This document shows, one piece after another, positions 1 to 64,000 of a stretch of 64,000 bases of DNA; the stretch's first letter is position 1, and every line of letters begins with the position of its first letter. The stretch is from assembly GCA_039545355.1 (NCBI GenBank), contig BCJJ01000028.1:248001-312000 (forward strand), in the 5' to 3' direction. The position numbers and the translations under genes are program-made. The notes under the pieces are model-generated. The model did not search any database. It worked only from the letters and a program-made list of their open reading frames with translations, and had not been told where the DNA came from. Source of the stretch: Trichosporon coremiiforme (lineage: Eukaryota; Basidiomycota; Tremellomycetes; Trichosporonales; Trichosporonaceae).

Positions 1-101
1 AGACTGAGTGGGGAGAGAAGGCCCAGATATTCCCCACAAAAGGGGCTCCGGATGATCTGAGAACGAGGCTCTTTTTCCCCAATTGCGGTCTTGCAAGCTA
101 G

Positions 102-972
102 GACTTGGACTCCTCCGACCACTTCTCCCACATGGCGTATCCTGTCCATGGAGGGGACTACTGGGTCGTGAACGCCAATCGATGCCCCGACACTCATCCC
201 ATCGCCTATCCCCAAGTTATGCTCGAGTCATTCTACGAACTTACCTCCGAGCAGAAGGCGAACTGGCGCCCAGGACAGGCCAACCTGGTCTGGGCCAACG
301 GAGATACCTTCGGTGACACCCTGCACGCTGACTTCGTGAACGGATGGCCCACCCACATTCTCCAGCAGGCCATTGACAAGAAGATGGAAGCTTTTACCGA
401 CCCGGTCGAAAGGATCTTCGGTCAGCAGGATGGTAGCGCTCAGTACCGTGCGGCTCAGCAGTGTCTCATGGAGGTGAGTATGAAGTCTCTCTCAATGCTG
501 ACCTGGCCAGGGCGACATTGTCGCGGAGGAGGTTGGAGCCATCACTCCCCTGAAGCAGCTCCCCGGATTCAACCCTCTGTGGGGTAATGACGTTAAGAAC
601 AAGCCCACCGGCAATGCCGCCGAGCCGGGCTTCGTCAAATCCAACCTTCGCTGGCGCAATGGCCTCGTGCTGCCTGGCAAGAACACCAGCAACCCCGGCA
701 GTTACAAGGCCGTGGACGGTAAGCTTGTCTCGGAGTGGCCGCTTCCGAACCGCAGTACCCAACAGCAGGTGGACGACGCAAACAAGAATGGCACTCCCAA
801 CAAGGCTTCAGTGCCTGGCCTTGAGAACAAACCCGCCTTCACCAACACCAAGTCCACGACTACTATCTCCAACTACCCTACCGACGAGGTTGCGCCTGGG
901 CACCGCACACAAACTTGGCTGTGCAGTGTGCCCAATCAGCCTAACTGTGGACCTGGGCCGACTGCCCGCTGA
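102..972 (+). CDS. DUF1996 domain protein, 3' part (truncated at window edge)
   Basis: This is the C-terminal part of a DUF1996 protein, a fungal family usually secreted and of unknown biochemical role. The exon opens after an acceptor AG at 100-101. It reads LDSSDHFSHMAYP, then CPDTHPIAYPQ and WANGDTFGDTLHADFVNGW, all typical of the family core (the LDS..H..HMAYP block and the D-x-x-NGW block). The first join is exon 102-473, a 37-nt intron at 474-510 (GTGAGT donor, CTGAC branch, CCAG acceptor), then exon 511-972, phase 0. After the core the protein has a Pro/Thr/Asn-rich tail that ends CSVPNQPNCGPGPTAR. The 5' exons with the signal peptide and the start lie outside the window, so length and localisation cannot be judged. 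The identification rests on family motifs recalled from memory. Confidence 0.8.
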
Positions 973-1380
973 TGGCATTCAGGGTAATCATTAGCTGTGC
1001 CGATCTTGCAGCCGCCCGTGGCTTTCTCCATCCCCATGTTATATTTTGGAATATTGTGAATTTCACGGGAATTATACACACGCATCGCTGGTGTCAGTAA
1101 TCAGCGATTGGACACTCCCATTCTCTCTATATAAACTATAAGCGTATTCTCTCGTATTAAGTAGCGTGAATAATGGAACTGGCTTCCTATTGTACTTCAG
1201 AACCGGTTGCGCCAGTCCACATCGCGCGCCAGAGTTCCGATGCCTTAGACCAAAGTCCACATCCTCGCTTCGAGGGATTACAAGGCAAGCCATGCCAGCC
1301 CTATTCAGAGACCAAACAAGCCTCTTGTCAGACATAAAAACGCTGTTGGCAGTTCCAAAAGGTTGCTCACCTCCGTGGTT
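973..1380. other. intergenic, no gene seen
   Basis: AT-richer spacer between the DUF1996 gene and the tRNA gene. The open frames here have no recognisable motif and are probably chance. It presumably holds the 3' UTR of the DUF1996 gene. Confidence 0.5.
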
Positions 1381-1464
1381 GGCCTCAGGTGGGATTCGAA
1401 CCCACGATCTTTTGTTGTTGTCCAAAGTACAAGACAAACGCATTAACCACTCCGCTACAGAGGC
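1381..1464 (-). tRNA. tRNA-Thr (anticodon TGU) with an 11-nt intron
   Basis: On the minus strand the sequence folds as a cloverleaf: acceptor GCCTCTG/CTGAGGC (one U-U mismatch), TA at positions 8-9, a D arm with GTGGTTA, anticodon stem TTTGT/ACAAA, variable loop AGATC and T arm GTGGG-TTCGAAT-CCCAC. The anticodon loop is C-U-UGU-A-A once an 11-nt insert is removed after position 37, the canonical place for a nuclear tRNA intron. UGU reads ACA (Thr). The mature length would be about 73 nt without CCA. The discriminator would be C, which is unusual, so the 3' end could be off by one base. Confidence 0.85.
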
Positions 1465-1766
1465 CTCAGCCACGTGAGCTGTCCGACCGCCCCCCGCCGC
1501 GGACCCCCTTCGCCGCTGTTCGTTTTTCCGACCGCCATGCATGCGCCAGACGTCTCTGTTGTGGATGGCAGTCTGCATTTTGTCTAAACCGACGCGCAAG
1601 GGAAGTCTGAGCTAGGCTTTAGTTGGAGGTGAGGGAGAAATGGCTGAGCTTCTCACAGCCTTGCCTTGGGCGAGGGGCGCATCTTCGCCTCGCGCCTCCT
1701 GACCGAGCAATCGCGACGCTCGTCCAAGACTCGTACACAGCATAGTCTACATCTCCAAGTCTATAT

Positions 1767-2687
1767 TCACATCCAGCGCCTGTCACCTGCTCCCCCCTTG
1801 CCGTCTCCAATGGGATCCGGGAGCGCCTCGCCGACGTTCTTTCCACCGACGGAGTACGAGTAGAAGAGAACCTTCATGGCGAGCGCAAGCGCGACGTGAA
1901 GCACGGCGACGAGGACGACGAGTCCGCGGACCATCTTGTTCTCCCCGCTCGCGAGTACGGGATAAATGTTTGTCACCCTGTATGTCAGCTTCTGCAAACG
2001 ATGCGGAGCTTACAGGAAGAAGCCGGAGCTGAGCGCGCCGAGACCGACGAGAACCCAGCGCACGATCGAGAACGGGATCAAGCACAACAGACTGATGGGG
2101 ATGAAGACAGCCATGCCGTACCCGTAGATCGCGAGCGCCTCGGCTGGCCCCCACTCGGCGACGCCGAGCCACCGCGTCGCTCCCCACAGCAGCGCGGGCA
2201 GCGCCATGCCGTACATCAGGATCAACGTCGTGGCTGTTGACAGCAGGGGTATGTTTGTCACAGACGGCTCGCCCGCCATGTAAGCCTGCAGTGAGGCGGT
2301 CAGGGTCGATGTCGTATACAGGACGAGGACGAGCGTCACGAGCGTCCAGAACGGACCTGTTGTCAGCTTCGTGAACCCCGAATTAGCCAGCATACCGTAG
2401 AGGTCGACCTGTCCCTCGCACGCATCGGTCAGGAAGCCACCACGCGGAATCATCGCCATGCCGACGCGCTTCAGGACCGTCGTCGTGTCCACATCGAAGT
2501 ACACCTGGTAGTACGCGAGGTTGAAGATGGATGACGGTGCGTCCCGGCGCCGGTTCGACGAACTCGGCCCGGCGACGGAGGACGGACCGGCGCCATCGTC
2601 GGCAGAGTCATTCAGGAAGGTCTTGAACTGGAGACCGTTGTTCGTGTCATCCTCGTCGACGTCGACAATGGCGTACCCTCCGGACAT
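1767..2687 (-). CDS. Yip1-family Golgi/ER membrane protein
   Basis: Yip1-domain proteins are multi-pass membrane proteins of the ER and Golgi that bind Rab GTPases and take part in vesicle traffic. Exon 1 is 2014-2687, a 36-nt intron is 1978-2013 (GTAAGC donor, CTGAC branch, ACAG acceptor) and exon 2 is 1767-1977, giving 294 residues. The N-terminal ~70 residues are acidic and polar (DVDEDDTNN, then a Ser/Pro stretch). The core follows with FNLAYYQVYFDVDTTTVLKR, as in YIPF1/2-type members, then about five hydrophobic segments. The predicted join gives SGFFLVTNIYPVL, which fits the family and supports the intron. The start is the first ATG of the frame. A Rab6/Ypt6 gene lies elsewhere in the window, but there is no evidence of a functional pairing. 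Confidence 0.85.
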
Positions 2688-3046
2688 TGCGGTAAGTTGG
2701 TGGTCTGGTTGCGAAGTGCCCAGGTGACACGCAATCTCTGGTCACCGAATGCTATGACGACGTGCCTGGATACGAGTTTCAGGAATAGGCGGACAAACAC
2801 GTGGAGGACCAACTCCACGCCTATTGTTCGACGCGCCTGCCTTTGTCGCTCGAGATTTGGCCACCCACAGAAGGGCAGAATGTACAGTGCTTTGGCTCCT
2901 TAAGCAGAATCCGGAGCGTGGAGACCTACAGCAACCACGACATTTTCCCCTGCTTTAGTACGAAACGCCTCCATAGATGATGCATGCAAGTGTCGAAAAG
3001 CCGAGGAGAGCCTGAGATCTGTCGCCACCGGCGCGTCTGATTATCT
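2688..3046. other. intergenic, no gene seen
   Basis: Spacer between the divergent Yip1-family gene and the decayed gene to its right. It presumably holds both promoters. No clear regulatory motif was recognised. Confidence 0.4.
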
Positions 3047-4051
3047 TTGCCTCCGACCCTGAAAGCACGATGTCCGAGCGCACTTCTCCACTTTAGTCTG
3101 CACATGTTTCTCAACTTTTTCCCCGATTCTCCTGTTCTGGCCTTTTCCGCCCCGTTTGAGGCCCTCAGCAATGCCGGCAATTCGCGGTCACCCAAGCTGC
3201 ACCCGGCGGAGGCGAAAGCGCGCGAGCGACAGCTGAAGAGAGAATCGGCGTCGGCGCACGCGGGGGATAAAGCGGTCCGCGACAACCTGACTGCGACACT
3301 GCGCGCGGCGGCAGAGAAGCGGTGGAGAAAGGTTCTCGGCGCTGTCGCGGCACGCAACGAGCCGGCGCCCTTCGAGATGCGGGCGTGGGAGACGGTGTGC
3401 AAGTGGGACGACACGGCCGAGAAGCTGAAACGCGCCGCGCTACTCGCGCTTCAAGATCGGCGAGTCGTACTTCGCCTATAAGGACCCGAGAACCGGCAGC
3501 TGGCCAAGCCCCTCGTCGCGCCCCGCGCAGGGACAAGGGAGGCGATACTCCACTCCATCGTGACGCACGTCGAGAAACAGGTCGAGAAACCCCTGACCCC
3601 CGCTTAGAAGGGCAAGGCAGCGACCGCCGCTACCCATGTCGAGAAGGTCGCCAGGACGAAGATGAAGGAGGCCATGGCTCTGTTCTCCCTCCCCAACGCT
3701 GAGTTTGAGACCAAGATGTACGCCCTTGACTCGGCTTGCCTCATCATCTCTGCGTGCATCAAGAGCAAGAGCCTGAAGGGGAAGAACCTCCGCCAGATCT
3801 TTGCCCAGAGCGAGGAGTGGGAGAGTCAGATACGCCATATGCTTGAGCAACTCGATGACGAAGAGCTTCAGAGGCTCAGAGAGGAGGAGAAGGAGCATCT
3901 CCCCGTCTCTCTCGTGAACAGCCTGCTCGATACCTTGAAGTATACTAAGATAATGAAGATGTGGCCTGACTTCGGCACCAACACTGTCAAGTGCTTAATC
4001 AGCAAAACAGGCAGGTTGAAGGCCAGGGAAGGAGAGAAGCCGGAGTACTAA
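3047..4051 (+). pseudogene. decayed or mis-spliced gene of unknown function
   Basis: One reading frame runs through this stretch with coding-like composition but is broken by TAA at 3479-3481 and TAG at 3605-3607. The first part is charged and helical (KARERQLKRESASAHAG). The last part, from about 3662, is 129 residues of clean coding sequence (KNLRQIFAQSEEWESQIRHM, then a Glu/Arg-rich helix). Around 3440-3490 a neighbouring frame reads well (RFKIGESYFAYKDPRTG), which suggests two compensating indels. The second stop could be removed if 3558-3607 hides a short intron with a CTGAC branch and CTTAG acceptor, so a functional spliced gene is not excluded. No domain was recognised. Confidence 0.5.
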
Positions 4052-4233
4052 TGGGAGGACATGCGGTTCGTTTCATAGCTATTTATGTACATTGTGTATA
4101 GTTTGGATTTCTAGCGTGTATTCTCACTTCCCTTCGCCTTCTGCTCCTGTACTCTGGACTGAGAGGGACTCAGATTAAGAGCTGCATGCAAACAGGACCG
4201 TGCGCAAGCCAGGTGGTCCGCCTGTCGGCAGAC

Positions 4234-5172
4234 TTACTCCTCCCAGCGGCGATCCTGCTCGCGCTGGTCCTCGTCCTTGCGGCGCTGGTCCTCGTCCTTC
4301 TGATTCTGGAGGTGCTCGAGGCGCTGGCGGTCGTCGTCGTTGCCGCAGTTATCCCACTGCGAGTCGAGGTCGGCCTGGCGGCGGTCGAGCTCCTCCTGGC
4401 GACGGTCGAGCTCAGCCTGACGCTCCTCGTTGGAGCCACCGTACGAGCGGTTCTGGTTGTAGTCGCCACCACCACCACCACCGTTGTAGTCGTTCTGCTT
4501 CTCTGCAAAGGTCAGTTATCTCGGTGGCAGGGCAACTCGGGTAGGAATGGAGTCGGCGTAGGAGGTGTGTCGTAGGAAGAGAGAGAAGGCGTTAGTTGTG
4601 GGCTCGATGAGACTCACCCTGCTCCTGCTCCCAGCGACGACGCTCCTCCTCCTGGCGGCGGCGCTCCTCCTGTTCCTCTTCCTCCTGGTGCTCATTGTAC
4701 TCCTGCCTGTCAGTTTGGTCATATCTGTTCAACTCACATGGACACCCCAAGCACCGACACCGACAACGGCGGCCGCACCGAGGACACCGGCGGCGACCTT
4801 GGCACCGGTCGACCAGCCCTTATCCTTCTTCTCACCCTGAGGATCACCGTGCTGGCCGGGGGGACCGCCGTAGGGGCCGCCGTGGGGACCAGGGCCGTGC
4901 GACTGGTACGGCTGCTGGGCGTGCTGCTGGTAGCCGCCCTGGTATCCACCCTGCTGCTGGTAGCCCCCAGGTTGCTGGTAGCCACCCTGCTGCTGGTATC
5001 CGCCGGGCTGGACGTAGCCCTGCTGCTGGTAACCACCGGGGCCACCGGGGCCGCCGTAACCCTGCTGCTGGTAGCCCTGCTGGTAGCCGCCCTGGTATGG
5101 GGAGACGTTGCCGTGATGGTTGTGGTTGTCGTCGCCGGTAAGCTTGCCCTTGATGTCGTCGAAGAAGCCCAT
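4234..5172 (-). CDS. Gly/Gln/Tyr-rich protein with coiled-coil C-terminus, unknown function
   Basis: Three exons: 4738-5172, 4618-4702 and 4234-4502, with introns of 35 nt (4703-4737) and 115 nt (4503-4617). The product is 262 residues. It starts MGFFDDIKGKLTGDD and then has about 85 residues of repeats of the type GGYQQQGY and QPGGYQQQ. A Gly/Ala-rich hydrophobic stretch follows (AAGVLGAAAVVGVGAWGVH), like a glycine-zipper membrane segment. After it come strongly charged helices (EEERRRWEQEQ, then QAELDRRQEELDRRQADLD) that should form a coiled coil. Phases agree at both joins. The low-complexity half resembles prion-like or phase-separating sequences. I do not recognise a named family. Similar proteins are commonly annotated as hypothetical in fungi. 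Confidence 0.75.
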
Positions 5173-6726
5173 TGTGCTGGTGTCGAGGAGGAGGAGGTGG
5201 AGTATGGTTGGTAGGGGAGAGGTGAGTGCGCTTATGTAGCGTCAGGAGTTCGAGACGGCGAAGACAAAGAGGGAAACGTGCGGAGGGAACGAGGGTGCAC
5301 GAAGAGTTGACAGCACAGCATTCAGACGAGTGATGTGCGTTGGCCGGGTTAATCGCGCTCGAGCCCGGCCCATGCGCCCATGCGACGTGCGCGCCTCATG
5401 GTACCCTCGCCCCGCCGCCGCGCTGGTGCGACTAGCGCACGTCCGCAGCTAGTGGCCGACATAACAGGCGGGCGGGCAACTCAAGGTGTGCCAGCGCCAG
5501 CGCTTCAGCTTCGCACTCACACAGGCCGTTCTTGGCATAAACTACTGCAGTGTGCGTAAGTGTCGACTTGCAGAGGTCGTCAGTCCCTTCAGTCGTAAAC
5601 AATGTCCCCACGGCGCCGGGGGCTGGTCAGTGCGGGGCCCTTGCGATCGCCCATATACCTTGCGGTGTCTTTGGGGGTGTCGATTGATCGAGCGCGCAAA
5701 GATCGTCGGCCGCGTCATACTCGCAACGTTGAGATGCGTTGCGTTCATGATCCATCGACCGCACCGGAGGCACTGAAGTATTGGGATCTGAGATGGGCGT
5801 GGTTTGTGCGATGTCGACTTCGGGTCCGGCGGTAATCTCGGTCTTCACTGGCATCAGTGGACGACAGCACGTGACCAGTAGGCTCAACGTCCAGGTGGAC
5901 GATGGGCAACAAGGGATGTCGCATATCACTCCTTCCCCAGCGAGTGCTGGTTCCAATGTCATCGTGAGTCTCGAGCTCGCGGGATCTGTCTTACCCAGCC
6001 TGCGGACGACTAAGATCCGGTAAGGAACATCGCTAAGTATTTTGCAACACCTGTTCTCGTTTAAGATCCCGGCCTGGCAAATCAGCGTTCTCTCATGACT
6101 TGCAACTTAACCGCCAGCCAGGTTTGCGAAGTTCCTCTGGAGCGCTTTGCCGACACTCCGGGCAGCGCGGTTGGCCAGAGATGCTGGGGCTGGAGCAAGC
6201 TGACCTCTGATAAGCGATCACGCGTACATTCCAGCGACGGTACAACCTCGCTCCATGCGGGGGATCAGGATATCCCCTGCCGGGAAGACTGCCGATCTCC
6301 TCTCGCTGAAATGGGAGACAAGTGCTAAGGCACGGCGCGCAGCGCTGTTGACGAGAACGAGGAAGGCTAAGTGGTCTCTAAATGAAATGGCGTGATTCCA
6401 CCAAAAGTAGCTCGTCAATGTCCGCACTTACGTTCACTCCCATGCTGATCCGCATGCGTGCATACCGCTCGGAAAAGCCTTTGGGGTATATAACGCGCAG
6501 CGATGGAGAAGTAGCTCCAAGCATCTACTCACGAACCCCAGGGTTCCAGCCCGCGACAGTTTTAGCTCCAGCCACAGAGTTCGACGAAACAGGAGCTGGA
6601 AACAAGATCAAATAGCAGAAGGACAAAACGATTGAGCTCAGAAAAGCTCTCCAGCGATGGCAAGTCGGCCGGGTACCCGGCGTAGGTGCAGTCGCCCTCG
6701 GTCGGCGACGCGACGCCGTCCACGAA
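5173..6726. other. intergenic, no gene seen
   Basis: About 1.5 kb without a convincing coding frame. The frames at 5486-6023 and 6095-6615 overlap one another, lack motifs and have no sensible splice continuation. The left end is presumably the promoter of the coiled-coil gene. The right end may hold the old promoter of the permease pseudogene. Confidence 0.4.
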
Positions 6727-8551
6727 ATGCTGTACGCGGACAACGGCGTAGTCATTGGCGAGAAGGGCGAGAACGATGCCGGCGTCACGTACCAATCCGC
6801 TTCAGATGCTGCAGTCGAGGCGCGCTCGCCGCTGGGCTACTCGGTCGGCACGTGGACGACGCTCTTCCTGAACATGTCCATGATCGTCGGTACTGGTATT
6901 TTCTCCACGCGCGAGTACTGAAATAGCTCGCTTCGCCGCGCTGGGGAGCAGACACATCCCTGGCGTCTCGTTGTCAAGGCCGGGACCGGCGCCAGACCGG
7001 GATGATCGTTCCAGCGAAACTTTCCTCTGCCCCGGACAAAGTTACGACAGCAAGGTTCCGAGGTGAAGCTTGTCCCACGCAACGCCATGGGCAGTGATAA
7101 TGACAGCGTCGAACATCCTGCAGTCGATGGGCAGCATCGGCCTCTCGCTCCTGTACTGGGCCATCATCGGATTTGTGCTCATCCTCGTCAGCCTGTCGGT
7201 CTACCTCGGCTCCGAAGTGGTCTATCTCGAGCAGGCCTTCCCTCGCCCGCGATTCTTCTTCCCCCTCGCTTTCGCAGTGCAGACCATCCTTCTGTCCTTC
7301 ACGTCCGGCAATGCGATCGTGCTTCGCGACATGGATCTTCCCATTCTGCGGGCACACGGGCTCCGAGTGGGCTTTCAAGGGCACCGCGATCGGGGCCCTT
7401 CCGGTCATCTCACTCACCCTCATCCTGAGCCGCGCATCTCGCTGGTCGCCGTCAACGCCTTTGGCGCGATCAAGCTGCTCACGCTGACCGTCATTTCCAT
7501 TCCCGGCTTTGTCGTGCTCGGCGGCAAAACGAGTATCCAGAACCCGAGGCAGAACTTTGGGAACACCTTCGAGGCCACGGGGTCCGACGGATACGCGCAG
7601 GCTAACGCGCTCGTCTCGATCATCTACTCCTACCAGGGCTTCCAGAACATATTCAACCTCGCGAACGAGGTACGCAACCCGGTTCCGACTCTCAAAAGAG
7701 CCCAGTAACGCGGCCGTCCTCGCCGTCGCGGTTCTGTACACGCTCGTGAATATCGCCTACTTGGCCGCGACCCCCAAGGCCGAGCTCGTCTCGAGTGCGC
7801 AAGTGACAGCGACGTTGTTCTTCGAGCGTCTCTCGGCGCGCGCGCCGCGCAGGGGCTCGCCGTCCTCCCTGTCCTGAGTGCGATCGGCAACATTCTCGCC
7901 TGTCCTCGCGCATCATCCGCGAGATTGGCCGGCAAGGCGTCCTCCCCTGGAACAGGTGGTGGATCAACATCCGCCCCTTTGGCACTCCCATCGGCCCGGT
8001 GGTCACAATTTGGCTCGTGACGACCATCATAATACGGCCCCGCCGGCGGGGACGCATTCAGCTTCGTGGTCGCTTTGCAGAACTATCCCGAGAGCGCTTT
8101 CTTCGCGCTCATGACGGTCGGACTGTTTGTTATCAGGAGGAAGAGGGCGAAACTCGGCCGCCTTCGCGAAGAATACCGCGCCTGGACGGCAAGTGTCCTC
8201 CTCTTCCTGGCGAGCAAGGTGTATCTGCTTATAATGCCATGGGTGCCCCCCAGCGAATGGATCAATGCCTCGAGCTTCCATTGCTTCTACGCCATCCCGA
8301 GTATCGTCGGTCTCGCCATCATTGCTATCTCCGGCGCCTACTTTTGGGTCTGGGGCGAGCTCCTCCCTCACTGACGCTCTTATGCCATCAGGCGCTGCGT
8401 CACGACCTGGCCCGATGGACCTGTCGGACACAAGCTCGTGCGTGTGCCCCTCGACGAGCTGCAGGACTGGGACGACAAGCACGATCCCGCCGGTCGCTCG
8501 ACCAACTCCGAGATGACGACTGAGACTTTCGACGTCGGCGAGGGAGCCTAG
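6727..8551 (+). pseudogene. amino-acid permease pseudogene (Mup1/LAT-like, APC superfamily)
   Basis: Pieces in all three forward frames match an APC-superfamily amino-acid permease in the right order: LFLNMSMIVGTGIFST, then SNILQSMGSIGLSLLYW, SVYLGSEVVYLEQAFPRPRF, SEWAFKGTAIGALPVISLTL, VNAFGAIKLLTLTVISIPG, YSYQGFQNIFNLANEVRNP, AAVLAVAVLYTLVNIAYLAA, IIREIGRQGVLPW, VALQNYPESAFFALMTVGLF and the tail LVRVPLDELQDWDDKHD. To follow them the frame must change at about 7330-7430 (twice), 7690, 7830, 7900, 8035 and 8375, and TGA at 6919-6921 ends the first block. Splice signals do not explain these shifts. Intact genes nearby argue against general sequencing error. The transporter is no longer encoded. 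Confidence 0.85.
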
Positions 8552-9080
8552 ATTTCCGGGCTGGACTGTATAAGTGTACGTAGTTTGATAGGGGTGCGTA
8601 GGGCGCACTACAGTGTAGATTAGGACAATTGGGAGTACGACTGGGCATGCACACGCGCATCAGAGACAGCAGCTGTCTCAAGGTTCATGCGTAACGCTGC
8701 AATCGAAGACAAGACAAATGGATTGAATAGCCATGAACGACTTCAGCCTCCAGGCACTCTGGGCAAGGTTCGCCATCGAGCCAAACCGCGCTCTGGGCCG
8801 CCACGCTCTGAAGCGTTCCCGTCACTCTCGGCGTTGTCAGTGCGCACGCCGCCTGCTTCCACGTCTCGGTCGTAGGCATCTGTTCATTCATAAGCCCCGC
8901 ATGTAGCAGGGTGAGAGTGTCCACTAATCGACTAATATAGAGAGCCTGAGTGTGCAGGCTGTAGATTGTCCATATAAATTATGCTGTTGAAATTGTCCGT
9001 TTTCAAGCGATGACTACATACACGGCGCGGGCAACGGCTGGAGTAGCGTCACGACACGCGCCACTAGACGGCCAGCACGC
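8552..9080. other. intergenic between converging genes
   Basis: Spacer between the permease pseudogene and the 3' end of the lectin gene. No motif-bearing frame was seen. Confidence 0.4.
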
Positions 9081-10081
9081 TTAGTTGTCAAAGGTGCGGC
9101 GGCGGCGGGCATTGGCGAGGCCGGCACCATTCCACTCCTGGTTCGTGTTGCCGGTACCGCACTCCCAGACCTGGAGGCCGTTGCCGTTGGCGGTCGAGCC
9201 GTCAGTGAGGTCAAGGCAGAGACCCTGGTTCTCGAGGGCGAGACGGTTGTCGCCGGTGATGTACCACGACTGGAAATGTTAGCGGAAGGCTCGGAGAGAG
9301 GGAGGGAGGGAGGGAGGGAGGGCGGGCTGGATGCGTGCCGCGCGAGGCGGAATGAGAGGGACGTGGCTTGGGGCATCTAGAGAAATTCGGACTGCGGGTC
9401 GACGCGTAGTGAATGAAATGCTACGGCTGGAACCGCATCAATCCGCAGTTCGCTGCGCCTCGAAAACACCGTCCTTCATTCCTTCTGCCGTGCATGCCGT
9501 GCCGATGCCGATCACGACTCACCTGCTGCTTAAGACCGGGGTAGCACTGCCAGAGGTGGACCTTGGAGCCCGACTTGGGGTCGGTGCCAGCGTCAAGGCA
9601 GAGGTTCTGGCCCTTGACCTTGATCTGGGTGGGGCCGCGCTTGGCCTCGAAGTTCTGGGCAGCAGAGCCGTTGCAGTCGTAGCTGGTGCTGTCAGCGTGT
9701 GTTCTCTCGAGGTGTCTGGACCGTTGCGCCCCCGAATTTCTAGACTCGGCTGGCGCAGTCGCGGTCTGATCCGCGCCTCGAGTGCCCCAGGAAGTTGGGG
9801 CGGGCAAGGGTACACGGACCATCGCGCCAAACACCGGCGCTCGGTCTCGACCTGATGGCAAGCATGGCAAGCGACACTTACACCTGGACCTTGGCGCCGT
9901 TGGAGAAGTTGGCCGACTCGATGTCAATGCACTTGTTGTTGTCCTTGGCGGGGTGGAACTGGACGGAGCCGGAGGTGGGCTCAGGACCCTTGGAGGACGA
10001 GGAGGAAGAGGGACCCGACGGCTCGCACTGGGCGGCGACGAGCGCGCAGAGGACGGTGATCTGGGCGAGGATGGAAAGCAT
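9081..10081 (-). CDS. secreted ricin-B-type (beta-trefoil) lectin domain protein
   Basis: Three exons: 9882-10081, 9523-9688 and 9081-9269, with introns of 193 nt (GTAAGT donor) and 253 nt (GTGAGT donor); 184 residues. It begins with a typical signal peptide (MLSILAQITVLCALVAA), then a Ser-rich linker and a beta-trefoil carbohydrate-binding domain. Diagnostic pieces are KCIDIESANFSNGAKVQV, the joined TSYDCNGSAAQNF, NLCLDAGTDPKSGSKVHLWQ and GLCLDLTDGSTANGNGLQVW followed by TNQEW, i.e. repeated CLD...G...QxW units. There is no toxin A-chain or other enzymatic domain, so this is a lectin or carbohydrate-binding protein, not a ricin-like toxin. It ends in a basic tail, ARRRRTFDN. Both introns are much longer than the local norm, and the second holds a G-tract run. 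A TATA-like box lies about 100 bp upstream. Confidence 0.88.
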
Positions 10082-10178
10082 CGTGGTTTGTTGGGGAGGT
10101 GAAGATGAGCGAGTGTTCGGGTGTTGGAGTCTGGAGTCTGGTGTGGTGGGGAGAGCAAGAGGTCGGGCGGGGTGTTTG

Positions 10179-10187
10179 TTATATATT
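10179..10187 (-). promoter_or_regulatory. TATA-like box of the lectin gene
   Basis: AATATATAA on the minus strand, about 100 bp upstream of the lectin ATG, inside a purine/pyrimidine-biased leader. The position fits a core promoter TATA element. Inferred from sequence and position only. Confidence 0.45.
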
Positions 10188-13100
10188 CTGGAGAGGTTAT
10201 GGACAGGGAGTATTGGGAGGTGGGGAGTGCAAGAGTGAGAGCAGAGGTGCAGAGGGAGCAGCATAACGTTGAGAGTTGCTCCTACGGTGAGTCAGGGCGC
10301 TCGGATCCCAGGGCAGGGCGTCGAGTGTCCAGGTCGGATTCGGTCACTCTGGCTTCCTGCGCTGCAGTACGAGTGCAATGAGTGCGTCTCCTCCGACCAT
10401 GGCTGCCGGCCCTGGCCATTCCAGGGCTCTGTTCGTGTGCTCCTTCCGTGCTCCTGCCGAGCACATCCACTGTTTGCTTCCGGCTCATTGCCTGCATCCT
10501 TGGCCTTGGCTGGTGTCATCCACGCCGGATCCGACAGCCATCAGCCTGTTTCTTGCTGCATGTCACTGACCGATGTGAACTCCCACTCTCCCACTGCACC
10601 GCACCGACACTAACATCATCATCAACGTGGGCTCAACCTTACGATCACCTGCCGCTGGGCATTGCCGCACAGAGCCCCCTCACTGTCCGTCTCCGTCATC
10701 CGGACTTGCATTCCAGGTGACTCGGGCGCACCGCTGTAGGACTGTTGCTCAACCTCAGGGCTTGCCCCAATTGATCAGGCCCTGTTTTCATTCTGTAATC
10801 AGAGCAGGCGTAGGTAGTCCTGCCAGATGCAGTCTGCCTGACAGCACCTGATACGACCTGACGGGCATGGCGTATGGCGTACTGGCGCTCACGGCAGTAC
10901 GGCAGCTGACGGCCAGCTGGCGGAGCGAGTGAGTGAGGGGTGGCCCTGCCAGCCCTACCGGCGCGCTCCGAGCCTACTGTCGTCGGGGCCGAGCAGGAGC
11001 CAGGCAGTGCACAGCATTCGACGTCGGCCAGATGCACCAAGTGTTGCTCTACGTCAACGGCGTCAGCGCGTCAGGTTCAAGTGCATGGCAGACCCTCACG
11101 GCTCTCAAAGCCCTCACGATCATTCTCCGTTCCGACCGAGCGAGAACCGTGCACACGGATGAGCACGGATGTACGCGCACAGCGCACAGCTCTGCAAGCT
11201 TCCTGTCTCGGATCTCGTCTCGCTTTAGATCACTCGAGCAGTCGTCGTGAGACCGTTACGTCTCTTATGGGCTATCAGAGAGTCCAGAATAGATCGCATT
11301 TCGGTGTGCGGATGCATTCGGCGGGCAACCCTGTGGAAGTCGCATCAGTGAGGTACGTGGTGGGCAGAGGGCAGTGCAAATGTAAGTGATGGGGTTCTCT
11401 GGACGATAGGGTTGGAGTCGGGGCACACGGTGGATGTTGTCACGCAGTGAAACTTCGCGATTCGCGACCTGTCTCCTCTCCTAGCGGCCCAGCGGCCCAG
11501 CGGTGATCGGTCAGAGTCAGCGGACCAGAGGCGTCTGATAAGCAGGAAGCGAGCCACAAGCGCCAAGCGCATGCTCACAGCATACCATGTTCACGCACTC
11601 AGCTGCTCGTGTTCAAGTCCAGACTGGCGTAACTGCGCACCTGGGGGCATGTACCTGTGGAGAACCGCAGAGGGCCACAGGCGTCGGTGAGCTGAGAGCT
11701 GCGCCTTGGCAGTGTGGGGATGCTGGTGAAGTCATCGGCAACAGCCAGGGTGCAGACAGAAGGGCAAAGTAACTCCGTCATTACCCTCTTACAGGTCTGA
11801 CTGACAGAGTGCAAGCCGAGCGAGATCGTCCGTGCGAAGAGACAGGGTGTGCATCGCCGCGAGGGTGAGGGCCCCAAAGACAGGTTGAGCCGTGGCGCAC
11901 GCCGCCAACCGTCTGCTTCTGCCGTTCGTCGCTGGGCCCTCGCGTGTTGCTGTTCGGGCAAAGTGACCAGATTTCCGTACGTCCCGTAAACCCCCCGTAT
12001 GCCGAACGTCCGTTCTGAACTTTCCGTGCGTGCTGCTGGACGTGCGACGCATCGTGCACTCTGCCCGCTGCCCACTGGCTACAACGAGCAAACACCGCAC
12101 CCAACCCAAACCAACTGGCAATGTCGCAGAAGGCACACCATATGTCTGCGGGAGTTAAGCATGTCCGCCGCCCGAGCGACCTGGGTGAAGCTACGTCAGG
12201 AAGTCAGATGTCACGTGTGGACTGTTCGCGTCAATGGTGGAACACCCGGCACTTGTCCCATGTCGTTTCCGACTTCGCAACCAGGATGTCAATCAAAATG
12301 GCCCATTACCCTAGTCCTGGGCTATTCAGAATGATGAACGTAAAAGGACGCTTTGATATCCAGAACAAATGATTGAAAGGCGCAGTGCAGTGCTGCGGAT
12401 CAAGAGTGAACCCATCGATGGGCCTGAGGACCTGCCGACTAACTCTATTGTCCTTTCCGCGATCGGTCTTCTGTCACATTTACGGCAGCTGTCATGTGAG
12501 CTCGCTCTCGTAAGTCTGGACCAGGCGAAGCGACATTCCGCCCTCCGGCAAACCTTTCGGAAGCTCGGTCTGGCGATATCGAGTGCTCCAAATCTTGGAC
12601 GCCTAACTTTTCACCCACTGCTGTGTGTCTTTGGGACGGCGAGGGACGAGGAGCAGGGCGGACCGGTGTACGACTTACCTCCACTCCTTGAACTCTGTAC
12701 GCACATTCTATTCTTTCGGTGGAGATTTGAGTCGAGGGCGCCGCAGGAGCTCGCTCGGCTCGTACCCTGCGCTCGCACTTAGCGGATCGCCGGAACATGC
12801 AGAAGCAAGAGAAGCACTCGTATCCGCGGCGTATGCGTAATGACGCCGGAAGGCGACGCGCACGACACGCTGTGCAGTGGCGCTTGGGCTGGGGTTGGTG
12901 CTCATCAAAGTATCCGTTCCGTAACACCAGCCAGATCAGCCAGCCGAGCGACGCCCGCACCTCCGCGCCGCCGCGCGCCGCGTTTGCCCTCCCTAGACTC
13001 CTCCCTGGAACAACAATGTACATCCAGTAATACTCCGGCATACTCATGGGGGCGGCTTTGTTCCCATCGACCTCGGAAGCATCGACGGAAGCAGCAGCGG

Positions 13101-13567
13101 AAGCTGAGCTTCGGCTCGGCGGAGACCGCTTGATGCTGGACCCTACCTGCTGTGCAATGGCGGAGTCACGGACCCAGATCCGGAGGCACACTCACAGCGA
13201 AGGCATGGCGGCGTATCGTGCGGCACCCCTTGGTACCTCGTGTAGTACGTACAGTGCGCAGGCTCTCGGCGGGGCCTAAGTCACCAGTCATGTCAGCAAC
13301 GACCTGACGAGGCTCGGCTCTCGGCATCGTCATGGCATTCTATGGCTCTCGGCAGTGACTTCGTACGTCTCACGCGCTCACGCACGCTCGCACAATCGTG
13401 CCGGCACGTTTGTCTCGAGGCTTCCTTGGCCCCAGCGCCGCCTCACGAGATGGCCGCTCTGAGACCCCGCCGTGGCTCCGCCTGGGTCTCGGCTCACACG
13501 TGCAAGTGGGCTATGCGTTCATGCCTTCTATGTGTCTAGTTTTTCACTGTTGCTCAGAAAGAGAGTG
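10188..13567. other. long gene-poor stretch
   Basis: About 3.4 kb with many overlapping frames on both strands but none with a recognised domain. The most coding-like piece is on the minus strand near 12840-13060 (MPEYYWMYIVVPG and GWLIWLVLRNGYF), which could be an exon or a relic of a membrane protein, but no splice partners could be found. The rest reads as non-coding. Confidence 0.35.
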
Positions 13568-13799
13568 TGGTGCAGCGGTTTGTACCCACTGCCCAAGGCA
13601 GAACACATCTTGGTTTAGCGGTTTGTATCCTCTGAACTGCTCAGGGGGCAACTTGGTTCAGCGGTTTGTACCACGGACAACTGCGCGGTCTCCCACGATG
13701 ACGTTCGCGGATCATCTTGGTTCAGCGGTTTGTATCGCCAACATTCCTCCCAGTCTTCCCACGGTCCTCGTGCAAGACAGCTTGGTTTATTGGTTGGTA
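13568..13799 (-). repeat. five-copy interspersed 19-bp repeat at the 3' end of the hydrolase gene
   Basis: On the minus strand the 19-mer TACAAACCGCTGAACCAAG recurs at 13781-13799 (diverged), 13716-13734, 13652-13670, 13609-13627 and 13568-13584 (shortened). Start-to-start spacing is about 65, 64, 43 and 41-43 bp. The first copy overlaps the stop codon of the 3-hydroxyisobutyryl-CoA hydrolase gene. The others fall in its presumed 3' UTR. Spacers contain potential hairpins, for example CTGCC/GGCAG in 13585-13608, CTGA/TCAG in 13628-13651 and GTCTT/AAGAC in the longest-spaced unit. It may be a tandem duplication of a structured element. Function is unknown. Confidence 0.75.
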
Positions 13800-15415
13800 C
13801 TCTCCACGAAACATTCAATGTCGCGCACCGCCTGCTTCAGCTCGCCGGTGCGCCTGCTGTCCTCCTTCACGAGCTCGTTCGCGAGGTCCTCTCCCTTCAG
13901 CCCGTGGTGCATGGCCGCCCTCACAGCCTCTTCGGACGGCACGCCCCATCGCCTGAACTCTCCCCAGGTGGTGTTTGCGTCCTCAGGCTTGGGCACAAGA
14001 GGCAGCTGGATAGCGTCGGGGTTGTGGCTGCAGAACTTCTCGCGGACGATGTCGGGGTCGAGCTCGCGGATCCGGTCAATGGAGGGGTCAAAGGGAATAG
14101 GTGGAGGCTTCTTCTCGACCAGGCTGTGCGTGCACCCGAAGACGAGGTCGTTCGTCCTCCGATGCGGACCCGCAAATGCGGCAGCGAGGAGGACGTCACG
14201 GTGCACACTCTCGTACAGCGACTTGACCTTGAGGGCGTCCTGGTAGTTCGCGAGCGCTACGGCCATACCCGTCGGACCGCGCTCGGACATTGCGGCCCGT
14301 TGCTGCAGCGCCCACTCCGCAACCTCCGGTTCGAGACCAGAGGTCAGGCCGAGCGTGTCGTAAATCTGCGCGATGGAAGGGAGGCTGAACACGTTGTCTA
14401 GGTACCGCCTGATCGCAGGAGTGAAGGTGCTGCGGCCGCCGCGGTTCTCCTTTGAGGACGGCTCATCGTTTCCCTCGAGATGGTACTCGGATACGAGGGC
14501 CGAGATCTCCGCAGCAGTCGGGGAGGAGAGAGCAGCGATGCGGTCCTTGATCTCTGGAACCGACTCCTCGGACACGTAATGCGTGCAGATGCCCAGCTCG
14601 TATGCCATCCGCCCGAAGATGTCCGCTGAGGTGACCGCCATCCAAGCACCGATGTATCCGTCCAACTGCATCAGCCAGTAGCTGCTCGCGACGTCGGGGC
14701 AGTATCCGATCTTGCACTCGGGCATTGCTAACTGCGTCCGCGGAGTTGCGATGCGGATGTTGGCGGGAAGACTGAGGCCGGCGCCGCCGCCCACTGTAGA
14801 ATCAGCTAACGAAGAAGACGGCGGAGCTAGGTCAATTCTGCGTCGGTTTCCTTGATATATTAGAACACTTGGTTGCGCTGTCGCAGCAAGGAAAGCCGGA
14901 GGAAGGCGTCGGAGGAGGAACTTCGACAGAGCAGACACTACTCACTTGTGATACCGTCCATGAATGAGATGTAGGGCACCTCGAGGTGCGCCACCTCCCA
15001 GTTAGCCGTAAGGGAAGCGCAAAGAAAGCTCTCTCCAATCTTTCTTTCCGAGTCCTTCGTCGACGAGATGTAATGCACAACAGACTTGATGTCACCGCCC
15101 GAGGCGAAGGCGCGTCCGACACCCTGCCCGAGCACGACCTTGACAGCCGGGTCCTTGGCCCATTCCTGAAGTCAGTTGCGCAAGTGCTCCTTTACTCACC
15201 CCGATAGTGTCGATGAGGGAGTGGAACATCTCCCCGCTGATCGCGTTCAGTTGCTTTGGCCGGTTCAGCGTGAAGATGCGCGCGCCCCCGCGCTCCTCGT
15301 AGATGAGCTCGCCGTTGCAGACTTCGCGTGTCGAGTTGTGCCGCACGTTCGTCGCCAAGAGCGAGGATCGCACATGCCGAAAGACATGTGGCCGGGGTCG
15401 TAGGAGCGTGATCAT
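13787..15415 (-). CDS. 3-hydroxyisobutyryl-CoA hydrolase, mitochondrial
   Basis: This enzyme of valine breakdown hydrolyses 3-hydroxyisobutyryl-CoA in mitochondria and has the enoyl-CoA hydratase (crotonase) fold. Exons 15200-15415, 14946-15165 and 13787-14793 with introns of 34 and 152 nt give 480 residues. The N-terminus is Arg/Ser-rich and acid-poor (MITLLRPRPHVFRHVRSSLL), as in a mitochondrial presequence. Next come ARIFTLNRPKQLNAISGEMF, FASGGDIKSVVHY (oxyanion-hole block), the joined MDGITMGGGAGLS and AMPECKIGYCPDV with the catalytic Glu and Asp region. The motif then has Ala-Ser-Ser where the family usually has Gly after DV. The C-terminal part, IPFDPSIDRI and so on, is typical of hydrolases rather than hydratases. 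The start was chosen by the presequence and a good ATG context. The stop codon lies inside a repeated 19-mer. Confidence 0.9.
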
Positions 15416-16739
15416 GGTGGAGATCGTGGATGGAGGATGGTCACAAATTCGAATGGTTGGCCGGATACCCGGTTGTGTCACGCAGCATACCGGACATAAC
15501 CGAACACCCGTGGCTGGTTGCCGAACTGAGGAAGACACCGATGGTCCTCCTGGTGACCGTTGTGCGTGATGCATGTGACAGCTTGCGATGCGTTCAGCTC
15601 CATCCGGTCTGCAAGCTGGAGGCATGCAATCGCCGTACTGCTGTGGAGCTGATACTTAGAGCACAGAGTATGCCTGATGTCAGCTTGGCGTGCCTCGATC
15701 CGATCGCCTGCACAAGTTGCCAAGCAGTGCTCGTTTTGGTCTGCAGACTTGCGTGAGCGTCGCGTGCCAAGCTGATACGATAATCGTGTCACGGAGGTCA
15801 CTTTCTGTATCTTTGGGGTCGTGGAGCTCCTCAAGCATGCAATCTTGGGGGGAGATACAGAAATCAGATGATCTGCTGGCTGAATGCGGCACGCAAGCGA
15901 CACTCACAGTATCGTACCCTTGCATCTGTGGACAGCTGATGGGCTGCTGACGGACAGCTGGTCCTTGCTCGGATTCCAGCAGGACCAGCTCTGGAAACAG
16001 AGTTTACCTTAGCTTAGCTTGGTCAGCCTTTGTTGCTTGTCAAGGAACTTCCATTGTCCCAGTGGAATTGCCGAGAGAAGCGCCAGCTGGAGTCCCGACG
16101 TTTCAGGTTCGGCCGGACCCTTTCTTACATGCTTTCATGCATGCACCTCGTGACCTCGTGGATGACGATGATCCATCCATCTCAGACCTCGAGGCTCTGA
16201 TACTGGCTGTCCATTGCCTTGTCTGAGGTTTCAGCAGCACTAGAGGCTGCCGACTCACACAGACCCCTCATCGCGCAGCGCCGTTTTGGTTCTCATTTCT
16301 CTGCATTGCGACCCCTTCCAATAGTTCTGCCGCAATCAGGAGCTCGACGACCATGAACCGCACGTTCGGTGCCAGCTGCCATATGGAAGGAAGAACGGAA
16401 GACAAACGCCGTTGTGCACAGGCCTCTTATTCAGCAGCCACTGGACGCCGCACTCTTTGCGGTATGCACATCGCGCCGCCAGTCCGGAGCCAGCGACCGA
16501 ATCAACCGCGCCCGCCCATCCCCGACCGCAACCAGAATAGCTGATCCTATTAAGGGAATGACTAATGTGCGATTAGCGGAATCAAAGTGCGATTTACGCC
16601 TTGAGCTTTACCCTTTAGGGCCGGGCACAAGGACGTACGTGGCCGCGTTGCCACCTACCTGTCTCGAACTCGAACAAGATTTCTCCACCTCCAAGCGTCG
16701 CTCGCCTTCTCCACCCTCCCCACCACGCCCACCAGCACC
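15416..16739. other. intergenic between divergent genes
   Basis: Bidirectional upstream region of the hydrolase gene and the Ypt6 gene. No coding frame with motifs. A short pyrimidine-rich leader (16680-16739) precedes the Ypt6 ATG. Confidence 0.4.
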
Positions 16740-17633
<894 letters not shown>

Positions 17634-18210
17634 TACCAAACCTTTGGGCACTGAAATATCTCTTTTACGATTTGTATAGATACCAGATGGGCACTTCGGC
17701 GTTTCCTTTTATGTATACAGTGGATGTTGCGTGGTCGTGCATGGCGGTACATTCGTCTAGTGCGCAGTCGCAGTCGCGCGTCGTCGGTCCGGTCGCATGC
17801 ATGCGCGCGTGCACCAGGGGTTGACCGGCTGGGATGGAGCATGACACTGTCACGGTCGCATGTGTGTCACGTAAGGACGGTCATCTGGGCACTTAGATAG
17901 GATAAGATGAAGGGTTACAGGGTCGTGAGGGCCGATTAGGGCGATTAGGGCTGGGACAAGATGCGGGGGTGGGGAATTCACCACCTCCGCTCACCACTGC
18001 ACTACCGGTTCACCCACACGGCACGATCACGCAGTCACACCTTCTGTGCTTGACTCTTGACTCCTCTCCATCCACACATCCTTAAACATCGGATCGCATC
18101 ACTTCTTGCATCATCCACTGAATGTCAGTGGCAAACTGTACTATTAGCAACCTACTGCACACCTCCGACAAACTGTTTTCCTCGCTCCATCCCCTTCCGA
18201 CCACGTCGAC
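17634..18210. other. intergenic, no gene seen
   Basis: 3' flank of the Ypt6 gene and promoter of the sugar transporter. Two GATTAGGG units near 17935-17955 are isolated and not telomeric. A pyrimidine-rich leader precedes the transporter ATG. Confidence 0.4.
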
Positions 18211-20347
18211 ATGCCAGCCCCGACGGCAGTGAACGCTACCGGGCTCCGCGGGCATAGCCTGCTCTACTCAGTCTCCGTCTTCCTGAGTATAGGTGTCTGG
18301 CTCTTCGGGTGGGTCTGCGTTGTCTTTTAAGCTGACTTTTAGATATGATCAAGGGTATGTGAGAGCGTGCGCGGCCGTGTGTAGATACTAACCGCCGCCT
18401 GCTGCAGTGTGATGTCTGGTGAGTCTATTTGCCGCCAAGCGATGCGCTGACCTTCAAGGCGTTATCACGGGCCCCTACTTCAAAGCGTTCTGTAAGCCCT
18501 GCGCCCGCCGATAACGTGCTGACCCGAAGTCAACCAGCCCACGGCAGGCGAGATCGGTAACATGGTCGCTATCCTGGAGATTGGCGCATTCAGTGAGTAG
18601 CCGAGCCCGTCGTGAAAAACGCGCCTGACGACCACAGTTACGTCGCTTTGTGCCGCCTACCTCGCCGACAAGTACGGTCGCCGCATGACGATGCGCATTG
18701 GCGCAACGCTGTTCTCTATCGGAGGCGTGTTCCAGACCTTCTGTTCCGGGTATACGAGCATGGTCATCGGGCGCTTCATCAGTGGCTGCGGAGTAGGCAT
18801 GCTCAGTATGATTGTGCCTATCTACCAGGCCGAAATCTCACCTGCCGATCATGTGAGTCGTTCTTGGCTTCTAATACGCAGTAGCTGACAGAGCAGCGTG
18901 GATTCCTGGGTGCACTCGAGTTCACTGGTAACATCGTGGGCTACTCTTCGTCTGTCGTGAGTCGAAATTGTCTTCCTCGGACGGCGCTGACACAGCCAGT
19001 GGATCGATTACGCTTGCTCGTACATCCAGTCCGACTGGAGCTGGCGCCTGCCGCTGTCCATTCAGGTTCTCGGAGGCGTCATCCTCGGCCTCGGAAGCTT
19101 CGTGTGCCCCGAGTCGCCTCGTTATCTCATCGACACCGACCAGGATGCCATAGGACTGCAGGTCATCTCTGACTTCCAAGGCCGCGACATCGACGACCCG
19201 AAGGTGCAATCCGAGTACAACGAGATCAGGGAAGGCGTCATTGCTGACGTGAGTGAAAGACGGAGCTGGGACTTCCTCCTGATAGCTAACTTTCAGCGTG
19301 CCGTTGGCGACCGCTCGTACAAGGCTCTCTGGACGCGTTACCGTTCCCGTGTGCTCATCGCCATGAGCAGTCAGCTCTTCGCTCAGCTGAACGGTATCAA
19401 CGTCATCTCCTACTATGCTCGTGAGTCGCATGTCGATGAACCCTTATCAGCCACTGACGATGACAGCTCTTGTACGTAATCCTCTTGTGGAATGTTTACT
19501 TGCCACAGAATACTGACATGCTTTCTGCAGGTGTTCGAACGTGGGTACAGAATGTGGCGTTCTCAGCTGACAGGCAGAGGCTGGCTGGATTGGTCGCGAC
19601 GCGATCCTCATGACTGGTATCAACTCGCTCTTCTACGTGGCGTCGTCGATTCCGCCCTGGTGGCTCACTGACGCAGCGGGTCGCCGGCCGATTCTGCTGT
19701 TTGGTGCGCTCGCCATGGCCATCGCTCTGACGGCTACCGGATACTGGATTTACATTGACCAGGCCATCACGCCTAACGCGGTCGTGGTTTGCGTCGTCGT
19801 GTACAACTTCGCGTTCGGCATGTCCTGGGGCCCCATCCCGTGGCTTTACCCCCCTGAGATCATGCCGCTCCCGTTCCGCGCAAAGGGCGTCTCGCTATCA
19901 ACGGCGACCAACTGGCTCTCGAACTACTGGGTCGGTGTCACGACTCCAGTGTTCCAGGAGCTGATCGGATGGCGCCTCTACATCATGCACGCGTTCTTCT
20001 GTGTGGTGTCGTTCATCCTTGTCTACTTCCTTTACCCAGAGACACGTGGTGTGCCTTTGGAGGAGATGGACAAGCTTTTCGGCGACGAGGTTGTCGAAGT
20101 TACCGAGACGGAGACGGAGGACGAGGGCTTCTCGGAGTCGGAGACATCGACTCTCGTCGGCCACCGCCGACCCGGGTCCATCCTCCCGATCAGCAGGACA
20201 AGCACGCGGTCGGCGTCGCCATCTCCTGCGCGCATGGACAATTCGCTCTTCGGGCGCATGCAGGAGATGATCAGCGGCGGGAGGAAGACGCGCCGCTCCT
20301 CTCTCGGGCACTACCGTGCGATCGACGACGGCGAGGCCGAACAATAG
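18211..20347 (+). CDS. MFS sugar (hexose-type) transporter
   Basis: Plasma-membrane sugar/H+ symporter family with 12 expected membrane helices. Twelve exons: 18211-18308, 18343-18354, 18408-18418, 18459-18491, 18530-18592, 18638-18852, 18897-18956, 19000-19248, 19297-19420, 19467-19471, 19531-19540 and 19578-20347; the sum is 1650 nt, 549 residues, with all phases consistent. Family motifs are GYDQGVMSG (spread over exons 1-4), DKYGRR, GVGMLSMIVPIYQAEISP, the joined ADHRGFL, PESPRYL, QLNGINVISYYAP, GRRPILL and PETRGVPLEEMD. Exons of 12, 11, 5 and 10 nt are needed to restore these motifs. The C-terminal cytoplasmic tail (~90 residues) is Glu/Thr/Ser-rich. The substrate cannot be told from sequence; glucose, xylose or another hexose are possible. 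Confidence 0.9.
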
Positions 20348-21376
20348 GAACTCGCGAGTGCGTTTTGATTCCTTTGACTTTGGTTCCTGTGTGTGCATGA
20401 GGTGTTGACCCATCGCAGGGCTCGATCACCGGGATCGGGTCTCACCACGTCCTCCAAGTTCTCCCGGCGGTTCGCGAGGATCTGGATCGCCCCGGTCCCG
20501 TTCCCCACGATCCCCGAGGAGTGACTGAGGTGCGCGCGCACGAGTACGAGCACGTCGAGTACGAGGCGAGACCGCACCTGAATCGAATCATCGAATCATC
20601 GAATCACTTATCCGAATTCTTTTTGCGCATTATATCAATCAACACGCATCGCATCTGCGCGAGTATCAAGTACCACCCCCGAATCGAGTGCGCGACGTAA
20701 ACCTTCTGCGTACGTACCGTGTGTAAGCCCTCTGAACCTTTGTAGATAGAAGATAAATGCATTATTAGTCAATCCCGATTTCGTGACCGGCGCGAATCTC
20801 TGTGCATTCCCCTGCATGCTGCGCCGGTTGTTGGTCGCGTGCAATAAGCGCAGTGTGAATCGTAGCCAGCACCGGCGGCCGTGTCGGTGGCTCGCTGGCT
20901 CGCTGGGTTGAATGGCTTGGACAGCCTGGGTGACGATTCCCCGAGTGCCGAAATCCGACGTAGTCGTGACGTCGTCACATGATTTCGCTGGCGCCTCCTG
21001 GTTCAGCTGGGCGTGCCCGCTGAATGCAGCTGGACACATTCCGGCTGATGGGGAAGTAGACTTAGGGTCGCTAACTCCGGCGGAGAGAGATAGCGACCGG
21101 ACAAGGCCGTGTGCATTCCGACGTGCACGCTTCGGGCCAGCTCGAGGAGTGGGGGTCGACAATGCAGCCTAGAGAAAGCGGGAAAGTCGCTCACTCAGCC
21201 GCGTAGGCAAGGTGGGCTAGTCGGGCAAGTCAGCGCGCTGCTCACAGAAGCTTATAAACCGTAGTGACAACGCTGTGTGCGCCTTCCACGAAACATCGCG
21301 CAGCCTACAGCCTACAGTCTACGGCACACACAAACACACGCTCGATACATCCACCGCACCCACACATCTGCACGCC
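20348..21376. other. intergenic, no gene seen
   Basis: About 1 kb. It contains a small tandem repeat of ATCGAATC-type units at 20580-20605 and, near the right end, the promoter of the alcohol dehydrogenase gene. No supported coding frame. Confidence 0.4.
21253..21258 (+). promoter_or_regulatory. TATA box of the zinc alcohol dehydrogenase gene
   Basis: TATAAA about 120 bp upstream of the ATG at 21377. Inferred from motif and position. Confidence 0.4.
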
Positions 21377-23481
21377 ATGACGATTGGATCCATGCCCGAG
21401 ACGATGAAGGCGGTCGCGTTCGTCGAGCCCAACAAGGTCGAAGTCGTCGAGCGCCCGACGCCCAAGATTGAGGCCGAGTCCGACATCATCCTGAAGACTA
21501 TCACTGCGGGCCTGTGTGGTGAGTCCTCAGCTGTGGGGGGTCTCCCTGCTTCTCCACATCCCTCACTCCCATCTCATCTTCTCTCTGCGTTGTTTGGTTG
21601 TTTTGCGGCCTGTTGATTTCGACGCCCTGCAGGAGGCAACGCCCCGCTGGAGCCACTGCAGCAAGTCTGGGCCCGAGCGGCACACTCACGGTCTTGGCCG
21701 TAGGTGTTGGCTATGAGCTCTGCGGAATGTGCACAAGTCCGCACCACGTTGTCCGGCTATTGCGGACGTTGCGCAAAGCCGGATCAAACAGCCCACCGTG
21801 GGGCTCCGAAACCACTCGGTCAAATTCCGCACGGGCCGCATTACCACCTTCCGCACTGTTTACGCTCGACAACCCTGCCTCCTCAGCTACAGCATCGCAT
21901 AGAATGAGAGGAAAAACAGCAGACTGACAGCAGGCTCCGACCTCCACTTCTACCGCGGCCACCTCCCGCTCCAGCCTGGCTCGACCTTCGGACACGAAGT
22001 CGTTGGCCAGGTCATCCAGGTCGGCAAGGACGTGACCAAGTTCAAGATCGGGGACAAGGTCGTCGTGCCCTTCTCGACCAGCTGTGGCAAGGGTGAGTCT
22101 TCGCCTTCTTGTCTTCCCTCTGTTCCGTCTTCTCTTCGTTCCTTCTCCCTCTTTTGCCCGCCCCATTCTCCTTCCCTTGCGATCGTGACGTCGGCTCGTT
22201 TGCCGATGGTGAAAATGGTCGATGCGTTGCCCTTCACCTCTGTTTCTCGAATCGTCGAATGGAGGTGGTGCGAGCAGTGACTGTGCGACTATTGAGGCGG
22301 TGTGCCTTTCATCAATGTCTCAAGCGCCAGGCGTGATTAGATGAAGGCACGCGCGCATTGTTCATGTGCACGCGCCCTCGCATCAACCTTCCGGTGCCCA
22401 GGACAGGAATGCGCGAGCCGATGGCGGGAATAACTCCTCTGCTGGGGTGGGTCTTTGCTTTTGAATGTCACGAGATACTCTTCGCGGAGAGGATGGAATG
22501 GAAGCTGGCTGGCGAGATCGGTGTGGCTTCGGAACGATGTTGTCGTGGTGGCAACAGACCAGATCTTCTCGGTTCGCACTACACTTTCGACGCACGGCCG
22601 ATTGATGCCTTCCTTCCTGACCCATGCTGCTATGTGCCTTGTCCAGACGACTGACCTCAGACACCTGCTTTTACTGCTCCAAGGGCCAGACTTCCCGCTG
22701 TCCCGAGAGCCTCGTCTTCGGTGTCGGCCAGGGCCTCGAGGGCTGCCAGGCGGAGTACGTTCGTGTCCCGCAAGCGGACGGTTTCGTCTTCCCCCACCCC
22801 AACGTCCCTTCCACGACCGCGCTTCTGCTCGCCGACATCCTTCCCACGGGCTACTTTGTCGCTGCCGGCGGCAAGCGCCTGATGCTCGAGGGCGAGTGCC
22901 GCCCCTCCTCTGGTGACCTTGTGAAGGACGTCGAGGGCAAGAAGGAGGGCGTCTGTGTCGTTGTCGGCTGTGGTCCCGTCGGTCTGTGCGCCATTTCGTC
23001 TGCCGTGCGCATGTTTGACAAGGTGTACGCGACCGACCTCGCTCCCGCCCGTCTCGAGCAGGCGAAGCAGCACGGTGCGATCGCTCTCCCGCTCGACGAG
23101 CTCAAGGTCGAGCTCGAGAAGGCGACTGACGGTCGCGGAGCTGACGTCGTGCTCGAGGTCGTCGGCCACTCCGAGCCTCTGGCGACGGCGATCGACCTCG
23201 TCCGTCCCTTCGGTGTCGTCAGCTCGTGCGGTGTCCACTCGGAGAACTTCACGACGCACGCGTACATGCTGTACAAGAAGAACCTCCGGTTCCAGTTCGG
23301 CCAGTGCTCCGTGCCGACGTACTTCAAGGGCGCCGTCGGTGTTATCGAGGACAACAACGAGCTCTTCTCAAAGTTCATCCAGCACAAGATCAAGCTCGAC
23401 GACGCGCAAGAGTACTACACCCAGTTCGCCGCGAACAAGATTGGAAAGACGGCGTTCGTCTTTGACGAGGCGACTGAGTAA
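21377..23481 (+). CDS. zinc-binding medium-chain alcohol dehydrogenase (FDH-like)
   Basis: NAD(P)-dependent zinc alcohol dehydrogenase of the formaldehyde-dehydrogenase-like MDR group. Exons 21377-21518, 21934-22092 and 22661-23481 give 373 residues. Motifs: the joined AGLCGSDLHFYRGH (catalytic zinc Cys), FGHEVVGQVIQVGKDV (catalytic His/Glu region), SCGKGDTCFYCSKGQTSRC with the Cys set for structural zinc, then the Rossmann motif VVVGCGPVGLCAI and DLAPARLEQAKQHGA for the cofactor. All joins are in phase. The two introns are 415 and 568 nt, about ten times the typical local length, and they hold no recognisable gene. The substrate is not predictable. A glutathione-dependent formaldehyde dehydrogenase is less likely given the shorter length and sequence. 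Confidence 0.9.
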
Positions 23482-24485
23482 ACGCTCCACTTGCTGAGTC
23501 TCCACTAAAGGGAGTCGTGCACTGCACTGTCCATCGGGGCACAGTGGAGCACGCCGGGGAGTACGAAGGAGGGCCGGTTATTCATAGCGAGTCAGAAGTC
23601 GATATATCAAGAGTGGTTAGCATGCAACTCTGGGCGTCTTACGTGCACTCACACTGTCGAGGTGCGGTGCATGAGAACTCTCCTCTGATCTAATCCCCGC
23701 CGGAACGCGCAGCTGGGACAGCAAGCTCTGATACGAAGTGGTAGCGAGCCAGGTCGCCGCGACGTCCACAGGAGGACACCCCGTGGCGTTTGTTTTCTGA
23801 TTCGATGCTTTGGCTCGTCTTGACGCTTCGGCGGGTGCTTGCAGCCATCACCTGGATCGTCGCCAGCCCCACTCTCGTACCCTCTGGGGCTTGCTCGCGT
23901 GTTTGACTGGTGTCGTATCGCCCCAGCTTCCTGGTGAGCCCCGACGCGCCGCAACCTGCGACGCGCGATGCGCAATGCAAGCCACCCCCATGGCGACCCC
24001 TTTGCAGCCTTGCGCCCACCACCCGAGAAACTCATGGCGAGTCCCTCACTCGAGGGCCGGTCGGCAAGCCACGCCAGCCATGGACACCGCCTTGCCGCTA
24101 TGATTCCATGAACACCCGTACCTAGTGCGCATGGACACTTGTGACCTCCAACGATGTGCTCAGCCCTGTCCAATGTCACAATCTGACCCCCGACTCTCCC
24201 GCATTGTCGCCCGCCCACACTTGCTGCGCCGGCCAGACTGGACCAACTGTGATCCGTGCCGCAACAACTGCCGCTCGTACCCGCTCTCGAGGCTCAGAAT
24301 CAAGATCTAGCACAGCAATGTGATGCATTGGCGTACACGAGCCCCGGTCCGACCCTGTTCTCCACACTCGACGCGCATTGTCCTCTTTTCCTGGCTGGAA
24401 GATATATACTCTGCTCTCTGGCACTCTGCCCAAAAAGACTCACATTTCTCATCCCTCAACTTTCCCCCACTTACATCTATCACAC
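23482..24485. other. intergenic, no gene seen
   Basis: Terminator region of the alcohol dehydrogenase gene and promoter of the GMC oxidoreductase. No supported coding frame. A pyrimidine-rich leader runs up to the ATG at 24486. Confidence 0.4.
24403..24408 (+). promoter_or_regulatory. TATA box of the GMC oxidoreductase gene
   Basis: TATATA about 80 bp upstream of the ATG, followed by a CT-rich leader. Inferred from motif and position. Confidence 0.5.
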
Positions 24486-26808
24486 ATGAGAAGCGCGCTC
24501 ACATCCGTGCTCACTGTTCTTTCAGCAGTCGCTCCTGCCGCCCTCGCTTATCCGGCAGGAAGCATTTTCGAACGCGCGGCTACTGCCAATGTAGCCGACG
24601 TCAAGGACAAGGAATTCGACTTTGTCATTGTCGGTGGTGGTCTCGCCGGTCTCGTTGTCGCCGCCCGTCTTGCCGAGTGGGAAAACAACACGGTCCTCGT
24701 CGTTGAGGCCGGTAAGGACGGATCGGACGTCCAGCTTCAGCACGATGTGCCCGGTGAGTTTCGGACTTTTCAGCCTTAGTGGATCCCTAGTGGATCCGCA
24801 GCCATGTGTGACACAGTGCCACTCGTGGCCCTGGGCGCCGTTCCGTGTATGATGGTCACGTTGGTTGTCCCAACTCTCTCCGACTCTGTGATTGCTCGGG
24901 CCGGCCAGGTCCGAAGTCCGAGGTCCGCGCGGCCCGCACACACACCGGTGCCTCTTCCGATGGCAGTGCATGCTAACATTGACAGGCTTCTCGTACATGC
25001 GCGGTATCGCGTACGGCTCCGATTACGGTTGGAACTATACGACGACCGCCCAGTGCGGTCTTGAGGGCGAGGGCGCCCAGAAGAACTTCCCCCTCGGCCG
25101 TGGTCTCGGCGGTGGTTCTGCCGTCAACGGCATGTTCTGGACCCGCCCGGACGCTCGTGACTTCAACGCCTGGGCTTCGCTGAACGGCGGCGACAGCTGG
25201 AACTGGGACGATCTGAACAACTATATCAAGAAGGCCGAGAACATTGTCCCGCCCAAGGCCGAGAACCAGGAGCAGTTCCACATTGTCAGCGACGACGCGG
25301 CGCACGGTCACGAGGGTCCCCTAAAGGTCGGCTGGTCTGACTACATCTACGGCGTTACTTCCAACTGGATCCCCACTTTCGAAGCTCTTGGTGTCAAGTC
25401 GATCGACCTCGCCAGCGGTGACAACCACGGTGCTGCCATCATTCCCTCGACCATCGACTCTGAGGCCGGTACCCGCTCGTGCCCCCGCAACAAGTACATC
25501 GGTCAGGACAAGCAGAACCTCGTCCTCCTCACCGGTCAGCACGTCACCAAGCTCGTCTTTGATGAGGCGTCCAAGGACCAGCTCGTCGCCACCGGCGTTG
25601 AGTTTGCCTCGGCCATGAACGAGACCCCCTTCCAGGTCAAGGCCAAGAAGGAGGTCATCGTTACCGCCGGTGCCGTCGGTTCCCCCAAGGTCCTCCAGCT
25701 CTCCGGTATCGGTCCCAAGACTGTCCTCGAGCCCCTCGGCATCACGACCAAGCTCGACCTCCCCGTCGGTTACAACTTCCAGGACCACGTCATGGTCCTT
25801 GTCGAGTACAACTCTGTGGAGGGCACTGAGACCTGGAACCCTCTCTGCATGAACCGCGAGGCGCAGGAGGCCGAGATTGCCATCTGGCAGGAGACCAAGG
25901 GCGGCAAGCTGACCTACATCAACGAGGCCACTTCATACCTCAAGCTTTCCGACGCCGGTGCCACCGTCGAGGTCAACGTTGACGACATCATTAACGCCCA
26001 CGGCGAGCTCCCCGAGAACGTCAAGGCCGGTTACAAGGCCCAGTACGAGATCATGCAGGGTTGGCTCCAGGACAACACCCAGCTCGAGTGCATCATGAAC
26101 CTTTGGGGTTCGCAGACTTCGTCGATCAAGTTTGAGGCTGCCGTTCAGCACCCGTGGTCGCGTGGATCCGTCTTTGTCTCGTCTGCCAACCCCTTTGACA
26201 TGCCCAAGATCAACCCCAACTACCTCGGCGTCGACGCTGATGTCCAGCTCCTCCAGGCCGGCATCGAGTTTGTGCGCAAGATGGCCAACACTGCTCCTTT
26301 CGGCGACGTCCTGACCGACGAGCTCTCGCCCGGCCTCGAGAACGCCGACCTCGGCGCCTGGATGCGCCAGAACTGCGGCTCCGAGTACCACCCCATCGGT
26401 ACCTGCCCCATGCTTCCGCAGGACAAGGGTGGTGTCGTCGACACCAACCTGCTCGTCTACGGCACCAAGAACGTCCGTGTCATTGACTCGTCCGTCGTCC
26501 CCATCCAGGTCTCGGCCCACACCATGGGCCCCACCTACGGTGTTGCCGAGAAGGGTGCCGACGTCATCAAGGCTGCCTATGCCAACGCCGCCTCCACCAC
26601 CACCACTACCACCACCACCACCGGCACCAACACGACCGCGTCCGGCTCGGCCTCCAAGCCCGTCTCGGACGCCAAGTCGACCGGCTCCTCCACCGCCGAC
26701 AAGGCCGACAAGGACGCCAAGCCGTCCGAGAAGGCCGAGAGCGCCGCGTTCCCCATGAGTTACTCGTGGGCCGCGGTCGTGCTCGTCGTCTTCCCCTTCC
26801 TCGCCTAG
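24486..26808 (+). CDS. secreted, probably GPI-anchored GMC oxidoreductase (FAD)
   Basis: Glucose-methanol-choline family flavoenzyme that oxidises an alcohol or sugar. Exons 24486-24753 and 24986-26808 with a 232-nt intron give 696 residues. A signal peptide (VLTVLSAVAPAALAYPAG) is followed by the FAD-binding VIVGGGLAGLVVAARLAE, the joined DVPGFSYMRG, LGRGLGGGSAVNGMFW (GMC signature 1) and TAGAVGSPKVLQLSGIG (signature 2). The active-site histidines lie in SEYHPIGTCPM and SAHTMGPTYG. After the enzyme domain there is a Thr-rich run, a Ser/Lys/Asp-rich stalk and a hydrophobic C-terminus (SYSWAAVVLVVFPFLA), which looks like a GPI-attachment signal. Glucose or aryl-alcohol oxidase/dehydrogenase activity is possible. 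The substrate is not determined. Confidence 0.92.
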
Positions 26809-29611
26809 ACGCTGTCCTAGGACACTTGATTCGAACCCAGCGCGGCGTGCGCCCCTGCCCCTCCTTTCTTCACCTTTAGACTACCGCAGGACCGACCGCA
26901 CACCGCTGCTCAACCCCTTTGCAAGCGAACAAGCACCACCCCAAACCGCCAGTTGTTCAGTTCCCGCTTCAACCACTATATTATATTATGGACTATATCC
27001 TGTTATAGCAGACACATGTAGATCGTGATGCCTAGCTTGGCTCGCCGCTCGTTTCCATTAGACTAGACAGGGCGCCTCGGCGCCTCCCCCACCCCCCACC
27101 TCTCATGAGCCAGCCCATTAAACCCACTCAAGTAGAGCGTGTACGCATGCAAGTAATGTACACTCGCCCCTGAGCCTCGTACTCTCCTTTATCATAAGGG
27201 CTCCTGACTGCTCCTGATCAGCAGTAGTGTGCGCACAGTGTGCGCACTATCGGCACTTGCAATCGGGAATCGGGGTTACAGATGAGCGACAAACGACTCC
27301 GGCCGTGAGGCGTGGGTAGAGAGGACTCTCGGTGTGAGTGCACATTCCGGCGTGCGACGTCCGATACATTGCAGCGACATTGCAGAAACAGGAGTGCGCC
27401 GACACGCGCCTGACCCAATGATCCAGTCAGACCCAGGCGCAGACCCAGGCGCAAGCATAAATTGAATTGCTCATTAGACCTTCCAAGGTCACAACCTTAA
27501 CCATGCCCTAGTGGGCGAGCCCTTCCTACGCGCACGGCTCGGTCGTATACCTGGCATGGTGCGCATAGCTGGGTAATTGGAGGTAGGGACGTCCTTGCGG
27601 GCTAGTGTGGACTGGGCGGTGCTTGCGATGTGCTTGCGGTGGGCACGCGCCTTGTAACGCAACCTGGGACACCCTAGAGTTGTGTCTTGGCCCACTCGAC
27701 TAGACGATAGGTTCGTCGGGTGTCTCGATATCCACGACTCAGGAGGGTCTGCTATAGAGTTTCGTGTATGGGTTTCGTACGTCATTTATTTTCGTCGGTC
27801 CGGGGCCTCCGCGCCCTCCGCGCCGCAGCGTCTATGCAGCAATTCACTGAGCCACCCACCAGTCCACCTGAATAGTCACATAATGTTGCAGCGTCGTGCA
27901 AGCCTTTGGGCAATCAGTTGGGCAATCAGTTGGCATGCCAAGTGCTGTACTGAATGAGCCTGTAGGGCGACTCTCACGTACCCAGGATACAGTGCAGACT
28001 GCCAACCGATACGACCTCCTGTCCATTGGTGGTGCCTCCTTGTCGACGTTCCAAGATCTTCGCGACGTTCGCGAGCTTTGGCGCCTTCGTCGTCTGGCGG
28101 CGGGCAGCTGGGCGACAGTGCGCGCCCGCAGTGTCGCGCTGGATGGACGCGAAGATTCGCGACGGCGGGATCGACCCGAAAAGTCTTCTGGGAACAGCGG
28201 TGCATGCATGAATGAGAAAACCACGGGGAACAAGGTTTCGCGGTGTGCCCAGATGTCACTGCTTCCAGAGTCACAGCGCTCCGGGACGCTAGCCCCCGCA
28301 GCCTCGGAGGGCCCGCAACGTCCGGTCCAGAGCTTGCCAATGCCCCGAGAACGCAAATAACGAGAAGCTTGAAGTGAAAAACGGACGAACACAGCAGAAG
28401 CGCCAGAATGGGGCGGCGAAACGCCTTGGTCAGAGGCACGGGGTACCCACGGCAACGGCTCGTTGATGTCGGCCGGCTGGTGCAGCTGCCCCCCACCGTA
28501 TTGTGTATGCATCGGCCTGGCAGGGAGAGTGCATCGTCAAAGTTGGCCTGAGCCAGACAAACCGCCAGACACCCCCTGCCAGGCTGGCAGCCCGGTCCCG
28601 GAAGTCGAGGCACAGGTACGAGGCACGTAAGAGAGGCACCAGGACACCAGGACTGGGGGCTTGATCACATGCTTCTTCTGCTCCCATGCACACTGCACAG
28701 GAAGCACAGACAGAGCCTGACAGGCTGTGTCCACGGCCCGCTCGCTACTCATTGCACAGACTGCGGCGGATGATTCTAGTCCGCGCTGGTCGTAGGTGTG
28801 GTGTTTGAACCTCGGAGAGGAGTGTGCTTCCGACTAAGATGCTTATCAAGCGCGGAGCAGAAGTCGGAGTAGCGGCGAGTGCTACCTAGTACGCAGTGCA
28901 GGTTGGTTCGGAATGCCGGTATTGTTCGGAATGAGCCCCTCGGTGCAAGCAGACGCCGGACTGCTATAGGATCTCAAAGGCCGACATGGCCAAGGTAATC
29001 GGTGAATCAGGCTGAGCTAATGGCGCCTAATCCAGTCGCCGTAGTCAGGCCACGTGACAGCATTAGCAGCGCCTGCAGGCACAGGGACCAAGGATGACAA
29101 CAACGTCAAGCCGAGCCGTGCCTTGGACCTCAAGGACCCTGGTGGACCCTGTGCAAAGCTCTGTTTCGAATGCACTCCAAGTCGATCCTTCTCACCAAGT
29201 AACGGTATCCCCGGTTTGGGCTCAGACACCGTTGCCCGCCGCGCGCTCAGACATCAGCGCCCCCCAGCGCCCAGAGCCCAGGCCAGAGGGGGCGCGGATA
29301 TGCAAAGGATAGCACTCGAGGTCCAGGACGATCCGATCTCTGCAAATCCAGCAAACTCCGTCCCTGGGCTGGCCGTCAGACACCGTCATCTTCAGACACC
29401 GTGCTCACATACCCATTCTCCCTCTTCCACCTACCTGCCCTTCCTCACCCCGTCCTCGCTCTCGTCCCCAGAATCTGCGCCTGTTTGCGCCTGTTTGCGC
29501 CTGTCCATACCTTTGCCTCCCTTTTGCCCGATCCAGACCTATATAGAACATGCACCGCCTGCTTCTTGCCGCCCCCATCACCCTCCCCCGCACACTCACA
29601 ATACTACCACC
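26809..29611. other. long intergenic stretch, no gene seen
   Basis: About 2.8 kb between the GMC oxidoreductase and the ABC transporter. Overlapping frames on both strands at 27844-28613 have no motifs. A TATATTATATTATG run near 26980 may belong to the 3' end of the GMC gene. The last ~150 bp is pyrimidine-rich and is the transporter's leader. Confidence 0.4.
29540..29545 (+). promoter_or_regulatory. TATA box of the ABCG transporter gene
   Basis: TATATA about 70 bp upstream of the ATG at 29612. Inferred from motif and position. Confidence 0.45.
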
Positions 29612-31521
29612 ATGAGCCACGAAGGTTCTGGGCAGTTCATCCAGCTCAGCGGCATGCCCTCCCCGTCCCTCACTGAGGGTGGTTCGTCCATCACCTTCTC
29701 CAACCTCTCCTACGAAGTCAAGAACAAGCACGGAACAAAGCGCCTGGTTGACAATGTCTCCGTCACCGTCAAGCAGGGTCAGGTGAGTAACCCCCCGCCC
29801 CACCTTCTTTTGGGCTGCCGGCTAACTTGCAGATGCTCGCCATCCTCGGTCCCTCTGGAGCTGGAAAATCGACGCTGCTCGATGTCATGTCCTTCCGCAA
29901 GAAGCACATGGAGGGCGGCTCGATCACCCTCAACAACCAGCCGCTATCGGCGATGACCATGGCCCAGGTATCGTCCTACGTCGAGCAGGACGACCAGCAC
30001 CTCGGTGTCCTCACCGTGCGCGAGACGATCACCTACGCCGCGCGCCTCACGCAGAGCGGAATGACGAAGGGCGAGATCAGGACGCGTGTCGACCAGATCA
30101 TCACCGATCTCGGTCTGCAGTCCTGCGCCGACCTCAAGATCGGCACTCCCATCCAGCGCGGTATCTCTGGTGGCCAGCGACGACGAGTCACCGTCGGCAC
30201 CGGACTTGTCACCTTCCCGCGCATCCTCTTCCTCGACGAGCCGACTTCGGGTCTCGACTCGACCTCGGCCCGTGAGGTCATGGCTTCGATCAAGCGTATC
30301 GCCGAGGCCGAGGGCATCATTGTCATCGCCACGATCCACGCACCCTCGATCGAGGCTCTGTCGCTCTTTGACAAGATGATGATTCTCGCTCAGGGCCGCA
30401 CCGCCTTCCTCGGCACCCTTCAGCAGGCCAACGAGCGCTGCAACGCCATCGGCTTCCCGATCCCCGAGTACATGAACCCGGCCAACCACCTTCTTGACCT
30501 TGTCGGCACTGATTTCATGCACCAGGACAAGGCGACGGCGCTGGAGCGTCTGCTCGCCGCGCATGTCGAAGAACCCCTCCCGGAACCGAAGAGCTTCGGC
30601 GCGCCGGTCGCGCTGCGGAAGCGTCCATGGAGCGCCAACATCAACGCTACCCTCATCCTCTCCGAGCGCACGCTGCTCAACTACTCCCGCAACCTCCTCG
30701 CCTACGGTGTCCGTTTCGGCATGTACCTCGGCATGGCTCTTCTCCTCGCCACCATCTGGATTCGCCTCGGTGACTCGGACTCGATCATCAACGACCGTCT
30801 ATCCGTCCACTTCTTCTCCGTCGCTTTCCTCGGCTTCATGTCCGTTGCCGGTATCCCTTCCTTCCTCGAGGAGCGTTCCGTCTTCCTCCGCGAGCGCAAG
30901 AACGGCCTCTACGGTCCTCTCCCCTTCGTTCTGTCCAACACCATCGTCATGCTCCCGTTCATGTTCATCTGCGCCTTCGCCTTCTCGGTCATCATCTACT
31001 GGGCCATCGGACTGCACCCCGGTGCCAACGCGTTCTGGCGCTTTGTGGCCTTCCTCTACCTCGCCGTCCTCTGCGCTGAGGCTCAGGCGCAGGTCATTGC
31101 CGCTCTTGTGCCCATCTTCATCGCCGCTCTCGCCCTCACCGCCTTCATGAACGGCTTCTGGATGTGCGTTCAGGGCTACTTCATCAAGGCCCGCTCCCTT
31201 CCCCGCTTCTGGTATTACTCGTTCCATTTCATGGACTTCCAGACATTTGCATTCGACATCCTCGTCAAGAACGATCTCGTCGGCGAGGTCTTCAAGTGCA
31301 ACTCGGCCTTCCTCCCCAGTGGCGACTGCAACTGCGTCTACCCTGCCAGCGCCAAGACGATCGAGCTCTTCGGCAAGTGCCGTGTCTCTGGACAAGATGT
31401 CATCGACTACCTCGAGTTTGGCGGGATCCCGCTTGGGGGCTATGCCGGAATACTCTGCGCTATCATAGTTCTCTATCGTATCTTCCTCTACCTCGCGCTC
31501 TACTTCCAGCGTCACCCATAA
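29612..31521 (+). CDS. ABC transporter, ABCG/WBC half-transporter
   Basis: ATP-driven membrane exporter of the ABCG half-transporter type (nucleotide-binding domain first, then six membrane helices), which must dimerise. Exons 29612-29782 and 29833-31521 with a 50-nt intron give 619 residues. Motifs: Walker A GPSGAGKST (63-71), Q-loop region YVEQDDQHLG, signature ISGGQRRRVTVGTGL, Walker B ILFLDEPTSGLDS and H-loop ATIHAPS. The membrane half starts near residue 290 (TLLNYSRNLLAYGVRFGMYL) and holds six hydrophobic segments, with FLEERSVFLRERKNGLY and a Cys-bearing extracellular loop (CNSAFLPSGDCNC) before the last helix, as in ABCG proteins. The signature has GGQRRR where fungal homologues often have GGERKR. 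The substrate is unknown; lipids, sterols or drugs are typical. Confidence 0.93.
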
Positions 31522-33948
31522 ATTGAGTAGAAAAACTCGTTGGAGAGTCGAAAACGACCCTCGATTTATCGTCCGCCACACTCGCCACCCACCTTCCACC
31601 ACTCAAAATAGCATTTACGTAATACAATACCACTAGCCATTTTCATTTCGTTTTCGCTGTATTTTCATCCTGTACAGCTCACCGCAGTCAGTCCCCGTAG
31701 ACCCTGCGCATATGCAATCGTATTATACCGCAAACGCCGCGACGTCGTCCACATGATTCTCATGAAGGCAGCGTTACTAACCCCGCGTGCACGTTTCAAG
31801 GCTCCGTGGCGGTTCGGCAGCTCGGCATACTCCGAGAACGTCTCGGTGACTTGATCGCTAGACCGTGGATCGAGGTGCCAGCGAGGTAACGAAGCTTGCC
31901 ACCTGCTGAGGCTCGGGAGGCTTAAGGTTACACGAAAGTGCTGGACCAGCATCTACCCGCCAATGGCTGCAGGTGCTATCGGTGTACTGGCCGGATCAGC
32001 AAACGGAGCGATGATGCGAGCTCGCACCGACTGGGCTGACAGCTTCGCGCCGAAGTCAGTCGCCGAACGCAGTCGCCGAACGCAGTCAGTCCCGACGTCT
32101 CTCCCCCAGCATTTACGCCAAACTCACATCCGCGCTCGCACACTCATGAATACGCATGTGAAGTGCGACGCAGGCAGACGCCGAACCCAGACTTAGTGTG
32201 AGAGTGACACCACACCCACCACACCCTACTCCCTGCACTGCACGCACTCAGACGCCGAGAGGCAGTCACCGAACCGCAGACGCCGAGCGTCACATGTCGA
32301 GCAGACGCCGAGCCGCCAAGCGGAAAGCACTCGCGCTGCCACCAGGCGCCACTCTGCTCCGCGGACCGGCATCTGGATCATATTCGGAAGGTCTTGCGGC
32401 ATGTCCAATTCTGATAACAATTCGGACACTTGGGTGTCGGACCCTGAAGAGACCGTGGCCTGCACGTGTGACACACGTAGCTCCGGTATGCATGACTCAG
32501 GCGATCGGCGGGTTCCGGCACCATGGCCACATGGAAACGCTTGGGGGTCACTGCCAGGTATGCTGAGGGTAGTAGGAAGTGGAGCAAGACAGGATGCGTA
32601 TCGGTTTCGTGTTGGGCGCCGTCGGATTTCTAGGTTGGGTGCCATTCGGGGTCGGAGACCCGATCGGCTACTTTCCATGTCTCCTACGGTCGACCTGCAC
32701 CTCAGCGTCGATACGTCCTGGCTGGCCTCTCATTCTGGCACCACGAGTCTCTTGACCTGCAGCACAAAGCAGGCAGAGACTCAAGGATCTAAGCAGTCGG
32801 GTGCAGCAAGGTGATGCTCGACAGAGAGGTACATTATTGCTGACTGAGATCGGGAGCAAACTACTCTCGTCCCAGACCGCATAAATGTGCAGACTTCAGA
32901 TCAACAAGTTATAGAGCTTCACTGTGAGCATCGGGGATGCGGTGAAAGGCCATGAGTCGTACAATAGCTGCCGCGTTACTCACCGACTGGGGCCTGTTGC
33001 TCGAGGTCGGCGGAACGCTTGGCCACATTCAGTGTCTCCCATGGGTGTCGTCCACCGTACATCCAGTAGCGTCCACGCACGTACCGCCGATCCCAGAGAA
33101 TGCGCACCATTGCCTTAGGACTTTCCGATGCTCTCTCTCTGCCACCTATACGCTAGAGTCCGTCGCTGCACCCAAGGTCGTGCGCGACTGCTCGCGAAAG
33201 ACTGTGGCGCTCATGCTCGGGCTGCACTCTGTCCCGATGCGCGCTGGGTCAGATGCAGTGCACTCAATGGGTGAGCCTCCCCAGTGTATGGCGATAGTGG
33301 GCCCGGCGACTGGGCAGGATTTGCATCGGTTTTGTTCTAGGAGCCGTGGAATTTCTAGCGTGATGTCGGGGTCGGAGGACGCCTATGCTAGATTGAAGGT
33401 TTCCCACGGGCGCCATTACTCGAAGATCACCACTATCGGCCTATCTCAAGTCGCCAGACAAGATCGAGGCGTCCATAGCGCAAGCACTAATGCACAAGTG
33501 CAATCGGGCTAGACGTCGATCACTCTCCAACGGTCCAGCACTTGCAGCCTCATCAGAGTCCAAGGCACTGATAAGAGATTCGGGAGATCGAGCCCTGAGA
33601 TACACGGCAACACGTGCACCGCAGATTAGTTCCAGCAGAGGAGATCCTCGGATCCCTCGCGAAAGTCTGGACAGCCTTCTCAGCCTTGATCCCGCACACT
33701 TGCATATGACCTTCGGAGCATAGCTGCTGCGCTTTGTGCGAGCTCCCCGGTGCTTGCGCAAAGCACACTTGGTGGCGCACCAATTCCCTCAGAAAGCGCG
33801 GTGGGCGTCGGGCAGCTCCGAGCTCTCCCACGCCCGCCAACATGTTCCGGGGCACCACTTCCCGCCGTTGGATTCCGAACGGGCAGCGAACCTTCTTGCT
33901 CTCGTCTCGCTGTCACTTCTCTCCTTCTCCCACTCACTCACATTCAAG
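31522..33948. other. long intergenic stretch with possible transporter relics
   Basis: About 2.4 kb without an intact gene. At 32587-32690 and 33305-33395 two diverged copies of a ~90-bp sequence can be aligned. Translated, they read RIGFVLGAVGFLG and RICIGFVLGAVEFLA, close to RMCIGFILGAVG in the peptide transporter gene at 57-59 kb. They may be remains of old POT-transporter copies. Near 32050-32320 the decamer CAGACGCCGA and relatives recur several times. The right end is the promoter of the TPR gene. Confidence 0.4.
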
Positions 33949-35723
33949 ATGACGGCCTCGACGACCGACGCCCCAACCGTGCCGGCTGACCTCTCCCTCC
34001 CTCCTCCCCCCGAGTACCCTTACGACCTCGGCACGTACGAGTGGAAGGTCCAGACGAGCTCGCCCGAGGCGGAACGCTGGTTCCAGCGCGCGCTGAACTG
34101 GACCTACGGCTTCCATCACGACGAGGCAGTGCGGTGCTACCGATATGCGCTTCACCACGACCCGAACTTTGCCATGGCATACTGGGGCGTCGCTTACGCC
34201 TCGGGGCCCAACTACAACAAGCCCTGGGAGCTGTTCGACAAGGCTGAGCTGAGGGCGACGCTGGCGCTATGCCATGCTGCCTCCAAGCGCGCCGTTGAGC
34301 TCGCGAAGGACCCACTGGAGAAGGAGCTGTGCGAGGCTATTGCGGCCCGCTTCCCGTCCAGCCGTGCGGAAGAGGGAGGCGAGAAGGAGTTCGCCAAGTG
34401 GAACCAGGCGTTCGCGGACCGCATGGGCGAGGTCTACGAGGGACGCAAGGACGACCTCGATGTTACGACCGTGTTCGCCGACAGTCTGATGGGCCTGGCG
34501 GCGTGGGATCTGTGGGACCTTCAAACGGGTGAGTCGTGTACCTTTTCCAGTCCAACTGACATGCAGGCGAGCCGCGCGAGGTGTCGCAGACTCTGCGCGT
34601 GAAGCAGGCGCTCGACGCAGCGCTCAAGCGCCCCGAGGCGATGCGTCACCCGGGCATCCTGCACTTCTACATCCACCTGATGGAGCTGTCGCCTACACCT
34701 GAACTTGCTCTTGTTCCCGCTGACGCTCTCCGCGGTCTGGTGCCCGACTCGGGCCACCTGACGCACATGTCGGGGCACATCTACGCCGTCGTCGGCGACT
34801 ACCGTGCCATGATCAGCAGCAACTTCGAGGCCATAGCTGCTGACGAAAAGTACATGGCGCACGCGGGCGCAGACAGCTTCTACATGTTCTACATCCTGCA
34901 CGACTACACATTCCCGATCTACGCGGCCATGTTCAACGGGCAGTTCGGCGTCGCCATGAAGACGCTGGACCGGATGGAGGCCTGGCTCACGGACGACTTC
35001 TTGAGGATCGAGTCCCCGCCCATGATCGACTGGATGGAGGGATTCTGCACCTTCCGCGTGCACGTGCTCGTGCGTTTCGGAAAGTGGGACGACATCCTCG
35101 CCCTCCCGTTCCCTGAGGACCGCGAGTTTTACTGCGTCACGACCGCGTTCCTGCACTACGGACGCGCACTCGCGTATGCCCTGACTGACTGCCCGCAAGA
35201 AGCGCAGAAGGAGCAGCAAGAGTTCCGTGACGCCAGAGCCAGAGTCAAGCCCTCCCGCCAGGCTATCCCAAACACGTGGAGCGATATCTTTGACGTCGCC
35301 GACGCCATGCTCGCGGGCGAGATGGCGTACCGTGCCAAGAAGTACGATGAGGCGTTCGACCTCCTCCGCCTCAGCATCAAGCGCTGCGATAACCTCGTCT
35401 ACGCCGAGCCGTGGGGATTCATGCAGCCGCCGCGACACGCTTATGCCGCGCTTCAACTCGAGCAGGGTCATGTCGAGGAGGCCGCGCGCGCTTATGCCGA
35501 GGACCTGGGCTTCCTCACGACGCTGCCCTGCGCCACGAGGCATCCAAACAACGTGTGGGCGCTCCACGGATACCAAGAGTGTCTGACTAGGCTCGGACGA
35601 CAGGCTGAGGCGGACATGCTCAAGCCCGAGCTCACTCTCGCGCTGGCCGTCGCCGATGTCCCGATCGAGTCGTCATGCTACTGCCGCAAGACGGCGTGCT
35701 GCAGCAGCCAGTCCAAGCTATAA
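33949..35723 (+). CDS. tetratricopeptide-like protein ending in a peroxisomal SKL signal
   Basis: Exons 33949-34528 and 34567-35723 with a 38-nt intron; 578 residues. The N-terminal part has TPR-like helices (ALNWTYGFHHDEAVRCYRYA then HDPNFAMAYWGVAYASGPNY), and further helical repeats run to the C-terminus (AYRAKKYDEAFDLLRLSIKR, QLEQGHVEEAARAYAEDLGF). Proteins of this type are widespread in fungi and bacteria, usually called TPR domain proteins, without a defined activity. The C-terminus is Cys-rich (SCYCRKTACC) and ends SSQSKL. The final SKL is the classical type-1 peroxisomal targeting signal, which predicts import into peroxisomes. The start at 33949 is the first ATG with good context in the coding-like part. 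The gene converges on the next one with only ~50 bp between the stop codons. Confidence 0.85.
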
Positions 35724-35775
35724 TCACATACATCTATGTACATCATCAATAGTTTCATGGTATCATCTGCACCAT

Positions 35776-38700
35776 TTACATCGTGTCTTGCTGGACGGCC
35801 GTGATGTAACGCGCGAGGTTGCGAATCTCCGGACTCTCGTGCGCACGCAAATTCTTCACAATGTCCTTCCACTCCTTCTCCCACCGACACTGCGGGCCCA
35901 TGATACTAGCCAGCGTAACCGCAAACAGCGCGCCGATGTACCCGCCGCTCGCCAGCTTGGTCGCCACGGGGAGGGCCTCGCCAGGCTGCAGCCAGTTGTG
36001 CATCGTCACCGCGAAGCGTTCGGCAAGCATGGGACAACCCTCCAGGCGCGCAATCGCCGTGTCGAGCACACTGTGGTCGGCCTTCCACAGCGACAGCAGC
36101 AGGCCGCAATACTCCTCCTCGTAGTCTTTGCTGCCACTGTCGTCGAAAACCTTGAGGATGGCGCGAGTCGCTGGACCGTATTTCGACGGCAGTGCGCGAG
36201 TGAGCAACCACAAGCGCTGCGCGATGTCCTGCACGCGGCGGAAGACGGGGAGGTCCGCATTCTCACCCGCGTCGTCCTCCGGCTTCTCCTTCGTAGCAAG
36301 CAACTCAGCGAGAGTCGAGCACAGCGTTTCCTCGCCCTTCCGGTCGCTGGCATGCCCAGTGAGTGCCTGCACTGCCCCCTTCCATACCTTGCGTCTGTCC
36401 ATGTTGGTTATGGCGTTCTTCAGAATGGCCCAGGCGGTCGGGTCGTAGGACGCCCAGCTGCCAAGATTGCTGAGAACCGCTGAGGCGACGTCGTCGTCCT
36501 CGGCCGCTGCAAGAGATGTAACTAACTTGGCGTACCGAGCACGGTCGTTAACGAGCAGGGGTGAGCGCTGGGCGATGATCATGGATGCCTCCTTGTTCTT
36601 GGGTGCGGTTGCCTCAACGATCGCCCTGCCGGCAGAATCGCCCGACAGAAAGTCCAGCGCCGCGATAGCAACCGCGGTAATGACGTCGCGATGTGCGTTT
36701 GGAGCATTGGCCGTCTCCGACAGAATCTTGGTGGCTGCGTCTGCAGGCAGCAGGCGAGCGATCAGGCGCAAAACCTCCTTCTTGCTCGTGATCTTGGTCT
36801 TCTCGCCCTTCAGAACGTCGACCAGCATCGGCTGCAGCAACGTTGTCGGAACGTGCTTTGCTGCTCGGCCGGCGCAGTACATTGCGACGCGGGCCGAGTC
36901 AGTTGATGCGTAGCCGAGCAGTGTCGGCAGTTCCTTCGGGTCGCTGGCGAGCACACTGAGCGCTGCCTCTGCGATGCGCGTGTTCTTGTCCTGCGTGTAC
37001 TCCTTTGCAGTGGGGATACCGTCAGAAACGCACTTGAGCTTGCGGAGACGCATTGCGCGGTTCCATGTGTCGCCATCCTCAACATCGCGCTTGAGCTGCT
37101 CCAAGTAGATCGCGACCTGGTCCTCAGTCCAAAACTTGCTCAGAGACGCGTCGCACTGGAACGTCCAGTCCGTCGTGTCCTCGAGCCAGCGACCCTTCGG
37201 AGGGTTCCCGATATCCAGCAGCTCAGGGTGATATCTCGCGATGACGTTCGCAACGCATTCAAACTCCAGCGTGGAGCGCTCATCCTGGACAGCTTTCAGT
37301 GCGTAAGACTTGTCGACATCGATCAGCAGTTGCAGAGCCTCTGTGACGCTGTAGCTCTCGGCTCCGACATGGTTGGTGATGCTGTACAGCATTTGCTGCA
37401 GCTCTGGAATGTCCTTCAGACGCTTGCCAACCCAGTTAGCTACGGCGTAGACCGGGTCAAAGTTCTTCTTTTTCATCCCTTCCTTCAGGTCTGGCTCGAG
37501 CGACTTGAACACTTTAACGACCTGTCCGTGGCGCACCTTCTCGGACAGATAGACCGGCTCCTCCTCGTTGATCAACTGAAGCAGTTCGAGGCACCAGGCT
37601 TCGAACTCTGGCCGCTCACGCATTGTGTTCAAAGTGAAGCTGATGAGCGTCGATACAATCGAGCTCAGGTCGGGTGCGTCGACGGCGTCCCTGGCAATCT
37701 GGCGCACGAAAGGGAGGGAGTCCGCGGTCCACGTCAGGGGAGACACGTCGCAGATTGTGTCGATGACAGGCTCGCGGACTGGTTGAGGCTGGCTACGCAG
37801 ACGGGAAGACAGCCTTTCCAGCGCAGCGTTCCAGACGGCGGGCGAGCGGGAACGAGCAGCGTTCTTGACGTAGCACTGGATCGCATGCCTTCTGACCCTC
37901 ATGTCTGGTTCCATCATAAACTTCTCGAGCGCCGGAGCAGCCTCCGAAGATTCCAGATAGGAGATCACGGAGAGCTCGTCCACAGGGCTCACAGACACGC
38001 GCTTGTTCTTTTCGGCGATGTCGGTCGCGAGGTGGATCTGGTCCTTGCGTGGCAGGTAGTCCAAGCATGCCGTACCACCAATCTTCATAGCCTCGTAGAT
38101 GGGCAGACGGTCGCGGGGCCGGAGTGCCTTGAGCAAATCGTCATAGCCCCAAGTCTTGCCGATGAACGTTTCAGCGAACTTGGTCAGAGCTGGCGTGGCG
38201 ACAGCCGGGCGCGCGATACGGCGCATGGCGCGGCGAGAACTGAACGTTTCAGCGAACTTGGTCAGAGCTGGCGTGCCGACAGCCGGGCGCGCGATACGGC
38301 GCATGGCGCGGCGAGAAAGACTGGGGCCGGACAGCCAGTCGGGCCTGCAGAGGTGCTCCAGCATGTGAGACGGATCCTCGCGAGCAAAAATGTTCAGCTG
38401 GGAAATGAGCACGCAAGGGAAGGCAACAAGCTTGTGCTTGTCAACCATGTCCAGCACGCGCGGCGCGTAAGATGGATCGACCTTCAAGAGCGCGATGGCT
38501 GCGACTCCGAACTTGTCCCACCACATCGAAGGCAAGATACCGGACTCGGCGGCATCGTCGATGCTTCTCTGGAGAGTTGTCATGAGTATACCGGTGTGCT
38601 TGCCCGCGAGTAAGGTCCAGAGGGAAGTCGCAGAGGCGGAGGGAAGAAGCCCGGGCAGGTGCTGCTGAACAACTGTCGCGGAGCAGTGTGCAAGAACTCG

Positions 38701-39111
38701 TACGGCGAGACGATCACCCCACGTTTTCCTCAGATTGGGGAAGAGCTTGTCCGCGAGCTGTGGTCGTTCAACCAAACCGTAACGAACAATGGTCTTCCTC
38801 GTGAAGTCACTGAGGTCGCTGGCGAGGGCATCTTCGATCACGTCGTCAGCCACGAGGTGAGAGTAGCGGAGGGCCAGATGTTGCAGGCCAGGCGTCGTAT
38901 CTGTGATATGCTTCGCAACCCAAGCCTTATTCTGCGTTGCGACGGCAGCTAAACCGGCGAGGTATTGGTCCTGCGGCGAGCCTGTTTCGAGCTTCTTGAT
39001 GAGCGCGTCCTGCTCGTCGGGGGTCTGCTGGCGGGCGTACGCGGCGACGTCACGCAGACGTTGCGGGAAGGTGCCGGTCAAGCCTGCTCCGTCGGTTGTC
39101 GGAGTCGGCAT
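35776..39111 (-). CDS. large intronless helical-repeat (HEAT-like) protein, unknown function
   Basis: A single open frame of 1111 residues, unusually long and intronless for this intron-rich region. The sequence is alpha-helical throughout with recurring leucine/alanine helices (for example QYLAGLAAVATQNKAW, DRLAVRVLAHCSATVVQQHL, RHAIQCYVKNAARS, ARVAMYCAGRAAKHVPTTLL), which suggests an ARM/HEAT-type superhelix, but I recognise no named family. Residues ~265-316 contain two nearly identical 26-residue blocks (RRAMRRIARPAV then TPALTKFAETF), from a 78-bp tandem duplication at 38163-38318. No signal peptide or membrane segment is evident. HEAT-like proteins usually act as scaffolds, but any role here would be a guess. 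The reading frame is otherwise undisturbed, so the gene is probably expressed. Confidence 0.8.
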   Translation of the reverse strand: MPTPTTDGAGLTGTFPQRLRDVAAYARQQTPDEQDALIKKLETGSPQDQYLAGLAAVATQNKAWVAKHITDTTPGLQHLALRYSHLVADDVIEDALASDLSDFTRKTIVRYGLVERPQLADKLFPNLRKTWGDRLAVRVLAHCSATVVQQHLPGLLPSASATSLWTLLAGKHTGILMTTLQRSIDDAAESGILPSMWWDKFGVAAIALLKVDPSYAPRVLDMVDKHKLVAFPCVLISQLNIFAREDPSHMLEHLCRPDWLSGPSLSRRAMRRIARPAVGTPALTKFAETFSSRRAMRRIARPAVATPALTKFAETFIGKTWGYDDLLKALRPRDRLPIYEAMKIGGTACLDYLPRKDQIHLATDIAEKNKRVSVSPVDELSVISYLESSEAAPALEKFMMEPDMRVRRHAIQCYVKNAARSRSPAVWNAALERLSSRLRSQPQPVREPVIDTICDVSPLTWTADSLPFVRQIARDAVDAPDLSSIVSTLISFTLNTMRERPEFEAWCLELLQLINEEEPVYLSEKVRHGQVVKVFKSLEPDLKEGMKKKNFDPVYAVANWVGKRLKDIPELQQMLYSITNHVGAESYSVTEALQLLIDVDKSYALKAVQDERSTLEFECVANVIARYHPELLDIGNPPKGRWLEDTTDWTFQCDASLSKFWTEDQVAIYLEQLKRDVEDGDTWNRAMRLRKLKCVSDGIPTAKEYTQDKNTRIAEAALSVLASDPKELPTLLGYASTDSARVAMYCAGRAAKHVPTTLLQPMLVDVLKGEKTKITSKKEVLRLIARLLPADAATKILSETANAPNAHRDVITAVAIAALDFLSGDSAGRAIVEATAPKNKEASMIIAQRSPLLVNDRARYAKLVTSLAAAEDDDVASAVLSNLGSWASYDPTAWAILKNAITNMDRRKVWKGAVQALTGHASDRKGEETLCSTLAELLATKEKPEDDAGENADLPVFRRVQDIAQRLWLLTRALPSKYGPATRAILKVFDDSGSKDYEEEYCGLLLSLWKADHSVLDTAIARLEGCPMLAERFAVTMHNWLQPGEALPVATKLASGGYIGALFAVTLASIMGPQCRWEKEWKDIVKNLRAHESPEIRNLARYITAVQQDTM
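38163..38318 (-). repeat. 78-bp in-frame tandem duplication inside the helical-repeat gene
   Basis: Two adjacent copies (38163-38240 and 38241-38318) differ at one base in the aligned body plus the last few bases. Because 78 is divisible by 3 the frame is kept, and 26 residues are repeated (PAVGTPALTKFAETF and PAVATPALTKFAETF). The low divergence indicates a recent event. Confidence 0.95.
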
Positions 39112-39710
39112 GGTGTTGATGTCGGCTGAGTGAGGTGATGAGGACGATGAACGTCGAGGATCGTGGACGTGACGTGGCGAGGAAGGCGAGGAATGGATGC
39201 GGTGCCAGATCCTTACCAGATTCCTGGTGGAGGTCCCTTGACGCGCCCTGGGTGTGGCGTCTTGAATGAATTCCGTCTTCTTTTTCCGGCCCGTAGCATG
39301 GGCTCTCTGTGGAATTCATGCTGTGCGCGATAGATGATACGCGAAGGCCTCGGCTGTCAACTCCACCGTAGTATTTTTGGACACCGAGCGGCGTCTTCGG
39401 CGGCTCTCGATGGCTCAGCGCCGCGTGTGCGCGGTTGCAAGGCTGTTCACTAAGGTTCGCTGCGATAGCCTGTTGAAACTCTGATTCGTCCCTCGCCCTG
39501 CTGCAGCGCCCAATCCGTACACCGGGTCGGCCGCAGATAATGTGTCAGGAAGGCACACGAGGCACCATCCGTGCGCGCCAAGCTGCCCCAGGATCCCCAG
39601 CAGTCTTGGTATGGCAGACGACTCGCTGCTTCTTGTTTCGATTGCATCGGCGTATCCTTCTGTAATCTCGCCATCACTCTCTTCACCCTAGTCACTCGTT
39701 TACCCCCACC
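39112..39710. other. intergenic between divergent genes
   Basis: Shared upstream region of the helical-repeat gene and the 252-residue gene. No supported coding frame. A pyrimidine-rich leader precedes the ATG at 39711. Confidence 0.4.
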
Positions 39711-40469
39711 ATGCCACTGTTCAACGGCCGCAAGTGGTCCGACTACCCGGCATACCCGTATCGTCACGATTTCGTCCACAAGCCCGCGCCGGCGGCAAGT
39801 GCCCCTCAGGCGGTCGGTCTGGACCAGCGTATTCTCTACGTTCCCGGCGGCAAGAAGCTTCTGCGTAATAAGCTCTTCTTTACAGCCTTCATCCACTACG
39901 AGGAGGACGACGACGTGCGCCGCGTGTGCACCCGCGAGGACCTGTGTGCCGCTTTCAAGCGTCTCGTCTCGATCTTCCAGGAGCTGCATAATGCCGGCCG
40001 AATGCTCGACGAGCTGCCCAAGCTTGAGCCGCAGTTGTCTGCCCGCCTGACGGCGCTGAAGCAGAAGCTGGCCGAGGCGCGGCGGCGCGCACTTTGGGCA
40101 GCCGAGCTCTTCGGGCAGTACCTCTCCTTCCTGTCCGACTGCGAGGACGCTGGCCGCGTGCCGAAGGACCGCTGGCTGCCGTTCCCGTCCGACCCAGACG
40201 AGACACACACGACCCAGCAGGCGATGGAGGTCATCGACGGCCAGATCGATGACTACGCGTTCCGTGTCGCCGCGGCTGTGAACCGGCGCAAGCACAAGGG
40301 ACAGCCCGCTTACGTCGTCGAGCTCAAGGCGCAGATCGATACTCTGCTGAAAGATATCCTCCGCTCCACCGGCGCCGACGCCCCCCGCCCCCAGTCGAAC
40401 AAGCACATCAAGTACGGCGCACTGCCCGCTGGCAAGGCTGCGAACCGCAGCGCGACCATCTACGCCTAG
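39711..40469 (+). CDS. uncharacterised 252-residue protein
   Basis: Single-exon gene preceded by a good context (CCCACC before ATG) and showing strong codon bias for G/C at third positions. The product begins MPLFNGRKWSDYPAYPYRHD and has a helical middle rich in Leu, Ala, Glu and Arg (LSARLTALKQKLAEARRRAL) and a basic C-terminus (NKHIKYGALPAGKAANRS). No signal peptide, membrane segment or known catalytic motif is visible. The antisense frame at 39450-40493 is a shadow. Function unknown. Confidence 0.75.
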   Translation: MPLFNGRKWSDYPAYPYRHDFVHKPAPAASAPQAVGLDQRILYVPGGKKLLRNKLFFTAFIHYEEDDDVRRVCTREDLCAAFKRLVSIFQELHNAGRMLDELPKLEPQLSARLTALKQKLAEARRRALWAAELFGQYLSFLSDCEDAGRVPKDRWLPFPSDPDETHTTQQAMEVIDGQIDDYAFRVAAAVNRRKHKGQPAYVVELKAQIDTLLKDILRSTGADAPRPQSNKHIKYGALPAGKAANRSATIYA

Positions 40470-40979
40470 GCCGCTGCGCGCAGTCACCACCATCCGGCAC
40501 CGTCAGTGCGCCCCGGCCTGTCACTGTCTCTGTTTGTTGACGCCGAGGCGCAAAAGCTGCCGACTGCCGGGCCGCTCCATTGGCCCACAGACGTTGGCCG
40601 AGAGGAGATCTGACCTGGACCCCATTTCCGTTTTTTCGTTAAACATGATCGACCCTGCCCTGGGGGCACGATTCATAGGACCCTGGCGCTTCATCGTCCC
40701 TGCGGCCCTGGACACTATCATCCCCAACCATCCCAAGATCGAGTCCTATCGCGTTCTAGCGCTTCCGGTGCCGATTGCTACGAGGTGCGGGCCGCCTCGG
40801 CCGTGTTGTAAAGTATCATCTACATGTATGGGTATTGTGCATAACTGGGTCGTGACTACAGATTTACAGAAACTTTAAGAGGTGGCCACTGGGCTTGGCT
40901 GAAACCGTATCCCGGGCGATCTGGTTTCAGTTTTGTTTGACGACGCTACCCCGCTCGGCGTCAGATTAGAGCTCCAAGA
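40470..40979. other. intergenic between converging genes
   Basis: Contains the 3' flanks of the 252-residue gene and the MFS gene. Small frames have no motifs. Confidence 0.4.
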
Positions 40980-42513
40980 TCAGACGGTTGGGAAGCCGCC
41001 GCCGAGCACACCGCCGACAAAGGTGACGGCGCCGGTGAACATGAGCATGGCGCCGTAGTTGGAGCGGTAGGCCGAGATGGCGCCCTTGAGAGCGCCCTGG
41101 CTCAGGAGGGCCGTGGACAGGGGACCAGAGACGAAGTTGCCGACACCGCGGAGCATCATCATGAGACTGGTCAGGAGCCCCGGCAGCGTGTGGTCGTCCT
41201 TGCCGATGTAGGCGACCATGCGACCCCACGCTGACGCCGAGCAGAGCGCAGTTAGGCCCCATATGATGCAGAATGCGATCAGGCAGCCGTTGCTCGTTCC
41301 AAAGCCCCAGAGGAGCCATGCCGCCAAGCCTGCCGACACGCACGCAGTGAACACGACGATGCGGGGTTGGTATCGGTCGACAAGCCAGCCGGTCGCGATA
41401 TTGCCGACGACAGAGCACGCGTACATGATCGCCACGAGCGAGGTACCGTTCATGGCACCAACGTCGGATGCGAAGGTCGTCATCCACAGCGAGGGCAGGA
41501 AACTCGCCATCGCCGAAACTAGAACCCACAGACCCATCACGTACACCGCGCGGTGCTTCAGGAAGCCGTAGTCGAGTTTCGGCCAGAAAGTCTGCGCACT
41601 CCGTCCTGAACGCTTTGAGGGCAGTGGTATACGGCGCTTGACGAAGAACATTGATGCAGCATTAGCGCCACCGAACAAACCGCCAAGCGAGTACATTGTG
41701 CCCTTGTAGCCGATGCGGTGGAGCAGTCTCTCGCCCATGAGTGGGAACACAACACCGCCGACGGCAGCGCCGGAACACAGAATGCCGAACGCAAATCCTC
41801 GGCGAGCGTGGAACCACTCGTACAAGAACGTCGCACAGGGTAACCACATGACTGGGGTCAGCTTGCGTTGTCACATTGCGAAACCACTCACGCATAGACA
41901 TGGGGTACAAAAATCCAAGAGTGATGACAAGGTGCCATGCCTGTGTCACGAAGGCGGACCCGACAAGTGCAGCCGTTCCGCAAGCCAATCCGAGAAGTTG
42001 GAGATACGTCGTGTGATAGGCGAAGAACGTGAGCACCGGCGCGAACAGCCCGCCCGCGACGAGGAGCATTCCGTTCATGAGCGTCGCGGCGAGAGTCACA
42101 GTGCTTTCGTTGTTTGGGAACATCTCCTTCACCCAGTACGCGTGCAGCACACCTACGCTGTACGTCAGTCCCCATGTGATTGTCTCCATGACAGTGGCAG
42201 CGGCGAGGAAAGTCCACGCCCTCCTGCCTCCATCGACAGGAGGCAGTGAAGCGAAGACATCGACGTCCGTGTCTGGCAGAGCGGGAAGAGCAGGCAGAGC
42301 TTCTGTTGAAGGGTGAGAGGCGAACGTCGTGCTTCCCTCTACGTCGATCGTGGTTGGGAGTTTCGCGAGCGGCTCGGGACCATAGTCCTTAGCGTTGGAT
42401 TCGAGAGACGTGCACACCCGGCGCAGGTCCGCGACGTGCACGGCTTCCGGTTCAGTAACACCGTCCCGGGATTGGCTGCGCGTGATCGCGCGAAGGTGAA
42501 TGTCGGAACTCAT
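40980..42513 (-). CDS. MFS transporter, monocarboxylate-porter (MCT/MCH) type
   Basis: Exons 41892-42513 and 40980-41851 with a 40-nt intron (GTGAGT donor, CTGAC branch, CCAG acceptor); 497 residues. A ~120-residue acidic cytoplasmic N-terminus leads into DGGRRAWTFLAAATVMETITWGLTYSVGVL, the typical first helix of the monocarboxylate porter family (D-G-G-x-x-A-W). Twelve hydrophobic segments follow, with YEWFHARRGFAFGILCSGAAVGG and GWLVDRYQPR as family landmarks. The predicted splice restores LYPMSMLMWLPCATFLYEWF. The family includes fungal Mch proteins, whose substrates range from monocarboxylates to riboflavin. The substrate here is unknown. The C-terminus is short. Confidence 0.88.
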
Positions 42514-42943
42514 CGATGGAGCCAGCTGAGGTGAGTCAAAGTGAGCTTGGTGTGATGTAAGCGAAGAGATGAGAGGACGAAGGAAGTGCGCAAAGCTGGA
42601 CGTGGTTACCAAAATAAGGGACTAACGAGCTGCTCGGTTCCAAGAAATCGACAGACAATTCTATCTCGGATTCTGGACTAAAGCGAGCAGAGCGAAGATC
42701 CCCGATCTTTGCCGAGCGGAACCTCGACTCGGCATTCAGCCTTCAGCGACACAATTTACGTAATATGCGCTTTCAAGAGGATCTGCCTAACGGAGGACCA
42801 AACAAAGCACCGAACCACGCTCCAGAAGACCGGACCGCGTTCCGTCATCGATCGCGGTTATACTTCGAGCCTTCTCGTCATCCTCGCCTTCCTCGACTCC
42901 CACCGCTCTCACCATAGGACAGGCCCTCAAGACGACAAGCAGT
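42514..42943. other. intergenic between divergent genes
   Basis: Upstream regions of the MFS gene (left) and the phosphatase gene (right). It could contain an additional 5' exon of the phosphatase, but none was convincing. Confidence 0.35.
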
Positions 42944-43974
42944 ATGTCTGCGAGCCCGCGACCAAACCGCCTCCCCTTTCGAAGAGCGTGGGATCTGCTC
43001 GAGCAACGCGAACATGAGCGTTACCGAGTAGCGCGGGGTGTCGATATACCCCTTCGGCCGGGGCTCAGCAGTGTGCAGCGATACTTGATTCATAACTCGA
43101 AACTGCACAGAGCAGACAACCGGTACTCGGATGTGAACGCCTACGACCACACGGCGGTGAAGCCGGGCGGCGAGTTCCTCAACGCCAACGTCGTTGGCGA
43201 CGGCACGGGCAGGTGGTGGGTCGCTGCGCAAGTGAGACTTAAGGGCCGGCGTCAGCTGATGATAGGCACCGCTAGACCACACCCGGTACACCTTCTTCAG
43301 GGCACTGTTGGACGGCTCAGCTTCTGAAGCGGCTGAGCGGGATCCACATCTCCTCATGACAAGGAATAGGAAGGAGATCATCCTCATCCAGCTCACTGGA
43401 TGGGTCGAGCGGGGTATCGAGAAAGCGTGCCCGTACATGCCGTGAGTTACCGTGGTCATCATTATAACTAACAGACAGTAAAGGCGACTCTGATAGCTTA
43501 ACGTTCAGGTCCAAAAGTGGCGACGAGATTCATCTCCACGTGAAGAAGCAGGAACGCAAGCCAGAGCTGGGCTCGGTGTACTCGGAGATGGAACTGGCCG
43601 ATGGACACGCGAGCAAGATCGTGCACCATTACTTCTTTTCATCGTGGCCGGACCATGGCGTTCCGGAAGGCGAGAACGTTGAGTGCCTGCGCCGTCTCGT
43701 CGAGGACGTCGCGCGGCAGAGTGGCACCGACCGCGGCGCGCAAGAGTGCGAAGTTTGGGTGCACTGCTCTGCGGGCGTCGGCCGCACGGGCACTTTCATC
43801 GCTCTGTCGTCGCTGTTCTACCCCCAGCCGAGAACTTATGAGACGGAGGACCTGGAGGAGTTTGACGGCGACCCGATCGCGGAGACAGTTGAGGTCATCC
43901 GACGATCTCGCAACATTCTTGTCCAAGCACCGCAGCAGCTCAAGCTGATCTACGACATGATGGATGAGTACTGA
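42944..43974 (+). CDS. protein tyrosine phosphatase (classical PTP)
   Basis: Removes phosphate from phosphotyrosine. Exons 42944-43231, 43266-43441 and 43479-43974 with introns of 34 and 37 nt give 319 residues, with all phases agreeing. Motifs in order: NRYSDVNAYDHTAV (PTP loop recognising pTyr), EFLNANVVGDGTGRWWVAAQ joined to APLDHTRYTFFRALL, the WPD loop SSWPDHGVP with the general-acid Asp, and the catalytic loop VHCSAGVGRTGTFIAL with the nucleophile Cys and the Arg. A Q-loop-like region (RRSRNILVQAPQQLKLIY) follows. The catalytic residues are intact. The first ATG is used as the start, but an upstream exon is possible. Closest known fungal relatives are Pyp/Ptp-type regulators of MAP kinases, but the specific role is not deducible. 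Confidence 0.88.
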
Positions 43975-44270
43975 TCACAGTAGACGTGTATGGTAGACCA
44001 CTTGTCTCCAAGTAAGCTTTCTTGGGACTGCATGCATGATCCCGTTAATGCCCAACAATGCGCCGACGTCACCATTGGGAGACATGGCAGGTTCAGGGAC
44101 AAGCCGAAGCCGAGACCTTGCATTCGTGGATGACGCGCTACGCGTCTCAGTTTGAACCTCCACTTTTCCTCGGAGTCTCCACTCCAGACGTCGACTGTCA
44201 AAGACTCTCTTCCTTCCATCTCTCCTTCCCTCTTCTCACACAACCATCTTAGGGCCATCCAACGGGGACT

Positions 44271-45516
44271 ATGGCCGCCATGATCGACCAGCCGGAGGGC
44301 ATTACTGCCATGGATGCGACCATTCTTGAAAACAATATGTTGCTTGCTCCCGCTTGTGCTCGGCTCTCACATGTGCAGCTTGCCCAGAACGGAGACATCT
44401 TGAGACTCAGAGACATCGCGAACACGCTTCTGACGATTCCCGCTGTTCTGTCGTGGGTTAGCGGATGTCTGGCTTCCCGGTCTAATGGGCGAGACATTCC
44501 GCCATCCTCCGCCACTACCCCTGCAGCAGATAGGGCCATCGCTGAGACAACCACCGAGAACGACAACGCCTCTCCAGCGCCGAGACCTGTGGACGTCACA
44601 CCGGTACTACCGCTTAAAGGCAGACGATCTTCATCCGTCAGTCTGGCTCTGGACCTCCTACATTACGGCGCACACGCTCGTCTGCGGCGTCTCTCAATCC
44701 GATCATCGACCCCCCAAGGACGCCGCTGCGATGAGAGACGCCCACGAGCGAGCTGAGAGTTTCTGGCGGTGTTGATTCAAGGGAGCATGCTCGAAAAGAT
44801 CAGGGGGACGCTTTGGTGGGCGTCGGAAGAGGTGGCCCGGGGACCCCAGCCTCTCCGCAGACATGTGTGGGCACTTTGCCACGCGGGCTGTGTACCTGGA
44901 AGGGAGAAGTTCCCGCTCCGACAAGACGATCACGAGGATGGCGATCAATAGCCTCGGAAACGCAGTAGACGACTGACGGAAGCATTGCTGAAGTTGGAGA
45001 CGTCTGACGCGAAGGTTACGTGCCTCTGCCTCACGACTGCCATCTTGTCAGCGGTATACGGCTCCGTGCGACGGTAGTAATCAGATGGAGACGTATCTGA
45101 AGTGGAAATACGCGATTTGCTGGCGGGGAAACATTCGTACCGCCATGACGATGATGACGGACGCGGAACTCACTCGGCTGCGAAACACATCGTACATCGA
45201 CTCACGGCCTAGCGTACGGAAGTCCATCTCCATTTTCCGTGAACGGGAAGCAGCGGAAGGACAGCGGCAAGAGCGGGAGCACCAGCAGGAGCAGCAACAA
45301 CAGCAGCAGCAGTGACGGCTGGAAATGGACCGCCCTCCACTGAGAGAAGCACGCCCCGACTATCGTTCCCGGTCCTCTCCACGTTCTTCACATCTTCCAT
45401 TCCGGCCATCTGTGCGCATAATGTGGTCTGATTTGGAAGAGAAGACGATGGACTACTTTGCCGAACGCACCAGTGGATGGGATGAAGCCTTGGGACTAGG
45501 TAGGCTGCGGTACTGA
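44271..45516 (+). other. fragmentary coding-like region, possible decayed gene
   Basis: Coding-like stretches occur in shifting frames: 44271-44480 (MDATILENNMLLAPACARLS, LLTIPAVLSWVSGCL), 44600-44770 in another frame (HPSVWLWTSYITAHTLVCGV, RDAHERAESFWRC), 44840-44990, and 45085-45315 ending in a Gln-rich run (EHQQEQQQQQQQ). I could not join them by consistent introns. It could be a multi-exon gene I failed to resolve, or the relic of one, perhaps a fungal transcription-factor-like protein. No diagnostic motif was seen, so no function is assigned. Confidence 0.3.
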
Positions 45517-45604
45517 GTGCGCATAGGCCTGTGCAGCAGTGGGAAGGGTTGTAATGCGTGTATGCATGTACATTCAGATGAACCAACTCCTATCGTCGAC
45601 CGAA

Positions 45605-46995
45605 CTACACCTTCTCCTCTACCTTGCTGTCCAAGTCGGCGCTATCCGTCTCCGTGCCCTCGGAGTCCCTTCGATTAAGCTCATCGAATTTGCGCACAAC
45701 CTGGAGCGTAGCATAGAATGCGAACGGCAGCGCGGCAAACCAGATGCCCAAATTGAGAGCGGCAGTGATGAGGAGCGGGGTCGGGACAGCCTGCACGCCG
45801 AAGCTGACGGCGACAGCGGCAGTCTCGATCCCCCGCAAAAGGGACGAGTAGCGGATCTGGTCGCCAGGCGAGTCGGAGAGGTTGCCGATGCACCAGTAGA
45901 CGTAGTTCTCGACGAGGGCGAAGCTGAGTCGCTCGAACATGAATACGCCGAAGCCGCGGCCGAAGGTACGCTGGTCCCCCCAGTCGAGCAAGGGATGCGT
46001 GCGCGAGTACTCCTCCTGGATGATCACGGCCCAGATCCACGTCGCAGTGTTCATCAACGCGAGGATAACGAACGTGGTGACGGCGCGCACCTTGCGCGAA
46101 GGGTGCCAACGCACGTCGACGAGCAATCCGCCTAACCACGTTCCCGCGTTGCCGATGAGAGCGTAGCAAAGACTGCCGAGAGCGCGGGAGCGGACAGTGA
46201 AGTACGTCGCGAGGAACGTTCCGGGGTATGCCTGCAGCCAGCCAAAGTACACGAAGAGTGGAGTAAGGAGCAGGACCTGGCGCGAGCTGATGAGACGCCA
46301 CATCTCCTTCGCCTCGGCAAGAGGCTTCGTGCCCCGCGGCGCGGCGATCTTTGTCCCGTCGTCGCGCGTGACCTTCTCGGGGTTCGAGAGGAAAAGGGCG
46401 AACACAAATCCTAGGCACTGGATTGCAATGAAGGCGAGATACGTCTCATAGCCAACCTTGCCTCGCTTGGCTGTGGCGTGATTCAGTGCCAGACTGATCG
46501 AGCCGCCGATGATGTTGCCAGCGTTCCGGAACGTGAACCACGTCGCGACGTATCTACCCCGCTTGTGGGACTCGGGATAACCGGTCGCAACGGCGCCCTC
46601 GACACTCCAGAACAGGCCGGCTGTGATGCCGCACACGACACTACCGAAGTAGACAAACCAGGTAGCGCCGGTGCGGTTGTTCACGTACAGGCCCGCAGCG
46701 TACAGCGGATAACCGAGCGCGCCGATCGCGAGAGTGTACTTGAATCCGAGCACGTTCGTGAACCATGGTCCGAGGAAGCAGAACACCGTCATGAACGCGT
46801 ACAGCAGCGCGTTGGCTGCGTTCACAAGATCCGGTGATTGAGAGCCGCCGACACCAAGACCGTTCATCGCACTCCAGATGCCTGGCGCGCAGAAGGCGCA
46901 GAGACCCACGATCAGGATCTGGAATAGCGTCGGGCGATAGAACCGGGATAGTCCTGAAGTCAGTTAGAGTGCCAGCGCCGCAACTTACGACTCAT
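45605..46995 (-). CDS. UNC93-like MFS transporter
   Basis: Member of the UNC93/DUF895-like branch of the MFS, polytopic membrane proteins that are common in fungi and have mostly unknown substrates. The first exon is only 7 nt (46989-46995: ATG AGT C), then a 35-nt intron, then 45605-46953; 451 residues. The join gives MSRLSRFYRPTLFQILIVGL, and the core shows LCAFCAPGIWSAMNGLGVGG, the family signature, plus SVEGAVATGYPESHKRGRYV and about eleven hydrophobic segments. The C-terminal tail is charged. Without the tiny exon there is an in-frame ATG further downstream (MNGLG), but this would cut off the first helix, so the 7-nt exon is preferred. It converges with the fragmentary region on its other side. 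Confidence 0.87.
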
Positions 46996-47556
46996 TGTGG
47001 ATGTAGTTGGGAGGTTGAAGAAGAGGGCTGATGGTGACGACCGCTTTGATCTTTTAAGTGCAGGCGTCTAAAGGAATCGGCTACCTCCGCCGCGGTTCCC
47101 ATCTTATCGTTCCAATGGCAGCTCGGAACGGCCTCTTACGCAATGTTTGCGCGTCATGGCTGGCAGACTCGGGTTAAGCGACAACCTGTTGAGTTGTTAG
47201 AGCAGTTTCAGAACTAATGACGACTCACGCGGAACGCAAAAGGAAAGAGAAGCAGAGTGAATGAGAAAGTGAAAGGTAGCGCCAAAAAAGCAAGCACGAA
47301 TGGTGACGAACCCAAGCCGCAGTTTATCTTATCATTTGATTCCCGCTCAGGGACACGGCCGGGTCGCCCATTCCACCCAAGCCTTCGTCTCAAGCCCTAC
47401 CGAGCACGACATTTTCGGCAGAATGGTCTCATCTCCCATCTCGGCTACCTCCGTTGCCCGCATCGGCTTCCGCCAGAGCGAACCGGTGGGCACGCAGCAC
47501 GCTGCATAAATAGCCAGAATGAAGTGCCATCGCTTGCCACCCACACGCACGACACC
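46996..47556. other. intergenic between divergent genes
   Basis: Shared upstream region of the UNC93-like gene and the dioxygenase gene. An ATAAATA box at 47506-47512, 45 bp before the dioxygenase ATG, may be its TATA element. Confidence 0.45.
47506..47512 (+). promoter_or_regulatory. TATA-like box of the dioxygenase gene
   Basis: ATAAATA about 45 bp upstream of the ATG at 47557. Inferred from motif and position. Confidence 0.4.
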
Positions 47557-48714
47557 ATGGCAGCCGTCGCAACCGCACCCGACACTCCTCTCGGCGTCCT
47601 CCCGACTGAAGCAGCGGCGTACTTTGAGCCGTTCGCGCTGCCCGTCTCGAACCAGCGCCAGCTTGGCACTCCGCATGCGCCTGGATCCGTCGCTCCCCTC
47701 GCTCTCCGCCCCAGCAAGGAGATCACGCTCGACGAGGCGGTCTCGACGATCAGCAACCTGCAGAAGACCGGGGTCTTGACGTCTCTGCTCTCGCAACACG
47801 GCGCGCTCCTCTTCCGCGGCGTGCCGGTGCGCAATCCCGCCGACTTCTCTCGCTTCGCGCACTCCTTCGGCTACGCTCCGCACGAGATCATCGGTCTGGT
47901 GGTCGAGCGCGGCGAGCTTGCACCGAACGTGTCGCCGGCGAACGAGAGCTCGAAGGAGACGCTGATCTTCAACCACAACGAGTCGCCGCAGGTGCCGCAC
48001 GCGCCTGAATACATCTTCTTCTACGGGCACCGCGCGCCCAAGGAGGGCGGCGAGACGCCCGTTTCGTCTTCGCTCGAGCTCTTCCGTCGTGCACAGGAGG
48101 AGATCCCTGAGTTCATCGAGCAGCTGGCCAAGCGCGGCGTCCGCTCCAGCGTCACTTACAAGCGCGGACGCCAGTATGCGGGTGGCACGACCATGCAGCA
48201 GGCGTTCGGCAAGGAGTGGGTCGACGGGGATGACGAGGAGACGAAGCGTCGCAAGGTCGAGGATCAAATTCGCCGCTACGGCCGCGGACATGACACGACG
48301 TGGGAGTGGACCGATGATGGAGGCGTCATCGTCACGCACATCCTCCCCGCCATTCGCACGCAGCCCGGCACCGACCTTCCAGTGCTCTTCACCGGCCTTG
48401 CAGCGTACTACCGCAACCTCGTCGTGAACGGGAAGCAGCGTTACGGCGTCTCACAGACGTACGGCGATGGCGAGTCCATCCCCGAGGAGTTCATCAAGCG
48501 CCTCGCTGAGATCACCGACGAGATTACCGTCCTGCACAAGTGGCAGGAGGGCGATCTTCTCGTGTACGATAATGTCATCACGCAGCACGGCCGCCACCCG
48601 TGGAAGGGAGAGCAGAGCGACCGTGTCGTGTACGCCTCCCTCTTTGACGGCGAGGCGCCCGGTGCATACGGTCCGCAGTCGTGGGCGAAGAGCATCAAGG
48701 CCCTTGATGGTTGA
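47557..48714 (+). CDS. TauD/TfdA-family alpha-ketoglutarate-dependent dioxygenase
   Basis: Single exon, 385 residues, non-haem Fe(II)/2-oxoglutarate oxygenase of the TauD/TfdA (clavaminate-synthase-like) family. Visible features: GALLFRGVPVRNPADFSRFA (N-terminal family block), the metal-binding FNHNES (His and acidic residue), PEYIFFYGHRAPKEGGETPV, HKWQEGDLLVYDNVITQHGR with the second metal-binding His, and SDRVVYASLF with the Arg expected to bind the 2-oxoglutarate carboxylate. The triad appears complete, so the enzyme is probably active. The substrate is unknown; taurine, sulfonates or other small acids are typical, and fungal homologues are widely annotated only as dioxygenases. The start at 47557 was chosen over in-frame codons further upstream because of the CACACC-type context and leader. 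Confidence 0.9.
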   Translation: MAAVATAPDTPLGVLPTEAAAYFEPFALPVSNQRQLGTPHAPGSVAPLALRPSKEITLDEAVSTISNLQKTGVLTSLLSQHGALLFRGVPVRNPADFSRFAHSFGYAPHEIIGLVVERGELAPNVSPANESSKETLIFNHNESPQVPHAPEYIFFYGHRAPKEGGETPVSSSLELFRRAQEEIPEFIEQLAKRGVRSSVTYKRGRQYAGGTTMQQAFGKEWVDGDDEETKRRKVEDQIRRYGRGHDTTWEWTDDGGVIVTHILPAIRTQPGTDLPVLFTGLAAYYRNLVVNGKQRYGVSQTYGDGESIPEEFIKRLAEITDEITVLHKWQEGDLLVYDNVITQHGRHPWKGEQSDRVVYASLFDGEAPGAYGPQSWAKSIKALDG

Positions 48715-48810
48715 AAGTCTGGAAGTGTGTAACGAGAAACACTTGAAATGTTGTAGATCTTGGGTTATGCATTGTGAATTAATGATAGTTATCGCGAAAT
48801 CGTCATTTGA

Positions 48811-49911
48811 TTACTTCGTGTACCAGGACAGCTCGGGGCTCGAGTACCAAGGCCGCGGGACAGACTCGTTATCCCACTGTCCGGGCCCGAGCTTCTTCCT
48901 GTACTGAGCAACAGACGGCCATGGGATGTCGTGGAATGCCGCGTTCGCCTTCTTGATCTCGTCGGGACCCATCGGCGTCTGCTCGTCCGCGATATGTCCC
49001 AAGGACTCGACGAGAGTGTCGCGGAGCTCGTCCTGGTCGTCCACGAACTCGAACCCGTACACGCGCCCGCTTACGCAGAGCGCCCCGACCATGGTGATCT
49101 GGCACTTGTGAGCGTTCTGCGCAATGAGCTGTGCAAAGCTGTGGAAGTAGTGCAGCGTCGCATTCGGAATCTGGTAGTCGTCCTTCACTTCGGGTGTCGG
49201 ACCGGCAACCTGGTGGAAGACGAGGACGAGGTCGCGCAGCTCTGGCGGCAGTGTCGTGTTCGCGATGAAAATGAGTTTCGGGTCACGCATGTCGCCGATG
49301 AGGTTGACGACGCACCGACGCACGCCGCGCGGAATCGGGTTAAGGAATAGAGCACGCGACACCGCCCCCTCTGCCACCGGGTCTGCGGCCTTCGCAGCGT
49401 AGCAGAACTGCACGAATGTCCCGTTCTCCGCGTTTCCGGGGAAAGACACCGCCGACGAGGACATGTCGGCGATCTCGCGCTCCGACTCGTAGTTGTTGAG
49501 CATGCGCAGCGTGTGCAGCTTGGGACAAACAGCCTTGATACTCTCCGTTCGCCCACGCATCAAGCCCTCATCGGCCAGATCGAGTGTAGTTGTTCGCGCA
49601 AAGTACTTGCCGAATGCACGCCACTGCGACAGGTCGTCGCCGTTACTTCGCTTCCACGAGCAGAAGAACGGCAATCGCCTCCCACCAGGCGCATGGATCT
49701 CGACTGAACGGGAACCCGCAGACCATATCGGTCTGCCTTGCTCATTCTTTGGACGCCGCACATGCACGACGACGTGCTCCGATAGCCGAGCGTCGGACCA
49801 GTCGCGGTATGTTTTGGAGGTCGGTCGCATGGCGAGCAGCGTGTCGAAGTCCGCATACGAGTAGATAGCCTCCATGATGTGCGGGAACACATTGTGGTCG
49901 ATGACCGTCAT
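48811..49911 (-). CDS. uncharacterised protein with an F-box-like N-terminus
   Basis: Single exon of 366 residues if the ATG at 49911 is used; the frame is open further upstream to 50112, but that part lacks coding character. The N-terminus, IDHNVFPHIMEAIYSYADFD then TLLAMRPTSKTYRDWSDARL, looks like a degenerate F-box helix set (P-hydrophobic-x2-I, then a Leu/Arg helix). A region with leucine-rich or beta-strand character follows (TTTLDLADEGLMRG, KLHTLRMLNNYESEREIADM) and a C-terminus with no recognised domain. F-box proteins recruit substrates to SCF ubiquitin ligases, but that role is only a possibility here. The gene lies next to the first SUMO-like gene on the same strand. Confidence 0.6.
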   Translation of the reverse strand: MTVIDHNVFPHIMEAIYSYADFDTLLAMRPTSKTYRDWSDARLSEHVVVHVRRPKNEQGRPIWSAGSRSVEIHAPGGRRLPFFCSWKRSNGDDLSQWRAFGKYFARTTTLDLADEGLMRGRTESIKAVCPKLHTLRMLNNYESEREIADMSSSAVSFPGNAENGTFVQFCYAAKAADPVAEGAVSRALFLNPIPRGVRRCVVNLIGDMRDPKLIFIANTTLPPELRDLVLVFHQVAGPTPEVKDDYQIPNATLHYFHSFAQLIAQNAHKCQITMVGALCVSGRVYGFEFVDDQDELRDTLVESLGHIADEQTPMGPDEIKKANAAFHDIPWPSVAQYRKKLGPGQWDNESVPRPWYSSPELSWYTK

Positions 49912-50379
49912 GGCGGGCGTGATCACGCTGAAGTGGTTGATCGAAGGCAGGAAGTCAAGCAGTAATCGACCAGGCTCGTTGTGACGTGCTGATCGATCCA
50001 GGGTCGACCGCGACGCGCCGACGCGAACCATAGATAAGGTTACGTAACATGTTCGGATGTCGTTGAACTGGACCACCTGCCATGTCAACTCGTTAGTATA
50101 GAGACTTGGCACATTGAGCCCCGTGGCTATCAGTCTAAGAGAGTTTCGTTAGCTGCGTCCGACACTGCAGCCCCAGTGTCTCTCAATGAAAAACCCGCCT
50201 TCGAGGCGGAACAGCAGTAACGTGGCGGTGGCCCAAGTGGTCTGTCTGCCAATGAAGATGCAACAAGCAGCTATTCAACAAGCTCTACCATCTACATCGC
50301 TCCCTTGCACCAGCTACAAACTCACAGGCGCCCGACCGTAGGAGTATTCGATTTAGTTCATTACAATCGAGTATCACCG
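49912..50379. other. intergenic, no gene seen
   Basis: Spacer between the F-box-like gene and SUMO-like gene A. It contains a tight hairpin CCGCC-TTCGA-GGCGG at 50189-50203, of unknown meaning. Confidence 0.4.
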
Positions 50380-50992
50380 TTAACCACTCCAGTCGTTGGC
50401 GTCTAGTATGAGCGTAAGCAGTGATTGGGTACTCACTGGGGTGGTGGATACAGTCGATTATAACGCCGTCCTCCATGTCCACATCCGCCGGCACCTGATC
50501 GTCCTTGAGCATGTTCCCATCGTAGATAAACTTTGGATCATTCCAGGTCCGGTCGAGGGTAGCAACTCACGAGAGCGCACTGACGCCGCATCCACGGCAG
50601 CGACGGGTAGGCGAAATATGCCTTTTGTCAATCTTCTGCCTTCAGGTGAAAACTCACTTTCAGGCTGCCAAACTTAGTCTTGCGAATGTATGCCCTGATT
50701 GCGAGCTCAATGTTGTTCATCCGCTCAATAACGCGGATTTCAGTCAATTCTGGACCGTAAAATCGAAGTCATTGTCGAGACATACCGGGATCCGAGGGTG
50801 TTTACCCCATCTCTTGGCCTCCTTCACCCATTCTTTGTCCTCGAAAGGAACAGGCACAGGAGTGCGCCTCGCCTCTTCAACTGGATAACAACCATACTTT
50901 GGTTCAAGGTGTCGAGCATTGTCTGAACTCCGGACTCGGCGTCGATGAGTTCGAGATCGTGGAGGACGTGTGGCGATAGATTTCGCAGTCAT
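50380..50992 (-). CDS. SUMO-like protein A (ubiquitin fold, Ser-Gly end)
   Basis: Best model: exons 50806-50992, 50658-50749, 50571-50621, 50437-50530 and 50380-50402, in phase throughout, 148 residues. The N-terminal half is basic and ends EWVKEAKRWGK. The ubiquitin-fold part reads KTKFGSLKAYFAY, then FIYDGNMLKDDQVPADVDM followed by EDGVIIDC, the SUMO block (F-x-F/Y-DG, T/VPAD, DMEDGxxID). The last exon of 23 nt adds NANDWSG, so the protein ends Ser-Gly where SUMO has Gly-Gly. The donor of exon 1 is uncertain: the better GTATGT site at 50780s (after WGKHPRIP) would leave exon 2 one base out of phase, so the GTAAAC site was used. If GTATGT is the true site, the gene carries a frameshift. Confidence 0.65.
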
Positions 50993-51688
50993 GTTCGTTA
51001 ACGCAGAACTCAAGGATAGAGAGGTGTTGACACGTCGTGTTAGATCATGCTATATTTGCTCTTATGTGCCGGGGTTACACCGTCATAGGCTTGCGGGCAC
51101 GATTGTGAAGAGCATCTTCACAGATCATGCCGCAGCGCGGCTCCCCTCCTCCTCGCCCCTTCACGATTTCACCTGCGTGTGACGCCCAGAGAGGGCACCA
51201 CCGCAGCCTGCTGATCAGTTCTGACGTACTGGAGACTTCTATTGCCCTGTGTCGCCCTCATTTCATTCCGCTTGCCCGCTGGCTGCACTACCTTCCGACC
51301 GAGCCCGGCAGAAGTTGACAGGGCGCATGCCGTGTGTGGGCAAACCTTAATGTGCCCCGATCTCCCTTGCTCGCGGTCTGCTGTGAGGAAGCCGCGCTGT
51401 CGCTCCGTCGCCCTGCCGAGGTGAAAGTTGAAATCAGAATGTTGAATCACCTTCAGTGAAACTCTCGCTTTGTGGATCCGGAGTGATAGCGTATGGAAGC
51501 CCGCAACACTTCCGCGCCCATCCCTCCCTCAGCGAGATTGACGCTTCCTTACGAGGTGGCTCCTGGCCCAGTTCACGAAGGAATGCTCGCACGCGTTTCA
51601 CACATTACATTCACTCACGGCTACAGAACCTTGACCACGTCTTTGAACTTCACACGAGACAAGGAATGAACGATCGAGACAGTCGTCG
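50993..51688. other. intergenic between SUMO-like genes A and B
   Basis: About 0.7 kb upstream of gene A and downstream of gene B. No coding frame with motifs. Confidence 0.4.
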
Positions 51689-52305
51689 TTAACCGCTCCG
51701 GACAATGGCATCTGAGATCAGCTTCAGCAGAGGATGGGCACGCACTGGGGTCGGAGTCACAATTAATAATGTCGTTCTCCTCCATGTCGTAGTCTGCGGG
51801 AGTTTGTTCGTCCTCGAGGATCATTCCGTCGAAGCGAAGGCTTAAGGTTGGCCTTCACCATTCCTAAGCACTTGCATAAGGGCTCGGTGCCGCCTTCGCA
51901 ACGCAAAACACGGGCAAGGCGAGTTTAAGGTTAGTTTCATCTGGCAGGACTGTCTTGAGCATACTCTGAGTTGACTGAACTTGCTTGGAGTTGGGTGGGA
52001 CCAGAAGCTATACGTGCGCTCACCCATGCGGGCGGTGAGCCCAATTTTACCTGTCAAATCAATGACTAGTACGAAGACGACCAACAAACTTACCGGATGG
52101 CCGCCCGCTGATATGAGACCACGACTCCGCATCCTTAGCCCTTCTTTCTCGTCAAGAGGAAGGGGGGCAGGGATGCTTTCTGCTTCTGAAGGTCGAGAAG
52201 GCGCTGATTCAAAGAACCGATCTTAGCTCGCACTGCAACCTCTTCTTTGATCAAAGCGGAGGCGGGGAATGTTGAGGCCGGCGAGAGGGTTGATGTGAAG
52301 GTCAT
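51689..52305 (-). pseudogene. SUMO-like gene B, 3' exons clear, 5' part not joinable
   Basis: The two last exons are clear: 51746-51840 (LRFDGMILEDEQTPADYDM, then EENDIIN) and 51689-51711 (23 nt, adding NAIVRSG and a stop), with a 34-nt intron. They match the ends of gene A in size, splice position and sequence. Further upstream KIGLTARMGERTYSF then HPTPSKFSQLR is the first half of the fold, preceded by ESWSHISGRPS, which resembles the Trp motif of genes A and D. The N-terminus from the ATG at 52305 (coiled-coil-like, KIGSLNQRLLDLQKQKAS) is followed by a stop, and the middle exon (near 51855-51930) cannot be joined in a phase that fits both neighbours. Either one or two frameshifts have occurred or the introns are unusual. 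Treated as a probable pseudogene. Confidence 0.6.
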
Positions 52306-52975
52306 CTTGGTTGGTACGAGCTTGTGGGAAGAGTGTGAGGTTGCAACACCATGTCGTGTGCATCTTCCATTCTGACTTCCATGCTGCCCACGAGGGCGCA
52401 AGCTGGGCCAGAACCGGCAAGCCCAGATCTGGGCAGCGACGATCCACAGCACGTCAGGTACACCCGGAACACATCCTGCACGTTCATCGCTGCTTTACGG
52501 CCGTGACCGAGCTAAGTTGACTGCGGCTAAGTTGTCTGCCTCCCAAAACTCATGGCGCCGCTAGTCAACCTCACCATGAAGGTCCCCCGACAGTATCGAA
52601 GCGCTGAGCCATGATCTTCTCCTCGCTCGTCGGCTCTGGATCGGCTCTGGATGAAGAATGTGGTTTTGTGGTCGCGGGATGGAACGGCCCTGCGTCAATT
52701 CGTGCGCACTTGTCACTGGCGGGCGTGTCGTCAGTTCGCCCCCGGTCGTCGGTTCGCTCTGACTACACAACCCTATCAGAGACAGCCAAATTCGCTGAGT
52801 TCTGTCGTCCTGATGGCCAAATCCGGGAGAACGCAGCACCTCTAGACGGGTTCGGCAACTGGCGTAGGCAGATTTTGCCACAGCCCCGCCTGCGTTAGTT
52901 TGGAGAGAGATGCGTTGAAAGCTGTTGGAATTAGCATATAAGCGATCCAGCAGCCTAATAGTAATTAATTCCCGT
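52306..52975. other. intergenic, no gene seen
   Basis: Upstream of gene B and left of the LTR-like repeats. A TGTTGGAATTA at 52923-52933 resembles the outer end of those repeats in opposite orientation. Confidence 0.4.
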
Positions 52976-53679
52976 TGTAGAAATCTAGACTGCCCGGGGC
53001 CCAAGCAACGATGTTGCTCGTAGGGTGGCTAGACTTGAACTGATCAACTGAGAATAGAGAGTGAAGATGCATTGGGTGGCCAGGAGGCCGTTTATATGTC
53101 TAAAGGCAGCTAGAGAACAATAAGACTAGCTGCAGACTACTCGGAAGATGTCGTACGATGTCAGGCGCCGAGGCCGGCGCCTAGAATGCGTGTAAGAGGC
53201 ACGTTGAGCATGTTCTCACCTAGAATAATAGAAACATTGAGAATGGGGGTGCTGACTAGGAGGGTCGAGCTCTGGAGTACGGGCCGAGTGCCGCGAGACA
53301 TGTGGGAAAGAAAACGTGATTTCCAAAACCGTTGTAGAAATCTAGACTGCCCGGGGCCCAAGCAACGATGTTGCTCGTAGGGTGGCTAGACTTGAACTGA
53401 TCAACAGAGAATGTGGTTGCATAGGATGGCCAGATGGCTACTTATATATCTACAGGCAGCTAGAGAACAAAGAGACTAGCTGCAGGCTATCGGAGGATGT
53501 CGTACGGTGTCGGGCGCCGAGGCCGGCGCCGAGAATGCGTGTAAGAAGCATGTTGAGCATGTTCTCAGCTAGAACAATAGAAACATTGAAAACGGGGGTG
53601 CTGACAGGATGTCGAACACCGGAGTACGGGCCGAGTGCCGCGAGACACGTGAAAAAGAAATCACGTAATTTCCAACACA
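52976..53679. repeat. two tandem ~355-bp LTR-like repeats
   Basis: Two direct copies, 52976-53332 and 53333-53679, share most of their sequence with scattered substitutions (roughly 10-15%). Each starts TGTAGAAATC. The second ends near TTTCCAACACA, so the ends resemble an imperfect TG...CA inverted repeat (TGTAGAAAT against TGTTGGAAAT on the other strand), as in LTRs. All three junctions carry CCGT, compatible with a short target duplication. Both copies contain a TATATA-like box in the middle and a GC-rich palindrome (GGCGCCGAGGCCGGCGCC in copy 2). No internal retroelement sequence lies between them. They may be solo LTRs in tandem or a simple tandem duplication. They end about 65 bp upstream of a tRNA gene. 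Confidence 0.7.
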
Positions 53680-53744
53680 CCGTTTTTCCATATCCCAACA
53701 GAAAGCCGAGGCGCGATCCTCCTACTAACTGCAGTTCCAGCATA

Positions 53745-53842
53745 TCTTCGCTAGTATATCGGTTAGTATAATCGCCTCTCAAACGAGAGTTCTTCACTTC
53801 GAGTGATCGCGATAGAGCAGGGTTCGACTCCCTGGCGGAGAA
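53745..53842 (+). tRNA. tRNA-Glu (anticodon CUC) with a 26-nt intron
   Basis: Cloverleaf: acceptor TCTTCGC/GCGGAGA (one G-U pair), TA at positions 8-9, D arm with TCGGTTAG, anticodon stem ATCGC/GCGAT, variable AGAG, T arm CAGGG-TTCGACT-CCCTG and discriminator A. The loop reads C-U-CUC-A-C after removing the intron 53782-53807, placed right after position 37. CUC decodes GAG (Glu). An oligo-T run follows at once. Confidence 0.9.
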
Positions 53843-53845
53843 TCC

Positions 53846-53850
53846 TTTTT
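53846..53850 (+). terminator. RNA polymerase III terminator of tRNA-Glu
   Basis: TTTTT four bases after the tRNA 3' end, the usual Pol III stop signal. Confidence 0.7.
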
Positions 53851-55293
53851 GAATATCGCTCAATCGAAACGTGCAATGACGGAAGGTTGTTAGTGGACGG
53901 GGGATGGGATAGCAAACGGTGGTGGTATGCGGTAGGACGTCGGATGTAGCGGCGCGATGCGATCAGAACGAGGTCAGAGGGCGTGCAGAGGTCCATGGGT
54001 GAAGCGGCACGACGATGTGAGTAAGGGGGGCGTCCCGGACCCGAACCGTCGCCGAACAGGATGGATGAATGCGATGGGTCTCAGGCGTCTTGTCGTGAGG
54101 GATGGGAAGACATCAGAAATCCGGAATTGCAAGGTATCGTGCAATCAAGCATAGGAGGCCAGAGGTAGCGATGCGGGGCCAATCCCACGTTACCGGCTAA
54201 CACGGCGGCTTGGCAGGAGAGCGCTCACCCATATCTGTCACGGCCAGGAGCAGCTGGCTCAGCTGATCAGACATGCGACTTGGCTTCCCCACTGACGAAC
54301 TCTACGCGCTTCGCAGAGGTCATCTGCAGCTCATCTCAAGGTCATCTGCCCGCTGCGTGCCCATTCTGCCCACCCGGATCGGAACATGGGCTGCCGCGCG
54401 TGGACATTTCCCAGGCGGCCAAGCCGCCATGCCATGCCGGGCGTCACTTGCGAACTGAAGAACAGAGCTGGTGAACGGGCCTGGGCACGGGTTCGCCGAG
54501 ATTCAGATCGGTGCATGGACGTCCGTGATGCTATTCTAATCGTCCACATTCCTTGGTGCAGTGGGCGCAGTCGGGCAGCTAAGCGCTCGCGGACCGACAT
54601 CCAAGGGTGCGGCGCGTGCGGCGGATCGCGTGCACCGCGGGCAAAGCCACAATCCAAAGCCACAACGACACATTGCATATCTCCGGTCTCTCCGGTATGG
54701 CAGGGCGGAGCGTGTTTCGACCTGCACAATCAATGGATCGTGGGGTCTGGCATGCGAGTAACGGGCCGTATATGCGGAAGCATCACTCGGCACAGCGGAA
54801 TTGCCCGCAGTCATCGCCGCAAGGCTGCACGCCGAGGAATTAAGTTCAGTGATCGGCAAACGCCGGGGGCTCGCCTTTGGCGATGATCCACGGAGTAGTC
54901 GTCCAGTGACGAGTGATGTCGGACAGGCAGCAGCGGACGCTCGTGCGACATGACCCGTATCGAGGGCGAGCCATAGCTGATACGGTCCGATAACGCGTCT
55001 GTTCGTCACCGGCCGCGAATGCCAAGATAAAGGCGCCTGGTGAAGCATGTGGTGCATAGAGTCTGTGCTGGACTGCTGAACAAGGCGGCGCCTGAGCTCG
55101 GCCTGAGGCCGGCCAGAGGCGTTTCCGACTGTCCGGGCTGTCTCATCTGGCCGCCCCTTGACCAACGAAAGGGGGAAGTCCGGGGCCAAAACTGGCTGTG
55201 TGAATGGTGATGAATCGCACCCTTGAGCTCCTTTCCGAGACGCTGCCCAAACCCCGAGACGGTCCCTTGCAGCCCCGCGCCTCCGCCTCCGGG
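53851..55293. other. intergenic, no gene seen
   Basis: About 1.4 kb. The long minus-strand frame 54536-55426 overlaps the kinase gene out of frame and has no motifs. Nothing else was supported. Confidence 0.4.
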
Positions 55294-55839
55294 TCAAGGA
55301 TCCAGAACGGTCTGAATAATGCGATGCGCGAGCGGACCCGAAGGTTGGTTGGTGTCGAAGGTGGGGCCCGGTAATCCGGCCGAATCCAGGATCATGGCAA
55401 GTTCCGGGGCCCTCTTCATATGCCATCGCAGCTCGTCTTCGTCTTCATGCCGTGCAAGCAGCCTCTGCTTAACAACGCTGGGTGGGGCCACAAGCATTAC
55501 GTGGTCGAAGATCGCTCCCCCCACTCCAAGGCCGTCCTGGTATTGTCGCAGCTGATGCGTCGTCTCGATGACTCCGGCCAGGACGACGATCTGCACGCCC
55601 GCGGCCCTGTAGTTCGCAGCCACGGAAATCACATTCGCGAGCGTTAACCGGAAGTCGAAAAGGTCATCGGCCGGCGAGGGCCAGCGCCTCGACAGCTGAT
55701 CAATGTCAATGACTGCGTGGGGAATCCGCCTCTCTTCCAAGACAGTTCCTATGGTGGTGGCAGTTGTTGTTTTTCCCGAGCCGACTGTACCATTGAGGAA
55801 AATGGTTCGTGCGGCCGTGTCATGGGCGTCGGTCGACAT
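55294..55839 (-). CDS. P-loop nucleoside/adenylyl kinase-like protein
   Basis: Single exon, 181 residues. The N-terminus has a clear Walker A motif (FLNGTVGSGKTTTATTIG) and then DIDQLSRRW and RLTLANVISVAANYRAAGVQ, like small bacterial P-loop kinases of the APS/gluconate/shikimate kinase type or AAA_33 ATP-binding proteins. A later stretch (FDHVMLVAPPSVVKQRLLAR then HEDEDELRWHMKRAPEL) fits the strand and Arg-bearing lid helix of that fold. Proteins of this appearance are common in actinobacteria. The lack of introns, in a region where most genes have them, also fits transfer from bacteria, but that is inference. The phosphate acceptor is unknown. The gene stands alone between non-coding spacers. 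Confidence 0.8.
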   Translation of the reverse strand: MSTDAHDTAARTIFLNGTVGSGKTTTATTIGTVLEERRIPHAVIDIDQLSRRWPSPADDLFDFRLTLANVISVAANYRAAGVQIVVLAGVIETTHQLRQYQDGLGVGGAIFDHVMLVAPPSVVKQRLLARHEDEDELRWHMKRAPELAMILDSAGLPGPTFDTNQPSGPLAHRIIQTVLDP

Positions 55840-57374
55840 TACAGAAAGCTTGATTGGGCGGCAGAACGGTCGAGATAGAGAGATACAGGGATGCAGGGAA
55901 CGCCAAAGGCTTACCCATCGTACTCATCGTTTCTATCGCAACGTTTTTCCGCCCGTCCTTTGGCCCTGCCCGATTCTGCCGGGTGTGCAGTTTATTGGCC
56001 TTGAGAGCATGAGATCCAGCATCCTTTGCAGTGCGTAAAGACTATTGGACACGGCACCAGGGTATCCAGGGTGCAACGGCGACTATGCCGTACGGCACGA
56101 GCCGTTCCGTAGTCGCCGAGCGCCCCTTCTCACGTGCCCCGCTTGGGCCTCTGCGCTCTGCCGCCAGCACTGATCGGGCAGCAAACCTCAGCAGTAAGCA
56201 AACGTAAACGGAGACCTGGGTACGGCCATGACCAGTGTCTGTGCGATGCTATTGGATTGCTTCGTAGTCGTATACCTGCCTGCTGTTGTGACAAATGGCC
56301 AACCTCTACGGAGAGCACGCCATATCTGATGGGCTCCCGTACAATGAACCTCGTCCGTAACAAGGGGGAGGGGGATGTCACCGACTACAGCTGAAGGAAG
56401 CGTATCAGGGTTGGACGATGGCAGCTCGAAAAAATCTAGGATCTAGGATCAGCTGTCCAAGCCTCGCCATGGCGGGCCAGGTGGCTGCAGACGACCAGAG
56501 AAAATCTAGCGCCCGTCATGTTGGGTACTCGTGGCAAGACTGCGGTTCCATGATGGGAATTCCTCTCACAGTGAATGCATGGAGAGGCAAGCGGCGGAGA
56601 TGTGAATCCGGAGCTCGTTGAGCCCCACCTGGCCAAGATCCGGGACTCCAAGGTTCATCCCGAGCGATCGCGAGGCATGGAGCGGATGAAGGGGACGAAG
56701 GGGACGAAGGGCATCCCCACCGAGAGTCCCCAAGCGGTGCGGTGCGCTTACTGGAGTGAGGGCGGCCAAGGCCACGGACCACTGGCCGCAGTTCGATGCC
56801 TCGGTTCGTCGGGCAGTGAGGGCAGAAGAGGGAGGGGAGAGAGCGAGCGAGGTGGCTAGAAGGACTTGCAGGAGGACTAGGATGCGGGAGGGCCGTCCGG
56901 CGACCCAAAAGTCTCAACGAGTGGGTGGATGCTCAGGGTTCAAGGGCAGTTCTATTGCCGTCCTCTGGGCGCGCTCGGCTCCCCAGGGCGCGCAGGGCGG
57001 CAAAAGTTGCCAGCACGGCAAAAGGCCTCGAGGCCGCCACCATCACCTGGGCGATCCCGCCCTGAGCAAACTCAGGCACCATCTTGTGCACCATGTGGAG
57101 CCAACTGTAAACCCTGCATCCGTTATCCGGACATCGAACCAGCACCTCGCCTTTGCTCCTTCTCCCTCTCCTAGCCCTCCTGCCTCTTCCGCGCGTTTGT
57201 GGCCTATCATCCCCGTTGGCCCGTCGCGCTCTTGCCCTAGCGCACCCACAATATGCGGAGAGTGCCCAGAGCCTCGGACCTGGGGCCGCCAGGCATCCGG
57301 CTCTGGTCCCAGCAAAATATAAAGTCGCAAGGCTACGGACCCACTCGGTTTTTCTAATCCCTCAACCAGACATC
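55840..57374. other. intergenic between divergent genes
   Basis: About 1.5 kb shared by the kinase-like gene (left) and the peptide transporter (right). No coding frame with motifs. The last 60 bp holds a TATAAA box. Confidence 0.4.
57318..57323 (+). promoter_or_regulatory. TATA box of the peptide transporter gene
   Basis: TATAAA about 55 bp upstream of the ATG at 57375. Inferred from motif and position. Confidence 0.5.
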
Positions 57375-59424
57375 ATGCCCGCCGTCCAGGAGGAGCTCAA
57401 GCACCACGACGTGGTCACGGACGTCCACGCCGTCAACGACGAGAAGAAGGGACTCGACGATGATGGCGACGTTGGCCAGATCATCGGTCACCCCGACCAG
57501 GACCCCGAGACGATTCCCACCGCCGAGGAGCTTCGCACCCTCCGCAAGGTGCCCGCCGCCATGCCCCTCGTCGGTCTCGCGATGTGTCTGATCGAGTTCT
57601 CCGAGCGTGCCTCGTACTACGGCTCGCAGGGCCCCTTCAACAACTTCCTGGTGAGTGGATGACAAACCAGCTTCGGCAGGGTTGGTGGCGCAGCTGAAGG
57701 TGGCGCTACAACCTCCTCCCCACATCCCCTGCAACCCGCGTCGCCGATCTTGCTCGCAACTGGCATGGCAACCAAACGCCCTCCTGTTGTCCCCATTGCA
57801 TTCAGCTGACATTCAGGCCCACCCTCTCCCTCCTGGAGGTAACGGTGCCGGTGCTGTCGCCAAGGGCCCGGCCGGTGAGCAGCAGAGTGCCGGTGCTCTC
57901 GACCAGGGCTCCGTCACGACCTCTGCTGTTACGAAGATGTTTACGTTCCTCGCGTACTTGACCCCTATCTACGGTGGCATCGTTGCCGACAACAAGCTCG
58001 GTCGCTTCAAGACGATCTGCATCGGAACGGCCATTGGAGCCATTGCTCACGTTGTTCTCATTTTCCCGGCCCTCCCCTCGGTTATTCAGAAGGATCCCAA
58101 GGGTTCTCTCGCTGGTTTCATCATCTCTATCATTGTCCTCGCTTTCGCTGCTGGCTTCATTAAGCCCTCGCTTGGTCCCCTGCTGTGTGACCAGTCGCCT
58201 GTGAAAGCCCCCACGATCAAGACGACCAAGAAGGGCGAGCGTGTCGTTATCGACCCCCAATTCACCGTTTCGAACTACCTCAACACGTTCTACCTGTGTA
58301 TCAACATCGGTGCCCTCTTCCAGCTCGCCACCCAGTACGCCGCGCACGACATCGGCTTCTGGCTCGCCTTCCTCCTCCCCGGTATCCTCTACATGCTTAT
58401 GCCCATCGTCCTTGTTTGGGCTAACAAGCGCCTCGTCAAGCTCCCTCCTTCCGGCTCGGTCATCCCCGACACTTTCCGTGTCATTGGCATGTGTATCAAG
58501 AAGGGCGGCGCCTTTGGCTGGCTCAAGGGCGGCGACAAGTTCTGGGCCAGCGCTCGCCCCTCGTACTTGCGTGAGACTGAGGGCTACGTCGACGAGTCGA
58601 AGGTTCACTGGGACGACCGCTTCGTTGAGGAGGTCCGTCAGACCATCGCGGCCTGTGGTGTCTTCATGCTTATCCCGATCTTCGTCATCGCCGACGCCGG
58701 CTCTGGCGGCCTCGGTAACATGTTCAACGACATGTCCGTCGGTATGACCAAGAACGGTGTTCCCAACGATCTCCTTAACAACTTCAACTCCATCGCCATC
58801 ATCGTCGCCTCGCCCATCATCAACTACATCGTCTATCCTTTCTTCGTCAAGATCGGCTACCCCATCAAGCCCATGATGCGCATGTGCATTGGCTTCATTC
58901 TGGGAGCCGTTGGATGTGCTGTGGGGGCCTACTTGCAGGACAAGATTTACAAGACCTCGCCGTGTGGCAAGTACGCCTCCACCTGTATGGTTGACGGCAA
59001 CGCCGGCGTTTCTCCCGTCTCCCTCTGGCTCCAGATCCCTGTCGTGGCCCTCCCTGCTATCGGCGAGATCTTCGTGAACGTCACCTCGTACGAGCTGGCT
59101 TACACCCGTGCTCCTCCTTCAATGCGTGGACTGGTTTACTCACTCGCTCTTTTCAACTCGTGTGTGGCGGCTGCCATTTCCATGGCTGTCTCCTCGGCCC
59201 TGACCGACCCTAACCTGGCCATTATCTGGATGGTTATCGCTGCGGTCACGTTCGCGTGCGCGTTCGTCTTCCCCACCTACTTCCGTCACCTCGACGACTT
59301 CCAGTTCGAGTGGAAGGAGGATGAGCGTGCCCAGATTTCGGACGTCAAGAAGGGCGATGTGGAGGCCTCGCCCCGTACGTCCCTGTCGGCCCCTGCCGCC
59401 CCTGCCGACCACGAGAAATTCTAA
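57375..59424 (+). CDS. PTR2: proton-coupled oligopeptide transporter (POT/PTR2)
   Basis: Plasma-membrane H+/di- and tripeptide symporter. Exons 57375-57650 and 57817-59424 with a 166-nt intron give 627 residues. An acidic N-terminal tail (~60 residues) precedes LIEFSERASYYGSQGPFNNF, the PTR2 signature with the E-x-x-E/R-x-x-Y-Y-G element. The join gives NNFLAHPLPPGGNGAGAVAK, then TFLAYLTPIYGGIVADNKLGRF, the second family signature, and FIKPSLGPLLCDQSP. Further helices include MRMCIGFILGAVGCAVGAYL and SYELAYTRAPPSMRGLVYSL (third signature). About twelve membrane segments are expected. The C-terminal tail is charged (WKEDERAQISDVKKGDVEAS). Third positions are strongly C/T biased, as in highly expressed genes. 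Confidence 0.95.
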
Positions 59425-61568
59425 TCTGCTTCCGTCTCGGGGCTTGAACATTAGACCAGCCCGTGCAGACCACTGCGGCCTGCGTATAAGCAGAAACGTA
59501 AACAAACACTCTCTCTCTCTCTTTATCCAGTAATCTAATCCGTAATTGTAGTTTAGACCCCGGGCATGTCATCTCTGTGACAATCTTGTGACCAGCAAAG
59601 CTCAGCAGCGAGCACCATGGAAGCGCACAGAATGGAGATCGCACGTGACGGCGCTACAACCGAGGATCCTGTCAGAGCAGAGGGCGACGATGCTGTCACG
59701 CGCTATCACGCGCTATCACGCGCGTCCCTGCCCCCTTTCGTCCTTCGATTGGCCAAGCACGCGCCAGCGTCACGAGCACTGGCTGTTTCTCGCCATGTCC
59801 GGCATTCCCTCCAGGCTGAGCCGGACCGCTCACCGAGCATTGTCCCCTCTACCATCTTGGTGCAGCCAAGTCACTCCGGCATCGGTAGCGAGCGGCAGCG
59901 GTATTCGCAGCGGCGTTCCCATGGCACGGCGCACGTCCCTACGGCCGTCGACGGACAGTGGGGGAGTGGCGTTCTTGCATAAGTCGGCGCAGTGGAGTGC
60001 ACTATGCTTGGCTGACGCTGAGCAGACCGCACTGTGGGGAGGAAGCAAAGTCAGATGCCCCACAAGCGGCGCTTTCGCCGGCCGAGTAACACAGCGGCAA
60101 TACCACGACGCGGACGACGCTGGTCGGGCAGAATTACCGCACTACGGCACTACGGAGACAGGGAACGTGACCGTCCCTTGGCGCAGGCCCTGGCCCCGTG
60201 CACACAACCCCGAGGGGCCCGACCCTGGAGGAACGCAGGAACCAAGGAACGATTGCGATGCCTGGTTATGAGTATCTCCCATCTCACGCTTAAGCCCGAT
60301 AGGGGGTTGACTGTAGCATTCCTCCTTATCTCCTTCCCGCGGCCCACTGTCCCCTCGACGCCCCCTTCCACCGCCGCATCGGGGCCTCGCTAGCGCCGTC
60401 GAAAGTCGCCGGCCGGAGCTAGCTCTTCAATCCTGCGTCCTGCGAGGCATACCCTGCGATGCCGCATCCTCGGGCCGAGGCCAGATTGATTCTCGCACGC
60501 CCCGCAGCCGTACATCGCTGACTCCAGCGCAAACACGAGGCGTTAAGCCTTCGCCAGCGCGTTCTTTGTTTCGGTGCCCGTGCCGACCTCCGAGCTGCGG
60601 CTACGTTGACTGCATCGGTAGAACCGCGATACATCCGTTCTCTGTCAGCAAAGAACGATGGTCCGCGATAAGACTTGTCATGCTGCTTTACTCCAAAGTC
60701 CCACAACTCCAACTTCTCTGCATCTGACAGCGTTAATAACGTATACGGCCAAGATCGGCCCCGGCTCCACATTCCTTCGTGAATCTGCCGAGCTGGAAGC
60801 GGTAACGAAGGTCGAGAGCTCGCTTGACCTCTCGACCGAGTGGAACCATAACGGACTGGGCAACTTGACTCCGCAATCCGTTCCAGTCGCCAGTCGCAAT
60901 CCAACAACTCCACTCCGCAATTGTTGCAAACGTCACTATACTCCTATGCCTGCTGCGCCGCTGATCCAGAAGAGTACGGAAGATAGGTACAAGTGGGATC
61001 GGACGGAGAGCCGCGGCATTGAGGGGGACGCTGTTGACAGCAGCGATAACGGTCTGAATTGCGCAGTTCCAAATATAGCGACTGGTTCCTCATTTCACTC
61101 TGATGTTGGTTGAGATAAACGACCGGCGACTAGACCATCCCACGATTACTGACATGCAGGCTTGCGAGGAACATGAACGTGGGCGCGAAGCTGTTTGAGG
61201 CGCAGCATGAAGTGCCAGTGGAGCTAACTTTTGTGGACGCTAACTGCGCCGGCGGCGCTGTCAATGCGACCGTCTGTGCGACCACGAGCTGTTGGTTCCG
61301 TCTGTACACCTCACCCCGCCTCACCCCAAGTTGATGCCGTGCAGTCGTCCTCGACCTTTCTGGCGTCTGACTCTCCACAATCTGACACTCATGACCACCG
61401 ACGCCCCAGTCTCCTCATGCAGATTCCGCTCATCTGCTGACGGCAACGCCCTCGACATGAGTTCATCAGTGTTCTCGGCAAACCGTTCCCGTGCGAAACT
61501 AACCCAGACATGACATCTTTCTTCTCCCTTCCCCACGTCACATTGACCATCAGACCACTCGATCGAAC
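59425..61568. other. long intergenic stretch, no gene seen
   Basis: About 2.1 kb. A CT repeat near 59506-59525 is in the 3' flank of the transporter. A short tandem CGCGCTATCA duplication is at 59698-59720. Minus-strand frames at 60419-60913 and 61130-61378 have no motifs. The right end is the promoter of SUMO-like gene C. Confidence 0.4.
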
Positions 61569-62218
61569 ATGCCGTCTTCTCCTCGGTCTGACCCTGCTTC
61601 GAACGGCAGTGCAACCGGCCCCAACGTCAGGCGCCCGTCCAAGATCAAGAGGGCCGCCTCTCGCTTCAAGACGCTCTTCACAAGGAAGAAGAACGGCCAA
61701 CAGACGAAACCAGCCCAGAACACCTCACGAAAGGACAGGGGGACTCGGGCGACTCCAAGGGATGCGGTGGCAGACAAGAAGGTCGTTCAAGACCCGTCGA
61801 CCGAGGTCGAGCCGTCTGAGCCCCCTCGTCCAGCCAAGGCGCTGATCTCCGAGACCAAGGCAAAGGGTATGTGTGACTCTCTAGTCGGCAGTGCTGACCC
61901 CCAGATCTCATTGAGCTAAGTGTGCGTATGGAAGCGAAGCAGAAGCGCAAGCGCTACTATGTTGATGCGGGCGAGTGCCCGATCAGCGTCATCAAAGTGA
62001 GACGGACGTGTTACGACGAGGCTGACATGATAGGCCATGTTTGCGGACGAGTACAACCTCACTGGAGGCGCTGGCGCGTTGACGTGTGTATGCGACCACA
62101 CGTGAAGCTGACCTGCAGCCTACGATTTGACGGCCACCGCCTTCGTGACGACTCTACGCCCGATCAATACGACATGGAGTCTGGTGACCTTATCGACGCC
62201 TTTCACAATGAGGACTAG
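61569..62218 (+). CDS. SUMO-like protein C (no di-glycine)
   Basis: Four exons: 61569-61866, 61905-61996, 62034-62083 and 62119-62218, with introns of 38, 37 and 35 nt, all with CTGAC branch sites; 179 residues. The N-terminal ~100 residues are basic and Ser/Pro-rich (KIKRAASRFKTLFTRKKNGQ). The ubiquitin fold starts DLIELSVRMEAKQKRKRYYV, continues ECPISVIKAMFADEY and has the SUMO block LRFDGHRLRDDSTPDQYDM followed by ESGDLIDAF. The protein stops at HNED, without Gly-Gly and without the extra 23-nt exon of genes A, B and D, so it should not be conjugated by the normal SUMO route. It may act like the SUMO-like domains of Rad60/Esc2-type proteins, but it has one domain only and a different N-terminus. 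Confidence 0.8.
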
Positions 62219-62794
62219 CTCTAGCCTGGGACGATGCACAATATTGCTGTGTCCGCCATCCACCGAGGGGGAACTGGAATTCGGGCGTCAGAGGTCTCAT
62301 GTGTATTCGGCAGGAGCTGCCGATGATGCGCAACTCACATAGCCCAGTCGAGGCTATCGACCGTGCCACGTAATATCCTGCGCGCTAAGAAGCCACTTAC
62401 ACCGCTAAATTAGCTCCCCTTCTCCTGATGTTGCAGGATGAGGCGGATGATGTTCAAGCAAACTGGGCGTGATCGCCAATGCTCGGCAGCCTCAGCAACG
62501 TAGTCTGAGGGCAGCGTTTCTCTGAGAAACGCATGGGACTCTCACGTTACTCCGCAAATCCTGCATTCCGCCGCTCTCGGAAAGTTTGCCAGTGCCCAGC
62601 GGACGAGCACGTAACATCCTCGATCGTGTTGCGCTGCGGAGGCAAACGATCCCGGTATCACAGGAGAATCGCGGACTATCGACTCCATCAGTTGGCGTCG
62701 GGCGTCGGGGGTTGGGAGTTGGTCGACCGAGTGTTACCGCGGCCCCTATCACATGTGGGTCGGCCGTCTCGCGGAGGTTTGGTCGGCAGCATAG
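62219..62794. other. spacer that may hold the first exon of SUMO-like gene D
   Basis: Between genes C and D. An open frame from the ATG at 62533 could supply D's first exon if a GTGTTA donor (about 62731) is used, with the acceptor CATAG at 62794. That join keeps phase 0 but the branch site is weak, so the start of D is left open. Confidence 0.35.
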
Positions 62795-63300
62795 CGGTCG
62801 CAGAGCAAGTGCGCTCCGATTCCCGATGACATCAAGCCTTGGGTCCGTGAGGGAAAATCCTGGGGCAAACCTGGGCCGAAGGAACTCGGTTAGCTGCCCA
62901 ACGACTACGGGGCGAAGCTCACAGTAGGCCAAATGACGCTGAACATCTGCATCGGAGAGAAATCCTGCCACGTCCACGTGTCACCCCAAGTCTGTTTCAT
63001 GTCCGTCAAAGCAGGTGCGAAGTGATACCAACACAACTCAGCGCTGACATGCTTCGCAGGCTTTCATTGCCCCAGAATACTATCCCGCGAAGAGCCCCGG
63101 CGCTCTCATGTGAGCGACCGCAACAATACGAGCTGCTGGCGTACCGGTCCGATGTTCGATGGCAAGCGTCGGAAGGATCATGAATGCCTTGAGAAGTGCG
63201 AGATGGAAGATGACGATCAGATCGACTGTTGGTACAACCCTGGTGAGTAGAGTTGGTCCACCTTTTACCCACAATAGACAAGTTCACTTGGGGTGGTTAG
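62795..63300 (+). CDS. SUMO-like protein D, ends Gly-Gly (5' end unresolved)
   Basis: Exons 62795-62888, 62925-63014, 63060-63242 and 63278-63300 join in phase. The first exon reads CAPIPDDIKPWVREGKSWGK, the same Trp motif as gene A (EWVKEAKRWGK). The fold follows: GQMTLNICIGEKSCHVHV, then CFMSVKAGFHCPRI, MFDGKRRKDHECLEKCEM and EDDDQIDCWYNP. The final 23-nt exon adds DKFTWGG and a stop, so the chain ends in Gly-Gly, the form that mature SUMO uses for conjugation. Between the two halves, where gene A has an intron, D keeps an unspliced GTGAGC with no good acceptor, and the frame simply reads through, giving a longer loop. The DG and DMED-like positions are more diverged than in A-C. The 5' exon and start are not established. 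Confidence 0.65.
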
Positions 63301-63835
63301 GAGCTCGTTGTACCCCGACTCGTCCAGGGGACTTGGCACATCCGTCGGTAGTTAGAAGACGAGCTCTAGGGACCGATGTGTAGTGCTCCCGACAACTTGC
63401 TCAGCAGTGCAGTAGCCTCTGTGAATGAATGCGATGATCGCAATCGTTGTGCGTGCTGCAGCCCTCACTGGGGGACGCTTGCGGGTGCAGAGTGAAGAAG
63501 GGAGGGCTACTGTATCCCGATTTCTCATGGTTCCCTAGGATGAGGCTGCTGAAGATGGCCTACTCCCTCGTCCAATGCCGAACAGAACTCGGTTCCCTGG
63601 TGAAAACACTGATGACCTCGTGCATAGTCCACTCTCTGCCGAGGCTACCACTTCACGGACTCGCGGCCGCTCCCCCCTTGCTGCACATGTTCACCTTGTG
63701 TGATTGCGTCACGCAGGTCTGACTTCTTGTTAAGCATAACTCAAGCATTGGTAACGAGTGTTGCTGATGAATGTTTCGGCTTTTCTTCCATCCGCTTCCT
63801 AGCGTACTTACACCTCTTCGCTCATCCTACACGCC
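63301..63835. other. intergenic, no gene seen
   Basis: Spacer between SUMO-like gene D and the partial copy E. Small frames have no motifs. Confidence 0.4.
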
Positions 63836-64000
63836 ATGATCATTGACACCAAGCCACCCTCATCGATCTTCGACTTCTGCTAACCCAGCTTCATGACTAA
63901 GCGTGCCTGAGTCCTGCTCGAGGTGAAGGCTTGGGTCATGGAAGCTCAGAAGTGAGGGACGCGTCCCCGAAAGCCACCCGGTAAGCACTCAGATCCCCAT
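63836..64000 (+). pseudogene. partial fifth SUMO-like copy E at window edge, with nonsense codon
   Basis: The stretch 63923-63980 reads LLEVKAWVMEAQK, a stop, then GTRPRKPP and a GTAAGC donor at 63981. This lines up with EDKEWVKEAKRWGK..PRIP before a GT donor in gene A and IKPWVREGKSWGKPGPKEL before GTTAGC in gene D. At the position of the conserved Trp (TGG in A and D) E has TGA (63953-63955). The ATG at 63836 opens only a 15-codon frame. It appears to be a decayed copy; the ubiquitin-fold part would lie beyond the window. Confidence 0.5.

What the first reader, a model, noticed from the sequence alone, without database searches (positions are those of the whole stretch)
50380..64000. A local family of five SUMO-like (ubiquitin-fold) loci
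Four separate places encode the SUMO block around F-x-x-DG, TPxDYDM and EDGxxID (A: KDDQVPADVDMEDG; B: EDEQTPADYDMEEND; C: RDDSTPDQYDMESGD; D: MFDGKRRKD...EMEDDDQID). A fifth (E) has only the N-terminal Trp motif before the edge. Most fungi have one conventional SUMO gene plus Rad60/Esc2-type proteins, so several small single-domain paralogues within 14 kb are unexpected. They sit on both strands, differ in state of decay and are separated by LTR-like repeats and other genes, so the family may be expanding and dying quickly. It could be a lineage-specific set of SUMO-pathway decoys, regulators or modifiers. I know of no description of such a family, but I cannot search.
Basis: partly seen in the sequence, partly recalled or inferred. 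Interest (0 to 1): 0.88.

Follow-up and report, generated by a model that had tools for sequence, protein, structure and literature searches.

The report
Fungal SUMO family with ready-made tails
This fungus carries, besides its normal SUMO protein tag, a family of diverged SUMO copies in two paired gene clusters, most of which end exactly at a glycine, so they are predicted to need no trimming before use and would likely be hard to remove from other proteins; in this stretch of DNA four of the five copies look broken.

Summary
Held-out profiles find the SUMO block at all four window places (28.9-44.1 bits; best of 20 shuffles 9.4), and E continues past the window edge. The set is not local: the genome has 17 such loci in two homeologous cluster pairs, besides the normal SUMO pair. 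Eight models share all three introns of the normal SUMO gene, in place and phase; the two C copies share two. So they descend from a SUMO gene rather than from Rad60/Esc2.

In 7 of 9 locus groups it ends [G/S/A]-Gly-stop, with nothing left for a SUMO protease to trim. The four homeologous pairs testable at full length (C, F, G, H) are under purifying selection (omega 0.08-0.21); C matches an annotated Trichosporon asahii protein.

By my models 8 of 17 loci are intact. In the window A, B, D and E are broken; only C is intact, and C has no glycine tail.

Best reading (inferred): translated-mature SUMO variants, probably conjugatable and Ulp-resistant, plus a tail-less branch (C) that likely acts non-covalently. 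E1-stalling decoys are the main rival. No protein, RNA or structure evidence was obtained.

The parts
50380..50990 (-). Locus A (A28): broken SUMO paralogue. Trp-motif exon from 50842 downwards, SUMO exon 50530-50438, tail exon 50402-50380 ending NANDWSG-stop; N-terminal part is out of frame with the rest.
   Evidence: held-out profile 40.0 bits; joined string 23.9 bits to PF11976, cut-off 23.8.
51689..52305 (-). Locus B (B28): broken SUMO paralogue. SUMO exon 51839-51747, tail exon 51711-51689 ending NAIVRSG-stop; frameshifts near the Trp motif and a poor splice site after the helix exon.
   Evidence: held-out profile 38.1 bits; 25.7 bits to PF11976.
61569..62218 (+). Locus C (C28): intact by my model. 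Exons 61569-61866, 61905-61996, 62034-62083, 62119-62218; 179 aa; basic N-terminus, SUMO-like domain, ends DAFHNED without glycine tail or Trp motif.
   Evidence: 30.6 bits to PF11976; omega 0.209 against its homeolog; T. asahii A1Q1_02537, 65% identity.
62825..63300 (+). Locus D (D28): broken SUMO paralogue. Trp motif at 62825, SUMO exon 63152-63241, tail exon 63278-63300 ending DKFTWGG-stop; one donor and one acceptor no longer fit.
   Evidence: held-out profile 28.9 bits; below the Pfam cut-off (17.2 bits).
63920..64000 (+). Locus E (E28), first part: Trp motif. The SUMO exon follows at contig position 312244-312336, outside the window; frameshifted; DLSG present but no stop after it.
   Evidence: held-out profile 28.9 bits.
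52972..53660 (.). LTR-like direct repeats between B and C; setting, not part of the family.
   Evidence: four aligned blocks, 80-99% identity, copies 347-357 nt apart.

Best explanation
These loci belong to a fungal family of SUMO paralogues that share the normal SUMO gene's introns, and most of them end exactly at a [Gly/Ser/Ala]-Gly, so that they would be translated already mature, likely charged by the SUMO enzymes without protease trimming and likely resistant to removal. Shown: common descent with the SUMO gene (introns, profiles), the encoded glycine ends, purifying selection on four groups, decay of others. Inferred: that E1 accepts these longer tails, that conjugates form, and that Ulp proteases cut them poorly. 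Locus C, the one intact gene in the window, belongs to a tail-less branch with a basic N-terminus and is inferred to act non-covalently, as the SUMO-like domain of Rad60 does at the E2. Loci A, B, D and E in the window are decaying copies.
For: Introns: the normal SUMO gene has phases 0, 2, 1 at KLNKLK|, |LLFDG and E|QIGG; B16, D16, F2, F16, G2, G16, H2, H16 have all three in place, C28 and C16 the first two, while the Rad60-like pair reads through this domain in one frame. Ends: 7 of 9 groups, and 7 of the 8 intact models, end [G/S/A]G-stop, 12-13 residues after the beta-5 Ile/Val. Selection: omega 0.209 (C), 0.125 (G), 0.078 (H), 0.091 (F), each far from 1 (2dlnL 45-89). A profile without the normal SUMO finds yeast Smt3 chains at 1.3e-12. 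Relatives: 11 metagenome proteins for F/G, T. asahii and metagenome proteins for C. Literature: URM1, ATG12 and FAT10 are translated in mature form (PMC7600729, passages); Smt3-G97A, with Ala before the last Gly, keeps near-normal conjugates while its defects point to Ulp-dependent deconjugation (PMC5319795, passages). The residue at the E1/Ulp contact R71 is R or K in B16, C28, D16, F2, G2 and H2, and S in the Rad60-like protein (contacts).
Against: No biochemistry, RNA or structure. The tails are 3-4 residues longer from beta-5 to the last Gly than in mature normal SUMO (9), so E1 fit is uncertain. A ubiquitin variant ending YQTYSG is charged by the NEDD8 E1 but not passed to its E2, and replacing Arg74 or Gly75 in ubiquitin blocks transfer to E3s (PMC3731359, passages). 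G and H lack the E2-contact Asp68 (N and G there). Tails are related by descent, so their shared end is not independent evidence each time. 9 of 17 loci look broken. Four intact models use AAG or GAG acceptors (B16, D16, G2, G16). D28 falls below the Pfam cut-off.
Confidence: 0.5

Rival explanations
1. E1-stalling decoys: the SG-ended proteins are charged by the SUMO E1 but not passed on, and so hold down sumoylation.
For: Ubiquitin variant N27 (YQTYSG) forms the E1 thioester with NAE but not the E2 thioester (PMC3731359, passages); four of the seven glycine-ended groups end SG (A, B, D', H). Only one pair of UAE_UbL matches, taken as the SUMO E1, is found, so such decoys would compete for the normal E1.
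Against: In ubiquitin Ser at position 75 does not affect transfer from the ubiquitin E1 to E2, only later steps (same paper); yeast Smt3 with Ala there still conjugates (PMC5319795); F and D end GG.
Confidence: 0.2
2. Non-covalent SUMO mimics only: the domains bind Ubc9 or SUMO-binding sites and the glycine end has no chemistry, as for Rad60 SLD2.
For: C has no tail yet is conserved. Rad60 SLD2 lacks the tail needed for E1 and binds Ubc9 (PMC2946365, passages). B16, C28, D16 and F2 keep the Asp68 equivalent that contacts Ubc9.
Against: Does not explain why 7 of 9 groups keep [G/S/A]G as the last two residues on diverged tails of constant length.
Confidence: 0.2
3. Mostly dead duplicates: tandem SUMO copies without function in various stages of decay.
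For: 9 of 17 loci have frameshifts, in-frame stops or lost splice sites by my models.
Against: Omega 0.08-0.21 for C, F, G and H; relatives in other samples and species. Even the SUMO exon of A and D pairs shows omega 0.04 and 0.25 on 30-31 codons, which suggests recent decay.
Confidence: 0.1

Closest known systems
SUMO / Smt3, the single modifier of budding yeast and its pair here (C2, C4)
   Same: Domain profile, three intron positions and phases, basic residue at the R71 contact.
   Different: The normal protein ends QIGGSL and needs trimming; the paralogues end [G/S/A]G-stop on a longer tail or, in C, have no tail; many carry an N-terminal Trp motif; 22-41% identity between intact members of different groups.
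Arabidopsis SUMO family (PMC6680281, passages read)
   Same: Eight paralogues by genome and tandem duplication, some pseudogenes, fast-changing members.
   Different: A plant case; the passages read describe a diGly end exposed by processing. Encoded-mature SG/AG ends are not mentioned in those passages.
Rad60/Esc2/NIP45 SUMO-like domains (PMC2946365, passages read)
   Same: C has the domain without a conjugation tail.
   Different: One domain, shared SUMO introns, a basic residue at the R71 contact; the Rad60-like pair of this genome is a separate gene (C8, C22).
URM1, ATG12, FAT10 (modifiers translated in mature form; PMC7600729, passages read)
   Same: The reading frame ends at the reactive end.
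   Different: Other families with their own routes; no sequence comparison was made here.

Membership tests
SUMO family (by descent) | SUMO/Rad60-SLD domain by curated profile | tested here: met
   6 of 7 strings tested pass PF11976 (B16 27.1, C28 30.6, A28 23.9, D16 31.5, F2 35.2, G2 39.9 bits; cut-off 23.8); D28 does not (17.2).
SUMO family (by descent) | Gene structure of SUMO | tested here: met
   3 of 3 introns in eight models, 2 in the two C models.
Conjugatable SUMO | C-terminal Gly-Gly in the mature protein | tested here: not met
   GG in F2, F16 and D28 only; SG or AG in A, B, D', G, H; none in C.
Conjugatable SUMO | Precursor extension removed by Ulp | tested here: not met
   The stop follows the last glycine directly in 7 of 9 groups.
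Conjugatable SUMO | Charging by Aos1/Uba2 and Ubc9 and attachment to lysine | not testable with these tools
   Needs biochemistry.
Conjugatable SUMO | SUMO fold | tested here: inconclusive
   Profile match to Smt3 chains; no structure model made.
Rad60/Esc2/NIP45 | Two SUMO-like domains at the C-terminus | tested here: not met
   Intact models are 145-189 aa with a single Pfam match region in those scanned.
Rad60/Esc2/NIP45 | Binds Ubc9 without being conjugated | not testable with these tools
   Possible for C; untested.

The most novel reading that the evidence does not exclude
A second tier of SUMO signalling in Trichosporon-type fungi: several SUMO variants are made in mature form, attach without Ulp activation and stay on, giving SUMO marks outside protease control, under fast birth-and-death evolution.
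Probability: 0.27. Interest if true: 0.85.

Novelty: new variant of a known kind. Interest (0 to 1): 0.68.

Why it matters
Budding yeast lives with one essential SUMO gene (PMC5319795, abstract). A natural set of paralogues with encoded ends SG, AG and GG on a nearly constant tail length lets one ask directly what the residue before the last glycine does for E1 charging, E2 transfer and protease removal, so far approached with engineered mutants (PMC5319795, PMC3731359, passages). If some act as E1 decoys, they would be natural inhibitors of sumoylation; if they are conjugated and stable, they would be SUMO marks that proteases cannot easily erase.

Tried and rejected
Rejected: chance matches; a Rad60/Esc2 origin (introns, one domain); retroposed copies (introns kept); wholly dead copies. 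The domain tree left its deep forks unresolved and warned of long branches, so it carries no weight. The first automatic gene models chose the longest, often wrong, joins; anchored joins replaced them. On the 31-codon SUMO exon A28 is nearer to B16 (t 1.0) than to its positional partner A16 (t 3.3), so gene conversion or rearrangement is possible and the A/B pairing is unsure; the E pair is saturated. B16 as protein query gave one metagenome protein only, its first exon. The shuffle of tail residues (0 of 200,000) treats related tails as independent and is illustrative only. ARAGORN found no tRNA in 45000-64000. Papers: the listings showed no description of SUMO paralogues in Trichosporonales; one search listed 12 of 4,848 papers. 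PMC7026411, PMC12820176 and PMC6642101 have no word beginning SUMO in the main text held. Most subscription papers are not held, so absence from print is not proven. Notebook entry 2 is superseded here: it lists C16 and D28 among intact loci and says blastn pairs all five loci, which the later calls do not bear out.
Full report
What was checked. The window lies at G000:C28:248001-312000 in a 42.0-Mb, 134-contig assembly. Window position = C28 position minus 248,000. Labels A-H, D' and X16 are mine; a suffix gives the contig (B16 = copy of B on C16; D' has one copy, called D16).

The blocks are real. Profiles built without the scored group give A 40.0, B 38.1, C 44.1, D 28.9 and E 28.9 bits on C28; no unlabelled stretch exceeds 4.0 and the best of 20 shuffles is 9.4. 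PF11976 over the genome gives 37 matches at E<=1, 26 over the cut-off. Ten of the 26 lie on C9, C10, C31 and C5 and look like ubiquitin repeats or fusions (those on C9, C31 and C5 were read). The rest include the normal SUMO pair, a Rad60-like pair (C8, C22) and these loci.

The set is larger than the window. C28:289-321 kb is collinear, inverted, with C16:976-1006 kb, in pieces of 68-90% identity. Within it blastn reaches loci A, C and D (D28 pairs with X16 at C16:980.6-980.9 kb); B and E are paired by order and profile only, and D' (C16:982.9-982.3 kb) was seen only on C16. A second cluster of three genes in a row (H, F, G) sits at C16:363.5-365.9 kb and, homeologous, at C2:2,152.0-2,154.4 kb. 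The profile finds 19 places in the held regions: the normal SUMO pair and 17 loci, 11 in the first cluster pair and 6 in the second. Two further SUMO-type pieces on C49 (near 59.0 and 60.5 kb) were not modelled or counted. Whole-genome searches score only the best candidates, so 17 is a lower bound. Paired regions of this kind fit a hybrid Trichosporon: T. coremiiforme JCM 2938 is listed with 42,353,277 bases (PMC7026411, passages). The species is not given; C has 65% identity to a T. asahii protein, so it is likely a Trichosporon other than T. asahii (inference).

Anatomy. The normal SUMO gene has introns of phase 0 after KLNKLK, phase 2 before LLFDG and phase 1 before the last exon (E|QIGGSL). 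B16, D16, F2, F16, G2, G16, H2 and H16 have all three at the matching places; C28 and C16 have the first two. Ends, each followed by a stop: A28 NANDWSG, A16 NAINWSG, B28 NAIVRSG, B16 NAIDWSG, D28 DKFTWGG, D16 RQWDLSG, F2 SRIHGG, F16 SRMHGG, G2 DYIPMAG, G16 DYTPMAG, H2 DQLELSG, H16 DQIELSG. E28 and E16 show DLSG without a stop after it; X16 keeps TWGG but has no stop and no donor there. C28 ends DAFHNED, C16 DAFLSDE, T. asahii DAFYKDS. By group, 7 of 9 (A, B, D, D', F, G, H) end [G/S/A]G-stop; E and C do not. Of the 8 intact models, 7 do. From the beta-5 Ile/Val to the last residue there are 12 (F) or 13 (others) residues, against 9 to the last Gly of mature normal SUMO. A Trp motif (such as KPWVxEAxxW) stands before the domain in A, B16, D, D', E and F, with a looser form in H; B28 keeps only part of it, G and C lack it.

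Intact or not. Intact by my models, 8 of 17: C28, B16, D16, F2, G2, G16, H2, H16. Broken, 9 of 17: A28, A16, B28, E28, E16 (frameshifts), C16 (one splice acceptor missing), D28 (a donor and an acceptor no longer fit), X16 (donor and stop lost), F16 (in-frame stop; the metagenome protein P0011 is open there). Four acceptors in intact models end AAG or GAG (B16, D16, G2, G16). Unseen splicing could move a locus from one list to the other.

Selection (my own GY94-type fit): omega C28/C16 0.209 over 179 codons, G2/G16 0.125 over 180, H2/H16 0.078 over 157, F2/F16 0.091 over 175; 2dlnL against omega 1 is 45.5, 78.8, 86.6 and 89.5. In two of these pairs one copy is broken (C16, F16), so the values reflect mostly earlier constraint. 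The normal SUMO pair has no difference in 81 residues (dS 1.03), so the paralogues evolve much faster than SUMO. B16/D16 is saturated and was not used. On the 30-31-codon SUMO exon alone, A28/A16 gives 0.04, B28/B16 0.15, D28/X16 0.25, C 0.03, F 0.17, G 0.04, H 0.02; E28/E16 and E16/D16 did not give usable distances.

Other lineages. One G-like and one F-like protein list a longest contig of the same length (11,022), which may be one contig. The C pair finds four proteins: T. asahii A1Q1_02537 and A1Q2_06576 and two from metagenomes. A1Q1_02537 aligns through the exon joins of my model; A1Q2_06576 departs from it in the first beta strands. No T. asahii G or F protein was returned, which may mean absence or lack of annotation. 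Three such searches were allowed; A, D', E and H were not searched.

Mechanism. Shown: SUMO descent, encoded glycine ends, constraint. Inferred: charging, transfer, stability. The yeast Smt3 contact R71 (E1, Ulp) is R or K in B16, C28, D16, F2, G2 and H2 and S in the Rad60-like protein; the Ubc9 contact D68 is D in B16, C28, D16 and F2, N in G2 and G in H2 (read; contacts from PMC5319795 and PMC8636563, passages). Smt3-G97A keeps near-normal conjugates while its defects point to Ulp-dependent deconjugation (PMC5319795, passages). That favours conjugatable, removal-resistant variants. Against it, a Ser before the last Gly stalls ubiquitin variants: with the NEDD8 enzymes at E1-to-E2 transfer, and in the ubiquitin cascade replacements of Arg74 and Gly75 block transfer to E3s (PMC3731359, passages), which favours decoys. 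One pair of UAE_UbL matches suggests that there is one SUMO E1 per subgenome, so either kind would share it. Peptidase_C48 (Ulp) matches lie at one place each on C18, C19 and C49.

Locus C. It keeps the domain and the D68 and R71 equivalents, has a basic N-terminus (PSKIKRAASRFKTLF) and no tail. Rad60 SLD2 likewise lacks the tail needed for E1 and binds Ubc9 (PMC2946365, passages). The simplest inference is non-covalent binding; no partner is known.

Verdict. A real SUMO paralogue family with an unusual, encoded-mature end; the window holds one intact tail-less member and four relics. Function is untested.

Noticed in passing
G000:C49:58.6-60.65 kb (L038): Two further SUMO-type pieces, on opposite strands; the + strand one ends near an IGGG string, the - strand one near STRLG. 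A Peptidase_C48 (Ulp-type) match lies about 13-15 kb away at C49:45.2-46.0 kb.
   Followed up: partly
whole assembly: Genes and regions occur in diverged pairs (C28/C16, C16/C2, C2/C4 SUMO, C8/C22, C14/C3), as in a hybrid genome.
   Followed up: partly
A, B16, D, D', E, F, H, before the domain: A conserved Trp motif (KPWVxEAxxW-like) of unknown meaning; in the Pfam scan it gave no match above a cut-off.
   Followed up: no
A28 (window 50438-50530) and B16: The SUMO exon of A28 is nearer to B16 than to its positional partner A16: possible gene conversion between clusters or subgenomes.
   Followed up: no
window 52972-53660: LTR-like direct repeats in tandem, about 350 nt apart, 80-99% identity by block.
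   Followed up: no
window 57655-59424 (+): PTR2/POT peptide transporter gene between B and C (PF00854, 175.6 bits); the region is collinear with C16.
   Followed up: no
window 55294-55923 (-): Reading frame with weak AAA_33/AAA_18 kinase-like matches below the curated cut-offs (24.6 and 24.4 bits).
   Followed up: no
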